Below, piece after piece: positions 1 to 64,000 of a stretch of DNA of 64,000 nt (positions are counted from its first letter, which is position 1; every line of letters starts with the position of its first letter). Origin of the DNA: Ezakiella massiliensis (GTDB taxonomy: Bacteria; Bacillota; Clostridia; Tissierellales; Peptoniphilaceae); assembly GCF_900120165.1 (NCBI RefSeq), contig NZ_LT635475.1, positions 992,001-1,056,000 on the forward strand, in the 5' to 3' direction. The notes under the pieces are model-generated. The model saw only the letters and a program-made list of their open reading frames with translations, had not been told where the DNA came from and ran no database searches. Both the position numbers and the translations under genes were made by a program.

Positions 1-199
1 TTCTTTGAAAGGCTGGTCTATTTTCATTTGTTCCAGAATATCCGTCATCAACATATTCTTCTCTTGTGAAGTTTTTAAATTCTTCATTCTTGTCGATATA
101 ATCATTTAGATAAGCTCTTTGATTTATGATACTTTCACTTTCATCAGTCTTTATCATATCTTCAACAGATAATCTAATATAAAGAGCAATCTTACTCAT
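1..199 (-). CDS. Large serine recombinase, N-terminal part only (cut by window edge)
   Basis: The reading frame opens at an ATG at 199-197 and runs off base 1. The visible 66 residues start MSKIALYIRLSVED and reach DDGYSGTNENRPAF. The Y-x-R-L-S segment carries the expected catalytic serine of the resolvase/invertase catalytic domain, and DGYSGTN..RP is the conserved motif before the recombinase domain. Its first eight bases overlap the end of the next recombinase gene, whose stop codon is 194-192, so the two are translationally coupled. It is the third of three tandem recombinases. Such recombinase triplets are known from some Firmicute ICEs and normally sit at an element end, so the ICE boundary probably lies just left of the window. 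The C-terminal half cannot be judged. Confidence 0.9.
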   Translation of the reverse strand, partial: MSKIALYIRLSVEDMIKTDESESIINQRAYLNDYIDKNEEFKNFTREEYVDDGYSGTNENRPAFQR

Positions 200-1862
200 C
201 GTGTGTTCCTCCTACCAAATTATCTATATTGAATTTAAAGACTATTTCAAATTCGTGTTTATCATAAACTATTATTTTTTCAATTAAGCTATGGATTAAA
301 TCTCCAGGTAGCTTATTCAAATTCTTTGAAGCATATAAATCATTTATCCATTTTGTTGATTTTAATCTTTCTTTTTTAAGTTTTGATATATTAACTTCAA
401 TTGCTGAAATCTCGTTATCAAATGTAGCCATATGACTTTGAGAAATCTCTCTTTTTAATAGATACTCGTCCCTATCAATCTTACCTAAACTATATTCTTC
501 ATAGGATCTTTGAATGATATTTTCTTCATTTAGATTTTTTCTTTTAAGATTTTCAATGTCTTTCTTAAAAGTATCTATCGCTTTATTAAATCTAGCTTTA
601 ATTCGATTAACAAATTTTGTCTTGCTAGTTGTCTTCATAATAAACTCAGAAATCTTATCACTAATAGCCTGATCCAAATCTCTTTCCATAATGAATACTG
701 ATTTTTCGGGTTTTATACTTCCACTAAATCTCTCATTCTGAAATGAATAGTAAAGTCTATCTCTATTTTTACCATAGATACGAGTTCTTCTATTAAGTTC
801 TTTGCCAGTATTATCATTGATTACAAGACCTTTAAATCTGTTCTCATAGTCCCTATTTTCAAAATTGTGCATTGGCGAACTGAAAACATGATTTTTCTTT
901 CTTTCTCGTCTTTCTCGTAAGATTCTTTCGTGAACTTCCTTAGAAATGATTGCTTCATGTGCATTCTCACAAATTATATACTGACTTTCATCTACAAAAT
1001 GTTGCTTAATTCCTTTTGCAAGATTTTGTTGCTTAACTCCTTGTACTAAAGTCCCCGTATAAGCTGGGTTTGTAAGCATTTTAGAAATTGTCCCTTTATT
1101 CCATTCAGGATCATCATCTTCTCTGTAAACTCTCCCAGTTTTATAGTAAATCATTCCAGGAGCATAGCCTTTTTCATTAAAATGCTTTGCGACTTCATAT
1201 TGGCTTTTGCCTTGAAGAGTCAAATCAAACATCTCTTCCACAATAAATCTAACATTTTCATCAATTACAAGTTTTTGACCTTCTTTAGATTTTTTAATCT
1301 TGTAGCCATAAGGTGGAACAGAACCAATAAAGTATCCATTTCTTGCTCTATTGTGTTTTGAGGTTTTTATCTTAACTGAAATATCCTTAGCATACATATC
1401 GTTGATAATATTTTTAAGAGTAACCTCAAAAGATTTCTTTGAATCTGTTTCTTTGACTGTATCCAATTTATCATTAACTGAAATAAATCTAACACCTAAA
1501 AATGGAAACACTTTATCAATCAATCTTCCCATTTCAAGATATTCTCTTCCAAGTCTTGATAAATCTCTGATAATAATACAATTGATTCTTCTATCCCTAA
1601 TATCTTGCATCATATTCTGAAATGATGGTCTTTCAAAGTTTGTCCCACTATATTCATAGTCGGTGTAAACTTCTAAAACATCTATATTTTCTTTTAATGC
1701 ATATTCTTTACAAGATAGTATTTGAGTTTCTATTGAGTATGATTTTTCTCTCCACTCTTCTGTTCTTTCATTAGATAGTCTTGTATAAATTCCGGCCTTA
1801 AAGACTTTTCTTTCTATCTTTTCACTTTTCTTTTCAATATATCTTTTGGAAGTTCTTGCCAT
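192..1862 (-). CDS. Large serine recombinase lacking zinc-ribbon cysteines
   Basis: A 556-residue member of the large serine recombinase family, expected to catalyse integration or excision through a 5'-phosphoserine link. The catalytic domain (about 20-165) contains YTRLSNE with the nucleophilic Ser and DLSRLGREYLEMG. The recombinase domain (about 190-290) contains GYFIGSVPPYGYK and a coiled coil follows (about 430-520). The region that is normally a C4 zinc ribbon (about 350-400) keeps the flanking pattern but has lost its cysteines: FKGLVINDNTGKELNRR stands where a C-x2-C knuckle is expected. The gene starts with an ATG overlapping the TAA of the upstream recombinase (TAATG) and ends overlapping the start of the next one. 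The lost zinc ribbon suggests altered DNA contacts or a supporting role in a multi-recombinase complex; that is inference. Confidence 0.93.
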   Translation of the reverse strand: MARTSKRYIEKKSEKIERKVFKAGIYTRLSNERTEEWREKSYSIETQILSCKEYALKENIDVLEVYTDYEYSGTNFERPSFQNMMQDIRDRRINCIIIRDLSRLGREYLEMGRLIDKVFPFLGVRFISVNDKLDTVKETDSKKSFEVTLKNIINDMYAKDISVKIKTSKHNRARNGYFIGSVPPYGYKIKKSKEGQKLVIDENVRFIVEEMFDLTLQGKSQYEVAKHFNEKGYAPGMIYYKTGRVYREDDDPEWNKGTISKMLTNPAYTGTLVQGVKQQNLAKGIKQHFVDESQYIICENAHEAIISKEVHERILRERRERKKNHVFSSPMHNFENRDYENRFKGLVINDNTGKELNRRTRIYGKNRDRLYYSFQNERFSGSIKPEKSVFIMERDLDQAISDKISEFIMKTTSKTKFVNRIKARFNKAIDTFKKDIENLKRKNLNEENIIQRSYEEYSLGKIDRDEYLLKREISQSHMATFDNEISAIEVNISKLKKERLKSTKWINDLYASKNLNKLPGDLIHSLIEKIIVYDKHEFEIVFKFNIDNLVGGTHDE

Positions 1863-3532
1863 TATAAAACACCTCCAACTAATTGCATTGGCGTCTTATT
1901 TTCAAGAGCATTTCCAAATACCTTATTTATTGAAATCAAATTTTTCTTTACTTCGGACTTGTTTCCACTTTCTTCTTTTATAAGGGTCTTCAGTAAGTTA
2001 ACTGTTTCCAAATTATTAAAGACAAAATTAATCTCATTATTTTCTCCGATTTCAATTCTATCTATAAATGATACAATTGTTAGTCTATTTAGACTGCTTA
2101 AATCAGTGGGAACAATTTCGGAAACCAAACTGTCCTTGTTTTTCATCTTTTCTTGCAAGTTGGCAAGTATATTTTTCTTTGTAGCAATTTGTTTCTCTAT
2201 TTCCCTGATTTTAATAAGATAATTTTTTCTGAACCTTTCAAACTCTTCAGAAGTTATAAGTTCGTCTTCTAAGTCCATATATAAAGATTGTCTAAGTCTT
2301 TCGTACTTTCTTTTTTCTGAGTTTAAGCTTTCAAAATCAATGTTAAATGTTACTTTTGATACATCTAACTTATTAACTTGACTTAGTAGTTCATTATATT
2401 TTTTTAAATAATCTTTAAGTGCAAAAAGAGTCATATCCAGTAGATAGTCTTCTTTTATACTATGTCTTGTGCAATCTCCTTTGTTATTATAGTGAGAACA
2501 AATATAAAAAATATTATATCCATTCTTGGACTTAACCTTTCTTCTAACCATTGAAGATCCACAATCTTTGCAATAAAGCATTCCTGATAAAATATGTGGT
2601 ATATCTGCCGATTGTTTTACATCTCGAAGCATCATCTTATTAGCCAAAGCATAAATGCTTTTTGAAATAATAGGCTTATGAGAGTCGTTTATTACAATCC
2701 AATCTTCTTCATTTACTTCTACTTCTCTCTTAGACTTGTAATTTAGTTTTCTAGTTTTTCCTTGTTCAAGCACTCCTATATAGACCTTGTTTGTAATAAT
2801 CCTATTGACCATTTTTGCGTCCCATTTAGAGTCTTTAACAATAAAACCAGTAGTATGATTATCGCCAGAATTTTCTTTATGCTTAGATGGTGTTACACAA
2901 CCTATGCTATTTAAAAAATCTGCAATAGCCTTAGACGAATAACCGTCTATCTTCATATTGAAGATTCTTTCAATTATATGAGAAACTTCTGTATCAACGA
3001 CTAACTTATGTTTGTTTTTGCTATCCTTCTTATAACCAAAAGGAGCAAATGCACCAATAAATTCACCATTCTTTCTTTTGATCTCTTTTGAAGATTTAAC
3101 TTTCATAGAAATATCTCTACAATAAGAATCATTAATAAAGTTTCTTATTGGAAGAATTAAGTGTGTATCGCTTACATCTGCATTTTCACTGTCATAGTTA
3201 TCGTTTACGGATATAAACCTTATACCTTTTTCTGGAAATATCTTTTGTAGATATTTACCTGATTCGATATAATCTCTCCCGAAACGGGATAAGTCCTTCA
3301 CAATAATTGTTTTGAACTTCTTATCTTCAAGATCTTGAATCATCTTCTTAAATTTTGGTCTGTCAAAATTAGATCCTGAAAAGCCATCGTCTACATATTC
3401 AGCAACAACTTTAAAATCATTGTCCCTTGCATATGATTTGATAATCTGTCTTTGATTTGAAATAGAATTACTTTCTGTGCTATCTCCATCCTCTCTCGAT
3501 AAACGAAGATACATACAAGCAAATTTTTCCAT
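1862..3532 (-). CDS. Large serine recombinase with zinc ribbon
   Basis: About 556 residues and the first gene of the recombinase triplet. The resolvase catalytic domain has YLRLSRED and DLSRFGRDYIESG. The recombinase domain has GEFIGAFAPFGYK. A zinc ribbon at about 315-350 is intact (SGMLYCKDCGSSM followed by FYICSHY and a Cys in GDCTRH), and a long coiled coil follows. The ATG at 3532 sits 8 nt after a GGAGG; a GTG at 3535 is possible but closer to the ribosome binding site. The site itself lies in one arm of a hairpin (3541-3578), so translation may be controlled. Its stop overlaps the next start. Of the two complete recombinases this looks the more canonical and is the likelier catalytic integrase or excisionase. 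Confidence 0.94.
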   Translation of the reverse strand: MEKFACMYLRLSREDGDSTESNSISNQRQIIKSYARDNDFKVVAEYVDDGFSGSNFDRPKFKKMIQDLEDKKFKTIIVKDLSRFGRDYIESGKYLQKIFPEKGIRFISVNDNYDSENADVSDTHLILPIRNFINDSYCRDISMKVKSSKEIKRKNGEFIGAFAPFGYKKDSKNKHKLVVDTEVSHIIERIFNMKIDGYSSKAIADFLNSIGCVTPSKHKENSGDNHTTGFIVKDSKWDAKMVNRIITNKVYIGVLEQGKTRKLNYKSKREVEVNEEDWIVINDSHKPIISKSIYALANKMMLRDVKQSADIPHILSGMLYCKDCGSSMVRRKVKSKNGYNIFYICSHYNNKGDCTRHSIKEDYLLDMTLFALKDYLKKYNELLSQVNKLDVSKVTFNIDFESLNSEKRKYERLRQSLYMDLEDELITSEEFERFRKNYLIKIREIEKQIATKKNILANLQEKMKNKDSLVSEIVPTDLSSLNRLTIVSFIDRIEIGENNEINFVFNNLETVNLLKTLIKEESGNKSEVKKNLISINKVFGNALENKTPMQLVGGVL

Positions 3533-3540
3533 CACAAAAC

Positions 3541-3578
3541 CTCCTTAATTTGTATTTGGGCAAATAGTCATTAAGGAG
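3541..3578 (-). promoter_or_regulatory. Hairpin that would sequester the recombinase ribosome binding site
   Basis: On the minus strand the leader reads CTCCTTAAT, a 3-nt bulge, TATTTG-CC-CAAATA, a 3-nt bulge, then ATTAAGGAG followed by G. The outer 9-bp arms pair perfectly and the inner 5-6 bp also pair. The 3' arm contains AAGGAG, the Shine-Dalgarno sequence of the recombinase starting at 3532. In this fold the ribosome binding site is closed. It may act as translational control of the recombinase operon; a recombinase binding site is the alternative. Confidence 0.5.
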
Positions 3579-3632
3579 TTCTTCTACCACTTATATTTTA
3601 CCGCACCCAAGTTTTTAAGTCAGCACCCCAGC

Positions 3633-3854
3633 TTATAGTCTTATACAAGTTCTACATAAATATAGTTCTACAATATCTAGTAAGTCGAGGGACTCTTTAT
3701 CACTTTGAGTGTAAGTAATTTTTTTAGAATAATCTTCTTTTGATATTTGCTCTTTAGGTTTATATTTCTTCTTTTCTTTTGTATTCATAGGTTTTACCTC
3801 ACAATATAAAATTAAAGTTTTTTGACATTGACAAGTGCCTTGGATTAGCAACAT
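3633..3854 (-). CDS. Small hypothetical protein upstream of the recombinases
   Basis: A 73-codon frame not recognised as any family. The ATG at 3854 is preceded by GGAGGTGA at 3862-3869 with about 7 nt spacing. A second ATG at 3788 (51 codons, protein starting MNTKEKKKYK) also has a GAGGT 7 nt upstream, so two starts are possible. The shorter product is Lys/Glu-rich at its N terminus and ends DLLDIVELYLCRTCIRL with a CxxC. It lies about 100 bp upstream of the recombinase operon on the same strand, where small excision or regulatory proteins are often found in ICEs, but the sequence offers no proof of function. Confidence 0.5.
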   Translation of the reverse strand: MLLIQGTCQCQKTLILYCEVKPMNTKEKKKYKPKEQISKEDYSKKITYTQSDKESLDLLDIVELYLCRTCIRL

Positions 3855-4076
3855 AGGAATCTCACCTCCGCCTCTATTCAGGATGAGCCGGCTTCAACCT
3901 TAGAAGTATCATTATCCTCATTTTCTTCATAGCGAATAGGGTATCCCTCCCTATATTCAAACTCTTACTTATCGCTCCCTTTCTTCTTCCCTTGCTTTTA
4001 GCTTAGCAGTACTTGTTTTGCCGAATTGTTCAGCAGAAAGATCTTGGCGGATAGGTTATCACGCTCCAAAAATGAT

Positions 4077-4116
4077 TAACGTCTTGTCTTGGTCTATTCA
4101 GTTGTTAAGGTTCAAA
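4077..4116. repeat. 40-bp imperfect direct repeat, copy A
   Basis: It begins TAACGTCTTGTCTTGG and ends TTGTTAAGGTTCAAA. The copy at 8310-8349 matches at 34 of 40 positions by eye. The pair flanks a 4.2-kb block holding the sigma-like factor, ArpU-like gene, XRE, ImmA, membrane protein and RhuM. The function is unknown. Confidence 0.75.
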
Positions 4117-4210
4117 ATTTATTGAGAGTTATTAATCTTTTTAAAATTTGACCATCAAAAAATACTTATCTTGATGAAACAAAATTGTTTAAAATTACCC
4201 TCTTATACTT

Positions 4211-4239
4211 AACAGTGAAAAGAAGCCTTTCTTGCTAAC
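4211..4239. repeat. 29-bp direct repeat, copy 1
   Basis: It starts AACAGTGAAAA and ends TTCTTGCTAAC. The second copy at 4296-4324 agrees at 23 of 29 positions and lies 85 bp away in the same orientation. It sits downstream of the sigma-like factor and upstream of the recombinase operon. Confidence 0.6.
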
Positions 4240-4295
4240 CAATTTTCAAAAATAAATTTGGTTAAATGAAAAAGTCCAATTCCCACTGCATAAGT

Positions 4296-4324
4296 AACAG
4301 TGAAAATCAGACCCTCTTGGTAAC
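4296..4324. repeat. 29-bp direct repeat, copy 2
   Basis: It starts AACAGTGAAAA and ends CTCTTGGTAAC, and is the partner of 4211-4239. The distal part comes within a few bases of the stop codon of the sigma-like gene (4331), so it is clearly non-coding. Confidence 0.6.
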
Positions 4325-4330
4325 TGTCAT

Positions 4331-4741
4331 CTAAAAGTCTTCTAACATTTCCTTTAGTTTTTCTAAGACTTTATTACGCCTTTTAATAACGGCTGGATTA
4401 GAAATATTCAGTTTAGCGGCTACTTCTCTAATTGTTTCTTCTTTATAAAAAAGACTTTCTATCAAATCCCTTTCAACAGGGTTGAGTTTAGAAATAGCTC
4501 TTCTTACTTCTTCAATCATTTCCTTTGTTTCGATAATTTTTTCAACATCAAATTCCTGATCTTCCAAATTTTCTTCAAAATTACCATCATGATCATAGGA
4601 ACAAAAAAAGAAACAGTTATTTAACCTGTCTCTTCTTATTTGATATTTCTCTTTATTTAATTCACTATGATAAGCAAGATATACTTCCTTGCTAACAACT
4701 ACTTTCTTCCCTTCTAGAAATAAATAATATTCTTTGTCCAT
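4331..4741 (-). CDS. Sigma-70-like factor of mobile-element type
   Basis: A 136-residue protein starting MDKEYYLFLEGKKV at an ATG preceded by AAGGAGG at good spacing; the longer frame up to 4798 has no better start. The C-terminal half resembles a region 4 helix-turn-helix: ISKLNPVERDLIESLF followed by TIREVAAKLNISNPAVIKRRNKVLEKL. There is no clear region 2. Proteins of this kind (for example Tn916 Orf7) occur in many Firmicute conjugative elements and control element genes. Here it is followed on the same strand by two 29-bp direct repeats and the recombinase operon, which are possible targets. It could be a DNA-binding regulator rather than a true sigma factor. Confidence 0.8.
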   Translation of the reverse strand: MDKEYYLFLEGKKVVVSKEVYLAYHSELNKEKYQIRRDRLNNCFFFCSYDHDGNFEENLEDQEFDVEKIIETKEMIEEVRRAISKLNPVERDLIESLFYKEETIREVAAKLNISNPAVIKRRNKVLEKLKEMLEDF

Positions 4742-4837
4742 TAATTTTTCCTCCTTGTTGACATGAATTTCTTTTGTTTGAAAATGAAATTCACACAAGG
4801 AGGACTTCTAATTCTATGCATATATTCTCCTGGGCAT

Positions 4838-4872
4838 AAAAAAAGACCGAAAGAAAATAAATTCTTTCAGTC
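4838..4872 (-). terminator. Rho-independent terminator
   Basis: On the minus strand GACTGAAAGAA and TTCTTTCGGTC pair around a 6-nt loop and are followed by TTTTTTT. It lies downstream of the ArpU-like gene (5011-5571) and would end its transcript before the sigma-like gene. Confidence 0.8.
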
Positions 4873-5010
4873 AATAAATGCCAATATTAAATTTAGGTGC
4901 AAACCACCCATCATGGATATTATATATGCACTTAAGTACACATAAAATTCGTATATGGTACTTTTTTCATTCGGAAATAGTACGCAATAAGTTCGTCATA
5001 AATTAATTTC

Positions 5011-5571
5011 TTAGATGCTCATTATTTCTTCAATGCTACGACCGTCTTCAAGTTGACTAATAGCAGTCGGTAAAGTATATCCCCAAATTATTACACCAAC
5101 CAATGCAATTGCTTCCTTTTTTCTTTGATAATAAACAGTTCTCTCTAAAGACACACTTCTCATACAAGCTTCATCAGTAATCTTTTTTTCAGAAATGTAG
5201 TAGTTATAAATAATCTTATGATAGATTTCTCCATATTCTGGATAAACTTTTATCCTAACACAGGCATCATAAATTATTAAAAGCATAAGCTTACTATCCA
5301 TTACATTGGAAACTCTATTATTAAACTTTTCTTCAACTTTTTCTGGAGCAAATGTAGAAAGATACAAGTAAGCAGATTCTGAAGTTGATCCATAGTTTTC
5401 TTTACTCTCAAACATCATAAAATTTGCCCTGCTATCTACTGCCCAGGTAACTTGTCTATATAAACTTAAAATAAGTTTTGCAGCTGAACTGATTTCTTCA
5501 AATTTCAAGTTGCTATCTGCATACAAGTTCATTATATTCTTTAAAGTTTTACTTATTCTCAATCTAATCAC
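5011..5571 (-). CDS. ArpU/RinA-like putative transcriptional regulator
   Basis: About 186 residues, mostly helical. The C-terminal part (ACMRSVSLERTVYYQRKKEAIALVG) fits the YYxRKxEAI pattern seen in ArpU-like phage late regulators, so a DNA-binding helix-turn-helix at the C terminus is likely. No other domain is recognised. It is transcribed away from the XRE repressor across a shared intergenic region containing an inverted repeat, so the XRE protein may control it. The start is uncertain: a GTG at 5571 overlaps the GGGGTGAT that would best serve as ribosome binding site for the TTG at about 5562. Function is inferred from the C-terminal motif and the position only. Confidence 0.5.
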   Translation of the reverse strand: MIRLRISKTLKNIMNLYADSNLKFEEISSAAKLILSLYRQVTWAVDSRANFMMFESKENYGSTSESAYLYLSTFAPEKVEEKFNNRVSNVMDSKLMLLIIYDACVRIKVYPEYGEIYHKIIYNYYISEKKITDEACMRSVSLERTVYYQRKKEAIALVGVIIWGYTLPTAISQLEDGRSIEEIMSI

Positions 5572-5585
5572 CCCAATACAACTTA

Positions 5586-5614
5586 TTTACAAACTTGAAT
5601 GTTTGTGCTATAAT
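5586..5614 (+). promoter_or_regulatory. Promoter with embedded operator for the XRE/ImmA operon
   Basis: TTTACA (5586-5591), a 17-nt spacer and TATAAT (5609-5614) form a near-consensus sigma-A promoter reading toward the XRE gene. The spacer contains the perfect inverted repeat ACAAAC-N6-GTTTGT (5589-5606), overlapping the -35 box. This is the layout expected for an autoregulated repressor; the binding protein is inferred. Confidence 0.7.
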
Positions 5615-5720
5615 ATGAATATAAGTTCAGTTTGTATTATATCTCAAATTGAAAAATAATTCAAGCACTATTGTTCGTATTAAAAGTTATAAATGCACAT
5701 TAGTACAGGAGGTTAAAATT

Positions 5721-6122
5721 ATGGCTTTTGCGGATAGATTAAAGGATTTTCGTGAAAAAGAAAAGTTAAGTCAAGCAGATTTTGCAAAGATGATAGGAAT
5801 AAGTACAAGAACTCTTGTACATTATGAAGACGGAGAAAGATACCCAAGAGATGTCGAGGTTTACAAAAAAATAGCTGAAGTTATGGACTGTGATTACAAT
5901 TATCTTCTAGAAGAAAGTGACGAATTTTTAAATCGAGTTTATAACATGGGTGGCAAAAGAGAATTAGAAAAAGCTAGAGCATTAACAGAAGGTTTAAGCT
6001 CTTTATTTGCTGGTGGAGAAATTTCTGACGAAGATAAAGATGCTGCTTTTGAAGCTATTACTCGTGCTTATTGGGAAGCTAAAAGAGAAAACAAGAAATA
6101 TGGTCGTAAGAAAAAAGATTAG
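5721..6122 (+). CDS. XRE-family repressor
   Basis: A 133-residue protein starting MAFADRLKDFREKE, with AGGAGG 8-9 nt before the ATG at 5721; the frame extends upstream without a better start. Residues 5-60 form a classic HTH_XRE domain (LSQADFAKMIGISTRTLVHYEDGERYP). The C-terminal half is charged and helical with no recognised domain. It is followed 8 bp later by an ImmA/IrrE metalloprotease gene, the same pairing as ImmR-ImmA of ICEBs1, where the protease relieves repression of excision and transfer after DNA damage. It probably represses the divergent ArpU-like gene and/or its own promoter through the inverted repeat at 5589-5606. Confidence 0.88.
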   Translation: MAFADRLKDFREKEKLSQADFAKMIGISTRTLVHYEDGERYPRDVEVYKKIAEVMDCDYNYLLEESDEFLNRVYNMGGKRELEKARALTEGLSSLFAGGEISDEDKDAAFEAITRAYWEAKRENKKYGRKKKD

Positions 6123-6130
6123 GTGATTTT

Positions 6131-6679
6131 ATGAGCATGAATCGCTATATATATGATAAGGTTAATCGACTTATAAAAAAATATAAGACACGAGATCCTA
6201 TCGAATTAATAGAAGCTTTGAATATTAACCTGGTATATCTACCTGAAACAAAAATACTTTTAGGAATGTATCATTATATTCAAAGAAACAGATTTATTTT
6301 TATCAGCAGTAACACAAATTTTAATAGAAAGACGATATTAGCACACGAATTAGGTCACGATCAACTACACAGAGATTATTGTATGAGAGGTGGAGCTTTT
6401 CATGACCAAACAGTATTAAACCCAACAAACAAATTTGAAACTGAAGCTAATATTTTTGCGGCTCACTTATTAATAAGTGATGAAGATGTCCTAGATAATA
6501 TCAATGATCAAGTTTGTGATTATGAAATTGCTGGAAAATTAGGTGTAGATATAAATTTACTAAATCTAAAAATTTCTGAGTTAGCAAAAATGGGCAAGTT
6601 TAATAAACCAGTTAATGTTAATATACCTCAGGGAGATTTTCTTAAAAACTATCGCCCTGAACATGATGATTATTATTAG
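6131..6679 (+). CDS. ImmA/IrrE-type metalloprotease
   Basis: A 182-residue protein with the zinc protease signature ILAHELGHDQLH (HExxH at about residue 76) and a downstream ETEANIFAAHLL segment that supplies the third metal ligand in this family. Family members cleave partner XRE repressors, and the partner gene lies 8 bp upstream. An AGGTGA precedes two candidate starts, ATG 6131 and ATG 6137; 6131 is used here. It probably serves as the induction switch for the element. Confidence 0.9.
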   Translation: MSMNRYIYDKVNRLIKKYKTRDPIELIEALNINLVYLPETKILLGMYHYIQRNRFIFISSNTNFNRKTILAHELGHDQLHRDYCMRGGAFHDQTVLNPTNKFETEANIFAAHLLISDEDVLDNINDQVCDYEIAGKLGVDINLLNLKISELAKMGKFNKPVNVNIPQGDFLKNYRPEHDDYY

Positions 6680-6687
6680 GAGACTCT

Positions 6688-7170
6688 ATGGGAATTTTTA
6701 TTGCAGAATATTTTTTATTAATCCTTTCTGGAGTAGTTTTCTACTATCTCATCTCTACCTACTCTGTAAAAATCTCAGCATTTTTAATTGATTTTATAGT
6801 TGTAGGTTTAGGATTTTATATATCCATAAAAGATAAACTAGATAACAAATTAGCTATTCCCCTTTCAATTACAGTAGTAATAATTTATGGAATATTGCTA
6901 GTTTTAATAAATCAAAAGCTACCAAAATTTAGTAAGTTTTTAAACTATATAATTGCTTTTATAGGATCATCAGTCGCCCTATGGTTGGCACTTGATTTTA
7001 TAACAAACACTCTAGCCGCTTTTAAAATAATAGGTCAAACTTATCATCAATTACCAATAACAAAAAATATGATGATAAATTCCTTTATACATTATGTAAT
7101 TGTATTCTTGATTAGTATTCCAGTGTTTAAAGGTAGAATGAAATTCATATTCGGAGGAAATTATGAGTAG
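6688..7170 (+). CDS. Hypothetical polytopic membrane protein
   Basis: 160 residues with about five hydrophobic segments (roughly 5-25, 28-45, 55-75, 85-110 and 135-152) and a short basic tail. The start follows TAGGAGAC. It sits 8 bp after the ImmA gene and overlaps the RhuM start by 8 bases, so it is in the same operon. No family is recognised; the only evidence is the membrane topology and the operon context. Confidence 0.7.
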   Translation: MGIFIAEYFLLILSGVVFYYLISTYSVKISAFLIDFIVVGLGFYISIKDKLDNKLAIPLSITVVIIYGILLVLINQKLPKFSKFLNYIIAFIGSSVALWLALDFITNTLAAFKIIGQTYHQLPITKNMMINSFIHYVIVFLISIPVFKGRMKFIFGGNYE

Positions 7171-8245
7171 AGAAATGGATAAAAATAAAGACGAAAATCA
7201 GAAAAAAAAAGAACTTCAAATCAGATCATCCGCTGCTGAATACTTGACTTTTATTGCAGCTAACGGTGATGATGGGGAAGCTATCGAGATTAGATATGAA
7301 GATGAGAATATTTGGCTAACTCAAAAGATGATGGCAGCTCTTTATGATGTAAGTACTGCAGCAATAAATCAGCACTTAAAAAAAATATTTGATGACAATG
7401 AATTACAAGAAGAAGCAACTATTAAGAATTTCTTAATAGTTCAAAAAGAAGGTTCTAGAAATGTTTCAAGAGAAACAAAACACTACAACCTACAAGCAAT
7501 TATTGCAGTAGGTTTTAAAGTAAATAACGAACGTGCCGTCCAATTTAGAAAATGGGCAAACCAAATTGTAAAAGATTTTACAATTAAAGGTTGGGCAATG
7601 GATGATGAACGACTAAAAAATTCTGGCACAAAACTTACCAAGGATTATTTCGAAAAATTACTTGTAAAAATTCGTGAAATTAGATTATCTGAGAGAAGAT
7701 TCTATCAAAAAATCACAGATATTTATGCCACATCTTTAGACTATGACCCATCTGCAAAAGCAACAAAAAGATTTTTTGCCGCTATTCAAAATAAATTGCA
7801 CTATGCAATTCATGGAAAAACTGCAGCTGAATTAATTGTAGATAGAGCCAATCACAAAACTAAAAATATGGGACTTACTACTTGGGAAGGATCTCCAGAT
7901 TCAAAAATTCATAAATATGATGCAGTCGTTGCAAAAAATTATCTAAACGAAGAAGAATTAAATCAAATGCAAAGAATTGTTTCATCATATTTGGACATGG
8001 CAGAACTGCAAGCAGAAAGACATATCCCTATGACTATGGAAGATTGGGAAAAAAGATTAAATGGATTTTTACAATTATGGGATAAAAAAATCTTAAACGA
8101 TGCAGGAAAAGTATCTGCAGCCCTTGCTAAAAAACACGCAGAGAGTGAGTTTGAAAAATATAGAATTATACAAGATAGACTCTACAAAAGTGATTTTGAT
8201 AAGTTCTTAGAACTAGAAGATGATACTAAAAAATTAGAAAAATAA
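7163..8245 (+). CDS. RhuM-family protein
   Basis: 360 residues, with GGAGG 5-6 nt before the ATG at 7163. The N-terminal half matches the RhuM family (EIRYEDENIWLTQKMMAALY, INQHLKKIF, HYNLQAIIAVGFKV and ERAVQFRKWANQIV), a KilA-N/Bro-like module common on pathogenicity islands and mobile elements and named from Salmonella RhuM. The C-terminal half is helical and charged. The biochemical role of the family is not established; defence or toxin-like roles have been proposed. It is the last gene of the XRE-ImmA operon and is followed by a strong hairpin terminator. Confidence 0.88.
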   Translation: MSREMDKNKDENQKKKELQIRSSAAEYLTFIAANGDDGEAIEIRYEDENIWLTQKMMAALYDVSTAAINQHLKKIFDDNELQEEATIKNFLIVQKEGSRNVSRETKHYNLQAIIAVGFKVNNERAVQFRKWANQIVKDFTIKGWAMDDERLKNSGTKLTKDYFEKLLVKIREIRLSERRFYQKITDIYATSLDYDPSAKATKRFFAAIQNKLHYAIHGKTAAELIVDRANHKTKNMGLTTWEGSPDSKIHKYDAVVAKNYLNEEELNQMQRIVSSYLDMAELQAERHIPMTMEDWEKRLNGFLQLWDKKILNDAGKVSAALAKKHAESEFEKYRIIQDRLYKSDFDKFLELEDDTKKLEK

Positions 8246-8309
8246 CTTAATAAACGCTTAACGCTTATAAGGGTCTGTAAATAATTTTGTGTATCAACCT
8301 AAATACTGA

Positions 8310-8349
8310 TAACGCCTTGTCTTGATATATTCGATTGTTAAAGTTCAAA
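8310..8349. repeat. 40-bp imperfect direct repeat, copy B
   Basis: Partner of 4077-4116 (34 of 40 identical by eye, same orientation). It begins TAACGCCTTGTCTTGA and ends TTGTTAAAGTTCAAA. It lies between RhuM and the siderophore transporter genes, so it marks the right edge of the control module. Confidence 0.75.
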
Positions 8350-8372
8350 TATTGTTTAGATTTCTTTTAAAA

Positions 8373-8414
8373 TAGAAAGAGGACTTATGCTACTAGGCAT
8401 AAATCCTCTTTTCT
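8373..8414. terminator. Bidirectional hairpin terminator between converging operons
   Basis: TAGAAAGAGGA and CTTATGC pair with GGCATAA and TCCTCTTTTCTA around a short loop, with A/T-rich flanks on both sides. It lies between the plus-strand RhuM operon and the minus-strand siderophore transporter operon and could end both. Confidence 0.75.
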
Positions 8415-8451
8415 AAATTTTACTGTTTAAAGACTTTAATATTTCTTCCTA

Positions 8452-10188
8452 TCAATTATTTAATTTCCATGATTCCGCCTTAGCTTTTGCATTTATAAGG
8501 TCAGAATAAAGTCCATTATTTTTAATCAGTTCTTCGTGATTTCCACGTTCTACTATTTCTCCATCTTTTAAGACTAAAATCTGGTCAGCATTTCTAATTG
8601 TCTTTAACCTATGAGCAATCATTATTACTGTCTTATTCTTTGTTAATGATTCTATTGCTTCTTTAAGCTTATCTTCATTTTCTGGATCTATGCTTGCTGT
8701 GGCTTCATCAAAGATTATGATGTCCGCATCTTTTAGCATAGCTCTGGCTATGGAGATTCTTTGTTTTTCTCCACCAGATAGGCTTGCTCCACCTTCCCCA
8801 ATAATAGTGTCATATCCTTCTGGTAAAGCTTCTATAAATTCATGACATCTTGCTTTTTTAGCAGCCTGAACTACTTCTTCATGGCTTGCATTTTGTTTTC
8901 CAAATTTTATATTGTTTTCAATTGTATCTTCAAAGAGATAGACGTCTTGAAATACCATGGAAATTGAATTCATAAGATTTTCTATCTTATAATCCTTAAT
9001 ATTCTTTCCACCAATTAAAATTTTGCCAGAATTTACATCCCAAAATCTCGCTATGAGATTACAAAATGTTGTCTTACCAGATCCAGATGGACCAACTATG
9101 GCAGTCATGGTATTTTCTTTTATCTCAGCTGATACATTTTTTAAAATTGGTCTGTCATCATAAGAAAAGCTGACATTTTTAAAGACTATATTGTGATTTT
9201 TTATAGGCTCTGTAATACTTCCTTCTCTCATATCAGGCATAGAATCAATAAAACCTACAGAATCTATGGCATTTTCGCAAGCTCTTAGGATTGCCATGTT
9301 TGATCCTGCCCCGATTAAGCCTTCAAAGATAATAAAGGATGCCATAATCATAAGAATTGTTTCAGCAAGTGGAAGTTCACCAGATAAATTTAATTTTAAT
9401 GATAAATAGACCATAGCCACTGTTGTTATTCCCATTACAATTCTTTGAATTACTGTGTATGGTGCTACAGATATTTCTAAATCTAAAAGTATATTTGATG
9501 TATCTTTTATAGACTTTCTTAAAGCCCTGTTATTTTCTCCACCAAGATTATAGGATTTTATAACCTGCATACCTTGTAAAGTTGCTAATACTTCTTTTGT
9601 AAGTCTTGTTTGTGTTTCTGTCATCTTGTCTGCATTAGCTGATGATTTTTTCTCCATCATTGATGTAACTATAAAGAATACTATTACACCTGCTACAGCA
9701 ACCAGTCCTACCTTTACGTTAAAAATTAAAGTTCCAAGGACAAAGACTAGAGTATTTAAAACTCCACCAAGTACAAGAACCAAAAGCATAGGCACCCACA
9801 TTTCTGCTTGGGAAAGTGAAGATGTAGCAATAGTAGTTAATCTTCCTAGTGAAAAGCTTGAAAAGAAACCCATAGGAACTCTTTTTATTTTTTCTCCTAT
9901 TTCTATCCTCTTATGAGCTGCCATAAAATATCCAGCGTGTGTTTGTGCCATCTGTGATGATTTTTGTGTCATAATTTTGCCAACAAGGGATATAACTAAT
10001 ATTCCAAGACAAACAAAGATTGCCTTATAGTCTAAAGTTTTAGAGAATATATTTACTAGCATATAATAAATTGCACCAAACTCAAGGGCATTAAATACTG
10101 CGTGCAAAAATCCAGCGAGAATAGATTTCTTAATATATACCTGTTCTTCTTTTGAAAAATTCCATATCTTTTTAAACACATTAAGCAT
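8452..10188 (-). CDS. ABC transporter, fused permease-ATPase (YbtQ-like)
   Basis: About 578 residues: a six-helix ABC transmembrane domain (about 20-310) followed by a nucleotide-binding domain. The Walker A is VGPSGSGKTTF, the signature LSGGEKQRISIA, the Walker B IIIFDEATASIDPE, and the H-loop lies in MIAHRL. A start at 10188 places the ATG after AAGGGGTGAT at usable spacing; GTG 10197 and ATG 10194 lie inside that site. It overlaps the preceding ABC gene, so the two form a heterodimer. Proteins with this exporter fold import ferric siderophores in the YbtP/YbtQ and IrtA/IrtB systems. Location at the end of a siderophore locus suggests ferric-siderophore uptake, though export of the product cannot be excluded from sequence. 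Confidence 0.88.
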   Translation of the reverse strand: MLNVFKKIWNFSKEEQVYIKKSILAGFLHAVFNALEFGAIYYMLVNIFSKTLDYKAIFVCLGILVISLVGKIMTQKSSQMAQTHAGYFMAAHKRIEIGEKIKRVPMGFFSSFSLGRLTTIATSSLSQAEMWVPMLLVLVLGGVLNTLVFVLGTLIFNVKVGLVAVAGVIVFFIVTSMMEKKSSANADKMTETQTRLTKEVLATLQGMQVIKSYNLGGENNRALRKSIKDTSNILLDLEISVAPYTVIQRIVMGITTVAMVYLSLKLNLSGELPLAETILMIMASFIIFEGLIGAGSNMAILRACENAIDSVGFIDSMPDMREGSITEPIKNHNIVFKNVSFSYDDRPILKNVSAEIKENTMTAIVGPSGSGKTTFCNLIARFWDVNSGKILIGGKNIKDYKIENLMNSISMVFQDVYLFEDTIENNIKFGKQNASHEEVVQAAKKARCHEFIEALPEGYDTIIGEGGASLSGGEKQRISIARAMLKDADIIIFDEATASIDPENEDKLKEAIESLTKNKTVIMIAHRLKTIRNADQILVLKDGEIVERGNHEELIKNNGLYSDLINAKAKAESWKLNN

Positions 10189-11902
10189 TTTCATCACCCC
10201 TTAAATTTGCAGCATACATTTCCTTATAAAGTTCTGATGACTTTAATAGTTCTTCATGAGTACCATAAGAATCTAATTTGCCATCTTTAATAACAAATAT
10301 CCTATCTGCATCAACAATTGTCTTTAGCCTATGAGCGATTATGATTAAAGTTTTACCCTTAACCAGATTTGCCAAGGCGTTTTGTATGAGAGCTTCATTT
10401 TCAGGATCTATATAAGAAGTTGCTTCATCTAAAATTACGATTGGTGCATTTTTTAGCATGGCACGAGCTATAGATATTCTTTGTCTTTCTCCTCCAGATA
10501 GATGACCTCCACCTTCGCCAACTCTTGTATCATAACCGTTAGATAGATTCATAATAAAATCATGGCAGGCAGATTTTTTACATACATCTATAATTTCTTC
10601 GTCAGAGGCATTCTTATTTCCAAGCCTAATATTTTCCTTTATAGTCATATCAAAGAGGAAATTGTCTTGGGATACAAAAGAAATAAGTGAAGACAAGTTT
10701 TCGAGCGACACATCTTTTGTTTCTGCTCCGCCAATTTTAATAGATCCCTTATCTACATTCCAAAATCCAGCAATAAGTTTTGCTATTGTGGACTTGCCTG
10801 ACCCAGAAGGACCAACGAGGGCTGAAACAGAAGATTCTTTTATTTCCATAGAAAGATTATCAATGACTTTCTTTTTTCCATCGTAAGAGAAGTCTACGTC
10901 TTGAAGTTCTATATTATAGGATTCTATTTTTTCTCCCTTGTCAATATTTTCTAACTCTCTTGAATCTAAAATTTTTCCTATTTCAGAAGTTATAGTTGAT
11001 ATTCTTGACATATCATCCATATAGTTCATGATTTTTAAAATGCTAGAAACCGTAGCAAAGGATAAGACGATTAAGGTAATTAAATTTCCTAAATCAATAC
11101 TTCCATTTATATAAAATAAAATCCCAAAGGGTATGATTGTAATAATTCCCATAGGAGAAAGTAATCTACCTATGGCAACCCTATTCATAGATTCACCCAT
11201 CCAGTTATAATAAAAGCTTGCATTGTCATAAACTGCATCAGCATATTTTTTATAAGATGATTCGCTTTGATTAAAGGTCTTGATTACTTCAATACCGTTT
11301 ATATACTCGACAATAGAATTATTCATGTGTTGACCAATAGCAACTGACTTTCCAAACATTTCCTTATAATGAGCATTCATTACAGACATCATGGTAGCCA
11401 TTCCTACCACAAATGGAATTAGTGATAATAAAGTTAAACGCCAATCTAGTGTAAACATGTAAATAAACAATAGAATAGGTCCTACTAAATTTGCCGTAAA
11501 TTCTGGCACTAAGTGGGCAAGGGATGTTTCCATAGAATCAACTTGCTCAACTATAATATTTTTTAATTCTCCAGATGTTCTTGAAAGAACATCTCCCAGT
11601 GGCATCTTAAAAAGTTTCTTAGAAATATCATTTCTAATTTCTCCTAATGAATTAAAGGTTGCGGTATGGGAAATACTTGTTGATATTCCTGCCGCCACTT
11701 CTTTAATAACAAATGTTATTAAAATATTTATGCATAGTGGAGTATATAAACTCATATTATTTGCACCATTAATTAAGTTTACAACGATTTTTGCCATGTA
11801 TATATAGGAAAAAAAACCTGCCACCACTCCCACTATCGCAAGTAGGACGGATGCAAAATATGATCCTTTTCTTTTACTTACATATTGTTTTATTAAATCC
11901 AT
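10181..11902 (-). CDS. ABC transporter, fused permease-ATPase (YbtP-like)
   Basis: 573 residues with six transmembrane helices (about 15-300) and an ATPase domain: Walker A VGPSGSGKSTI, signature LSGGERQRISIA, Walker B IVILDEATSYIDPE. The ATG at 11902 follows GGAGGGG. It is the partner half-transporter of the gene at 8452 (overlapping junction). Both catalytic sites look canonical, unlike many heterodimeric exporters with one degenerate site. In yersiniabactin and equibactin loci a comparable pair handles ferric-siderophore transport. It is expressed with the ECF genes immediately upstream. Confidence 0.88.
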   Translation of the reverse strand: MDLIKQYVSKRKGSYFASVLLAIVGVVAGFFSYIYMAKIVVNLINGANNMSLYTPLCINILITFVIKEVAAGISTSISHTATFNSLGEIRNDISKKLFKMPLGDVLSRTSGELKNIIVEQVDSMETSLAHLVPEFTANLVGPILLFIYMFTLDWRLTLLSLIPFVVGMATMMSVMNAHYKEMFGKSVAIGQHMNNSIVEYINGIEVIKTFNQSESSYKKYADAVYDNASFYYNWMGESMNRVAIGRLLSPMGIITIIPFGILFYINGSIDLGNLITLIVLSFATVSSILKIMNYMDDMSRISTITSEIGKILDSRELENIDKGEKIESYNIELQDVDFSYDGKKKVIDNLSMEIKESSVSALVGPSGSGKSTIAKLIAGFWNVDKGSIKIGGAETKDVSLENLSSLISFVSQDNFLFDMTIKENIRLGNKNASDEEIIDVCKKSACHDFIMNLSNGYDTRVGEGGGHLSGGERQRISIARAMLKNAPIVILDEATSYIDPENEALIQNALANLVKGKTLIIIAHRLKTIVDADRIFVIKDGKLDSYGTHEELLKSSELYKEMYAANLRGDENA

Positions 11903-11913
11903 AAAATCCCCTC

Positions 11914-13365
11914 CTAAATATTAAATTTTTTTCCCATTAATATAGCTAATATTTTTTCTTTATCCTCCTTTGTAGAAAATTCCTTAAAAGAGTATCCGTC
12001 TAAATAAAGAATTTTATTGCAGGAATTACACAAAAATTCATAATCATGGGAAATTATAAGTATAATTTTTTCTTCTTCTTGTAATTTCTTCATTCTTTCT
12101 GAAATAATTTGCATATTATGTCCATCTAAACCACTTGTTGGCTCATCAAATAAATAAACATCTCTTTCTAAAAGTTCTGCTGAAGCAATAGTTAATCTTT
12201 GTTTTTGTCCGCCTGACATGATTTGTGGATGGATGTCTTTTATATTTTCTAAGTTAAAATCAGCTAATATTTTATCTGTATCTGCATCTTTATTATTTAG
12301 TTTTAACTCGTCTTCTGCTGAAACTTCAAAAAGATTACTATCAGGATTATTTGACAGGTAGTATATTCTTTTTTGCCTATTTCTTTTGTTTAATTTTTCT
12401 CCATTTATAGATATAAAACCACTATCTTTTTTCATAAGTCCACTTAAAATTTTAAACAGAGTAGATTTGCCTATGCCATTATCCCCAATAATTCCATAAA
12501 TATTTCCACTTTTAAATTCGTAGGTCAAATCTTTTATAAGGACATTCTTATTATAGGAAAAAGAAATTTTTTCTAAGTTCATAGAATTTATCTCTTTTAA
12601 CTTATTTATTTTAGGAGATATTTTATTTAAAGAAAAGAATTTTAATCCTAACTTATTGAAAAAATCTTCACTTTTTGATAATAGTTCTTCCTCTGTAAAA
12701 ACATTGCTAATTTCCCCATTTTCAAGATAATAATATTTATCCACTACTCCTCTAAGGTAGTATAGCCTATGCTCTGAAATGATTATTGTCTTTTTATTTT
12801 TCTTTAATAAAAGCATAAGTTTTCTTAAAGCTTCTACACTTTTCATATCTAGGTTAGCAGACGGTTCATCAAAAACATAAATAGGTGGATTAAGTGCATT
12901 TATTGAAGCAATTGCTATTTTTTGTCTTTCTCCACTTGAAAGATGAAATAAGTTTTTATCTTTTAAATCTTCTCCATTAATAGATTTTAAGGAATTATTG
13001 ATTATTTCATCTATTTTTTCTCTTTCTATCCCATAATTTTCAAGCCCGAAGGCAATTTCATCTTCTACATTTTCTGCAAAAAATTGACTCTTGGGATTTT
13101 GAAAAATAGATCCTACTTTCCTCCCTATTTCATATAATTCTTTTTCCACGGGATTTATTCCATCTATGGAAATTTCTCCCTTTAATTTCCCTCCATAGAA
13201 TTTATAAGCAAGACCATTTATAAGTCTTGTAAGGGTAGTTTTCCCACAACCACTCGCCCCTATAAAGGCAACACATTCCCCATCATTAATTTCCAAATTA
13301 ATATTTTTTAAGATGTTTGCTGAATCTTTACTGTAGGCAAAGCTTACATTTTTTAACTTGATCAT
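11914..13365 (-). CDS. ECF transporter ATPase with two fused ATP-binding domains
   Basis: 483 residues holding two EcfA-type domains in one chain. The first has GASGCGKTTL, LSSGERQKIAIA and VFDEPSANLD; the second has GDNGIGKSTLF, MSGGQKQRLTIA and LFDEPTSGLDG. It supplies the energy for the EcfT and S-component genes directly upstream (2-bp gap). Fused EcfA-EcfA proteins accompany MptD-type S components. The substrate is not readable from the ATPase; its place inside the siderophore regulon suggests uptake of iron, the siderophore or a precursor. Confidence 0.9.
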   Translation of the reverse strand: MIKLKNVSFAYSKDSANILKNINLEINDGECVAFIGASGCGKTTLTRLINGLAYKFYGGKLKGEISIDGINPVEKELYEIGRKVGSIFQNPKSQFFAENVEDEIAFGLENYGIEREKIDEIINNSLKSINGEDLKDKNLFHLSSGERQKIAIASINALNPPIYVFDEPSANLDMKSVEALRKLMLLLKKNKKTIIISEHRLYYLRGVVDKYYYLENGEISNVFTEEELLSKSEDFFNKLGLKFFSLNKISPKINKLKEINSMNLEKISFSYNKNVLIKDLTYEFKSGNIYGIIGDNGIGKSTLFKILSGLMKKDSGFISINGEKLNKRNRQKRIYYLSNNPDSNLFEVSAEDELKLNNKDADTDKILADFNLENIKDIHPQIMSGGQKQRLTIASAELLERDVYLFDEPTSGLDGHNMQIISERMKKLQEEEKIILIISHDYEFLCNSCNKILYLDGYSFKEFSTKEDKEKILAILMGKKFNI

Positions 13366-13366
13366 C

Positions 13367-14038
13367 TTAATAACTCCTCTCCAGGAAAATCATGCTCATT
13401 GTGATAAAGATGGTGATTAAACAAACAATAACATCAAGATTTCTAAATTTTATTTCTCTTCTTGAGCTATGTTTTCCAGATGCAGAAATTCCTCTTACTT
13501 CCGATGCGGCAGCAAGTTCTTCAGCTATTTTTGAAGATGAAAACATCATAGGAACAAATAAATATTCCATCGTTAAAAATGGTTTTTTAATAGAAATTAA
13601 TCCTCTTAATCTCAACGAGTCGATAATTTCTTTAAACTCACTTTTAACTACTGGGAAAAATCTCATCATGAAAATAAGTGGCAAAGCAACATTTCTATGA
13701 ATTTTCATTTTTTTCATTATTGCCATTATCTCTCCTGGAGGTGTTTTTAAAATTGGTATTACTGATAGAACTATAACTAATGTTCTTATAACTATAAACA
13801 GAAACATATCTGGAATCAAAATGCCAAAACCTTCACCATTTGAGACAAATCTCAAAAAACTTAAAACACCCATTGCAATAATTAGTTTTATAGTAGATTT
13901 GCTATATCCTTGCAGTGATACATAAATAACTAGAATGGCGGCTAATAAAAAAAATACAGTATCTTTGGACAATACTGAAACCAAAAATACTGTACTTAAA
14001 AATACTACTAATTTGGAACGTAAGTCCAAATGCATCAT
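13367..14038 (-). CDS. ecfT: ECF transporter transmembrane component EcfT
   Basis: 223 residues with several membrane helices and the CbiQ/EcfT coupling segments. The PLIFMMRFFPVVKSEFKEIIDSLRLRG region includes the A-R-G-like coupling helix contacting the ATPase, and a second such helix occurs in AAASEVRGIS. It overlaps the S-component stop (ATGA) and lies 1 bp before the ATPase gene. It forms the membrane scaffold of the ECF transporter. Confidence 0.88.
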   Translation of the reverse strand: MMHLDLRSKLVVFLSTVFLVSVLSKDTVFFLLAAILVIYVSLQGYSKSTIKLIIAMGVLSFLRFVSNGEGFGILIPDMFLFIVIRTLVIVLSVIPILKTPPGEIMAIMKKMKIHRNVALPLIFMMRFFPVVKSEFKEIIDSLRLRGLISIKKPFLTMEYLFVPMMFSSSKIAEELAAASEVRGISASGKHSSRREIKFRNLDVIVCLITIFITMSMIFLERSY

Positions 14039-14625
14039 TTTATTATGCCTGTCTTTTTAAAATGCTTTTCTGTCATCTTATTTCCTAAATAGCAACCAAT
14101 AATTGCCGCCACAATAGTACATGCTAAAGAAATAAGAATCCATTTAGGATTTGTATAATACTGAGTTTGTATTTGAACTTGTTCTGGAGATACGCCGGAC
14201 TTAATGAAGGCATCTTTAAAAAACCATATTTCGCTCATACCATGAGCCGCTCTAGTTAATGATGTAATTATCCAAGCAATAGTAATTCTTTTTATATTCC
14301 TATAGCTATCTGTACCAAGCATAGATAACTCTGCAATTATCCCGCCACCTACAAACCATGGAATCATAAAAGGACCCATAAAGACAGTTGCTAATATAGC
14401 TTGTATAATATTATAAATTAGTGCAACTCCTGGTTTGCCTACTTTCATAGCCATATAAACAAAAAATGGTCCTAAAATTAGTGCAGTAAACACAGCATTA
14501 AAAATCATATTGAAAAATAATGATGCCCCTGTAATCATTGAAAAAGCAATGAATACAACAATCATGATTGCAGAAAAGATTCCTATGGTTGCTAAATCTT
14601 TTATAGTTAATTTTTTACTTTCCAT
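14035..14625 (-). CDS. ECF transporter S component, MptD family
   Basis: 196 residues and about six hydrophobic helices, with an AAGGAGG ribosome binding site. The N terminus (LTIKDLATIGIFSAIMIVV) and GPFFVYMAMKVGKPG segment fit the MptD/Trep_Strep S-component family. S components bind the transported small molecule; the ligand of this family is not well defined. First gene of the transporter operon, preceded by a GTTAG-N6-CTAAC palindrome shared with the siderophore biosynthesis promoter, so iron control is likely. Confidence 0.82.
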   Translation of the reverse strand: MESKKLTIKDLATIGIFSAIMIVVFIAFSMITGASLFFNMIFNAVFTALILGPFFVYMAMKVGKPGVALIYNIIQAILATVFMGPFMIPWFVGGGIIAELSMLGTDSYRNIKRITIAWIITSLTRAAHGMSEIWFFKDAFIKSGVSPEQVQIQTQYYTNPKWILISLACTIVAAIIGCYLGNKMTEKHFKKTGIIK

Positions 14626-14698
14626 AAATATTCCTCCTTGTATAGTATGTTGCAGGCTCCATTAGAATCTGCCACCTTTCTTTGTAAGCTATATTTAT

Positions 14699-14714
14699 GT
14701 TAGCATTATCTAAC
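14699..14714 (-). promoter_or_regulatory. DtxR-type operator upstream of the transporter operon
   Basis: GTTAG-CATTAT-CTAAC is a 16-bp palindrome with perfect 5-bp arms. The same arms and spacing recur at 28163-28178 in front of the biosynthesis operon. DtxR/IdeR/SirR-family boxes have this TTAG..CTAA form. On the minus strand GATAAT lies inside the palindrome and could be a -10 box, with TTGGTC 15 nt upstream as a weak -35. The match to a regulator is inferred. Confidence 0.65.
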
Positions 14715-14731
14715 TGTAATTGCTTGACCAA

Positions 14732-15742
14732 TTAGACCGAATTTGCTATTTCAGATATCTTTCTGTATTCAGAGGGTGTGATCTTGTATTTTTTTTTGAA
14801 AGCATTCGAGAATTTAGAGTGGTCTGTATAACCAACTTGAAGAGCAATTTCAGTGATGGTAAGTGAGGATTCTTTCAACAAATTTGCACCTACTTCCAAT
14901 CTTTTTTTTATTATTGTATCGTTAACAGTTTCTCCAAAAACACTATTATAACATTTTTTCATTGTAGTAATTTTTATGTGGAATTTCTCAGATAATTTCT
15001 CATAGAGCAATGTTCTATTATAATTCTTCAGTACATACGCATTTATCTTTTTAGCGATTTCAATATTATTTTTAGCAAAATACTGTCTATCACTATAAGA
15101 TGCATTATTCTGTACTGTTGTAAGGTACAAAAACAATTCTTGAAATTTGACTTTTAAATATGCAACCAAAATATGATCTGGTACTTTATACATTTCAAAA
15201 AAAATATGGTCAATCTCTGATGTAGCTCGCTGAATAAAAAGTTTATTATCGTGGCAAAGATTAGCTAAAACCTCTTCATATTTAATTCCAAACATTTTCT
15301 CTAAAAGATGTAGTTCATCATCAAACTCCGATGGTGTAATACAAAAAGTAACGCCGTGATAATGACTAATGGGGAAAAATGATTCTTTAGAGCTGTTGCT
15401 TATTAAGTTAATCGCAAAATCTCCAGCTTCCATGTATGTTACAGTTCCATCTCTTAATACGCATTCGAATCTTCCTTCTCTGCAATGATTGATTTCATAT
15501 CGTCTCTCATTAAGAGAATTTTTAGGAATACTACTTGTAATTTTTGATGTGTGTATATCGTTATAGAATACTCTTACTCCCTTAAAGATTTCATACTCTG
15601 TAATGACATACTTTCCATTTTCTAAGCCATCATACTTATAAATCCTGTTTTTTGAATTCTCCAGTATTTTTTTCTTATTCCTTCCATATAGATGACTCAT
15701 AATGTCAACTTCTTTATCAATATTTTTTAAATAGCATTTCAT
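14732..15742 (-). CDS. AraC-family transcriptional regulator (YbtA-like position)
   Basis: 336 residues. The C-terminal ~100 residues form a double helix-turn-helix, with the diagnostic second motif TITEIALQVGYTDHSKFSNAF followed by KYKITPSEYR. The N-terminal ligand-binding part is not closely recognisable. The ATG at 15742 comes just after the stop of the hydrolase gene, with GGAG 10 nt upstream; the ATG of MSHLYG, 14 codons in, is an alternative start. AraC-type regulators in siderophore loci (YbtA, PchR) activate transport and biosynthesis when the siderophore is present. It lies directly upstream of the transporter operon and could act there. Confidence 0.85.
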   Translation of the reverse strand: MKCYLKNIDKEVDIMSHLYGRNKKKILENSKNRIYKYDGLENGKYVITEYEIFKGVRVFYNDIHTSKITSSIPKNSLNERRYEINHCREGRFECVLRDGTVTYMEAGDFAINLISNSSKESFFPISHYHGVTFCITPSEFDDELHLLEKMFGIKYEEVLANLCHDNKLFIQRATSEIDHIFFEMYKVPDHILVAYLKVKFQELFLYLTTVQNNASYSDRQYFAKNNIEIAKKINAYVLKNYNRTLLYEKLSEKFHIKITTMKKCYNSVFGETVNDTIIKKRLEVGANLLKESSLTITEIALQVGYTDHSKFSNAFKKKYKITPSEYRKISEIANSV

Positions 15743-15744
15743 TT

Positions 15745-16563
15745 CTATACTTCTCCAGCATCATGAAAATCAGAAATAAATTTCAATATATCATCTGCAA
15801 CGATTTCCCAACCAAAATCCATCATCATATCATGACCAATTTTATTATAAATTACGAATTCAGAATTATAGTAAGTTACCATTTTATATATTGTCTTATA
15901 ATTCATAACTTGATCATTTCGAGTTCCTAAAATTAGGGTTGGTACATTCTTATTTATTTCGGATTTTTCTAAAAAAGTAGAAAAACACTCATTAAAATTT
16001 TCAGGAATAAAATATTCATTTTTTATATACGATGGTTTATTTTCAAAAAATAATTCTACAGGATATTTTTTAATAAATTTATTATTATATAATTCCAATA
16101 AAACTTTTTTCATTGGTTTTTTGTAAAACATGGTTATTAGGTCATATTTCATACCCCAAGGTGCAACAGGGCACATTAAAATACATTTTTCTACATTTTT
16201 TCTATATTTTGATATATATTTTTGCACAATTGAAGTCCCAACAGAATGTCCAATAATGATTATTTTTTTATCTAAATACTCAATAAAATCATTAATTTGT
16301 TCTACATATTCTGATAATAAAACTTTTCCTATATTGCTACTATTTCCTCTGTTGTATAAATTTACAGAGTATACATTATAGCCTTTTTCATAAAAAAAGG
16401 TCATAAAGTGAAAATTCCAACACCAAGCTGCATGATTTGCACCATGTATAAAAACAAGATTTTTATATGATTTAGCTTGCAAATGCTCAATATAATAGAA
16501 CTCTGTCTTTTTCCCATTATTTGAAATAATTTTATTATTAATTTTCTTTAGTTTATTCATCAT
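15745..16563 (-). CDS. Alpha/beta hydrolase
   Basis: 272 residues. The nucleophile elbow is GHSVGTS, an HGANHA segment may form the oxyanion hole, and a late His lies in KIGHDMMMDFG. The gene begins with an ATG overlapping the TGA of the reductase gene, so it is co-translated with the siderophore operon. Possible roles are editing, release of the chain or hydrolysis of the siderophore after uptake. A dedicated type II thioesterase already exists at 27385, so this may have a different role. Confidence 0.8.
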   Translation of the reverse strand: MMNKLKKINNKIISNNGKKTEFYYIEHLQAKSYKNLVFIHGANHAAWCWNFHFMTFFYEKGYNVYSVNLYNRGNSSNIGKVLLSEYVEQINDFIEYLDKKIIIIGHSVGTSIVQKYISKYRKNVEKCILMCPVAPWGMKYDLITMFYKKPMKKVLLELYNNKFIKKYPVELFFENKPSYIKNEYFIPENFNECFSTFLEKSEINKNVPTLILGTRNDQVMNYKTIYKMVTYYNSEFVIYNKIGHDMMMDFGWEIVADDILKFISDFHDAGEV

Positions 16564-17639
16564 AGAGTCCCTACATCATACTCAACATTTTTATTTTCAG
16601 AAATATTTTTAATTATTCCAAGTTCAATCATTTCTCGAAAAATTACTTCTGAATCAACCAAGTCAAAGGGTCTAATTTTTCTCACATCTAATTTACAATC
16701 GCTTAATAATAACCTTTCTATTGTTTTATACAAAATATATGCAGATATGGTATAACTTTCTGCAGCAGTGATTTCTAATGTTAATGTTCTATCTCTTCCA
16801 CTTTTTTTACCTTCTACTTCAATTTTATATACAGTTCCATCAAAATTCACATCATTTATTAAGTCTAATTTATTTATTAAAATACTATTTGCATCTTTCC
16901 AAGAAATATTCTGATCCGAGATTTCAGAGTAAATATCTCTTAATAATAAGTCCCTCTTTTCATTGTAATATAAGTTATTAAAATAAATTTCATCTATATC
17001 TAAGGAATTTGCAACATCTACTATCTCATTATTAATAAAAGGTTTACAATAAAAATCTCTATCAAAACAATTTAGATGTTTAGTCATACAGCTGTTATTT
17101 ATTTTTATATATTTCCCAAATTTATAATAAGTTGACACAAACCCGTAACCCATATCTGTGCTCATTAATATATCTAATAATCCAGAGGCTGTCACCTCTC
17201 CTCCACAAAAATAAGAAATCTCCATCTTAGAAATTTTATCATAATATTTTTTCTTTACCCAAAAAGGAATAACGCCACTAAATCCAGGACAATCCCCTGC
17301 GGATATTACCACTACAGAATTTATGCTATCTTGTATGTTTTCACAAACAAATTCGTCTCCAAATGCATCTATATATATTTTATTATTTGAAATAATTTTT
17401 TTAGCAATATATTTCCCGTAATAGAACGTCGGACCTATACAATTTATGACTATGTCTACGCTTTTCAAAAAAGATTCAAACTCATAAGCATTATAAATAT
17501 CAAATATAAAATGTCTTTCCAAAGTTTTTTTACCTGATCTACTTGCTTTTACAAAGCTAATGTTATTTCTATCTAAAAAATCACACAATTTAGTACCGAC
17601 CTTGCCATTTGAGCCTAATACACCAATCCTATAGCTCAT
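16560..17639 (-). CDS. Saccharopine-dehydrogenase-like NAD(P)-binding oxidoreductase
   Basis: About 359 residues. The N terminus is a Rossmann fold (YRIGVLGSNGKVGTKLCDFL, a GxxGxxG-type loop) and IVINCIGPTFYYG is typical of saccharopine dehydrogenase-like reductases. The start MSYRIG at 17639 has AGGTGA 8 nt upstream; an earlier GTG at 17651 lies within the preceding gene. In yersiniabactin synthesis a separate reductase (YbtU) converts a thiazoline to a thiazolidine. This protein belongs to a different-looking family but occupies the equivalent place in the locus, so thiazoline reduction is a reasonable guess, not shown. Confidence 0.72.
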   Translation of the reverse strand: MSYRIGVLGSNGKVGTKLCDFLDRNNISFVKASRSGKKTLERHFIFDIYNAYEFESFLKSVDIVINCIGPTFYYGKYIAKKIISNNKIYIDAFGDEFVCENIQDSINSVVVISAGDCPGFSGVIPFWVKKKYYDKISKMEISYFCGGEVTASGLLDILMSTDMGYGFVSTYYKFGKYIKINNSCMTKHLNCFDRDFYCKPFINNEIVDVANSLDIDEIYFNNLYYNEKRDLLLRDIYSEISDQNISWKDANSILINKLDLINDVNFDGTVYKIEVEGKKSGRDRTLTLEITAAESYTISAYILYKTIERLLLSDCKLDVRKIRPFDLVDSEVIFREMIELGIIKNISENKNVEYDVGTL

Positions 17640-17647
17640 AACAACCA

Positions 17648-20329
17648 TCACCTCATTTTCTGTAATAAATTTTCTATAATTTTATTACAATTCTCTTTAT
17701 CCATAACAGTAAAATGGTCTGCATCTATCGTATAATATATTATATTTGTAGTTACTAATTTCTTCCATAAATTTTCGGCATCATTAAATAAACCTTCCCC
17801 TTCCATAAAAAAGTTATCTGTTCTTAAATTTCCATGCACGAATTTCAATACCCCTTCATACGGTGAAGGTTCGTATTCTGATGCAGCTAAAAAATGTTTC
17901 TTAAATATATCAAACTGTTTAGCATATTGAGGGGGAATCAAATTTCCTCCCTCATAATCCATTAACATATTGTATAAATTTTTGTTGATATATTGGGTTT
18001 CTCTTATGCTATTCTCGATACTATTAATTCCATTTATTTCCATGTATTTTACTGCATTTTCTATATCTGACCAATATATATGGTTATCACTTTGCCTATC
18101 TCCAATTACTTCTCTAAAAATTATGCCCATCAGAAAATCAGAATCCAAATATTTTTTTAAGATATTATTTCCAAATAATATCTTCCCTTCATTCAAAAAT
18201 GAACTAATAAGAATTACTTCAGATATATTTATGTCTTTCTTAGATAAGATATTACCTGTTTCTAACGCTAATAATCCACCAACGCAGTGACCTACTAGGA
18301 CTATTTCGTTCTCATTAAATTTTGAAAGTATGGAATCAGAATATTCATTTGCTAAATCTCTATAAAACGATTTATTGTTAAATTTTCTAATATTGTCAAT
18401 TCTAAATCCATATATTGACACATTTCCTTCTTTTTCATTCAAAGCTCTTATGAAATTATTATATACATTAAGCTCTCCTGTTCCATCGTGAAATAATATA
18501 TAAATTCTCCTAGGATTATTGCATTTTGATAATTCAATCATATTATCAACTTCCTCAATTTTATTTTGGATTTCACTGTTATTAAAATTATCTATAAATA
18601 ATGCCAGATCTTTTAAAATGGGATGTTTGAATATTATTTCTGAAAATTCTTTCCATTTTAATTGTTTGGTTTTAGGATATACATTCCATATTTTTGTTAT
18701 CAATTGTGTTATTACTAAAGAGTCGCCACCAACATCAAAAAAACTATCTGTAGATTTAATGTTATCAGATTGTAATATTTCTTCCCATATTTTAATCATT
18801 TGCAGTAATGTTTTTTTATTTACTTCTTCGTGGTTTTTAATAGAAACCGTATCCATAGAATCTTCTTTGTCTATATTATCTACAATCACAATTTTATCAA
18901 TGCAATCATCATCAATAACATCTTTAACAATCTCACTATCTATACAATAGCTTTCACTAAAATTACCAATAAATAACCTTTGTCCTGTAAGTGCTAAATC
19001 ACTATCTTTTTGAGGAAAATCAACCCATATATTAGCTTTACACGTTTTAAACATCGTTTCCCATTGTTCATAAGTAAAAAATACGCCGTTGTTTTTTGCT
19101 CTATCATCGTAGAAGCTTGATAAAGCATCATTAAGCTCTATTGATGTAAGCAAGAATTCAGGTTCGGTTGTTTCATCTATAATTACAAAAATCCCTTTGT
19201 CATTAAGAATGTGATTTATATTTCTCAATACCTCATAACCATTTTTAGAATTATGTAACATATTAGCACATAATATAACGTCAAATTTTTCATCACCAAA
19301 CCCTTGTTTATAAATACTATCATTTATATCATAAATTTTATAATGTACATTTTGAGTGCCATATTTCTCCATAGCTTTATTAAGAAAATAGTAAGATATA
19401 TCTGTATAGTAATATTCGAATTTTTCATTTTTTATTTTATCCATTATATATCTGGTTGTTCCACCTATTCCCGCACCTATTTCTAATATTTTAATAGATT
19501 TTTTCTCATGTGTTTGTATGTACTTATGTACTACATTACCTACTAACTTATTAAAAAGTCTGCTCCCTTTGTTATCGCTGTATAGACCAATTGCACTGTT
19601 TTCTGCTCCTTCTGGAAATAAAATATCTACTGTTTTTATTTTTTTCTGTAAAATATCCAAAAGAGAACGAGAGCATTTATTCATATAATCAAAGAAATCT
19701 TGACCATAATTTATTGTTTCTTCTATTTTCGCAAAATTTTTCCAATAATCTTCATTTATTTTTTCAATATAAGAATAATCTATAAACTTATAGCCCTCAT
19801 CATTCTCAAGTATAATTTTTCGTTCTACAAGAACTTTTAACCACTTCGCAATAAAGTGTTCATAATCAGAATCAATTTCGAGCATGTCGATTATGTCATC
19901 TAAGCTATAATATTTATTATCTCTAAATATTCCTCCATTATAAAAAGTTTTGAACATATCACGTAAAGAAACATCATTTGCATTTTCAACCCACTTTGAT
20001 AGATTACTATCATTTATTAAATCTACATACTCAAGTTCAAACTTTTCAACTTCATTCTTGATATTCTCTTTAATAGCAACAAAATTTTCTTCTCTGTTAG
20101 ATAATGGGGTAATCTCAACCAAAGCATCATTATTTATGATTTTCATCCTTTTTATTCTGCTTTTTTCTTTTAGATATTCTACCAATTCATCTCGATTATT
20201 AAGTATTTCATTTTTTAATTCTTCATTCATAGCTCCTACAGGCGATTTATATGCTATTTTCCCTCCTTTCTCCCAAATTAATATGCCTTTTTCATTAAGA
20301 GAATTAATTAAATTTTTTATATTTTTCAT
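17648..20329 (-). CDS. NRPS: docking domain, methyltransferase, PCP, thioesterase
   Basis: 893 residues. Residues 1-55 form a TubC-like N-terminal docking domain (LINSLNEKGILIWEKGGKIAYKSP). A methyltransferase domain follows: LFPEGAENSAIGLY leads into the SAM motif LEIGAGIGGTTRYI at about 280. The PCP phosphopantetheine serine is in FFDVGGDSLVI at about 535. The thioesterase has GHCVGGLLALE at about 681, so the nucleophile is Cys rather than Ser, and a final DADHFTVMD. This matches the C-terminal MT-PCP-TE end of yersiniabactin HMWP1. It would receive the chain from Cy2 of the upstream NRPS (TAATG coupling), methylate a thiazoline and release the product. There is no condensation or adenylation domain, so its PCP must be loaded with Cys by the upstream A domain. 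Confidence 0.9.
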   Translation of the reverse strand: MKNIKNLINSLNEKGILIWEKGGKIAYKSPVGAMNEELKNEILNNRDELVEYLKEKSRIKRMKIINNDALVEITPLSNREENFVAIKENIKNEVEKFELEYVDLINDSNLSKWVENANDVSLRDMFKTFYNGGIFRDNKYYSLDDIIDMLEIDSDYEHFIAKWLKVLVERKIILENDEGYKFIDYSYIEKINEDYWKNFAKIEETINYGQDFFDYMNKCSRSLLDILQKKIKTVDILFPEGAENSAIGLYSDNKGSRLFNKLVGNVVHKYIQTHEKKSIKILEIGAGIGGTTRYIMDKIKNEKFEYYYTDISYYFLNKAMEKYGTQNVHYKIYDINDSIYKQGFGDEKFDVILCANMLHNSKNGYEVLRNINHILNDKGIFVIIDETTEPEFLLTSIELNDALSSFYDDRAKNNGVFFTYEQWETMFKTCKANIWVDFPQKDSDLALTGQRLFIGNFSESYCIDSEIVKDVIDDDCIDKIVIVDNIDKEDSMDTVSIKNHEEVNKKTLLQMIKIWEEILQSDNIKSTDSFFDVGGDSLVITQLITKIWNVYPKTKQLKWKEFSEIIFKHPILKDLALFIDNFNNSEIQNKIEEVDNMIELSKCNNPRRIYILFHDGTGELNVYNNFIRALNEKEGNVSIYGFRIDNIRKFNNKSFYRDLANEYSDSILSKFNENEIVLVGHCVGGLLALETGNILSKKDINISEVILISSFLNEGKILFGNNILKKYLDSDFLMGIIFREVIGDRQSDNHIYWSDIENAVKYMEINGINSIENSIRETQYINKNLYNMLMDYEGGNLIPPQYAKQFDIFKKHFLAASEYEPSPYEGVLKFVHGNLRTDNFFMEGEGLFNDAENLWKKLVTTNIIYYTIDADHFTVMDKENCNKIIENLLQKMR

Positions 20330-23300
20330 TAAAGTATCCCTTCCTCATAAAAATTTCCATTTTGAATAATATCACTGTTTTCTAAGAACGATTCATTTTC
20401 TATAACTTCTAATAATATGTGTTCAAAAATTTCAAATTTTTCTTTTATTTCTTTTTCATCGAATACATTTTCTAAATAATCCCAATTAATTATATATTGT
20501 CCATTTACCAAACTAACCTGTAAATCAAGATACACCCCTGGTGTCTGAGTTAAAATATTTTTAATTTTACCTATATTATTCATATTAATATCGATATCAA
20601 GCCCGATCGTATTAGTGTATACTATCGGCATATTTACATATGTTTTTCTATTTTGTTTCTTTAGCTCTCTCAATACTTGAGTCCCTTCAAAAGACATATG
20701 TTGAAGGTCTTCAAATAAATTGTTTTGTATCTTAATCATTCTTTCATATAGCGATTCATTAACATTGTAATTTATAGTATGAAGTATATTTGATGTATAG
20801 TCCGCAATTTCCCCAAAATAATCATATATATCTTTTCGATTATTTATGACAATCACATTTATTGTATAATTTGTAGACTGACTCCAATAATGCATAATTT
20901 CTGAAAAAACCGATAAAATAATATTTGATGTAGTTACTTTATATTTACCAGAAATATATAATAATCCCTTAACTTGTTCTTCTTTTAATGTTATTGTAAG
21001 TCTTTTAACTTTCCCAGAAGTTTCTTCTATTTCTAAATTATTTTTTATTTTTAATAAATTTGGTGCTGGAAAGATTTTACTAATCTTATTTTCCCAATAT
21101 AATTTATCTAATTCTAACTTATCGCTATTTATTTGAATCATTGTTCCTCTGTCCAAACTAATATTCTCTATATCTAAATTATTATACAATAAGTTCAATT
21201 CATTGAGTAAATACATAATACTTGGTGCATCAAAAAATACATTATCAAAACAAATATGCAAAATCGCTATATTTATATCTATATTCGTTATTTCAACTTT
21301 AAGAGGAGCAAACAGCTGTTCCTTATCAATTGAATAAATAATTCTATTTCTTATATCTTCAATAAGTTTTTCTTTCATTTTAGATGAATAATCACATAAG
21401 TCATTATATTTTACTTCAACATGATCTCTATTTGAATTTTCAAAATACTCACCGTCATCACTAATAACATTTCTAAATATCTTATATTTACTAATTATTT
21501 TATTTATTGCATCATTTATTTTTAAAACATCTAATTTAATGCACTCCAACTCAATATAGAAATTTGCATTTTGTCTTACTAAATTCCCATATCCAATTCT
21601 ATTTACCCAATATGAATGTTGCAATTCTGTTAAAGGCATTTTTTCTTCATTTAATTCTAGAAAATCCTGCTCATAATTTTCATATGAATTCATTTCATTC
21701 TGCATTGTATCACATATCTGAATAATAGAATTACTTTCAAATATGTCTTTTATGTTTAGACTTGTATTATATTTTGAATTTAATTTAAATAGTATATTTA
21801 GTGCTATTAACGAATCCCCTCCATTTTCAAAAAAGTTTGCATTTATATCATAATGCGAATTTTTAGTAACTTCCTTAAATATTTCGACTACATCTTTTAA
21901 GAATCTCTTTTTAGAATGCTCATAAGGATTTCTTTTGCAGGTAACATTTATTTCTTCTACCATTTTCATCAATTTTTTAATATCTATTTTCCCGTTTTTA
22001 TTTGTCGGAAAATTGTTTATATAAAGAAATTTATCTGGAATCATATATTTAGGAATGATACTCCTAAGTAGTTCTCTGTAATTTGATTCTAATTTTCTGT
22101 AATTTGATTCAACATCATTTCTTATAACAAATGCATATAAACTATTCTTTTTATCATTAGCTATAACTTTTACATTTTTAATTTTCAACTTACTTCTAAT
22201 AGCTTCTTCAATTTCTCCAAGCTCAATTCGATGCCCTTTTATCTTTACCTGTGTATCTTTTCTACCTAAAAATTCGATTGTTCCGTCATCCCATGTTCTT
22301 CCACTGTCACCAGTTCTATACCATCTAATCCCGCCTTCTTCAAAATATTTTTTCTTGGTTAAATCTTCATCGCCATGGTAACGTTTAGCTACTCCAACTC
22401 CACCAATTAAAAGTTCACCTTTTACATAGTTGGGGCAAATTCTGCCCATCTCATCTACTACCCTATAGACTTGGTTTTTAAGTGGTCTTCCATATGGAAT
22501 TGATATCCAGTCTTTTGGTATTTCCCTTGGTACATTTAAATAATTTGACCAGATAGATGCTTCTGTTGCTCCACCCATAGCAACAACTATAGAATTTTCT
22601 TTTCCGCTTATCTTATAAAATCTTCCTGGTAGTTCTTTTGCTATCCAATCTCCTGATAACATAACAATTCTAAGTGGTAAGTTTTTCTTTTCACCCTCTG
22701 CCATAGTTACGAGCATGTCAAAAAGTATAGGTACAGAGTCCCACACACTTACATTATATTTTTCAATAATTCTAATCCATTCATCAGGATTACGATAATT
22801 ATCTTCATTAGTTGTTATTAGAGTTCCACCTACACAAAGTATTCCGAAAATATCATATACTGATAAGTCAAAGTCTATTGCTGACACCATAAGTAACGTA
22901 TCGTTTGAATTAATAGAATATTTTTCATTTAAATCATTAATAGTATTAATGGCACTTGTGTGCATGATCTCAACACCCTTTGGCACTCCTGTAGTACCTG
23001 ATGTCATTATTATATAGGCTGAGTCAAAAGGGCTTACTTCTATAGGCTTATCAAGACCTAAGGATTTGTCTATAGCTTTGTCTAAGTCAATTAAAAAAAC
23101 GTCTCCCGTATCTAGTTTGTAATTTTCTATTGTTTTATTGTCACTGATGACAAACTTTATGCCAATTTGTTCGTATATTTTACTTCGTCTTTCGCTAGGT
23201 TGATTTATTCCAACAACAACATATGCCGCTCCAGAAAATAGTATTCCAAATATAGCGTAAATTTGTTTGCTCGATCTTGGGAGAGTAATGCCTACATATT

Positions 23301-25104
23301 CTCCTTTTTTTATTCTATTTTCCTTTAAAAATCCAGCTATTTTTAAGGATTTTTCATATAAGTCTATATAAGATATTTCTTCTTTAGTTTCTGAATCTAT
23401 AATTGCAATTTTTTCTGGATTTTCTTTTACATTTTTTATAAATCCATCATATAATCTCTCATCAAGAAAGTTTAACGGAAGAATTGATTTAAGCTCTTTT
23501 TCTCTTGCTAGTTTTTGATTTTCTGATAGTACATCAAATTTGCTTTCCCAATTTTCCTTTTCTGTTAGTCTTAAAAGTTGTTCTTCTAAAGAATTTAACA
23601 TGTCATCTAACATTTTTTCAGGGAAAAGTTCATCTACACTATCCCAACATAATACTAAATCTCCATCTTTTATATAAGATTGGAAATCTAACCATACTCC
23701 TGGAGTTTGTGAAACCATATATGTAATTTTGCCCAAAGCTTTCCTTGAAATTTCAGTCTCTAGTGGATAGTCTATGTTGCACGCAAAAACTACAGGTGAA
23801 ACATTAAGACTTGTACCCTGTGATTTCGATATATCTCTTTGAACTTGTACTCCACTATAAGATGAATGACTAGCATTGTCTATAAAGGTTTCGCTTATTC
23901 TATTCAAAGTTTCTAGGAAAGAAGTATCATTTTTTCTTTCATGTTCTACTAATAAGATATTTGTAAAGTCTGCCACCATATCTTTCAGGTTTTCGTTTGA
24001 AATATCTCTATTAAATAATGGTAAATTTATAAAAAACTTATCTTGGTTAGTCCATCTTTCTAGAATTAAAGCATACGCAGTTAATAAAACCATTGATGGC
24101 GTAGATTTATAGCTTGCTGCAAGTTCTTTTATTTTGCTCCATTTATCTTTTTCAATAACTCGTTTTCTTCTAGTAAATCTCGTTTCTTTAATTTGTTCAG
24201 GAGCTTTCTTTAATGGTAAATTGGGTCTTTCTATCTCAAATGAGTCTATTTTTTCTTTCCAAAACTCTTGATCTTTTTTATAAATTTCAGAGTCTACTTC
24301 AAGATTATTTATATAGTCTTTAAAGGTATAACTGTTTAGATTGTCTAATTCTTTTCCTAAATACAATTCTCCTAATTCTTTTAAAATAAGGCTCAAACTC
24401 ATTACATCAGCAACTAACAAATCCAAATCAAAGAAAATTTTATTTCTATTATGTGATAGATTTGCAAGTTTTAATTCTGCTACTTCTCCTATTTCTACTC
24501 TAAATTTTCTATGCGATAAATTTTCTCGTATTTCATCTAATCTAATTTTTCTTTCTTTTTCATCTAAATTAGATAAGTCAAAAACTTCAATTTCTTCACT
24601 AAAAGGTTTATCTAATATTTCTTGCTTTCCATCTTCTGTGAATCTTGCTCTGAGCATTGGATGTCTATATTGAAGTTTATTCCACGCATCATTCAATCTT
24701 TTATAATCTATATCTTTTCCATCTATTTCAATATAGGCATGACAACCCACTCCACCTAGAGTTTGATCATCACTTCTGCCTATAAAATAAGAATATTGAA
24801 CATCTGTAAGATTGAATGAATCTTTGCCATCATTTGATTTCTTATTATCTTTTGAATGTTTCTTAATAATTTTTGAATTAGCTACTAGGTCAAACCATGA
24901 ATTAAGTGTAGGCTTCTCAATGAGCTTTGCGAAGGATATTCTAAGTCCTTCTTTTTTAAGAATTCCTGAAAGTTGCATTACTTGCATGGAACTTAAGCCT
25001 TTTTCTATTAAATTGTCATTTTCTTTTATGTCTGATTTCTTCAAGGTATCTTTTAACCATTTTTCAATTATTAGTTTAATTTCTTTTCTCGCATCAAATT
25101 CCAT
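20329..25104 (-). CDS. NRPS: ArCP-Cy-A(Cys)-PCP-Cy, HMWP2-like
   Basis: 1591 residues. The aryl carrier protein has its Ser in GLSSMQVMQL at about 40. Cy1 has the cyclisation motif DLLVADVMS at about 228. The A domain has IIMTSGTTGVPKG at about 705; FDLSVYDIFG, SVWDSVP, LSGDW and ASIWSN resemble the cysteine code of HMWP2, with Asp where Asn is usual. The PCP Ser is in NGGDSLIAL at about 1098. Cy2 has DNVFFDAPS at about 1288. Both Cy motifs (DxxxxDxxS) are intact. The enzyme should load salicylate on ArCP, condense and cyclise it with Cys, and pass it to a second Cys on the next protein. The ATG follows AAGGAGC. A 21-bp tandem duplication (22075-22110) gives ESNYRKL/ESNYREL in the A-domain tail. 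Confidence 0.93.
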   Translation of the reverse strand: MEFDARKEIKLIIEKWLKDTLKKSDIKENDNLIEKGLSSMQVMQLSGILKKEGLRISFAKLIEKPTLNSWFDLVANSKIIKKHSKDNKKSNDGKDSFNLTDVQYSYFIGRSDDQTLGGVGCHAYIEIDGKDIDYKRLNDAWNKLQYRHPMLRARFTEDGKQEILDKPFSEEIEVFDLSNLDEKERKIRLDEIRENLSHRKFRVEIGEVAELKLANLSHNRNKIFFDLDLLVADVMSLSLILKELGELYLGKELDNLNSYTFKDYINNLEVDSEIYKKDQEFWKEKIDSFEIERPNLPLKKAPEQIKETRFTRRKRVIEKDKWSKIKELAASYKSTPSMVLLTAYALILERWTNQDKFFINLPLFNRDISNENLKDMVADFTNILLVEHERKNDTSFLETLNRISETFIDNASHSSYSGVQVQRDISKSQGTSLNVSPVVFACNIDYPLETEISRKALGKITYMVSQTPGVWLDFQSYIKDGDLVLCWDSVDELFPEKMLDDMLNSLEEQLLRLTEKENWESKFDVLSENQKLAREKELKSILPLNFLDERLYDGFIKNVKENPEKIAIIDSETKEEISYIDLYEKSLKIAGFLKENRIKKGEYVGITLPRSSKQIYAIFGILFSGAAYVVVGINQPSERRSKIYEQIGIKFVISDNKTIENYKLDTGDVFLIDLDKAIDKSLGLDKPIEVSPFDSAYIIMTSGTTGVPKGVEIMHTSAINTINDLNEKYSINSNDTLLMVSAIDFDLSVYDIFGILCVGGTLITTNEDNYRNPDEWIRIIEKYNVSVWDSVPILFDMLVTMAEGEKKNLPLRIVMLSGDWIAKELPGRFYKISGKENSIVVAMGGATEASIWSNYLNVPREIPKDWISIPYGRPLKNQVYRVVDEMGRICPNYVKGELLIGGVGVAKRYHGDEDLTKKKYFEEGGIRWYRTGDSGRTWDDGTIEFLGRKDTQVKIKGHRIELGEIEEAIRSKLKIKNVKVIANDKKNSLYAFVIRNDVESNYRKLESNYRELLRSIIPKYMIPDKFLYINNFPTNKNGKIDIKKLMKMVEEINVTCKRNPYEHSKKRFLKDVVEIFKEVTKNSHYDINANFFENGGDSLIALNILFKLNSKYNTSLNIKDIFESNSIIQICDTMQNEMNSYENYEQDFLELNEEKMPLTELQHSYWVNRIGYGNLVRQNANFYIELECIKLDVLKINDAINKIISKYKIFRNVISDDGEYFENSNRDHVEVKYNDLCDYSSKMKEKLIEDIRNRIIYSIDKEQLFAPLKVEITNIDINIAILHICFDNVFFDAPSIMYLLNELNLLYNNLDIENISLDRGTMIQINSDKLELDKLYWENKISKIFPAPNLLKIKNNLEIEETSGKVKRLTITLKEEQVKGLLYISGKYKVTTSNIILSVFSEIMHYWSQSTNYTINVIVINNRKDIYDYFGEIADYTSNILHTINYNVNESLYERMIKIQNNLFEDLQHMSFEGTQVLRELKKQNRKTYVNMPIVYTNTIGLDIDINMNNIGKIKNILTQTPGVYLDLQVSLVNGQYIINWDYLENVFDEKEIKEKFEIFEHILLEVIENESFLENSDIIQNGNFYEEGIL

Positions 25105-25116
25105 GTTCTGCTCCTT

Positions 25117-26703
25117 TCACTCTATTCTTTTTAATTTATTTCTATCAATTTTCCCCAAAGCAGTTAGCGGCCATGAATCTATATATTTTATAGAATCTGG
25201 CAATTTAAATTCCGCTACATTCTTATTTGCTAGAAATGTCCTGATATCTTCTAATGAGAGTTCGTCCTTCTCATCTTTTAATATGAACACTCCTATTTTT
25301 TCTCCCAAAAGTTCATCAGGTACTCCTACAACTTGAACATCTCCTATATTCTCATTAGATAGTAAAATATCTTCAATTTCAGAAGGCGTAATCTTTTCTC
25401 CAGCCCTATTTATTGTTTCTGAAATTCTTCCCACTACCTGATAGTTTTCATCTTTTAGTTTTCTTGCCTTATCTCCAGTTTTAAAATATAAATCTTTGTC
25501 TATACATCTTTTATTTACTTCTGGAAGCTTATAATAGCCATAAATTGTGTACGAACCTCTGACTATAAGTTCTCCGTACTCTTCATCTTTGACTTCTTCT
25601 CCGTCTTCATCAACTATTAACAATTCATCAAACTCACTTATAGGCTTCCCTTGAGTTGTAAATATAGTTTTACTATCATCATCTAAAGAAGTTGTCATAA
25701 TCAGACCTTCAGCTATTCCAAAAATTTGTTGTAGTTTGCAACCAAATTCTTTTTCTATCTTTTCAGCAAGTTTTTCTTCTAAAACTGATCCTCCAACTTG
25801 AAGAACCTTTAATGAAGATATGTCGTAATCATCTTCCTTTATAAAATCTATACATATATTTGCCATAGCAGGAACTAAGCCCGTTATCGTAACCTCCTCT
25901 TCCTCAATTAAAGGCAAAATTTCATCTGGACTTGTTACTGGGCATAGAACAACTTTGCCGCCTATAAAAAATGTTCCTAATATCCCTGGGCAACATAAAG
26001 GAAAGTTGTGAGCAATAGGAAGAGAAGCTAGATAAATACTGTCTTGATCCATTTTACATCTCTTTGCAGTTTCTTTCGCTACATAGATATAATCGCAGTG
26101 TCTCCTTGGTATCAATTTGGGTATACCAGTTGTGCCTCCTGATAAAAGTAATAATCCTATCTCTTTATAATTGATCTCTATTTGTTGAGATAAATAATCT
26201 TTATCATCAAGATTGTAAAAAATTTTATATCCTTGATTATCTCCAAGAATATAAACTTCAAAATCTATATTTAATTCTTCCTTTACTTCTCTTATCATAT
26301 CAACATATGAAAAGCCAAGATATTTATCCTTAGCTATATATGCTTTTGCCCCTGATTTTTCTAATATTCCCTTTATTTCATTTTTCCTATGAGCTGGAAG
26401 TGATAATACTGGAATCACACCAATCTTAAACATGGCAAAAAGGATAATAACAAATTCGTGACAATTAGGAAGTTGAAGAACGATTCTATCTCCCTTTTTA
26501 AATCCAGCTTTCAATAAACCATTGGCATAATGGCAAGCTTTTCTATTTAATTCTTGATATTAAAGTTCAACATCTCCATCTACTAAGGCAATTTTATCCC
26601 CATATTTTTTAGCACAATCTTCAATAAATTCTCCTAAGGTTATATGCGGCCACACTTGTTCATCATAAATTTTTTCTAATTTTTCTTTTAATTCAATGTT
26701 CAT
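25117..26703 (-). pseudogene. Salicylate-AMP ligase interrupted by an in-frame TAA
   Basis: The full frame starts at ATG 26703 (overlapping the PPTase stop as TAATG) with MNIELKEKLEKIYDEQVWP and continues to codon 47. Codon 48 (26562-26560) is TAA, in the context GDVEL-stop-YQELN where the family has L-T/S-Y. Downstream the remaining 465 residues from a non-start TTG at 26514 are intact. Motifs include LLSGGTTGIPKLIPRRH, the hinge YFKTGDKA and the C-terminal LGKIDRNKLK. In LPIAHNFPLCCPG the residue after PLC is Cys; salicylate-activating enzymes (YbtE, PchD, MbtA) have Cys where 2,3-DHB enzymes have Ser. It would load ArCP with salicylate. A single substitution (TCA to TAA) explains the break. 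Sequencing error or readthrough remain possible. Confidence 0.85.
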
Positions 26704-27395
26704 TATTTTTCCTCCAAGCATATTGCTCCGACATATTTGCCATCATAATTTAATGGCTGTAATCTACTTATTATATTGTTTTTATTATCGCTAATTTCTA
26801 TAACTTTATTTCCACAAGAAATTATTTCAATTTCTTTCAAATTTCTTATAAGACCAATCCCATCACATTTAAGATAGGCTTCTTTTGCAGTCCAATATCT
26901 ATAGAAACTTATTATATTGTTATCTATATTTGTGATTTCATCTTTAGTAAAACAGTTTTCTAATATATCCTTAAACTCAAATTTATAATTTATTTTTTCA
27001 ATATCTACCCCTACTTCTCTTTTAAAAAAAGCTAACAAAACTAAGCCTTCAGTATGTGAGATGTTAAACTTTAATCCTAGAGTGCTTTCTACGTAGGGTT
27101 TATTATTTTTATCTCTTTTGACTGTTAAATCATCAATTTCTTTTTCTAGTAAACCTTTTAGGGCTAAATTAAGTATTGCCCTTGATACTAGATAATTAAT
27201 TTTTGCTATTTCTGATTTATAATCCTTTGATTTTATTATCTCCTCTTTAGTTAAGTAAGGAAGTAATTTTTCTTCTAATAATTTATCTGTATAAGCCTTA
27301 ATTAGTATTAAATTATTACTAGCTAATTTATCTTTTAAATCTTCTAAAGTAAGAAAATCTTTAATTTTTCTTATCTCATATTCTTCAATTTTCAT
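26703..27395 (-). CDS. Sfp-type 4'-phosphopantetheinyl transferase
   Basis: 230 residues. The magnesium and CoA motifs are visible: GVDIEKI at about 113 and YRYWTAKEAYLK (WxxKEA) near 155, with an N-terminal KFNISHTEG segment. It transfers phosphopantetheine from CoA to the serines of ArCP and the two PCPs. The start overlaps the thioesterase stop and its own stop overlaps the AMP-ligase start, so three genes are translationally coupled. An equivalent gene is part of the equibactin locus. Confidence 0.93.
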   Translation of the reverse strand: MKIEEYEIRKIKDFLTLEDLKDKLASNNLILIKAYTDKLLEEKLLPYLTKEEIIKSKDYKSEIAKINYLVSRAILNLALKGLLEKEIDDLTVKRDKNNKPYVESTLGLKFNISHTEGLVLLAFFKREVGVDIEKINYKFEFKDILENCFTKDEITNIDNNIISFYRYWTAKEAYLKCDGIGLIRNLKEIEIISCGNKVIEISDNKNNIISRLQPLNYDGKYVGAICLEEK

Positions 27396-28137
27396 TTACT
27401 TTTATAAACTCTTTTATCTCTTTAATGACACTATCAGGAGATGTGTTGACAAACATATGCTTGCCATCTATATATCTATAAGTAAATTCTTTTGTTGTAT
27501 AATCTTGCCATTTTGTAAGTTCATCTAGGGTCATTTCTTGATCTTTATCTCCCATAAGACCTAGTAAAGGTGATTCTAATTTCTCAAATTTTGTGTCTTG
27601 ATAGTCTTCATCTATTACAAAATCTGCCCTAAGCGTTGGCAAGAAAATAGAAATTAAATCATTATTATCTAAAATTTCTTTTGGTGTTCCTTCATATCTT
27701 CTCAAGCCTTCTATAAATCCGTCATCATCAAGATGATAAATTGGAAGAGGTTCTTTATATAATGGTGCTCGTCCTCCTGATATTATTATTCCTCTTGGAT
27801 TTATGTAATCCGAATTTTTAATTCTTAATGCAAGTTCATAAACTATTTTTGTTCCCATACTGTGTCCAAATAAATAATAAGGTTTTCTAAAATCAAAATT
27901 TTCTTTCATATCTTCAAATAAACTATCCACTAGGATGTTAATGTCACTTATAGCCCTTTCAGAAAACCTGTTTTCTCTTCCTGGATATTGAGCAACAAGT
28001 AATTTTATATCTTCAAATTCATCTTTCCATTTTCTAAATGCAGACACTCCACCACCTGCAAACGGGAATATAAAAAGATTTGCTATTATATTATTTTCAT
28101 TAATTTCTTTATTTAATATTTCAAAGTTTTTTGACAT
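27385..28137 (-). CDS. Type II thioesterase
   Basis: 250 residues of the alpha/beta-hydrolase thioesterase II family. FPFAGGGVSAFRKW lies near the N terminus, the nucleophile elbow is GHSMGTKI, there is an Asp in LMGDKDQE and a His in DGKHMFVN. It removes misprimed groups from carrier domains (as YbtT does). It is the first gene of the biosynthesis operon, with AAGGTGA 5 nt before its ATG. The promoter and palindromic operator lie directly upstream. Confidence 0.92.
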   Translation of the reverse strand: MSKNFEILNKEINENNIIANLFIFPFAGGGVSAFRKWKDEFEDIKLLVAQYPGRENRFSERAISDINILVDSLFEDMKENFDFRKPYYLFGHSMGTKIVYELALRIKNSDYINPRGIIISGGRAPLYKEPLPIYHLDDDGFIEGLRRYEGTPKEILDNNDLISIFLPTLRADFVIDEDYQDTKFEKLESPLLGLMGDKDQEMTLDELTKWQDYTTKEFTYRYIDGKHMFVNTSPDSVIKEIKEFIKVNEN

Positions 28138-28161
28138 AAATTCACCTTTTTATTTATTTTC

Positions 28162-28215
28162 TGTTAGTATTGGCTAACTCAAAATTATTATATACCATTT
28201 GATAGCTTTTATCAA
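28162..28215 (-). promoter_or_regulatory. Promoter and DtxR-type operator of the siderophore operon
   Basis: On the minus strand TTGATA (28215-28210), a 17-nt spacer and TATAAT (28192-28187) form a near-perfect promoter. Eight bases downstream lies GTTAG-CCAATA-CTAAC (28178-28163), covering the transcription start. The operator matches the one at 14699-14714 in arms and spacing. A DtxR-type repressor gene lies immediately upstream, so iron-dependent repression is the natural reading. Confidence 0.82.
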
Positions 28216-28248
28216 TAGCTTTGAGATGTTTTTAAAAATATAATTTTA

Positions 28249-28298
28249 AAAATAAAAATAGCATAGACATCTCATTATGCGAGTCATCTATGCTATTT
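28249..28298 (-). terminator. Terminator after the DtxR-type gene
   Basis: AAATAGCATAGA and TCTATGCTATTT form a 12-bp stem with a 19-nt loop, followed on the minus strand by a T-rich tail. It ends the DtxR gene transcript just before the siderophore promoter. Confidence 0.78.
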
Positions 28299-28299
28299 A

Positions 28300-28671
28300 C
28301 TATAAATTATAATCGAAATGTTTTTTTAATTTTTCAAAAGTTTCATCAGAAATAACATGCTCTATAAGACAAGCTTCGTCTTCAGCATTTTTTGCATCTA
28401 TTCCAAGTCTTATAAATACGTCCGTTAAATATTTATGCCTTGTATACATTTTTTTGCAAAATGTTTTTGACTCCTCTGTTAAGTGTATTATTTTATCTTC
28501 ACCATAAATAATCAACCCTTTATTTTCAAGTTTTTTTAGCATTCTTGTAATAGTGGGTCTTTTATACTCTAAGTAATTAGCAAGATCCATGTTTCTTACT
28601 TCATCTTTTTCCAAAGATAAAATATATATAGCTTCTAAATAATTTTCCTCTGCAAATTCCCTGTGTAGAAT
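28300..28671 (-). CDS. DtxR-family metal-dependent repressor (EqbA-like), non-standard start
   Basis: From ATT at 28671 the protein is 123 residues and begins with HREFAEENYLEAIYILSLE, a typical DtxR/MntR N terminus, followed by the helix-turn-helix (NMDLANYLEYKRPTITRMLKKLENKGLI) and part of the metal-binding dimerisation domain (RHKYLTDVFIRLGI, CLIEHVISDETFEKL). No ATG, GTG or TTG occurs in frame until a TTG at 28614 that would cut off the first helix. A strong GGGAGGGG lies 6 nt before ATT 28671, so either AUU is used as start or an ATG has mutated. There is no SH3 domain, as in MntR-sized members. It would repress the two operons bearing GTTAG-N6-CTAAC in iron-replete cells. Confidence 0.8.
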   Translation of the reverse strand: MLHREFAEENYLEAIYILSLEKDEVRNMDLANYLEYKRPTITRMLKKLENKGLIIYGEDKIIHLTEESKTFCKKMYTRHKYLTDVFIRLGIDAKNAEDEACLIEHVISDETFEKLKKHFDYNL

Positions 28672-28881
28672 GGATTACCCCTCCCTTAAAAATAAAAATA
28701 ATTACATCCAGATTTAGTAAATACGAAATTAAAGAACTTAAAAAATGATTTCCTTAATATTTACACTATTTCATTATACTTATAAAAATCCTTATTTAAA
28801 AGTAATTTTTGCAATATTCCTCTAGATTTGTCATATATTGTTTATTAACATCACTTATACTATTAGTATATGAGCAAGCAC

Positions 28882-28903
28882 AGTAAGTGCATATGCACTT
28901 ACT
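28882..28903. repeat. 22-bp perfect palindrome, part of candidate oriT
   Basis: AGTAAGTGCAT is followed directly by its reverse complement. A perfect palindrome of this length with no loop is a protein-binding site rather than an RNA hairpin. It may be bound by MobC or the relaxase; this is inferred from position. Confidence 0.6.
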
Positions 28904-28958
28904 AAAAATGAAATAAGAATACTACTATTATATCGCTTATTTTTTTCCATTTTACTTG

Positions 28959-28975
28959 TTGGGGAATATCCCCAA
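28959..28975. repeat. GC-rich inverted repeat, part of candidate oriT
   Basis: TTGGGG, a 5-nt loop and CCCCAA, followed by ACCCC. It is the only G/C-rich tract in this region, about 230 bp upstream of mobC. Relaxases of this general class recognise hairpins next to the nick site. Confidence 0.5.
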
Positions 28976-29120
28976 ACCCCTAAATTTATAATGATTAAAT
29001 TCAGTACAAACTCTTATAATAGCCCCAACGCAAACTTGAATATTATCTCAAAAAGTGATAAAATATAAATACTAAAAAATTAAATCAGGAGATTTCCAGA
29101 CGAAATATATAGAATAAATT

Positions 29121-29170
29121 AAACCTGTAAGTCAAGTTATCCTACTTGAATTTACAGGTTTTTCTTTTTT
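29121..29170 (+). terminator. Intrinsic terminator or attenuator in the mobC leader
   Basis: AAACCTGTAA and TCAAGT pair with ACTTGA and TTTACAGGTTT around a 6-nt loop, followed by TTTTCTTTTTT. It stands 35-40 bp upstream of the mobC ribosome binding site on the same strand. No plus-strand gene lies upstream that would need a terminator, so control of mob transcription by attenuation is possible. Confidence 0.65.
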
Positions 29171-29205
29171 ATTTCGATTAATAAATTTATTAAGGAGGTC
29201 AAATT

Positions 29206-29574
29206 ATGACAAGTAGATTTAGAAATAACGGAATTTATTTAATGTTATCTGACGAGGAGTTAGAATTGCTAAATGAAAAACATAAAGCATCTAAGTGCAA
29301 AACTCTTAGGCAATTTATTATGAAATGTATTTTAGAAAAAGATATTTATGTATTAGATATGGATGTCTTTCGTGAAATGTCAACAAATATAAGTCGTACT
29401 TCAAATAATATAAATCAAATTGCTAAAAGGGTAAATACTACATCAATTATATATAAAGATGATGTAGAAGATTTAAAAAGCTTATTAGAAAATCAAGCAA
29501 AAGATATTTTCTCTATGCGTAAAAAAATATACTCTCTTACTAATTCTAATAGCATAAATACTGAGAAAGAATAA
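29206..29574 (+). CDS. mobC: MobC-like relaxosome accessory protein
   Basis: 122 residues with AAGGAGG before the ATG. The N terminus (FRNNGIYLMLSDEELELLNEK) and central MSTNISRTSNNINQIAKRVN match bacterial MobC proteins, which bind oriT, open the DNA and help the relaxase. The stop overlaps the relaxase start (TAATGG), so the two are coupled. Candidate oriT repeats lie upstream. Confidence 0.9.
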   Translation: MTSRFRNNGIYLMLSDEELELLNEKHKASKCKTLRQFIMKCILEKDIYVLDMDVFREMSTNISRTSNNINQIAKRVNTTSIIYKDDVEDLKSLLENQAKDIFSMRKKIYSLTNSNSINTEKE

Positions 29575-30941
29575 TGGCAATTACTAAAATTCATCCTATA
29601 AAATCCACTTTAAAAGTAGCACTTGATTACATTATGAATAGTGATAAAACAGATGAAAAAATTCTAATTTCCTCCCTAAACTGTAACCCTATAACTGCTC
29701 ATTTAGAATTTGAACAAACAAAAATAGAATGTAATTCTAAAGCAAAAGTTTTAGCAAGACATTTAATTCAAGCTTTTGCACCTGGAGAAACTACACCTGA
29801 AGAAGCACACAAAATTGGAATTGAATTATGTGAGAAGGTACTACAAGGAAAATATGAATACGTAATAACAACCCATGTAGATAAGGAGCATATTCATAAC
29901 CATATTCTATTTAATAATGTTTCTTTTGATACAGGTAAAGCCTATCAAAGCAATAAAAAATCTTACCATCAAATTAGAAATTATAGTGATGACTTGTGTA
30001 GAAAATATAAGTTATCTGTTATAGATGAAGACTATATGAAGTTTAAAAATAAATATAAAACTAATGGGAAATCATATAAGGAATATATGGAATTTAAAAA
30101 AGGGACATCTTGGAAATATAGACTTCAAATATCTATTGATCATGCTATTCAAAAGTCTAATAGCTATGATAACTTTTTAAAAACTATGGAAGAATATGGA
30201 TACGAAATCAAATTAGGCAAGTACTTATCTTTTCGTCATAAAGAACAAGGAGAAAAAGGACGATTTATTCGTGCTAAAGAAAATACTCTTGGAAAAGATT
30301 ATACCAATGAAAAGATAAAGGAAAGAATCGAGAATAATATGAATAAAAAGTCAGTAAAAATTGATTTTGATTCTTCTACGAAAACATATAAAAAAGTCGA
30401 CAATATAATAGACTTAAAAAATAATAAAAAGATACAATCTTCTGAAGCTTATGAAATATGGGCAAAGAAACACAATATGAATACTATGGCTGATACTTTA
30501 AATCAACTCAGAAAGTATGGGCTGACATCTAATATAGATCTAGAAAATAAACTTCAACAAGAAGCCATTAATAGGCAAAAAACTTTAAATGAAATTAAGA
30601 ATATAGAAAAAGATTTGAACGAAATCTATACTGCAATTGAAGCTTTAAACACTTTACAAATAAATAAATCTATTTATGAAATCTATAAATCAAACTCTAA
30701 AGATAAAGAATTTTATACAGAATATAGAACTCAAATTATCACATACGAAAAGTCATTAACTACTTTAGACAAAAACAAGTATAAAAATTTAAGTATAAAA
30801 GAATTATCAAATATTTACGATGAATATAAAAGTAAAAAAGATATTCTTATGAAAGACTACTCTAATAAGAACACCTTGATTTACGAGCTTACTCAATTAA
30901 GAAAAAATACAGATAAGTATATTAATAATGAGTTAATATAA
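29574..30941 (+). CDS. mobA: Relaxase (MobA/VirD2-like, MOB-P type)
   Basis: 455 residues. The catalytic relaxase domain occupies about 1-170, with the metal-binding HUH motif in THVDKEHIHNHILFN at about 103 and an early Tyr in the ALDYIMN segment as probable nucleophile. The C-terminal part is Lys-rich and helical, ending in a coiled coil. It nicks oriT and leads the single strand into the recipient. It is on the plus strand, opposite to the other conjugation genes, and separated from them by the RiPP cargo. It could be the ICE relaxase or belong to a nested mobilizable unit. Confidence 0.9.
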   Translation: MAITKIHPIKSTLKVALDYIMNSDKTDEKILISSLNCNPITAHLEFEQTKIECNSKAKVLARHLIQAFAPGETTPEEAHKIGIELCEKVLQGKYEYVITTHVDKEHIHNHILFNNVSFDTGKAYQSNKKSYHQIRNYSDDLCRKYKLSVIDEDYMKFKNKYKTNGKSYKEYMEFKKGTSWKYRLQISIDHAIQKSNSYDNFLKTMEEYGYEIKLGKYLSFRHKEQGEKGRFIRAKENTLGKDYTNEKIKERIENNMNKKSVKIDFDSSTKTYKKVDNIIDLKNNKKIQSSEAYEIWAKKHNMNTMADTLNQLRKYGLTSNIDLENKLQQEAINRQKTLNEIKNIEKDLNEIYTAIEALNTLQINKSIYEIYKSNSKDKEFYTEYRTQIITYEKSLTTLDKNKYKNLSIKELSNIYDEYKSKKDILMKDYSNKNTLIYELTQLRKNTDKYINNELI

Positions 30942-31703
30942 GTAATATATTTTTAAGATATTTAGAAAATAGGTTACGAAGTACTGTAACCATGACTTTC
31001 TCTCAATTGGTTCTGTAAAACCTGCTCTTCCCAATAGACTGTAAGCTGCTATTTTTCTTAATCAAAAAAATGCACTTTTATCACTAAATTCTGTGGTTCA
31101 AATATTTGTAACCTAATTTGGCACAATTAACCAATAAGGATAAATTTTAGATTATATCTTCAAAAATAAAATCAATTGTGATAGTATTTGACCCAATCCG
31201 CTTATTCTGCTTGTCCATTTACTTGAAGCATCCACCACTTCTAAATACAAACTTTTTTTATAAAACATGGTCATTTAAAAACATCATTTTGTTTTTTGTT
31301 ACTTCTCTTAATTGTCTATTAAATAATTGTCTATTAAAGTTTTCCATTGCTATTATTTTTAAGTCTTTCATTTTGAAATGTTTAGATCTATGTTTTCACA
31401 GGACGATTTTACTATTTCTTGCTTGATCCATTTCTAATACTTAAAGATAATATTTTTCACCATATTCATAGTCTAAGTACTCGTCTAATTCTGCTTTTAA
31501 CATTTGTTCCACTGTCTCACCTAAAATATCTTCTATTGTTTCTTGTGAGTCTTGCACTTTCTCTGAACGATATTATTCGATTTAACACTTTAGATATTTT
31601 ATTTAATCTTATTTCTAATCTTTTATATACATAAAATATTACACAGTCACTCCTAAGAGTGCCTTAATATTAGTTCTATTAAATAAAGAACTTTTTAATT
31701 CTA
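30942..31703. other. Spacer between relaxase and RiPP operon, partly IS-derived
   Basis: No intact gene. An inverted repeat GGTTAC-N8-GTAACC (30972-30991) follows the relaxase. The segment 31152-31569 is a decayed IS256-family transposase on the minus strand. CACTC-CTAA-GAGTG (31648-31661) lies between it and the RiPP operon. Open frames on the plus strand here are shadows of the remnant. Confidence 0.6.
31152..31569 (-). pseudogene. Remnant of an IS256-family transposase
   Basis: Pieces of the transposase appear in several minus-strand frames. An N-terminal piece (31440-31569) reads IEDILGETVEQMLKAELDEY. A small piece (about 31388-31434) reads KSSCENIDLNISK, like the KSSYGEIELNIPRDR motif of the family. 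A C-terminal piece reads LREVTKNKMMFLNDHVL, then in another frame DASSKWTSRISGLGQILSQL, like the KKWTxxIxNWGQILSQL end of IS256-type enzymes. The central catalytic region is missing, and stops and frameshifts interrupt the rest. This marks a past insertion between the mob genes and the RiPP cargo. Confidence 0.8.
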
Positions 31704-32318
31704 TTATTTAAAATATACAGGTTTTACATATCCATATTTCATTGCAATATGAACCATCTCTTGATAATTTCTAACACCCAATTTTTCGTATATGCGATTT
31801 AACGCTGTCGCTAATGAACTTTTACAAATATTACATTCCTTTGCGACTTCCATTCTTGTAAGCCCTGAACAATACAAATTAATAATTTCAATTTCTCTTT
31901 CTGTCAAATCATAATTCAAGTTAGTGTTTGCATTAAATATTAACTCTCCATTTACTACATCATTTAATTTCTTTACTAAAACTTTGATATTCTCATCTTT
32001 GCATATGAACCCTTTAGTACCTATTTTCTTCGCTTTCTCTTCAAAGCCTATTAAATCATATCCAGTTAGCATAACGATTTTTTGTTTTGGATATTTTATT
32101 AATATCTCATTAGCAACTTCTAATCCATCCTTATTGCCCTTCATTTTACTCAAATTAATATCCATTAAAATAATATCATATTCTTTTTTTTCTAATATTG
32201 ATCCCAAATTAAAAATATCATCAATCAAATCAACAATATCTATTTCTTCTTCACGCTCTAAACTATATTTTAAACTATTAGAAAACATGGTATGGTCATC
32301 TATTAATAATATTTTCAC
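31704..32318 (-). CDS. NarL/LuxR-type response regulator
   Basis: 204 residues. The receiver domain (1-125) has LLIDDH acidic residues, the phospho-acceptor Asp in IILMDINLS, Thr in VMLTGYD and Lys in GFICKDEN. A LuxR-type helix-turn-helix follows (LTEREIEIINLYCSGLTRMEVAKE). The start is a GTG at 32318 with GGAGG 9 nt upstream, overlapping the end of the kinase gene. The pair resembles ComA/ComP-type peptide-sensing systems. Candidate targets are the direct repeats at the promoter of the RiPP precursor. Confidence 0.92.
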   Translation of the reverse strand: MKILLIDDHTMFSNSLKYSLEREEEIDIVDLIDDIFNLGSILEKKEYDIILMDINLSKMKGNKDGLEVANEILIKYPKQKIVMLTGYDLIGFEEKAKKIGTKGFICKDENIKVLVKKLNDVVNGELIFNANTNLNYDLTEREIEIINLYCSGLTRMEVAKECNICKSSLATALNRIYEKLGVRNYQEMVHIAMKYGYVKPVYFK

Positions 32319-33834
32319 AGATCACTTCCTCCTCTATAGGTATAGTTACATTAATTTTAATGAATGGTTCAACTTTGTCATAAAACTGATCAATTAATAT
32401 TTTCCCATCTAATTTTTCAATTTCATCTTTTATAATCTCTAATCCTCTTCCATTCCCTATCTTTATATTTTCATAATCAAATACATCTTCATGATTGATT
32501 ACGCTAATATATAATTCTCTATTATCCGTTTTTATATTAATCTCAGAATAATTTCCTTTTGAATGTTTGTATATATTTATACATAATTCATGCAAAATCT
32601 TATAAATAACCATATCGTATGGATAATTTACAAAAAACTCTTTATCACAATTTAAGTCTATTAATATATCATTTTTGTTAAACCTGTTCCTTAAAGATTC
32701 TATTAAATTATAGTAATTGTCTGCTAATGGTAAATCATAAATAATTGTAGGATTATATAATTCAATCTCGGACCTTGTAATTCCAATTAATTTATCTATT
32801 GTTTTAATTGACTCATCTAAAAATTCTTTTTCTCCTAAAAGAATATTCATTTTTATAGCTATTATATCTTGTAATATATCATCATGTAAAAAGTTTGAAA
32901 TTCTTTTGTTATAATTCTTTTCTATATTGTATTGCTGTATTTTATTTCTTATCACTCCATTTGGATCTTTCTGTTTTTCAAAATAAAAGCAAAACATTAA
33001 CATACTCTCTTTGTATATTGTTATTAGACTTATCCCCATATAAATAACTCTCCTTAGACCTTGTCCAAATAAATTTACAAATACTATAAATATACATAAA
33101 AACATACAGTCTATAATCATCAAGAGCATTTCATTTTTGTTTATCACTTTAGATGAATTTTGTTTTTTTAGTAGTATGAAATATAATGTAGTCAAATATA
33201 TTGAATTCAACAAAAAGTATATTTCCAGCTTTTCTAACTTAGCGTTATTTATAAATATTCCGCTAAATATATATATAAATATTGAGGCAATAAATAAAAA
33301 TGTTACCCCATATATTTTTGCACCAAACTCAAATAATATCTTTCGTTTCTTGTATGCCATAACAAAAGGACCAAATGTTATAATTACATACAAAATATAA
33401 TTTATTATCTCTGCATACCCTAAATCAAGTGACTCAAACAATATAGCTAAAATTGTAAAAAATATAATAATCTTATTAAGTATTTTTATATCTATTAAAT
33501 ATGCACTAACGACTTTGAGTAAATTTGCTGTAATTACAAACACCGTTATTAGCTTAAATGTTGTGTACATATTACTTTTTAAAAAATCAAAAACGTCAAC
33601 TACTACAAAAATATTAATACATAAAGTAGCTATTATAAAATTTTTAATCGTCTCCTTAACTCTATCTAATACCAAAATTTTATAGCTTATGTATCCGTAT
33701 ACTGTAAATAAACACAAAGAGAATAGTTGTATATTATTAATGCTATTATTTCCCAAATGACTAAGGACGAAATAACTAATCACACCTTGAACTATTATAC
33801 ATAAAACTAATAATACACTTTTTCTATTTATCAT
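32296..33834 (-). CDS. Polytopic sensor histidine kinase
   Basis: 512 residues. The first ~290 are strongly hydrophobic with about eight to ten membrane helices and no large extracellular domain. The phosphorylation helix is a HisKA_3 type (RISNFLHDDILQDIIAIKM, with the His in FLHDD), followed by an HATPase_c domain (ILHELCINIYKHSKG as N box, GNGRGLEIIKDE as G box). The architecture resembles ComP-like kinases that sense modified peptides through the membrane. It is last but one in the operon encoding a modified peptide and its exporter, so it may sense that peptide. Confidence 0.88.
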   Translation of the reverse strand: MINRKSVLLVLCIIVQGVISYFVLSHLGNNSINNIQLFSLCLFTVYGYISYKILVLDRVKETIKNFIIATLCINIFVVVDVFDFLKSNMYTTFKLITVFVITANLLKVVSAYLIDIKILNKIIIFFTILAILFESLDLGYAEIINYILYVIITFGPFVMAYKKRKILFEFGAKIYGVTFLFIASIFIYIFSGIFINNAKLEKLEIYFLLNSIYLTTLYFILLKKQNSSKVINKNEMLLMIIDCMFLCIFIVFVNLFGQGLRRVIYMGISLITIYKESMLMFCFYFEKQKDPNGVIRNKIQQYNIEKNYNKRISNFLHDDILQDIIAIKMNILLGEKEFLDESIKTIDKLIGITRSEIELYNPTIIYDLPLADNYYNLIESLRNRFNKNDILIDLNCDKEFFVNYPYDMVIYKILHELCINIYKHSKGNYSEINIKTDNRELYISVINHEDVFDYENIKIGNGRGLEIIKDEIEKLDGKILIDQFYDKVEPFIKINVTIPIEEEVICENIINR

Positions 33835-33864
33835 ATACAGTACCTTCCATTTATCATGTTATTT

Positions 33865-34599
33865 TTAATTAATATCTGACTTTCTAAATATTAATATTGT
33901 TATTGTAATCATAATAAAAAAGACTATTAGGGATATAGTTGTAGGTCTAAGAGTTCCGTCTATAAAGTTTTTATTTATAATTACATTTTTTATTTGAGAT
34001 AGCGGAAAAAATGTAATACTTTTTTTTATAAATTCTATAGGTATTATTCCCTGTAACATTGATATTACTACTGGAATTGCTAAAGAGATCCCTATTGTTT
34101 CTCCGATACTTTGGGTTGCAAATCCTAATAAAGAATAAATACTCGTTAAAGACATAAAGCATAAATTAGAAATAATTATTATTCTTACAATTTCAAGAAT
34201 ATTATTATAGTCTTTGATTGGTAAAAATCCATACTTTAAGCTTCCCATTATTCCTACTATAATTGGATACAAGTTAACAATTATAAAAGAAGCAATCATC
34301 AATACAATCAATTTTGATATTACAATGTCTTTTCGACTAATTCCTGAAGAAATCTGTCTTTGTATAATCTTTGAAGAAAAATCACTACCTATAAAATATC
34401 CACAATAAACCGCAATGAAAAATGACATAAATATATCTGAATAAGATTTTATAAAACCTTCATACCCACTGCTTATATTTCCCTGTACGGTATCTTGAAA
34501 TCCACTTAATATTGATAACAATGTTACACTTAAAATTAGCACATAAAAAAACTTATCTTTCTTCAATCTTTCTGCATTAAATTTAATTAAGTTCTTCAT
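33865..34599 (-). CDS. ABC-2 type permease
   Basis: 244 residues with six predicted membrane helices (about 18-38, 55-75, 95-125, 140-165, 175-190 and 215-238). The GYFIGSDFSSKIIQRQISSGISRKDIV segment is typical of ABC-2 permeases (bacitracin/lantibiotic-immunity type). The start overlaps the ATPase gene end. Together they form an exporter comparable to YydI/YydJ, for peptide export or self-protection. Confidence 0.88.
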   Translation of the reverse strand: MKNLIKFNAERLKKDKFFYVLILSVTLLSILSGFQDTVQGNISSGYEGFIKSYSDIFMSFFIAVYCGYFIGSDFSSKIIQRQISSGISRKDIVISKLIVLMIASFIIVNLYPIIVGIMGSLKYGFLPIKDYNNILEIVRIIIISNLCFMSLTSIYSLLGFATQSIGETIGISLAIPVVISMLQGIIPIEFIKKSITFFPLSQIKNVIINKNFIDGTLRPTTISLIVFFIMITITILIFRKSDIN

Positions 34600-35500
34600 T
34601 GTCTCCCTCCACTAATTTTATCATATATGTTTCTAAATTATCTCTTTTTATTTCTGTTTTACAGTTATTTAGTCTTAATTTTTTTATAATTTCTAGCTCT
34701 TCATCTTTTGAATATATGCCTCGAACCTCTAAAGTATTATTTTTTAATCTATATTCTCTTTCAGGGCATGCTATTTTCAATATATTATAAACTTCCTCGA
34801 TATTTTCTCTATATCCTATAACAGATGTGCCTAAATCTTTCGTTAATTCTGTTTTTGAAACCACCTGTATTATTTTCCCCTTATCAATAAATATGAAATC
34901 TGTGGCTATCTCATACAATTCTGTTAATATGTGGCTAGATATTAATATTGTCTTATTTTCTTTTTCTATGAAATCTCTAAAAATTCTTCTTAGCTTTGAT
35001 ACGGATATTGGATCGATTCCGTTTGTTGGCTCATCTAAAATCAATAAATCAGGATTTTTCAAAAAAGCTATTCCTAATCCAAGTTTTTGCTTCGTTCCTA
35101 GCGATAAATTTTTAGCTTTCTTTTTTAAGCTATCCATTATTTCTAGTTGTTGGAATATTTCCTTTTGCTCCATTCCAAATTCAATCCCAAGTTCAATACA
35201 AGCTAATCTTATATTTTCTTCTGCAGTCAATCCGGAGTAAAAACTTGGAGTTTCAATCGTTGCACTGATATGTTCTCTACTCTTTATCAGTTCTTTTGAA
35301 AAAGATTTATTAAATAATTTTATAGAACCTTTTGTAGGAAAAATATTTCCAGTAATTATTTTAACTAAAGTAGATTTCCCAGCTCCATTTACTCCTATCA
35401 AACCATAAATTCTATTGCTTTCTATTTTTAAATCTATATTCTCTAGAGCGATAGTCTCTTTATACTTTTTAGAAATATTTTCTAATTGAATTACATCCAT
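34583..35500 (-). CDS. ABC transporter ATPase (peptide export or immunity)
   Basis: 305 residues. Walker A is GVNGAGKSTLV, the signature LSLGTKQKLGLG, Walker B LLILDEPTNGIDP, with the switch His in LISSHILTE. The C-terminal extension is typical of the bacitracin/BcrA-type subfamily. It lies 6 bp after the MFS-spermidine synthase gene and overlaps the permease gene. It powers the exporter of the RiPP operon. Confidence 0.92.
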   Translation of the reverse strand: MDVIQLENISKKYKETIALENIDLKIESNRIYGLIGVNGAGKSTLVKIITGNIFPTKGSIKLFNKSFSKELIKSREHISATIETPSFYSGLTAEENIRLACIELGIEFGMEQKEIFQQLEIMDSLKKKAKNLSLGTKQKLGLGIAFLKNPDLLILDEPTNGIDPISVSKLRRIFRDFIEKENKTILISSHILTELYEIATDFIFIDKGKIIQVVSKTELTKDLGTSVIGYRENIEEVYNILKIACPEREYRLKNNTLEVRGIYSKDEELEIIKKLRLNNCKTEIKRDNLETYMIKLVEGDNEELN

Positions 35501-35506
35501 TTACGC

Positions 35507-37051
35507 TCAATCCTTTCTAATCTTCATTTGATTTTTCACTATTTTATTAAATTCTTCATCTTGAAGTTTCTCAATATTATTAATATCATCAGATAAAATA
35601 TTATTTACATCTTCAACTTTTTGAGAATCTTTAAACAACTTTTTAGTCTCATCTTTAAGATGGTTTTTGTTTTGCTCTTTTAACGATAATTCTAAATTCT
35701 TTTCTGAACCATATACAATAACATTATTGTCACTTTTGGTTTTATATTTATAAACATTAGGGCAAACACATTTCAAAGTACCACTTAAGGCAAGCACAAG
35801 ATTAGAATTCAGGCTATTTCCTAAACCTATATTCAATGCAATAATTCCATTTCTATTAAGATGCGCTTTACAATCCTCAAAAAATTCTCTAGTAGTTAGG
35901 TTTATTGGCATAGATATATTCTGATAAACATCAAGTATTATTAAATCATACATTTCATCTGTACTATTTAAATAATTCCTTCCGTCAGAAATTATAATTT
36001 TATCATCACTTTTATTAAAATAAAGCTCTCTTAAGTTGACAATATTTCTATCTATTTCTATCCCTGTAACTTCAAAATTATCAAAATTTTTATGCAACAA
36101 AGTAGACATAGTTCCCGTTCCATAACCAATAATTAAGATTTTATGCTTGACTTTATCATCAAGTAAATTATTAATCTTAACAAATTCGTCATAATAATAT
36201 CCTGATTTCTTTTTATTCTTATCAACTTTTATTGACTGTGCGCCAAAAAATACATTTGTTTTTAAAGCTAATTTTCCATCATCATTTTGTGATACATTAA
36301 TATAATTATATTCTGACTCTTCTTCGTGCACAGGCTTATCAAAGGCTAGACTTGTTGTTGATAAATATAACGACATACAAAGCCATAAAACACAAATAAT
36401 TGAATTTAATAAAAAGTTCTTTTTTATTTTTTTGCTATATAATATCAAAATAATGGCTAGTACCGCTCCAAATAATAGAAAAGATCTTTTTACGCCTATT
36501 TTGGGGATTACTAATATAGTTGGTATCATTGTTCCTAACACAGATCCAAATATGTTGAATAAATATAAATTTCCCATTACATTTCCAGTTTCATCTAAAG
36601 AAGTTATACTTATTTTTGCTAGCAGTGGAGAGATTGTCCCCATAAAAATTAATGGAACACTAAATAATACTATGCTGCAAATAATAGAAGATATCATAAT
36701 TATATTCCCTAATTGCACTTCAGAAGCCAATATTATTGACCCCATTATAACTATTTTAGACGTTAGTGGTACCGTACATATGAACAAAAAAGATATTAAT
36801 AAATTTTTAACAATCCTTTCCTCACAAGTTCTTGTTTTTACTAATTTATCTGCACGTTTACCCCCAAAATAATTCCCAATTCCTATACAAATCATTATTA
36901 AGCTAATTTCAATTAACCAAATTAGAGTTGTTGAGCCAAAATAAGGAGATAATATTCTTGTCGCACTTGTTTCAATTCCCATTATACAAAACCCTGATAT
37001 TAAAGCAGTAAAGTAATATATAATAACTTGCTTATTTTTATTTACATTCAT
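35507..37051 (-). CDS. Fused MFS-type membrane protein and spermidine-synthase-like domain
   Basis: 514 residues. Residues 1-220 hold about seven to eight membrane helices (GFCIMGIETSATRILSPYFG start, FMGTISPLLAKI and GNVMGNLYLFNIFGSVLG), typical of fused MFS/spermidine synthase proteins. Residues 260-440 are a spermidine-synthase fold: IIGYGTGTM binding loop, VTGIEIDRNIV, ISDGRNYL, and the catalytic-region YDLIILDVYQN. A charged tail of about 70 residues follows. Relatives transfer aminopropyl groups or act as methyltransferase-like enzymes. Presence between a radical SAM/protease pair and an exporter suggests it modifies the peptide or provides a small-molecule partner. The reaction cannot be assigned from sequence. 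Confidence 0.85.
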   Translation of the reverse strand: MNVNKNKQVIIYYFTALISGFCIMGIETSATRILSPYFGSTTLIWLIEISLIMICIGIGNYFGGKRADKLVKTRTCEERIVKNLLISFLFICTVPLTSKIVIMGSIILASEVQLGNIIMISSIICSIVLFSVPLIFMGTISPLLAKISITSLDETGNVMGNLYLFNIFGSVLGTMIPTILVIPKIGVKRSFLLFGAVLAIILILYSKKIKKNFLLNSIICVLWLCMSLYLSTTSLAFDKPVHEEESEYNYINVSQNDDGKLALKTNVFFGAQSIKVDKNKKKSGYYYDEFVKINNLLDDKVKHKILIIGYGTGTMSTLLHKNFDNFEVTGIEIDRNIVNLRELYFNKSDDKIIISDGRNYLNSTDEMYDLIILDVYQNISMPINLTTREFFEDCKAHLNRNGIIALNIGLGNSLNSNLVLALSGTLKCVCPNVYKYKTKSDNNVIVYGSEKNLELSLKEQNKNHLKDETKKLFKDSQKVEDVNNILSDDINNIEKLQDEEFNKIVKNQMKIRKD

Positions 37052-37071
37052 ATAGGCCCCCCATGTTCTAA

Positions 37072-38232
37072 CTATTTTTTATATTTTTTTATGATTTTAA
37101 CAAACAATAAAGATATGTAAACTAAAGATATTATATCTATAATTAAATTTGCTCCAATTTTGATTCTTTGAAATAGAAACAATTCTCCATAAAAAAGTAA
37201 ACGAATTGATTCTAGTAAATTTCTCTTTCCAAAAACCACTTCTAATACTCTAATAATCCCAAAAATTATTATTATCAAATTCACTAATGCATACATCAAA
37301 GAATAAACTTTCACACACTTGCTACTTTCCATTGTATATGCTTTCCTTTTATTATATATTTTTTCATTATAAATATAATTTAATAATTTCATGGATCTAC
37401 CATGAATATTCGGTTCATCAATAAAATCTGACAAAATCCAATATCCATCTAATCTTAAAAATGGATTCAAATTAAATATTATAAGAATTAAGTTAAATAT
37501 AATTAGAGCATCCATAGTGTTATTTCGGATCATTACCGCCGAAAAAAAATACATAAATAATCCAACAAGCATTTGTAAATAAATCCCAGCAAAATCTATG
37601 ATTAACCTTTTTTTATTACTTAATTTCCATGAATCACTTAGGTTAACATACATAACAGGTCTAAACATATATACTCCTATACCAATATTACCAACTTTAC
37701 AATCAAGTGACTTAGATGAATATATATGTCCTAGTTCATGAACTACGAAGATTAAACCAAATGATATAAAAAATAGAAAATAATTAATACTGTTTATTCC
37801 GTTAATAAAATATATCCAATTAAATTCCTTTATATATTTTAGAGATATTACACAATAAATTATACTCAAAATTATTATAAGTGTTGGTTTAAATATAAAT
37901 CCAGGTAATATCATTTTTAGTTTATCACCATCTATTATTGGTAAATGAAACCAAAATTTATATTGACTACTTTCATTATATTCGCTAAATACCCCAGTCA
38001 TTATTAATCTATTATTTATTAAATCTTCTAATTCTGATTCTGATATCTCAAATCCTTCATTATTTAATTCATTTTTTACTTTATTTATGCTTTTTGTACC
38101 ATCAAATTTTTTAATTATTTCTTCTACAATTGGCGTAACTCTTACCCTTTTCCCGTTATCAAAACTAAGTAGTAGTCTTCCATCATCTAGATATTCTTTA
38201 ACGTAATGATTAGTCTTTAAATTTTCTACCAT
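37072..38232 (-). CDS. PqqD-like domain fused to an M50 metalloprotease (YydH-like)
   Basis: 386 residues. The first ~85 residues (YLDDGRLLLSFDNGKRV and TPIVEEIIKKFDGTKSI) look like a PqqD/RRE winged helix, which binds RiPP leader peptides. The rest is a polytopic M50 protease: FVVHELGHIYSSKSL (HExxH at about 164) and NPFLRLDGYWILSDF at about 258 supplying the third ligand. In Bacillus subtilis YydH, an M50 protease, acts in maturation of the epipeptide YydF. This one would remove the leader at the membrane. It starts 2 bp after the radical SAM gene. Confidence 0.88.
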   Translation of the reverse strand: MVENLKTNHYVKEYLDDGRLLLSFDNGKRVRVTPIVEEIIKKFDGTKSINKVKNELNNEGFEISESELEDLINNRLIMTGVFSEYNESSQYKFWFHLPIIDGDKLKMILPGFIFKPTLIIILSIIYCVISLKYIKEFNWIYFINGINSINYFLFFISFGLIFVVHELGHIYSSKSLDCKVGNIGIGVYMFRPVMYVNLSDSWKLSNKKRLIIDFAGIYLQMLVGLFMYFFSAVMIRNNTMDALIIFNLILIIFNLNPFLRLDGYWILSDFIDEPNIHGRSMKLLNYIYNEKIYNKRKAYTMESSKCVKVYSLMYALVNLIIIIFGIIRVLEVVFGKRNLLESIRLLFYGELFLFQRIKIGANLIIDIISLVYISLLFVKIIKKYKK

Positions 38233-38234
38233 AT

Positions 38235-39455
38235 TTACATCTCTAAAAATTTATACTTAATCGAATTTATATATTCTCTTAAAACTTCTTTAGCATTATT
38301 ACAATAAGGGTCATTAATATCACCATTATTTTTTATAGCTGCGTAGGCACACCCACCGCCACAGAACGGAGCAATTTCACAATCCAAACATCTATCAATG
38401 TTCAATATACATCTATTACTCCATATTGAATATGCCTCTTTATTAAGACTAACTCTTTCATCGTTATAAAATCCTATAGCATATTGGGGATTTCCTATTG
38501 CTTCAGGACACGCATATATGTTACCCTCTGGATCATACACATAATATTGTCCTCTATTAGCTTCACAATACGTGTATTTTGCAAAATCTTTTTTTGCATT
38601 CTCAGAAGTTCCTCTCATTATATGAGATATTACTCTAAACATTGATAATCTATTTTCCATATAATTTGGAAACTTTTCATTTAATTTTTTTATAATCTCA
38701 TCTTCCGATATTGTGTCCACAGCATTATCTGCAGTATGATCTGTCACAGGTGCTAAATCGAATCTAAAATTAGGGCTATCTATCCATTTTTTTGATTTTA
38801 AAAAATCTTCAAGCTCTTTTAAGTAGTTAATATTATACTGATTTATATTAACTCTTAAATTTATTTGCCTTATTTTAGTATTTACTAATAAATCCAATCC
38901 ATTAACTATATCGTCAAATGTTCCTTTACCATTTTTATAAACTCTTCTAGAATCATGAATTAATTTAATTCCGTCAATAGTTATCTGTACGGAATCTATC
39001 GTATTTTCAAATCTTTTAAAAATATTTATGTAGTTTTCCACATGACTTCCATTTGTTATTATACTAACTGGAATATTATTTTTTTCAGCAAACGACAAAA
39101 TTTTAATATTTATATCTTTGGTAATAGGAAGAATAGGTTCTCCCCCGAATAATTGAATTCGATGCTTTATATTTGGTTTATTCTCTTTTACTTTATATAT
39201 AAAATCACAAATAGACTGACATTGATTATCACTAATAACTTTTTGTTGATTTCTAACCTTAGAAGGTTCAAAACAATATACACAATTCATATTACAAAAC
39301 ATAGTAGGACAAATAACATGAATCACAGATATATCACATAAATATTCATGAATTTTCATTTGTCGTTTCATCTCATTTAACTCATGATTTCTATCTTCAA
39401 ATATATATCCTCTTTTCTTCAAAGAATCATATATATTTTTTTCTCTAGCATTCAA
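38235..39455 (-). CDS. Radical SAM/SPASM peptide-modifying enzyme
   Basis: 406 residues. The [4Fe-4S]-SAM motif is MFCNMNCVYCFEP (CX3CX2C, about residues 55-62), followed by LFGGEPIL. A SPASM domain near the C terminus carries many cysteines (YTYCEANRG, YACPEAIG, RCLDCEIAPFCGGGCA and DPYCNN) for auxiliary clusters. Such enzymes form thioether or C-C crosslinks, or epimerise residues, in RiPP precursors. The start is a TTG with no clear ribosome binding site 67 nt after the precursor stop; an upstream non-standard start cannot be excluded. The short N terminus leaves no room for a full leader-binding domain, which may be provided by the PqqD part of the next protein. Confidence 0.9.
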   Translation of the reverse strand: MNAREKNIYDSLKKRGYIFEDRNHELNEMKRQMKIHEYLCDISVIHVICPTMFCNMNCVYCFEPSKVRNQQKVISDNQCQSICDFIYKVKENKPNIKHRIQLFGGEPILPITKDINIKILSFAEKNNIPVSIITNGSHVENYINIFKRFENTIDSVQITIDGIKLIHDSRRVYKNGKGTFDDIVNGLDLLVNTKIRQINLRVNINQYNINYLKELEDFLKSKKWIDSPNFRFDLAPVTDHTADNAVDTISEDEIIKKLNEKFPNYMENRLSMFRVISHIMRGTSENAKKDFAKYTYCEANRGQYYVYDPEGNIYACPEAIGNPQYAIGFYNDERVSLNKEAYSIWSNRCILNIDRCLDCEIAPFCGGGCAYAAIKNNGDINDPYCNNAKEVLREYINSIKYKFLEM

Positions 39456-39521
39456 AGCTTTAATGTTATCTTGTTCACTAATTAAGTTTCACAACTTTAA
39501 AGCTAAAAACGTTAAATTATA

Positions 39522-39623
39522 CTAAATTCTCCAACAACACAAACAAGAAATATATTCTTCTCTTTCTTCAAGCTCTTCAATTTCAACTTCCGTCCAAAGT
39601 TTCACTTCATTAACTGATTTCAT
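39522..39623 (-). CDS. RiPP precursor peptide, 33 residues
   Basis: ATG at 39623 with AAAGGAGA 6-7 nt upstream; stop TAG at 39522-39524. The peptide starts MKSVNEVKLWTEVEIEEL, an acidic helical leader, continues with a charged ELEEREE stretch and ends EYISCLCCWRI. Three Cys and one Trp in the last seven residues form a likely core. It is directly upstream of the radical SAM gene in the same orientation, downstream of a good promoter, and too short for usual gene finders. Possible modifications are Cys thioethers, Trp crosslinks or epimerisation. The mature product may be a bacteriocin or a signalling peptide for the co-encoded kinase. Confidence 0.82.
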   Translation of the reverse strand: MKSVNEVKLWTEVEIEELEEREEYISCLCCWRI

Positions 39624-40050
39624 AAAAGTTCTCCTTTCTAAATCTTAGTAAACAACGCAAATACAACTTTTGTTGTACTGTCTTTATAATATTATTTAAT
39701 CTTATTTTTGTCAGCTTACTTTTGTCTTATTTTTCTATATTTACGATATTGAATAATCGATTCTTCTAAAAGTTTATTTCAAGGACAATTTTCTAATTCT
39801 GTTAAGTTTACGTAATTTCGCAAAACTTTGAAATTTTATCATATATATTAATATCAATTGCAAAAATAAAATTACATATATGAAAATTAATGATCATTGC
39901 TGATTAATTTTAATTATCTACTAATAGTTTTTTGATTTAAACTTGTTGTTATGTTTATACATTATTATATTAAGAATATTAATGTATAACCGATATTGCA
40001 AACTTATCAAAAAAATAAAGGCAATCCTAAAACCTGCCCCCTATAATCTT
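39624..40050. other. Control region of the RiPP operon and flanking spacer
   Basis: No gene. It holds the RiPP promoter with three direct repeats (39701-39736), a palindrome TACAAC-TTTT-GTTGTA in the 5' leader (39662-39677), and a 10-bp inverted repeat TTATACATTA/TAATGTATAA (39955-39989) between the RiPP promoter and the end of the SSB-like gene. The rest is A+T-rich with no recognisable coding. Confidence 0.65.
39686..39736 (-). promoter_or_regulatory. RiPP promoter with three direct repeats
   Basis: On the minus strand CTGACA (39714-39709), 17 nt, then TATTAT (39691-39686). Three 11-bp near-identical direct repeats overlap and precede the -35: read on the plus strand they are CTTATTTTTGT (39701), CTTACTTTTGT (39715) and CTTATTTTTCT (39726). 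Direct repeats upstream of a weak -35 are typical activator boxes, and the operon encodes a NarL-type response regulator. Confidence 0.62.
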
Positions 40051-41193
40051 TTACCTTTCTATGCTATTATCCTTTTTCTTCTTTTCATCCACTTTCATAT
40101 CCCCTTTAGTCTTAAATTCCTTTAATTTTCCTAGTGTTGATGCTTTTGCTTTAGTATGCTCTTTAGCTTTTAATAACTTTGCAGAGTATACTTTTAGATT
40201 TGTGTATTCCTTATTATCCTTTCCCATACTTTTCTTTTCTTTGCCAAATAGGTGTACAAAATCTCCTTTTTTCAAATTTTTTACTTGATTGATTTTGTCA
40301 TTATAGGCGTAGCAGCTGATGAATTTTGCATTTCCTTCCTTGTCATTTTCAGCAATAGAAAAGGAGGCTACTTTAAAGTCCCTCCCATCTTTTGATTTTA
40401 AATCTTTAATTTCTATATCAGTTGCTATATTTCCATCTATATTTAATGTATCCTTTTCTTTATTATCAATATCTTTCATCTCTTTATCTCCTTGTTCTTG
40501 ATTAGCTTCTAAATTTTCTTTTAACTCTTCTTCGTCTATATATTCAATAAACTTTTCATCAATAAGACCCATAACTGAATCGTTCATATAATTATCATAG
40601 GCATTATTAAGAACATTATCATTTTCTACTCCTGTTTCAAGAGATATAATACCTTTTACAAATTCTTTATGATTATATTCTGCTAAAAAATCTATTGTAT
40701 TTTTCATGCTTTCAAAATTTGTATTTTCCATATTTGCTATTGTTTTTATATCACTTGCGTATCTAACAGAATCCCATTCATACTTTCCACTTTCTTTGTT
40801 AAACTCTACTCCTGTGGCTAAAATAAATTGCTTTCCGTCAAATAAGGTAGCTTGATTATCTTTCACATCCAATACCATAGTGTCTCCAAATTCAGTTTCA
40901 ATTACATTTCCCTTTTTTATATTCATTTTTATTCCTCCATTTCTATTTTTATCTTTCTTATCTGTTAAATCTTTTATTTCTTCTTCCTTTCCGTCACTAA
41001 TAATAAATTGTTTTATTTCTTCAACTGTTGGATCATCAATTGTAGTCTGGATAAATCCAACTAATTTATCTTCTGAATCGGCAAAATTTTTAATTCCATA
41101 TTCAACTATATTGTTGATTATTCTCTGAGTATTACCATCAAAAGAAAAATTTTCTCGAATAAATTCATTAAATCTATCTCTATCAAATTCCAT
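40051..41193 (-). CDS. SSB-like conjugation protein with N-terminal extension
   Basis: 380 residues. The C-terminal part (about 245-345) looks like an OB-fold single-strand DNA-binding domain (DFKVASFSIAENDKEGNAKFISCYAYN and LKKGDFVHLFGKEK). The middle (about 90-235) starts MNIKKGNVIETEFGDTMVLDV and is of unknown type. The first 89 residues look like a separate small helical protein. A strong GGAGGA lies 6-7 nt before an in-frame ATG at 40926, so a shorter 291-residue protein can start there. It is transcribed after the methylase-helicase gene. SSB proteins on conjugative elements protect incoming single-stranded DNA. Confidence 0.75.
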   Translation of the reverse strand: MEFDRDRFNEFIRENFSFDGNTQRIINNIVEYGIKNFADSEDKLVGFIQTTIDDPTVEEIKQFIISDGKEEEIKDLTDKKDKNRNGGIKMNIKKGNVIETEFGDTMVLDVKDNQATLFDGKQFILATGVEFNKESGKYEWDSVRYASDIKTIANMENTNFESMKNTIDFLAEYNHKEFVKGIISLETGVENDNVLNNAYDNYMNDSVMGLIDEKFIEYIDEEELKENLEANQEQGDKEMKDIDNKEKDTLNIDGNIATDIEIKDLKSKDGRDFKVASFSIAENDKEGNAKFISCYAYNDKINQVKNLKKGDFVHLFGKEKKSMGKDNKEYTNLKVYSAKLLKAKEHTKAKASTLGKLKEFKTKGDMKVDEKKKKDNSIER

Positions 41194-41226
41194 ATTCTTT
41201 TTCCTCTAATAATCTCATTAAAAGTT

Positions 41227-44200
41227 TTATCTGCCACATGGTTCACTATTATTTATTTCTTTTATATTATTATTTACTGCTAAATTTCCCTTATATTCCT
41301 TTAATTTATCCATAATAGATGTTTTTTCTTTCCTTTCAAAATCTCCTATTTCCTGCACTTTACTATCTCTAAAATCAGCATCATTTCTATCTATTATTCC
41401 ATCTAAATCCATATCTTTAGATAATGGATCATAGAAGTTGCCATCATCATCTATTTCAAGTCCCATTACTTCTCTCAGTTTTTCTTCATTTACTGATACA
41501 AGCTCACTAAAATTCCAAAAGCCAATAGATGTCTTTATCTGTACTAGCTCTTTTAAATCACTTGCATCTAAGGGATCATAGGTGTATTGAAAGCTGTCAA
41601 TTAGGTTCTTATCTACATAGGTGTTCATCTTGTAATTTATTAAATCTAAACTTACTTGTATTTCATGTTTTTCATCTGGTGTAGTTGTATAAGCTATTCC
41701 TATATCTGTTAAGTCAGGAAATATAGTATCAAAGTCCTCTAACCTGTTTTCTTCATCATATTCTCTGTTAAGGAAGTCTATCAATTCTTCCTTTACTTCT
41801 TCTAGTAATGGATTATCTTGGCTTATATCTTCACTTTTTCCCATATCTAGTAAATTATTTACTTCTGCAAGTCTCAGTGTCTTATCCTTTAAAAGTTCAG
41901 CTTGTGGAAATGTCTTTTGTATTTCAATTTTAGCTGTTTGAAATTGCTCTTCTGTATCTTTTAGTTTTGAAATTGTATTTTCTAATCTTTCTGGTAATTT
42001 ATCCAATACATTATCCATTCTTGTTATATTACCTATTTCATCTGTTCCAAACTCTCCTCTATATTCTCCCTTACCTTTTAATATAAAGTTATATTTATTG
42101 AAAAAAGAATCATATTTTATGGATAAATCAAAATTTCTATATTCACCTATTTTTTCTCCATCTTTATCCATTTCCCTATATATTTTAACTCCCTTAATTT
42201 TGTTCAACAAAAACTCTCCAGCTATTTTCTTATCTATATACTTCTTTCCGTCAATAATTAGAGAGGTAAATTTATTATCTTCTTTTAAATTTTTATCTAC
42301 TTCTCTATAAGGCTCAACATTTTTAATATCTTCCTTTAAGTTCTCTATCCTTTCTTTTAATCTTTCTATTTCCTTTGGATAAAATTTAACTACTTTATCT
42401 TCCAGCTTGTAAAGATTTGATTTAAAATTGGACTCTAGCATTTTAAGTTTAGAAACTTCAACATCAAGGTCCATCTTCTCCTTTATTAATGGATTTCCTG
42501 TTGCAAGAGCTTTGATTTCGGCATAGTTTAATGTGGCTTCGTCTACATCTTCTGCAACTCTTACAGGAGTCTTTGAAGTCATAATTTGGGAAATATATTT
42601 TTGTTTATTCTCTAAGGTTTGGAATAGGTAGGCATCAAAAGTATTTTCTGTTACATATCTAAATATATGGACTTCCTTATTCTCATTTCCCTGCCTCACA
42701 ATCCTGCCTGCCCTTTGAGAAAGATCAGCAGGTCTCCATGGTATATCAAGATCATGGATAGCGATTAATTTATCTTGAGCATTAGTACCTGCTCCCATCT
42801 TCTGTGTTGAACCAATTAATACTCGTATTTCTCCCTTTCTTACCTTATCAAAGATAGCGTCTTTTTCCATATTGTTTTTTGCCTTATGAATAAATTCTAT
42901 TTCATTTTCAGGTACTCCCATATCTATAAGTTTTGTTTTAATATCATCATAGATATTAAAATCACTACTTGGTGTAGACATATCACAAAATATTAATTGA
43001 GCAGATTTTTTATCTTTATATTTATCCCAAATGCTAAATACATTTTTTATACAGGTATTTACCTTACTATTAGGATTATCAGGAAGTAAAGGATTAATTA
43101 ATCTTTGATCTAATGCCATCTTCTTCCCATCATTTGTTATTAATAGCATATTATCAACACTTGAATCTACCTGCTTATCACGAACCTTATCTGCTCTCTC
43201 GGAAAAAGTTTCAAGAATTTCTTTTTGTTCTTCAGTAGGCTTTGTTTTTATAGTTTCATAATGGGCAATTGGTGTAGGAAGATTTAAAACATCAGCTGTT
43301 TTAATATCCATAAATCCTTTTACAGTATTCATAAGTTCAGGAAGATTATAAAATTTTGCAAATCTGGTTTTGCTCCTATAACCATTACCCTCAGGATTTA
43401 ATTCTATTGCCGTTATCGTTTCTCCAAAAGTAGATGCCCAAGAATCGAAATGTTGCAATTTCATCTTTTTTAATTCATCATACTGTAAATATCTCTGCAT
43501 GGTATAAAGTTCAGCCATACTGTTGCTTACTGGTGTACCTGTGGCAAATACTAATCCTTTATTATTAGTTATTTCATCCATATAGCGGCATTTCATAAGC
43601 ATATCTGATGATTTTTGTGAATCTGTAGAAGTAATTCCTGCTACATTCCTCATTTTAGAAAATAGATAGAGGTTTTTGTATGCGTGGGCTTCATCTACAA
43701 ATAACTTATCTACTCCCAGTTCCTCAAAGGTTACAACGTCATCTTTCTTATAATCAGCATTTAGTTTTTCTAACTTTGTCTCTAATTTTTTCTTTGTTTT
43801 TTCTAATTGCTTTACAGTAAATCTTTGATCCCTTTCTCTTTTATATTCATCTATATAGTCAATTATTTCATCAATTTGACCTTGCAATTCATATTCTTGT
43901 CTTTCTTTTGATATAGGAATTTTTTCAAATTGACTGTGCCCTATAATAACAGCATCAAAACTTCCTGTAGCAATACGACTACAAAATCTTTTTCGTCTAT
44001 CTGGTGTGAAGTCTTTTTCTGTAGCACATAATACATTAGCTCCTGGATAAAGTTCATTAAATTCTCTTCCAAATTGCTCTACAATGTGGTTAGGAACAAC
44101 AAACATTGACTTATTACTCATACCAAGTCTTTTTGACTCCATGGCTATACCTATCATTTCAAAGGTTTTTCCTGCTCCTACTTCATGGGCAAGTAAAGTA

Positions 44201-47200
44201 TTTCCACCAAACAAACCTCTTGCTATGGCATCTTTTTGATGTGCTCTTAATTCTATTTCAGGATTCATTCCTTCAAAAGTAAGATTAGATCCATCATATT
44301 CCCTTTGTCTTATGGAATTGAATCTTTCGTTATAATCTTCTACTAATCTATTTCTTCTTTCCACATCATCAAATATCCAGCTTTTAAATTCTTCTTTTAT
44401 CATCTCTTGCTTACTTCTTGCAAGCATTGTTTCTTTTTGATTAAGCACAGATTTTTTCTTTCCATCACTGTCTTCTACTTGGTCAAATACCTTAGTATCT
44501 CTTAAATTTAAAGTATCTTCTATCAATTTGTAGGCATTTACCCTATTTGTACCATAGGTAAAAGAAGCAAGGTCATTGTCCCTATCAGAGCTTTTTCCTT
44601 CAACTCTATATTCTCCTGTAAAGTCAGAATACTTAATATCTATATTCCACCTTGATGAAACTGGTGTTTTCAACAAATCAAACATAAATTTTTTGTAATC
44701 TTGTTCCGGTATCCATGTTGCACCCATTCTAACTGTAATCTCACTTGCATCTAGTGCTTTAGGCATTACTTCCACTAGCTTTGCTTTTTGAAAATGTAAC
44801 TCTTCTAATTCTTTTTTTAAGAGTTTACTATCCTCTAGATTTTCTTCCTTTCCTAACTCTTTTTCGATGTTTTTAATATAAGAGTCTACAACTTCAATTT
44901 TATCTCTTATATTTCCAGACAAGTATTCATCAGCACTTACGTAAGGTCTTGAAAAATCTCCTAGCTCATTAGCAGACTTAAATGGATTTATATCATTAGG
45001 TTCAAAGGAATCTAAATTTAAAAATATTTCTCCCTTTAATTCTTCTATTAATTTATCTCTTGTTTTTCCTGTCAATTCTTCCATATAATCAAAATTTATT
45101 TTACCTTTTTGACTAATAGAGAGTACCAGAGCATCTATTGCCCTATCTGTATGATCTATTATTACAGCTTTTTTTATAGTTCTCTTGTTAAAGATATCAG
45201 ATTTTCCTATAAAGTTGCCTTCTTTATCTAATTTCTCCAAAGTTGAAATTAAAGAAAAATTGGCATCTTCTCTAAATAACTTTTTATTGGTTTTTGAATT
45301 TAGTCTTCCATGTTTGCTATTGAAATCATCGTAGAATTTATTTAGATTTTCTTGTTCTTTTTTTATCTCTTCATCTGAATAGTCTTCTTTTTGATAGGTT
45401 ATAACTTTCCTTAGACTTTCATTTAATCTTAAATATTCTTTTACCTTATCTTTATCCTTTTCGTTTAAGGATATTTTTTGCATAATTGAATTTTCTCTAA
45501 AATATATTTCATCATCCACTAAAGCAAAAGAATAGTTTTTAACACTATCATCAGCTGGTATTGTTTCTTCTCCTAAATCATCATTTATTTGAGCTTCTTC
45601 ATACCTACCTTGAATATTTTTAATGGCTTTTTTTAGTCCTTCTTCTAAAGAAATATTTTTATTTTCAATACATGCAAGGCTTGTCCCAAATCTTGACGGT
45701 ATTTCTTCCATAGTCCCTATTACCATCTGAGGATTATCTACAAAGTATTTATTATATATTAGTCCTTTTGCATCTTTGTCTAGCTTTATCCAGTCTTCAT
45801 CTGTCTTTAATAGCCTATCTCTCTTTTTTAAAAAGATTATATCTGAAGTTACTTCTGTTCCAGCTACCCCTTTAAATGTAGTATTTGGTAGTCTTATTGC
45901 TCCTAAGAACTCTGCTCTTTCCGATATATATCTTCTAACATCTTCACTTTTTTTATCCATTGTTCCTGAAGATGTTATAAAAGCAATTATGCCTCCATCC
46001 CTAACCTTATCTAAAGTTTTAGCAAAAAAATAATCGTGAATTAGAAAGTTATTTCTTTCATACTCACGATCTGCTACTTTAAATTCTCCAAAAGGAATAT
46101 TTCCTATGGCCACATCAAATAGGTTGTTAGAAAAATTGGTTTCTTCAAATCCTTTTATTTGTATATTGGCATTAGGGTAAAGTTCTTTGGCAATTTGTCC
46201 ACTAATGCTATCTAATTCAACTCCATAAAAGTTTGACTCTTTCATTTCTTCAGGTAGATTTCCTATAAATCTCCCTGTCCCAGCACTTGGTTCTAATATA
46301 TTTCCTTTTTCAAAGCCAAGATTAGAAAGACTTTCATAGATAGAGTCTATAACTACTTTCGGCGTATAAAAAGCCGTTAAGGTTGATTCTCTTGCCCTAT
46401 TATATTCTTCCCCAGTTAGATTTTCTTTTAAAAAGTTTCTTGCATCAAGCCATTGACCTTCCTTTTCTTCATCAAATACATCAGAAAGTCCTCCCCAGCC
46501 GATATACTTTGCCAAAATTTCCTGTTCATCTTTTCTTGCACTTCTATTTTCTTTTTCTAAAGCCTTTAAGACATTTATAGCTTCAATGTTGTTTTTTAAT
46601 CTCTGTGAAGGTGGTAGGTTTTCTTCTTCATTAATAATTTTATAGTTTTCTAAAGAAACTTCAGAAATCCCTTCTATATTTTCTCTATCAGTCTTTTTGT
46701 CTTTTTTAACTTCTTCTTCGTTATTATTGTCAATATCTTCAAAGCTGATTTGGTCTACTAGTTCCCCTTTATCAATAGATTGTTTTTCTTTTTCACTAGA
46801 TTTATATACTTCTAAATCAAGATTTTTGTAATCATTAAAAAGAATTGTTTCACTTCCAGTAATAAAACCATTCATTAGTCCTGTGCTATCTTCTAGTTCT
46901 ATAGTTTTAGGACTTGTATTATCGTTAATGGCGGTTATAGTGTATTCTTTTCCTTTGTATCTAACACTCATACCTTCTTTAAATGGATTTTCTTCTTGCC
47001 TTGTTCTATCATTTTCTATTTGCTGATTTAAATATCCATTTAAAAGCACTTCTCTATGTTTGTCATCAAGTAAATAAGGTAAGTTACTTAATATGTCCTT
47101 ATAACTTTTATATTTTATAGCTTGATTAGAATTTAAAATATATCCATTGTATCGTAAATTTTGTCTTAGAGTTTTTTCTTTTATATCTAAGATTAGCTCT

Positions 47201-50200
47201 ACATCAAAGCCTTCTTTTCCATCGATTGTCTCCTTAATACTATCTGGGATTTTTAATAGTCCTTCTTCTATTTTCTTTGATAGTAGTAAGTATTCTTCAT
47301 TTTGAGGATCAAAATAGTATTCTCTTTTTTCTTTGATATCCTTATCTATTAACTTGGAAAGAACTTCTTTTTTATCTCTTATTTCTTCAATTTTTGATTT
47401 TTCTTCTTGCGATAAATTTATATTAAAAGTAATTTTATTTTCTTCATTTATATGTGCTAAATTTTGATATGCACCACTGATTTCAAGATTTTTATTAAAA
47501 ACATATATATCATTATAATAATCCGGAAATTGCTGATTAAAACTTTGAACATCTATATCATAGCCTTTCTCAAATTTTGTAACTTTATCATCAGCAATTT
47601 CAAATAATCCTTCTCTTTCCAATTCTAATACATCATTTAAATTTGTAAGGTTTACTTCTTTCATTTTGACAGTAATTTCATCAAACAAACTGTCTATTTT
47701 TCTGCTATCCTCAAAAGATTTCCCTTTATATAAATTGTAGATCTTTCCTTGTGAGTTTTCCTTTCTTGGATAAACTCTAATTCCTGTTTCTTCTAGTTCT
47801 ATATCCTTTGTTTTCTCTTTATCTACTAAAGCATAATAAAATCCTACTTTTACCGCTATTTTATCTTCTACAATCTCTTTTGTTAATTTTTCTTCTGCTT
47901 CATTTCTTAATACTTCTAAAGCTTTTAAATCGCTTCCTTTAAAGGAATGTGAGAATAGTTTTAAGTCCTTATCAAAATAGGCATCATATGAATAATATGT
48001 TATTTGATTATGGTTATTATCATATCCACTAGAAATATTTTTTATTTTTAAATATTTATTATCCTCTGTTTTAACTATATCACCCACTTTTATAGAGAGG
48101 ATTTGCTTATCATCTTCTATATTGTTTTCAAGTGAATTATTTAAATATTCTCTATATCTATGTTCTATTCTAATGCCTAATTCTTTAACCTTATCTATTG
48201 ACTTCATATCATCTGGAAGATTTTCCTGCTTATCGGCAACTTCTCTCATGATTTTTGCATATTCTCTTTGGAATACAGAGTTAAAACTTGCTAAGGTATT
48301 ATTTCCTAAGTTTTCTCTTGCCTTTATAATTTCATTTTCTAAAACTTTATCCTTAACTAATACATCGAAAAGTATATCTTCAATTTGGTCTATGGAAATT
48401 ATTTTTTCATCTATCTTATTTTCTTCTATAGTTTGATTAAGTTCTATCTGACTTTTTCCTATTTGTTCATAAAGAAATTCAAAGTCTCTTTGGTTGATCT
48501 CATTTCCATCACCTATGTCTATCTTATAGTGATCAACTATTTTTCCATCAACTATATGGTTAAAATAGAATTTGGAATACCCCTCCCACTCATCAGTCAT
48601 CTGACTATACTCATCTTCTCCTAAGGTCTTATTATGAAGTCTTATCTTTTCATCTATTTCCCTTATTTCATCTAATAGTTCTTTAGTCAGCCTTTGTCCT
48701 GTATAATCTTTTTCTATTAGACTTGAACCCTCATTAAACTCAATTATCCAATAATCATCTTTTATATGGCTATCTAAATCAAAACCTATATTCTCTTTAT
48801 TTTTATTAGGATAAAATTCCTTAAATTCTTCAAAACCATTTACTATATCATCATCTATAACTTCTTTGTTAGAATTAACTACAATATTTGGAATATCATC
48901 ATATCGACTTTGACTTTCTAAAAGGTAATATTCTCTTTCTTCTATTTCTTCCTTTTCTTTAATATAAAAAGTGTCATGTATTCCCTCAAGAATAATTCCA
49001 TCGTCTAACTGGTCTAATGGTATATCTAATTGTTTTTCAAAGGCTATGGAATATATTTCTTCTTTTAAAAAGTTTGGCATAAATTCATCATAAATGATAA
49101 GTTTTCCATCATCACCTATACTTGCTACAGACTGTCCTTGATAATAATATATAGAACTATTATTTGTTCTTTCTATATATACATCATTATCAGTTGGAGG
49201 CAAATCATCTTGATAATTTATATACTCCTGGCTTTCTTTTTCTGTTTTATTTATTTCCTGTTCTGTTTTTTTCTCCCTATTTTCTTGAAAACTTTCTTCA
49301 TCTATATATCTATTCTTTTTAATAAGGTCATTAATTTTTCTTGCAACATTGGACCATGATAGTTGTATTTCTTTTGCATTACCTTTATTATATTTTATTC
49401 CCTTCGCATCGTGCCACTCACCACTTTCTCTTGCAGCAGATAGTGCATGAGAACTTCCACCTACGCCATATTCATTTTTCAAGAAATCTGCTTGTTCTTT
49501 TAAATCATGCTTTTCAGTAAAAAATTCATATATTCTTTTCTTTCCATCAGAAAACCCACTTCCTCTTTTTAAGTTTTCATCTATCTCATCTTGTGTTATA
49601 AAACTCTGAATAGGTGCAATATCCTTTAAATTTGACCTATATAATTTTCTTTCTATTTCTAGATCATTGATATCATTGTACATTCTAGATAATTTATAAT
49701 GATGAAATCTTAAAATATCAGGATTAATCTTATATTCTTCTAAAAATACCTCGTATTCTTTTCTAAGTTTATTTATAAAATTTTTATCTTCAATTTTTTT
49801 CCCGAGATTTTCTTTTTCATCTTGGAAGCCTCTCCCTTTTATATCATTAAGAATCGCTAAATATCTGTCCTTAGTTTCATCAGAAAGATCTCTCTTTAAA
49901 TACAATAATTTTTCTGCTATTTTTTCTCTTTCATATGTGGCACTTTCTATAACCTCCACGTTGCTAGCAAATTCTCCTCTATTTAATAAATCATTAATAT
50001 TATTAGCTAAATGTTTCCAAGAAACTATTTGCCCTTCTCTATATCTTGCCTCATCTCCATCTTTAAAAATTGCTCCTTCATTTCCAAACCATGCAGATAT
50101 CTTTCTTCCTTCAATTTCAAGACCATTGGCTCCCCTATATATTTCTTTCAAAAAGTCTGCCTGTTCTTCTAAAGATTTACCCTTAGAAAATTCTGCTATT

Positions 50201-51639
50201 ACTGCTAATCTTCCATCTTCATGATTTCCTCCATGTATTAAAAATGTATCTATTTCTCTTTGACTTATTGGATTTGAGAAGGATATTTGCTCTCCCTGAT
50301 TTTTAGCAGAAAAAAAGGAAGTAGACTCTACTTCCTCATTTTTTATATTAGGATTATCTCCCTTTCCCCTATTTCTTGTAGGGTCATATCCATGTTCTTC
50401 TTCAATCTCAGATATTTCAGATAGTTCTCTTCTTTCAGTTCTTCTGTCAGACCCCAAGTTTCCATCATTTTGACTTCTTCCCTCGTGATAAAGTCCTCTA
50501 TCTCTTTTTCCTTTGATAGAAGATGATCCATCAATGTCCCTTGCAAATACATTATCTGACAATCCTCTTCTTTGTTCTCCTTGAGAAAGTTCAATCTCAT
50601 CCTTCCCCATCTGTTGAGTTTCTTTAAATCTATTTCCTTGGGAATTGCCATATTGGGTATTAGGACTTCCATGCCTTCCTCCAATTCTTCCATCTTGTAT
50701 GTCCCTCCCTGTCTCTCGAAGGAATTCTCCTTGACGATTGGTGTGTAAATCCCCTCCTCCATGAGGTATTCCTTGCCTGCCAATGTTACTTTCTCTTTCA
50801 TCTTCCAAACCTCCTTTTTTAAAATTTATTTTACCGTTTATATCAGAACTTAATTTATTATAACGCTCCTTAAGCTCTTTTGTCTGCTCCAAATCTTTTC
50901 TTTCTTGAATTTTCTCTAAAATTTCTAATCTTTTTATTTCACTTCCCAAATCAAGTAAGATATTTTTACTTATATTAGCACTTATACTTAATACTTTGTC
51001 TATGTCCGAACTTGATATTTTAGACAGTAAAGATAAGTTTTCTTCTTTTAACTGATATGAGACCTCTATTCTCTCGCTTATAGAAATTTTTACGGATTCT
51101 TTTAACAAATTAAAAAGGTCTACCTTTTGAATGCTTTTTAAACTTTCATCAGATAGACTTTCTAAAATTTTATTGAATTTTCCTCTAACATTACTTTCTA
51201 CTAAGGCATCAATTTTATCTTCTTGGCTTAATAGAAGCTTACTATCTTTTTCTTTAAACTTATCTATCAGGTCATCTAGTAAGTTTAAATGCTTTTTGCT
51301 ATCATATTTCCATAACTTTACCTCAGAAATATTATGATTAATACTTACTGTTTGCCTTATGTCGAAGATATATTTTATCCTTCCACTATCTATATCTAAA
51401 AGTGGTATTCCTTTTTCGCCTCTTTTAACGCTTCTACCTATACTTTTCCAATAATCAAATTCTGCACAGGCTGTTGCTTTTGGATCCATATTGTATATAG
51501 ATATTTGATGTATATATGGATACTTATAGTTATTGCCTGATACCTTTAAATATTCCTCATATTTTTTTATATCTTCCTTAAATTCTTCTTTTGCAAGATA
51601 GATTGATCTGCTTAAATCTACTATATCATATCTTGGCAT
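41227..51639 (-). CDS. Giant conjugation protein: ArdC-like N-terminus, methylase and SNF2 helicase
   Basis: About 3470 residues. The start MPRYDIVDL at 51639 has GGAGG at good spacing; the longer frame to 51654 starts inside that site. Residues 1-110 resemble an ArdC N-terminal domain. A Gly/Arg/Gln-rich linker spans 275-435. Two copies of a related domain follow (about 450-560 and 680-780; [12 protein letters not shown] and [12 protein letters not shown]). Methylase motifs [12 protein letters not shown] (about 1780) and IGNIPFGEF (about 1850) come next. SNF2 helicase motifs are [12 protein letters not shown] (about 2486), [10 protein letters not shown] (about 2646), [10 protein letters not shown] and [10 protein letters not shown] (about 2983). 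Near the end is a calcium-type motif [12 protein letters not shown] (about 3413). It resembles LtrC/SNF2 proteins of Tn1549-type elements, thought to act in anti-restriction or DNA processing. Confidence 0.92.
50343..50801 (-). CDS. TnpV-like protein encoded in an alternative frame inside the giant gene
   Basis: 152 codons in a different minus-strand frame, inside the linker-coding part of the methylase-helicase gene. AAGGAGG lies 8 nt before its ATG. The protein has the pattern of transposon-encoded TnpV proteins: [18 protein letters not shown], then a GTLMDHL segment, [17 protein letters not shown], and a terminal [11 protein letters not shown]. In the main frame the same DNA encodes a low-complexity Gly/Arg/Gln linker, which tolerates overprinting. 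TnpV function is unknown. This is likely a real overlapping gene, though expression is unproven. Confidence 0.6.
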
Positions 51640-51782
51640 TTTATCCCTCCTCATTATAGTGATAAAAATGAACTAAATTTTTATATATTTATTTATTAAA
51701 CTTTACTTCTTTCTATTTTTTTAATTTCTGTAAGCAAAGGATAACTTTAAAATGTTATTTACACTATCTTTTTATTGCAATT

Positions 51783-51816
51783 AAAAAACGATTAGTTTGT
51801 TTACTTTTCTAATCGC
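51783..51816 (-). terminator. Rho-independent terminator
   Basis: On the minus strand CGATTAG and CTAATCG pair around a 13-nt loop, followed by TTTTTT. It lies 17 bp after the small gene at 51833-52159 and before the giant gene. Confidence 0.72.
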
Positions 51817-51832
51817 TTTAACTGCCTTTATC

Positions 51833-52159
51833 CTATTGCTTCCAATCCAACATTGCTTTTTCTAACTTTGAAAAATTACAATTTGCTCTTCTTATAATTC
51901 CTGTTTTCTTTTGATTTTTGTATATTTTTTCTACCTTTATCAAGATCTTTGTTTTTATTTTTAAACAAAAAGCATATTCTTTTTGAAATAAGTCTTTATA
52001 TCTGATATCTTCAAGTTCGTTAAAATCAATTCTTTCATAACAATCAGTCGGTACAGGAATCATTTTCTTAATATCCAATATAGATAATATGTGCAATTTT
52101 TCTTTATCAGAATAATATTTGTAAATATCTCCATCTATAGTAATACTATTATCGATCAC
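51833..52159 (-). CDS. Small hypothetical protein
   Basis: 108 codons from a GTG at 52159, without a clear ribosome binding site. The frame stays open further upstream (NFFCKGKRKKWKNVSDEH) but contains no standard start before a TAA, so the true start may be lost. The protein has mixed charge and reads SITIDGDIYKYYSDKEKLHIL near its start. No family is recognised. A terminator follows at 51783-51816 and another precedes at 52231-52260, so it appears as its own short unit. It could be a degenerate gene. Confidence 0.4.
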   Translation of the reverse strand: MIDNSITIDGDIYKYYSDKEKLHILSILDIKKMIPVPTDCYERIDFNELEDIRYKDLFQKEYAFCLKIKTKILIKVEKIYKNQKKTGIIRRANCNFSKLEKAMLDWKQ

Positions 52160-52230
52160 TTCATAAATTAAAAAATGCTCATCAGAAACATTCTTCCATT
52201 TTTTGCGTTTTCCTTTGCAGAAGAAATTGG

Positions 52231-52260
52231 AATAAAAAATAGAAAGGTTTTAACCTCTCT
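52231..52260 (-). terminator. Short terminator after the topB transcript
   Basis: On the minus strand AGAGAGGT and ACCTTTCT pair around a TAAA loop, followed by ATTTTTTATT. It would end transcription coming from topB. Confidence 0.5.
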
Positions 52261-52499
52261 GTTTGCTTTAATATTTTACCTTTGGGATGTAGGTAGTGAT
52301 ACACCTTCTTTAATGCTCCACCTTTAACGGTAGCGGGACACCATCTTTATCTGATAAGAGTATAACGTATATTTATAGTAATGTCAAATAAGCAAATTTC
52401 CTAATGCCTACTCTTTTATCACTTATATTATACCCTATTTCTTTCATAAATCATTCCTTTCTTCATTCCTATAATTATATTCAAGTTTTTATAATCAAT
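52261..52499. other. Non-coding tail of topB
   Basis: No gene is seen. On the minus strand there is a more G/C-rich segment (about 52300-52355) with GCTACC-GTTAAA-GGTGG, which can form a small stem, and a 12-codon open piece ending VPLPLKVEH. It does not match a riboswitch or RNA I recognise. Confidence 0.35.
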
Positions 52500-54206
52500 T
52501 TACTTGTAATATTTACATATAGTATTTTTTATTTCTTCTTCAATTTCTTTTAAAAAATTCTCTTTATATTCCTTACCCTTTGCTATATCACTTAATCTCA
52601 TTTCCCATTTTGCTGTTGTCTTTGGAGATTTAAACTCATCTATAACTATAGTCACTAGGTTTAATCCCTTTCTAGTTGATATTAGGTTTTTCTTTTCTCT
52701 TTTTATATAACCTTTGTATATCAAATTTTCTATTATTCCCGCTCTTGTAGCAGGAGTACCAAGTCCTTTTCTTTCAACTTCGACATCCTTAACTAATTCA
52801 TCATTTCCAGCTATTTCCATAGCTTTTAAGAGTGTGTCTTCAGTGAAGTGTTTAGGTGGTTTTGTATATTTCTCTTTTATATCTTTATTTTCAATATATA
52901 AAAAATCTCCTATTTTTACATCGGGAAGTTGTATATCTTCTTTCTTCTTTGATTTATATTCTTCTAAATATTTTGTAAACCCTTCTTCTGCAATTATTTT
53001 ATAAGTGTTTATAAATTCAAACCCGTCAAATTCAGCCACTATCTTTGTTGTATTTTCTACAAGTGGGTATCCAAAACTTGCATAGAGTTTATTTGTTATA
53101 AGTCTATATACTTTGGCTTCACTTTCCGGGAGATTTGAAATATCCTTATTTAATGAACTTATCGTTGGAATTATTGCATGATGATCTGTAACTTTTTCAG
53201 AATTAAAAACTACCTTAATTCTTTCTGTGTCAAAATCATTTTTTCCTATAATATTATTTACAGTGCTTTCTATCATGTCTACTGTCAAATATCTTGAATC
53301 TGTTCGTGGATAGGTAATATACTTCTTTTCATACAGGCTTTGGGCATAATCTAGGGTTTGTTTTGCACTGTATCCAAAATACTTATTACATTCTCTTTGA
53401 AGTGTTGTTAGGTCAAAGGGCAGATTAGGCTTTGTAATCTTTTCTTTTTTAATTACATCGGTTATTTCAATTTTTTCTCCGATTAAATTTTTAAGCTGCT
53501 CTGCCACTATCTTGTCATCAATTCTATCTGTCGACAGTGTAAATCCATTCATGGAAATCTCCACTGTATAATATTTTTCTTTTTTAAAACTATTTATCTC
53601 ATCATCTCTATTCACAATCATTGATAAAGTTGGTGTTTGTACTCTGCCTACACTATAATTTTCATTATATAGACAGGAGTAAAGTCTACTTATGTTCATT
53701 CCAACAAGCCAATCAGCTATGGCACGAGCCTTAGCTGAATCAAAAAGATTATCATAGTTACTTCCATCTTTTAAGTTGCTAAATCCTTCTTTTATGGAAG
53801 AGTCTTCCATTGAGGAAATCCAAAGACGTTTCATTTTCTTCTTACAATTTGCCATCATATATACAAGTCTAAAGATAGCTTCCCCTTCTCTACCAGCATC
53901 ACAAGCATTAATAATGGTGTCAACTTCATTACTATTCATTAGCCTTTTAAGAATATTAAACTGTTTTTTAGTTGTCTTCGTTACCTCATACTTGTATTCT
54001 TTTGGGATAATAGGTAAATCTTCAATTCTCCACTTCTTATATCTTTCATCATACACATCAGGATTTGCCATTTGTACTAAATGTCCAACACACCATGAAA
54101 CAATATATCCATTCCCCTCATAATATCCATTATTTCTATTTTTTGCTCCTATAACTTTTGCTATTGATGCTGCAACACTTGGTTTTTCTGCGATTACTAA
54201 TTTCAT
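52500..54206 (-). CDS. topB: DNA topoisomerase III
   Basis: 568 residues. The N-terminal TOPRIM domain has LVIAEKPSVAASIAKVIGA and NACDAGREGEAIFR; the active tyrosine lies in KYITYPRTDSRYL at about 290. The SVGRVQTPTLSMIV motif is typical of type IA enzymes. The ATG follows GGAGG at 5 nt. Shorter than chromosomal TopB, it ends without zinc fingers, as is usual for topoisomerases of conjugative elements, where it probably resolves DNA during transfer. It is preceded by a terminator at 54229-54263, so it starts a new transcript. Confidence 0.95.
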   Translation of the reverse strand: MKLVIAEKPSVAASIAKVIGAKNRNNGYYEGNGYIVSWCVGHLVQMANPDVYDERYKKWRIEDLPIIPKEYKYEVTKTTKKQFNILKRLMNSNEVDTIINACDAGREGEAIFRLVYMMANCKKKMKRLWISSMEDSSIKEGFSNLKDGSNYDNLFDSAKARAIADWLVGMNISRLYSCLYNENYSVGRVQTPTLSMIVNRDDEINSFKKEKYYTVEISMNGFTLSTDRIDDKIVAEQLKNLIGEKIEITDVIKKEKITKPNLPFDLTTLQRECNKYFGYSAKQTLDYAQSLYEKKYITYPRTDSRYLTVDMIESTVNNIIGKNDFDTERIKVVFNSEKVTDHHAIIPTISSLNKDISNLPESEAKVYRLITNKLYASFGYPLVENTTKIVAEFDGFEFINTYKIIAEEGFTKYLEEYKSKKKEDIQLPDVKIGDFLYIENKDIKEKYTKPPKHFTEDTLLKAMEIAGNDELVKDVEVERKGLGTPATRAGIIENLIYKGYIKREKKNLISTRKGLNLVTIVIDEFKSPKTTAKWEMRLSDIAKGKEYKENFLKEIEEEIKNTICKYYK

Positions 54207-54228
54207 TTTTCCTCCTTTAGTTTTTTAA

Positions 54229-54263
54229 TAAAAAAATGAGAGATTAAATTTTCAATCCCTCAT
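54229..54263 (-). terminator. Rho-independent terminator
   Basis: On the minus strand ATGAGGGATT and AATCTCTCAT pair (one G-T) around an 8-nt loop, followed by TTTTTTT. It separates the upstream transfer operon from topB. Confidence 0.85.
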
Positions 54264-54275
54264 CTTTTTATAGCT

Positions 54276-54446
54276 CTACTGATTTTTTATTTTTTCTATA
54301 ATATTTATTCCATTATCTATTACATCTTCAAACTTTATGTCTCTAACATAAAGATTTTTCTTCGAATAAGAATTCCATCTGTATAAAAAAGCTTGATCCG
54401 TTTTTAGCATTCTCATTAAACTTATGATTTTATCTATATCAAATTC
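54276..54446 (-). pseudogene. Short coding remnant
   Basis: An open frame of 56 codons reads EFDIDKIISLMRML and later WNSYSKKNLYVRDIKFEDVID, with natural-looking protein composition, and ends at TAG just before the terminator. There is no start codon upstream of an ATG at 54416 and no ribosome binding site. Upstream (54447-54622) short pieces such as FIKKVQLEFWNFNKKR suggest the rest of the gene has decayed. The family is unknown. Confidence 0.35.
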
Positions 54447-54622
54447 TTAATTATACAATCAATCATTTCAACTTAGCTTTACTTATATATTAAGTTTGTG
54501 CTGTCTTTTTGTTCATCGTTTTTTATTAAAGTTCCAGAATTCTAATTGTACTTTTTTTATAAATTTACACGATAATTGAGTTTATTGTTGTCCTTAATCT
54601 ACTGCTTAAATCATTGAGAAGA

Positions 54623-55501
54623 TTAAAATTCATCTTCATCTGGAATAATTTCTGTATCTTCCTTATCTTCAAGATCATAATCCTCCCCTTCAGATTCATA
54701 ATCATCTTCTAATTCATTATAATCTTGCTCCTCTTCAAAACTTTCCTCTTCATTTTTTTTATAGATTTTGAAGTAATATCCTGCACCCATTACACCAACA
54801 ATAATTAAACCCATAAATAAATAAAGTCCTACCCCTGATTTCTTTTCTTCTTTCTCCTCTTTCTTCGGTTTTGCCTCCACCGGTTCTTCTTTTTTCACTA
54901 CTTCTTCTTTTGGCTTTACTTCACTTTCTCCTTCAATCATATTTAGTAGATCTTGTTCTCCAACTTCTGTTAGTAATTGTACATTTTCTTGATTTTCCGA
55001 ATGATCTACAATGAGGTGCATAGTTTTTCCACTCTTTGTTTGAAAGGTTAAAAATTGTCTAACATCTATTGGATTTTCCTTTTTTTCATCTCTTGATGTT
55101 TGATCTTCTACTTTCGGTGTAATATCCTGTCCATTTTTATCTACATTTTCTATAACTGTTCCTCTTGCCTTATTTTCTTTTGTAGCTAATGGATTAATTG
55201 CTTTAGTATTGCCACCTTTAACAAGTTTAGATGGCTTTTCTTTTTTATCTACTTGCTCATTTTTTATGTTATTTTCTTGTATTTTTGGCACTTCCTGATA
55301 AGGAATTTTTTGACTCTCATTAGATGGTTCATATATATCTTCATCAAATAAGCTTTCTAATTCTTTACTTTTTTCTGGCAAATAAATATCATTTGACTGA
55401 TTTTTTATTTCATTATCATTGCTCTTAGCTATGGATATGCTTGGCATACTTAATAGTAAAAGGAGTAGCACCAAGGCTACCCCTAATCTTTTTTTCTTCA
55501 T
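54623..55501 (-). CDS. DUF4366-type membrane protein of conjugative elements
   Basis: 292 residues. An N-terminal signal peptide (KKRLGVALVLLLLLLSMPSI) is followed by a charged linker. The conserved core at about 148-190 (QFLTFQTKSGKTMHLIVDH and LLTEVGEQDLLNMI) matches the CD1107/DUF4366 family. A Lys/Glu/Pro-rich stretch, a transmembrane helix (GVGLYLFMGLIIVGVMGAGY) and a very acidic cytoplasmic tail follow. The family sits with VirB4 and P60 hydrolase genes in Tn1549-like elements and is presumed part of the mating channel. AAAAGGAGA precedes the ATG. Confidence 0.88.
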   Translation of the reverse strand: MKKKRLGVALVLLLLLLSMPSISIAKSNDNEIKNQSNDIYLPEKSKELESLFDEDIYEPSNESQKIPYQEVPKIQENNIKNEQVDKKEKPSKLVKGGNTKAINPLATKENKARGTVIENVDKNGQDITPKVEDQTSRDEKKENPIDVRQFLTFQTKSGKTMHLIVDHSENQENVQLLTEVGEQDLLNMIEGESEVKPKEEVVKKEEPVEAKPKKEEKEEKKSGVGLYLFMGLIIVGVMGAGYYFKIYKKNEEESFEEEQDYNELEDDYESEGEDYDLEDKEDTEIIPDEDEF

Positions 55502-55516
55502 AGTTATCTCCTTTTC

Positions 55517-57871
55517 TTACTTTATATTCTTAAAGACATAAACTGCCTTTCTGCTATTATCCCATTCTATACTTTGATCTTTTTCATCTCTTATATCCCC
55601 ACAGCTTGCATTAAAAGCTTTAGCTATATTGGAAATAGATGCGTGAATTCTTCCATTTATAATTACAGGTTTAGTGTCAGAATGATAAATGTTTCCTTGA
55701 CTATCTTTCATAACACCAGTATCTATATTTAATCTTAGAGTTTTTTTAGGTAAGGCTGTATTTTCTTTATTTGAAAAGATAGCCTCTCTCTTACTATCAT
55801 CATATTCTACATTAAACCCAAGAGTATAAGCTGCATATCTAACAGGTAGCATAATGCGATTATCCTTAATATATGCTTTTACATCCATATACACAGTAGT
55901 TTTCTTTCCATCTTTTATAATGTTATAAAAGTTTTTGTCTACTTGGAAAACTGCAAATTCTTTTTCATCTTTAACTTGTTTCTTGCCTTGTTGTTCCTCT
56001 TGCTTTTTCATCTTGTTAAGATCAAATTGATTTAGGATATTCTTGTCATCAGCTTTCAAAAGTTCGTCCCACTTCTTATCTTGAGATTTCTTATCTTCTT
56101 TCTTCTCTTTGTTTTCTCTTTGGAGTTTTAAAAGTTCATCTAATTTCTTAGATAAGTCTTGATTTAGATTTTTATCTTTTTCATCTTTAGCTTGTTTTTC
56201 AAGTTCTTCTTTAGCTTTTTTATTTGCTTCCTCGATTAACTTCTTTGCTTCTTCGATTTTCTTATCTAAATCTTTTTTTAGCTTTTTAATTTCTTCTTCA
56301 GAAGTTTTTTGTTTTTCTTCTAGCTCTTTAATTTTCTCTTCTAATTCTTTTTTTGTATTTTCAGAAGATTCTTTTAAACTATCAATAGCCTTTTGAAGCT
56401 CTTCAATTTTCTTACAACATTCTGACTTAGAATTTTCTGTCTCTTTCTTTTTAGACTCTAAGTCTCTTATCTTAGCATCTTTTTCATCAAGAGCTTTTTC
56501 TAAGTCCTTAATTCTATTATCTTTATCTTCAATTTCTTTAGTCTTCTTTGCAAGTTCCCCTTCTAAAGACTCAAGCTTTTCTTGCATTTCTTTGATTTTA
56601 TTTTCGTTTTTATCTGTCTTTTCTTTCTCAGCTTCTAACTCCCATTTTGTAGATGAATAATCTTCTTTTAGTTTTGCATTTTCATCTTGTAATCTTTTTA
56701 ATTCATCTTTAAGCTGAGTAATTTCTGCTATTAGTTCATCATTGTTAGAATTTTTAAGTTCCTCAATTTCTTTATTCAATTGAGCAATCTTATTATCTTT
56801 ATCTCTAATTTCTTCTTCTAGCTTAGCTTTTTCTTGTTTTAGTTTCTCTCCATTATCTTTGCAAGATTCTAACTTTTCCTTTAATTCATCTATCTTTGTT
56901 TGGTCTTCTTGTTTCTTATCATTTAAGTCTTTGATCTGATTTTCCAAGTCCTTAATATTTTTAGTTAAATCATCAATCTTATTGTCCTTTTCATCAATAT
57001 CTTGCCCTGTTAAATCTGTTTGAGTATCAATGGAATATTTATTTGGATTGTATATAGTCATCTTTCCTTGATACAAATCATTGTTATAATCAAATTCAAG
57101 TTCTACACTATCTACGTTCTTATCAAAGACAAATTCTCCATTTTCAAACCTTAATCCATTAGGAATAGATTTGAATCCTTGATTTCCGTTGAAACCAAAA
57201 TGATTTTCGTAAAATGGATTTTGTTTTGGTCTATACTCAACTTCTTGATTATGGAATACTCCCTTACTGTTAATATTTGGATTGCCTAAAACTTTTACAG
57301 TGTGCAATTTATTTCTTGAAAAAGCATACTGTTCAATTGTCTTCACAGACTTCGGTATAGTTATTTCTTGAAGGTTATTTCTTTCAAAAGCATTATGTTC
57401 AATATTTACCAAAGTATCAGGTAAAGTTACTTCTCTAAGTCCACAATTGAAGAATGCTAAACCACCAAGATAAGTTAGACTATTTGATAGTTTTACCTCG
57501 TCTATACTTGCTTCGTAAAAGGCAGCATAACCTAAATGCTTAACAGAATCAGGAATAATTACTTTATCCCAATGTTTGCCACGTCCAAATTCTCTTTTAA
57601 ATCTTAGTTCATCGTTTGAATGACTTAAAGAATAATTTCCATTTATAGACTTCGTTCCTTCAGGAAATACTAGAATATTTGTCTTCTCTTTCTTTTCTAA
57701 GCCTTTATCACTGAAGGCAATTATATTTCCCTCAGAGGAATACATAAAATCATCTTCCGTCCACTCTACCTTATAATCTGTACTTGCATATACAGGACTT
57801 ACAGCCAATATATTCACTAAACTTACAAGTAGCATCATCACAGCTAAAATTCCACTGGTTATTTTTTTCAT
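55517..57871 (-). CDS. Secreted LRR/coiled-coil protein with amine-oxidase-N-like domain
   Basis: 784 residues. The signal peptide (1-30) ends near SPVYAS. About 40-220 are BspA-like leucine-rich repeats (VIIPDSVKHLGYAAFYEASI, SNSLTYLGGLAFFNCGL and TLPDTLVNIEHNAFERNNL). A long coiled coil spans about 290-620, rich in Lys/Glu/Asp. The C-terminal domain (about 650-784) resembles a copper-amine-oxidase N-terminal domain (VYMDVKAYIKDNRIMLPVRYAAYTLGF), common in Firmicute surface proteins. No LPXTG motif is seen. It overlaps the DUF4315 stop (ATGA) and lies 16 bp before DUF4366, so it belongs to the transfer operon. It may serve as an adhesin bringing mating cells together. Confidence 0.87.
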   Translation of the reverse strand: MKKITSGILAVMMLLVSLVNILAVSPVYASTDYKVEWTEDDFMYSSEGNIIAFSDKGLEKKEKTNILVFPEGTKSINGNYSLSHSNDELRFKREFGRGKHWDKVIIPDSVKHLGYAAFYEASIDEVKLSNSLTYLGGLAFFNCGLREVTLPDTLVNIEHNAFERNNLQEITIPKSVKTIEQYAFSRNKLHTVKVLGNPNINSKGVFHNQEVEYRPKQNPFYENHFGFNGNQGFKSIPNGLRFENGEFVFDKNVDSVELEFDYNNDLYQGKMTIYNPNKYSIDTQTDLTGQDIDEKDNKIDDLTKNIKDLENQIKDLNDKKQEDQTKIDELKEKLESCKDNGEKLKQEKAKLEEEIRDKDNKIAQLNKEIEELKNSNNDELIAEITQLKDELKRLQDENAKLKEDYSSTKWELEAEKEKTDKNENKIKEMQEKLESLEGELAKKTKEIEDKDNRIKDLEKALDEKDAKIRDLESKKKETENSKSECCKKIEELQKAIDSLKESSENTKKELEEKIKELEEKQKTSEEEIKKLKKDLDKKIEEAKKLIEEANKKAKEELEKQAKDEKDKNLNQDLSKKLDELLKLQRENKEKKEDKKSQDKKWDELLKADDKNILNQFDLNKMKKQEEQQGKKQVKDEKEFAVFQVDKNFYNIIKDGKKTTVYMDVKAYIKDNRIMLPVRYAAYTLGFNVEYDDSKREAIFSNKENTALPKKTLRLNIDTGVMKDSQGNIYHSDTKPVIINGRIHASISNIAKAFNASCGDIRDEKDQSIEWDNSRKAVYVFKNIK

Positions 57872-58125
57872 AAATTTTCCTCACTTTCATTTGTATCTTT
57901 TCTTTTAAGTTCTTGTCTTTCTCTATTTTCTTCTTCCTTATTTTTTCTAATAATAAATAAAAATTCATCAAGAGATATTTTTTGACTTCGAAATTCCTTG
58001 ATGACCTCTAAATTTTCTATTTCTTCTTGTTCCTCTGCTAATAACTGAAGTTCTATTTCAATTTCTTCTTTTTTCTTTCTTAAATTCTTCTGTTTTTCTA
58101 TGTTTCTAATTAATTTTTTATTCAT
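57868..58125 (-). CDS. DUF4315-type small coiled-coil protein
   Basis: 85 residues, highly charged and helical (LRKKKEEIEIELQLLAEEQEEIENLEVIKEF), with the short motif SLDEFLFIIRK. It fits the DUF4315 family of small proteins found next to the P60 hydrolase and DUF4366 genes in CTn elements. GGAG precedes the ATG. Function unknown. Confidence 0.8.
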   Translation of the reverse strand: MNKKLIRNIEKQKNLRKKKEEIEIELQLLAEEQEEIENLEVIKEFRSQKISLDEFLFIIRKNKEEENRERQELKRKDTNESEENL

Positions 58126-58145
58126 AGATTTTTACTCCTTCCCCC

Positions 58146-61109
58146 TTATTTTGGTCTACCAAAGGAATAAAAGTGATTTTTCCAATACCTTGAGTTTATA
58201 CTGGCATATTGGATAGGATCTCCTGCATGGAGCATCATTCCATTTCCGGCATATATCCCTACGTGAGAAATTGGCGTACCCGAATTATATGTGCCTTTAA
58301 AGAAAATAATATCCCCAGGTTTTGCCTCGCTTGGAGATATTGGATTACAATAGTTTTTATAAATAAGCCAAGCTGTAGTTCTTGGCATTCTCTTTACACC
58401 AGACTTTGTAAATGACCAACATACAAAACCTGAACAGTCAAAGTTAGATGGTCCACTTGCTCCAAACACATATCTTTTGCCTATATGTTTTTCTGCTTCA
58501 TTAAATAAGGCTTTGGCAGTTTCAGAATCAAAAGCAAGACCGGGATTTCCAAAGTTTGGATTGTCTATAATCTCTCCCAAGTTCCCATAGCTTGATCCAA
58601 AATATCCACTCATATTTCCCTGACTATCAAGTAATGCTAAATAATGAGCCATATTTGTTTCATAGTTTGCAAATTCTTCTCTTGCTATTTCATCAATACT
58701 TTTCTTTTTTATAGTTAATGTTAGAATTCTATAGGTATATGGATTTCCTTCACTGTCATATTTTGTAATAGACTTTGAAGTATATTTTTTCTCATACATT
58801 TGATTAAATAGTTTTTTTAATTCCTTTTGTATCGCTTCAGCTGACTTAATCTCTCCATATCTTGCTGTTAAATAGCTAAAAAGCTCGTGTAGATCATGAC
58901 CAACAGAATCTCCTTTTATATGATATTCATCATAATTTGGATAATTTTCTTTAATACTATCTATTTCATCTTGTAATGCATATTCATAACTTGTAAATTC
59001 ATTATTAATATCCATTAAAACTTCTTCTTTTGATAGATAGCTTGTAGCTATAACATTACTTGTTAATCCTGAAGTAAGACTGCCAACATTGCTAATTCCT
59101 TGAAATAGCATAAAAAAAAGTCCTAAAATACAAAGGGCAATTAAAATTTGCTTATATCCTTTGTTTTTTAAAACTTCCAATGTTTTCTTTCCAATATTAG
59201 CGAAAGATTTCTTTATTCTATTTACTAAACCTTCCCCGTGTTTCTTCCTAAAATCTCTCTGAAACTTCTTTTTCATAAAAAATCGATTCAATTTATTAGA
59301 GTTTTGATAAGCTTTAGTCTTCTTCAATTCTTCAAAATTTCTTTGAAAGAGGAGTTTACTTTCTTTCTTATAAATTTTTCCTTCTAAAGATTTTATTTTC
59401 CTTTGAGTTTTTAAAGGTTTTTTTCTTCTAAAATGGCTAATTTCTCTACCTACAACTTCGGTAGTTCTACTAAGCTTATAAGCAGCGTTAACGCCTGCAT
59501 TATCATCTTTCCCACTATATAGATAGTTTGCCGTCATAGCACTCGCAAAAGTAATAGGTTTTTCTAAACCCGCTTTTTTTGACTTTTTCTTATCCTTAAT
59601 TAACTCTTTTTCTTTTTTATTCTTTTTCTCATATAGTTTTGATATTTTATCTTCCTTTTTATAAAACTTATCTTTTTCACTTTTGTTATCTTTTTTAGAA
59701 TGGAATTTAGTTTTATTTTTTGTATCTACCTTATTTTTTTCAGATACATTTTTAGAATCCTGTACTTCTTTTTTTGTCCTGGTGTATTCTTTCTTTGGAT
59801 CAAAGTTGCTTTTCTTTATAGTATTATCAAAAGCGTCTTTTATTTGTCTTTTCTTTACCTTGTTTTTATTAGAAATTCCACTATGATTTAAATCAAGTTC
59901 ATCTACTTCAAGATTCTCATTTTTTATTACGTTTTTTTCCTGTTTGAAGATTTCTTTTTTCGTGCCTATTTTTTCTTGATTCTTTTTATTTATATTATAT
60001 TTATCTTTATTTTTTTCAGATTCACTTTTAAATCCTTCAGATAGGCTATCCTGTCTAAATTTCCCACTAGAAACCCTACCCATTAGCATATTTTTTTCTT
60101 CTAAATTTCTAACTTTGCCTTTGAAATATTTGCTATTTTGTTTTTTATTAGTATTCAGGTCTTTAATTATTTTTTTATCTTCTTCATTTGCCTTATATGA
60201 TGGATCTTTTCTTCTAAACTTCTCATTTAAAGATTTTAATTCTGCTTTTTCCCCTTTATCCTTAAACTGACTTTGAGATTGATAAAGTTTTTTAAAGGTG
60301 TTTTTTTGAAAGCTTTCTTTCCCTTTCTTACCAAGAATAGAATAACCATCCCAATTTTTTCTTTGCACATCAGAAGATGGTAAATACTTATAGTCATCTC
60401 TTGTATCCCTATAGGATACATTGCTATCACTAAAGTTAATGTCATAGCGATCTATGACACCATCATTATCTGAGTCCTGTGATAATGGATCATATGTTGA
60501 ACTTACCTCTCTATTAAAATTCTTATCTTCTTTTCTAAATCTCCTTATTTTTTTCTCTGGCACATCATTAAAACTTTCACTCTCAACGTTTTTCTTCCAT
60601 TTTAAATTACTATTCCCCTTGCAATTTTTTTGAGGAGAAATGCTACTTTTTATATTAGAGTTATTTGAAATTACTCCATCATTAAAATCTTCTTTAAAAT
60701 TACTTAGCCTGTATTCTGTTTCTTGCCCGTAATATTCACCATATCTACTTTCCTCATTTTCTTCCATTTTTCTATGGTGCCGTTGCGAATATTCCGGCTG
60801 ATATTCATTATGATAGGAGGCTTCTGCAAATTTTCCCTCATGGATTTTTCTTTGTCTTCTTTCTCTATTTGGATTTTCTTTTTCTTTGAATAAATCCTGA
60901 CTATTTTCTTGCAAATGATCTGAGTAATATTTAGAGTTTTCAACATTATTGTCTATGTTGTTCCTGCTTTTTACTTTATTTATTTCTTTTTTTGAAAAAT
61001 CTGATGGTCTCTCTGTATTACTGAATTTTTCATTACTTTCTTCTTTCTTTTCTGATATAAGCTTGGTCTTTGGTACATCTCTTGGGTTTACTTTCCCTTT
61101 CTTTTTCAT
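58146..61109 (-). CDS. NlpC/P60 cell-wall hydrolase of the transfer system
   Basis: 987 residues; ATG 61109 follows GGAGG (the frame opens earlier with a GTG). The first ~600 residues are low-complexity, Lys/Asn/Glu-rich, with a calcium-type motif YDPLSQDSDNDGVIDRYD at about 213 that also occurs in the giant helicase. A transmembrane helix (ILIALCILGLFFMLFQGI) lies at about 655. The C-terminal P60 domain (about 865-987) has catalytic Cys in NFDCSGFVCW and His in PISHVGIYAG. It belongs to the CD1108-type family and probably opens the peptidoglycan for the conjugation channel. Confidence 0.92.
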   Translation of the reverse strand: MKKKGKVNPRDVPKTKLISEKKEESNEKFSNTERPSDFSKKEINKVKSRNNIDNNVENSKYYSDHLQENSQDLFKEKENPNRERRQRKIHEGKFAEASYHNEYQPEYSQRHHRKMEENEESRYGEYYGQETEYRLSNFKEDFNDGVISNNSNIKSSISPQKNCKGNSNLKWKKNVESESFNDVPEKKIRRFRKEDKNFNREVSSTYDPLSQDSDNDGVIDRYDINFSDSNVSYRDTRDDYKYLPSSDVQRKNWDGYSILGKKGKESFQKNTFKKLYQSQSQFKDKGEKAELKSLNEKFRRKDPSYKANEEDKKIIKDLNTNKKQNSKYFKGKVRNLEEKNMLMGRVSSGKFRQDSLSEGFKSESEKNKDKYNINKKNQEKIGTKKEIFKQEKNVIKNENLEVDELDLNHSGISNKNKVKKRQIKDAFDNTIKKSNFDPKKEYTRTKKEVQDSKNVSEKNKVDTKNKTKFHSKKDNKSEKDKFYKKEDKISKLYEKKNKKEKELIKDKKKSKKAGLEKPITFASAMTANYLYSGKDDNAGVNAAYKLSRTTEVVGREISHFRRKKPLKTQRKIKSLEGKIYKKESKLLFQRNFEELKKTKAYQNSNKLNRFFMKKKFQRDFRKKHGEGLVNRIKKSFANIGKKTLEVLKNKGYKQILIALCILGLFFMLFQGISNVGSLTSGLTSNVIATSYLSKEEVLMDINNEFTSYEYALQDEIDSIKENYPNYDEYHIKGDSVGHDLHELFSYLTARYGEIKSAEAIQKELKKLFNQMYEKKYTSKSITKYDSEGNPYTYRILTLTIKKKSIDEIAREEFANYETNMAHYLALLDSQGNMSGYFGSSYGNLGEIIDNPNFGNPGLAFDSETAKALFNEAEKHIGKRYVFGASGPSNFDCSGFVCWSFTKSGVKRMPRTTAWLIYKNYCNPISPSEAKPGDIIFFKGTYNSGTPISHVGIYAGNGMMLHAGDPIQYASINSRYWKNHFYSFGRPK

Positions 61110-61118
61110 ATACACCTC

Positions 61119-62084
61119 CTATTTCATATTTTTCTCAATCCTTTCTTTAGCTATTTGACAGTAATCTTTGTTTATGTCGATTCCAATATATTCTCTGTCC
61201 ATCCTAATAGCTACCATTCCAACAGTTCCTGAACCCATAAAGGGATCAAGAATCAAGCCTTTTTTAGGACATCCTGCTTTTATACAAAGTTCTACCAGTT
61301 TTGGTGGAAATACCGCATAGTGTTTTCCTTTAAATGCACTGGTGTTAATAGTCCAAATATCTCTATTGTTTCTAAACTTAGGGACATTATCTCCTATATA
61401 TTCTCCATACTCTCTTGCTTCATTTATGCTCTGTCTTTTAGCTCCTGTACCTTCTTGTAAATACTTATTATTTTTTCCTCTTGCCCTCATATATCTTTTC
61501 TTGCTTATTTCTTTAATTGGTTCTTTCATAGCGTCAAAGTTATAGAAATACTTTCTTGCTTTTGATAGTAGGAAGATATGTTCATAAGACCTTGATGGTC
61601 TATCTCTACAAGACTCAGGCATGGCATTTTCCTTATGCCGAATAATATCGCTTCGCAAATACCAACCGTCCTCTCTTAATTTTAAAGCTAGTTGCCAAGG
61701 TATCCCCATTAAGTCTTTTGCCTTGTAGCCACTGAGTTTTTCTGTAATAGACTCTTTTTGATCACTTCTTCCTTCTATGTTTTTAGGATCTTTATATTCT
61801 TTTTTGCTTCTTGTACCTGCATAAGAATCTCCAATAACTACCCAAAGTGTTCCTTCTTTTTTTAATACTCTTTTTACTTCTCTAAAGACTTCAATTAATT
61901 TATTTAAATATTCCTCCGGACTTTCTTCTCTTCCAATTTGTCCTTCTGCTTTATAATCTCTAAGTCCATAATATGGAGGAGATGTAATACAGCAATCAAA
62001 TGTTTTATCTGGAAATTCCTTTAGAGCAGAAATTGCATCTAAATTAATAATATAGTTAGTTTTTAACTTCTCTCTGTCTATCAA
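61119..62084 (-). CDS. DNA methyltransferase (N4/N6, beta class)
   Basis: 321 residues. The catalytic motif [11 protein letters not shown] lies near the N terminus and the SAM-binding [14 protein letters not shown] near the C terminus, which is the beta-class order. The start is a TTG overlapping the end of the virB4 gene with a GAAGGGAT upstream. No restriction enzyme gene is visible nearby, so it is an orphan methylase, as often found in conjugative elements where it protects transferred DNA from host restriction. The recognition site cannot be predicted. Confidence 0.93.
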
Positions 62085-64000
62085 TTTCTATCCCTTCCTT
62101 TAATTCTTCTGGTTTAGTTGTCATTAACTTATACAATTTTGTATCTTTAGGGAATCTATCTACAAAAGGTACTATTGTGTTTCCGTAGAATAGTAATCCC
62201 TCTCCCTCATTGGAATTTGTTACGTAGGATAACTGATAAAGAGATATATTTAACTTGTTAGCTAAAATTTCCCTATCACCACTAGCTTGATTAAGCATTA
62301 AGATAAAATCTGTGTTATCAAATATATTTTCTATTTCAGGACTGGCTAAAAGGTCCTTTACATTTTGAGTTAAACCTGTTGGAATACCTCCCCATTTTCT
62401 AAATCTCTTCCAAATTTCTATGGAATATGAGGCTGTTTGTTCTTCTCTTAAAAGCAAATGGAATTCGTCACAGTAATATCTGGTTTCCTTCTTATTTCTA
62501 TTAATAGTTACTCTATTCCACACTTGATCTTGAACAATTAACATACCTATTTTTCTAAGTTGCTTTCCTAATTCCTTAATGTCATAACAAAGAATTCTAT
62601 TTCCTGTATCTACATTAGTCCTATGGTTAAATACATTAAGACTACCTTTGACATAAATTTCCATTTCTACCGCTAATTTTTTCCCTACATTTTCTTCTTG
62701 TTTTAAAAGTAAATTATATAAATCTTCTAAAATTGGCATATTTTCAGGAATGGGATTGTCGAAGTAATCCTTATATAATATTGGAAGACATCTATCAATT
62801 ACTGAAGTTTCTTCTGCACTTAATCCTTCCTTTCCTACTACAAGTTCAAACAGTGAAAGAATAAAGTCAGACTTTAAAGATAAGGGATTGTCTTCATCGG
62901 CATAGTCTACATTTATATCCAACGGGTTTATATAATCCTTACTTGTTGGCGATATTTTTATAACTTCTCCACCTAATGCCTTAGTTAAATTTCCATACTC
63001 ACCTTCAGGATCACAGATAATGATGTCATCTTGTGTGATTAAAAAAGCATTGGTAATTTCTCTTTTAGCTGAAAAAGATTTACCGCTACCAGGCGTTCCA
63101 AGTATTAAACCGTTTGGATTCTTTAAAAGCTTTCTATCTGTCATAATGATGTTACGACTTAAAGCATTTAAGCCGTAGTATAAGCTCTCTCCTTCTAAGC
63201 ACAACTCTTCTGTTGTAAAAGGAATAAAGACTGCTGTAGAGCTAGTTGTAAGTCCTCTTTTTATTTCGATTTCATTTTTCCCAAGTGGTAGGGAGGAAAT
63301 TAGTCCTTGTTCCTGTCTATAGTTAAGATTTTTCAATACACAATTATGCCTACCTGCTATTGAATTTAGTTGAAAGATTATATTACTCAATTTCTTTCTA
63401 CTTTTTTCCATATTTGTAAACAAAATAGTTATGACAAACATTCTCTCATTATGATTTTGAAGTTCTACCAATAGTTTCTTAGCATCATTACCATAGGTAA
63501 TTAAATCGCTTGGAAGAATATCAATATCATATCCTGATCTTATAGCCTTCTTATTTTCTTCAATTTTCATTTTATCCAAGTCCGTTATTTTTCTTTTAAT
63601 CATCTTTATAGCTTCTGTTTGATCAATGGAATTTATATGAAATGTTACAATCATATTTTCTTCAACCCCTAAAAATTCTGATAATAATCTATCTGATAAT
63701 TCAGGTGCTAGAATTTGCAGAAAGTTTACTTCTCCAAAGTATTCTCCAATTTTAAATTGATTGTGAGATGAAAAGTTAAATGATGCTGGTACTATATAAT
63801 CCTTCGTAGATAGTCCACTATATTTTAGGTCTTCAAAGGAAAAAACAAAATTCTTATTTGGATTTAATATATCGTGAATAACCTTTAACCTTTCATATCC
63901 ACTTAATACATAAGCTTTTACTCCCATCTGCTTAAAGTTATTTAATATATCCATTTCCATTCTTTCAAGTCTTGTAGTTGCCTCTTTTAAATCTTGTGCT
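62056..64000 (-). CDS. virB4: VirB4/TraE-like conjugation ATPase (N-terminus beyond window)
   Basis: The frame stays open to base 64000, so the protein is partial: 648 residues visible. Walker A is [15 protein letters not shown], Walker [14 protein letters not shown], and [11 protein letters not shown] followed by [18 protein letters not shown] matches the later VirB4 motifs. An ATG at 63960 exists, but in-frame codons continue upstream ([11 protein letters not shown]), so it is internal. VirB4 powers assembly of the type IV secretion channel. The gene order virB4, methylase, P60, DUF4315, DUF4366, topB, SNF2 is that of Tn1549-type elements. Confidence 0.94.

Follow-up and report, generated by a model that had tools for sequence, protein, structure and literature searches.

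Eight genes on the minus strand of the window (the whole stretch of 64,000 nucleotides that was analysed) form a RiPP operon, carried as cargo of an ICE, whose short precursor has a leader that is found again in distant genomes and whose radical SAM gene is truncated. What the sequence itself shows is the gene content, the leader family, the cargo slot and the truncation. We favour, though by no means firmly, a full stepwise explanation in which the product would be a RiPP of the bacteriocin type, made from a precursor of a new family, and which covers the chemistry, the proteolysis, the sensing and the antibacterial action that these genes may support.

The order and the coordinates of the genes (Table 1) are those given by the sequence-only reading, and the eight are confirmed as one operon, in which neighbours overlap by up to 23 bp or stand up to 66 bp apart. 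Radical_SAM, SPASM (TIGR04085), Peptidase_M50, NF037959, ABC_tran, ABC2_membrane_3, Response_reg and GerE all score over their curated cut-offs.

Table 1. Features of the operon and of its surroundings (positions in the window)
Feature	Position	Strand	Basis
ICE cargo slot	30945..40009	.	Points at which backbone similarity to sibling elements stops
NarL/FixJ-type response regulator	31704..32318	-	PF00072 (Response_reg) and PF00196 (GerE) above cut-off
Polytopic histidine kinase, HPK7 type	32296..33834	-	About 7 TM segments; H, N and G boxes
ABC-2 type permease	33865..34599	-	PF12698 (ABC2_membrane_3), 34.2 bits against a cut-off of 31.6
ABC transporter ATPase	34583..35500	-	ABC_tran above curated cut-off
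Fused MFS/spermidine-synthase-like protein	35507..37051	-	NF037959
Membrane M50 metalloprotease, N-terminal PqqD-like winged helix	37072..38232	-	PF02163 above cut-off; motifs, alignment, model
Radical SAM/SPASM maturase, 5'-truncated	38235..39455	-	Radical_SAM and SPASM above cut-off; full-length relatives; model of full-length relative
Deletion scar, one copy left of the 11-bp repeat TTAGTGAACAA	39471..39481	-	Comparison with relatives
Precursor peptide, 33 aa	39522..39623	-	ORF with RBS; leader LWT...LE..R.E, core ...ISCLCCWRI
ACAACAAAAGTTGT inverted repeat overlapping GTTGTATTTGCGTTGT	39652..39676	-	Putative regulator site

In the explanation that we favour, the SPASM radical SAM enzyme would first bind the LWT...LE..R.E leader through its N-terminal winged-helix domain, which is RRE-like, and would modify the Cys-rich C-terminus of the peptide, most likely by thioether cross-links. 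The PqqD–M50 protease, with an RRE-like domain of its own, would bind the same leader in a second step and cleave it at the membrane. The ABC pair may then serve for export, for self-protection or for both, the HPK7 kinase and the NarL-type regulator would detect the peptide, or membrane stress that it causes, and drive the operon, and the MFS–spermidine-synthase-like protein may contribute one more step, of tailoring or of transport. The gene set would move as a cassette into and out of one slot, on a conjugative element that accepts bacteriocin loci, and in the window strain the first step would be disabled by a deletion. A bolder synthesis, which is unlikely to be right as a whole, is that of a new RiPP class whose leader is read in turn by the two RRE-like domains, of the radical SAM enzyme and of the membrane protease; the peptide of the cocci would be a bacteriocin and an autoinducer, with a second modification from the MFS–spermidine-synthase protein, and the ICE slot would keep spawning non-producers that bear sensor and immunity genes, as the radical SAM enzyme is lost.

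The sequence AGAAAGGAG stands before the ATG of the precursor gene, and the 33 residues are identical in four related records (L007–L010), which cover three other species. The signature of the family is a leader LWT...LE....E plus a Cys-containing core. When distant loci were chosen with the radical SAM family profile, an LWT-type peptide was the best-matching small ORF in 10 of 11 (these ten have profile scores of 365–457 bits), either adjoining the radical SAM gene or sitting within 4.4 kb of it; the margin is narrowest in L145, where the peptide leads the next ORF by a score of 46 to 40. The remaining locus (L122, G711) has no LWT peptide across its 17 kb, though it was selected with 411 bits, and it counts as a miss rather than as a control, because the same profile selected it and the ten positive loci. 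The LWT peptide is also absent from all three loci with remoter radical SAM enzymes (L016, L017 and L018), which come from single-protein searches and score 180 bits, or 192–230 bits with P0006. The ribosome-binding site, the identity in three species and the leader in ten distant loci speak against an ORF that arose by chance.

The sequence-only reading had made its case depend on whether related clusters with a short conserved peptide occur. They do, and the recurrence of a short conserved-leader precursor near the maturase agrees with its description of a RiPP operon, but none of the ten distant precursor loci contains the MFS–spermidine-synthase gene that it had counted in. Six of these ten additionally carry the PqqD–M50 protease and the ABC ATPase, and the M50 gene was not seen in four (L142, L143, L145 and L146). 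These gaps in gene content, like the miss in L122, weigh against the explanation that we favour. The precursor has no NCBIfam match at E up to 1 and no credible Pfam model, so that its family is missing from both curated libraries searched, nor was it found described in the literature searched. In 37 genomes of one genus, the sole match of the precursor profile was G586, itself part of the profile, and in its own genome the profile found the known peptide alone. The leader signature is usable, and the precursor family that it marks extends from the anaerobic cocci as far as a Paenibacillaceae-like family.

In sequence and fold, the radical SAM enzyme appears closer to SPASM maturases of the thioether type, which carry a leader-binding domain at the N terminus, than to the epimerase EpeE/YydG. 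The NCBIfam maturase matches listed for it are all far under the equivalog cut-offs (the best is 155 of 600, and for the full-length relative the best listed is 167.5 bits), which also weighs against our main explanation; the CefB, TIGR04463, Clo7bot and PapB maturase families score 114 to 168 bits, where 340 to 600 would be needed. The only solved structure found by sequence is that of CteB (E 7.1e-18), which is also the best match by fold; its PDB entries, 5wgg and 5why, we take to be those of the CteB of SCIFF/ranthipeptide maturation. It may be that the enzyme makes another modification, for example a C–C bond or a cyclopropane as TigE-type enzymes do, which we keep as a minor possibility: the closest families (the four named above) owe their names to Cys-rich or thioether peptides, CteB ranks top by both sequence and fold, and one cysteine is invariant across the 8-row precursor alignment, all of which argues for thioethers.

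Nearer relatives of this enzyme occur, counting the window genome, in 4 of 149, 2 of 391 and 3 of 398 genomes, and in none of the 11 and 397 genomes of two further sets. Among plasmids, the peptide region matched no DNA, and radical SAM proteins reach only 26–31% identity (6 records; no match to P0006 at 1e-40). Phages gave two matches, below 30% identity; in viral_contigs, the single protein gave no match, and the family profile gave 49 loci with 20–36% identity.

The protein between the protease and the transporter genes belongs to the fused MFS/spermidine synthases (NF037959, 155.6 bits against a cut-off of 40). The earlier description of an aminopropyltransferase-like enzyme is not supported: the models of true aminopropyltransferases score far under their cut-offs (PRK00811 67.5 of 260, speE 54.1 of 249.55), and the domain reads GYGTG and DVYQ where GGGDG and DxxD, the acidic motifs of polyamine aminopropyltransferases, align, so that the acidic residues are missing. 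Such MFS–spermidine-synthase genes are present in 57 of 240 genomes of a Lachnospiraceae-like family, where the flanks (up to 1.5 kb, at 20 loci of the 58 places listed) show no other gene of the operon. P0143 (MFS–spermidine synthase, 46%) and P0024 (radical SAM, 58%) may be neighbours, since both are recorded for a contig 7,588 bases long.

The sensor pair is indeed to be read together with the operon, and its likeness to ComP/ComA stands only at the level of superfamilies, with an HPK7-type kinase and a NarL-type regulator; among the three families listed for the kinase, none is ComP and UhpB is best at 30.1 bits, and the regulator was considered against the best 25 of 65 families. The HATPase_c domain of the kinase is under its cut-off (16.4 of 26.4), and what we take to be its H box (FLHDD at 315), N box (at 415) and G box (at 460) are readable; this weak classification counts against our main reading. 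The pair of L008, which reads N over kinase and regulator, was left out of the comparison. The inverted repeat upstream of the precursor, a possible regulator site, lies just downstream of a promoter-like CTGACA-17-TATTAT (39686–39714). The scan for promoters and terminators gave nothing beyond what shuffles gave, so that promoter-like sites were no commoner than in these, and a second pattern for the regulator site, with up to 3 mismatches, was also matched by 26 of 100 shuffles.

The sequence-only reading had left the choice between an autoinducing signal and a bacteriocin, and had seen the operon as ICE cargo. The latter is borne out: the slot is a variable segment, and of the 20 sibling regions read, 15 have it empty, with 40009 (40001 in L058) joined to 30945 across 71–180 bp, while in four other sibling regions it holds a sactipeptide or a lactococcin-972-like locus. 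We favour a bacteriocin role over that of a pure pheromone because the same slot otherwise takes such loci. It is unlikely that the peptide acts chiefly as an autoinducing signal, with the kinase–regulator pair as pheromone receptor and the ABC pair merely as exporter. The packing of the sensor genes into the operon would fit such a role, as would the LytTR-type regulator and kinase that stand beside the cluster in L140 and L141 (this kinase scores best with DcuS/MalK, 42 bits, and 29.5 with AgrC, all below cut-off) and the part that SCIFF-derived ranthipeptides take in clostridial quorum sensing according to a passage of PMC8102284, which cites Chen et al. 2020. On the contrary, the other cargo of the slot is of the bacteriocin type and likewise has two-component genes, the top NCBIfam model of the ABC ATPase is a lantibiotic-protection ABC (198.5 bits, under its cut-off of 309.75), and a two-component pair stands beside the cluster in only two of the ten distant loci, by reading of the ORFs.

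Whichever the role of the peptide, the operon is not self-contained in the window strain, as had been claimed, since the radical SAM gene lacks its 5' end there. Two copies of the 11-bp repeat stand 206 bp apart in L007, L008 and L009, and the window retains one: the 206 bp deleted between them take away the ribosome-binding site, the start and residues 1–42 of the leader-binding domain. The three named relatives have the full-length gene, with 456 residues from an ATG behind AGGAGG, and the window ORF has 406 from an internal TTG (residues 51–456 of P0001). The deletion looks recent and of the slippage type, and since it would disable the modification step, the strain is probably a non-producer that retains sensor and protection genes.

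The deletion is present in one genome record only, which counts against this reading, and it may be a sequencing or assembly error. A collapse at the repeat is possible, and the P. harei record L010 shows a palindromic artefact in the same region; nevertheless, we consider such an error quite unlikely, since the repeat is shorter than usual reads, replication slippage would yield exactly such a pattern, and the genome (G000) is one contig with a completeness of 99.97%. It is more doubtful still that the truncated protein works, from the TTG or from another codon, with the PqqD part of the M50 protein supplying leader binding. It is true that every invariant cysteine sits in the retained part, that the retained ORF has no codon differing from L009, and that RREs can exist as separate proteins, as stated in a part of PMC7470986. 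However, no ribosome-binding site was seen by inspection before the TTG, the deletion would be too recent to reveal selection, and in a model of the full-length relative the lost residues comprise three strands of the winged helix and most of its first helix, including the invariant G26 and D29. With intact relatives alongside this natural truncation, one can test directly what the leader-binding domain of the maturase does, and how producers and immune non-producers behave.

Regarding known systems, CteB aligns with our radical SAM enzyme over the whole model, N-terminal domain included, but has about 20% identity and another precursor, and the present operon adds M50, ABC, MFS–spermidine-synthase and two-component genes to what the CteB/SCIFF system has. 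CefB, TIGR04463 and Clo7bot also match the enzyme over nearly its full length with the N-terminal domain, PapB over residues 102–433 only, and no NCBIfam model matches the precursor (E up to 1). The M50 protein has HELGH at residues 165–169 and NLNPFLRLDG from 254; its best named relative is the daptide protease (NF041824, 92.6 bits for a cut-off of 300), and no other daptide gene was recognised in the operon.

In B. subtilis, the order of yydFGHIJ/epeXEPAB is peptide, radical SAM enzyme, M50 protease and ABC pair, and this epipeptide operon is linked to the stress response of the two-component system LiaRS, which lies outside it (from a section of PMC7026026). Such an order, with the MFS–spermidine-synthase gene interposed, and a two-component link are common to the operon described here, and the likeness to yyd noted earlier stands for the M50 protease and the ABC pair; it does not seem to extend to the radical SAM enzyme, which looks to be of another kind, and it does not extend to the Cys-rich core, to the built-in sensor pair or to the MFS–spermidine synthase. 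That this is itself an epipeptide operon is hardly credible, and we rejected it: the M50 protein does match the YydH/LiaK model (NF058609), but with 53.9 bits for a cut-off of 225, and the comparison of the radical SAM enzymes leans against it.

Last, the Apre_1838-family sactipeptide locus L057 (like L055 and L056) occupies the same insertion site and likewise has two-component genes, ABC genes, a radical SAM enzyme and a Cys-rich precursor. It differs by its RumMC/CcpM-like enzyme and VanRS-like sensor (all below cut-offs), and no M50 or MFS–spermidine-synthase gene is among the ORFs listed. This ICE site, in one bacterial family, thus accepts alternative loci of the bacteriocin type, which bring two-component genes along.

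The source of the window is a 1.74-Mb genome in a single contig (G000; C1:992001-1056000), in which the eight minus-strand genes of the operon stand in a row, neighbours overlapping by up to 23 bp or lying at most 66 bp apart. Domain searches with the operon proteins gave matches above the curated cut-offs to Radical_SAM and SPASM, Peptidase_M50, fused MFS/spermidine synthase, ABC_tran, ABC2_membrane_3, and Response_reg with GerE. The HATPase_c match of the kinase is below its cut-off; boxes which we take to be the H, N and G boxes of an HPK7-like kinase are readable in its sequence.

We consider it very likely that this is a RiPP operon whose precursor belongs to a family with the leader signature LWT...LE....E (LWT...LE..R.E in the window peptide). 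A search of the phylum sample with the radical SAM family alignment (28 rows) added one locus-bearing genome pair, G586 and G711. In a family that we read as Paenibacillaceae-like, the alignment matched 10 of 245 genomes, G586 among them. Eleven loci were examined (L122 from G711, L123 from G586, and L140-L148); in each of them, similarity to the window peptide was scored for all ORFs of 20-100 residues from either strand. In L123 and L140-L148 (162-248 ORFs each), the best ORF scored 46-74 and the runner-up 28-40, and the best ORF carries the LWT leader in all ten. It directly adjoins a radical SAM gene in eight of them, and lies about 4.4 kb downstream in L140 and L141. With the same scoring, L122 has no LWT peptide (best score only 30), and the best scores are 26-31 in L016, L017 and L018, which encode remoter radical SAM enzymes. 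The ten positive loci are not independent, since near-copies (L140/L141, L144/L147, L142/L143/L145/L146) reduce them to five types. When one peptide per type was shuffled 5000 times, the score was reached once for L144 and never for L123, L140, L148 or L142. The invariant columns of the 8-row precursor alignment are L9, W10, T11, L18, E19, E23 and C27; L142 is the weakest member and lacks an Arg common to the other rows. Up to E 1, the window peptide and three other family peptides match no NCBIfam model. The Pfam matches of the eight rows, to FlaF in two of them (best 0.007) and to DUF6174 in two (0.21), we regard as due to chance.

In each of L123, L148, L144 and L147 there is a pair of radical SAM genes together with genes for PqqD-M50 and an ABC ATPase, and a further large ORF is by our reading a permease. 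In L140 and L141, a LytTR-type regulator and a kinase precede the radical SAM, PqqD-M50, ABC and permease genes; the NCBIfam matches of the L140 pair are all below cut-off (best LytR, 71.7, and DcuS/MalK, 42 bits; further AgrA, 36, and AgrC, 29.5 bits). No M50 match was obtained in L142, L143, L145 and L146, where two radical SAM genes flank an LWT peptide of 46 residues that contains a CC motif, and a protein of 651-653 aa is encoded downstream; this branch possibly makes a different product type. None of the ten LWT-peptide loci gave a match to the MFS-spermidine synthase fusion. Separately, five radical SAM/SPASM genes from the same superfamily stand in tandem in L018 (G206), where no LWT peptide was found, beside genes that we read from their sequence as UbiA-like and B12-type.

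The operon also occurs in Anaerococcus tetradius ATCC 35098 (L007), P. duerdenii ATCC BAA-1640 (L008) and P. harei NCTC13076 (L009), and in part in another P. harei contig (L010), with 98.5-99.6% DNA identity to the window over the whole operon or its non-N part. The 5' end of the operon in L010 forms a near-perfect head-to-head palindrome, probably a sequencing or assembly artefact. Between the peptide and the radical SAM gene, L007, L008 and L009 carry two copies of an 11-bp repeat, 206 bp apart, and the window carries a single copy. Judged from this comparison, the radical SAM gene of the window strain is truncated: the absent stretch holds the AGGAGG-ATG start, the codons for the first 42 of the 456 residues of the protein (P0001, whose cluster represents 114 sequences), and, between the genes of precursor and enzyme, a strong hairpin (-33 kcal/mol, z -4.3). 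The remaining operon genes align without gaps to L007 and L009. The operon was probably exchanged recently, because only 2 codons differ from L009 across its genes, compared with 31 in the neighbouring backbone gene, and the 206-bp deletion would probably be younger than the exchange.

In the AlphaFold model of P0001 (pLDDT 88), residues 1-89 form three strands and three helices, and this part is predicted to be a PqqD/RRE-like winged helix, in which the window lacks the three strands and the greater part of the first helix. An excerpt of PMC7470986 places leader binding by RREs between the third strand and the third helix; that excerpt names helices before strands, whereas strands come first in our models. 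The enzyme is likely to be disabled in the window strain.

Coordinates of the features discussed
Feature	Sequence	Position
Operon, eight genes	window	31704-39623
Short minus-strand ORFs between operon and relaxase gene	window	31152-31557
DNA beside operon	window	39650-40950
Neighbouring backbone gene	window	40051-41193
Nonribosomal peptide synthetase locus	window	17648-28137
Transporters (exporters) of this locus	window	8452-14038
Palindrome of operon 5' end	L010	2862-4184
Five tandem radical SAM/SPASM genes	L018	7197-14461
Sactipeptide locus in ICE slot	L057	7475-7669 and 5839-7407
Lactococcin-972-like locus in same ICE slot	L068	1636-8109
Kinase, two overlapping ORFs	L068	2314-2754, 2666-3340
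81-aa ORF	L068	at 3521

The DNA beside the operon has matches (E 1e-20) in 32 of the 130 genomes of the family, which includes both G000 and G029, but the match reaches into the operon's own upstream region in only four of the 32 (the window genome, G553, G029 and G545). We surveyed this slot in 20 regions from 19 of the 31 other genomes, leaving out second places in some genomes; the 12 genomes outside the survey include G029 and G553, taken as the P. duerdenii and P. harei of L008-L010, and one at a contig end. The site is empty in 15 regions, the backbone gene being followed by the relaxase gene after 71-180 bp, and one region (L067) is the A. tetradius operon again. The other four hold different cargo of 7.7-11.2 kb. 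One kind, shared by L055, L056 and L057, combines ABC genes and a radical SAM gene with genes for a regulator and a kinase. Of these three, L057 alone was searched for a precursor, and it has one of the Apre_1838 sactipeptide bacteriocin family (119.8 bits, cut-off 45). Its radical SAM enzyme is RumMC-like (458.8 bits, cut-off 720), and its regulator and kinase resemble VanRS (280 bits against a cut-off of 350, and 271 against 400). Decay of the maturase may be common in this slot, since the radical SAM ORF, 522 aa long in L057, measures just 364 aa in L055 and 101 aa in L056. In L068 the cargo includes a lactococcin-972-like peptide (30.5 bits, cut-off 32.1) and an ATPase of the same group (202.3 bits, cut-off 254.85), besides a regulator and a kinase spread over two overlapping ORFs; an 81-aa ORF there looks like what is left of the ABC ATPase gene found in L057.

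Among the short ORFs beside the operon, one may be a Mutator-type transposase remnant (PF00872, 13.4 bits, below the cut-off of 21). On the same side of the relaxase gene lie both a nonribosomal peptide synthetase locus (TubC_N, methyltransferase, C-A-PCP, AMP-binding, PPTase, thioesterase) and its ABC and CbiQ-type transporters; of the 20 sibling regions examined, 12 contain DNA like this locus (67-95%).

We favour a bacteriocin as the main role of the operon product, a reading that is fairly probable, mainly because the slot takes sactipeptide and lactococcin-972-like loci. That the peptide is purely a signal seems unlikely to us. The two roles may coexist, since SCIFF ranthipeptides are reported, in an excerpt of PMC8102284, to act in quorum sensing. 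It is plausible that the kinase would sense the operon's own product.

Literature searches, which are weak evidence of absence since most subscription journals lay outside their scope, returned nothing joining Peptoniphilus, radical SAM and RiPP, nor spermidine synthase, RiPP, radical SAM and MFS (without MFS, an unrelated match only). We classify the operon as a radical SAM RiPP system in which the precursor family is new and the kinds of parts are known.
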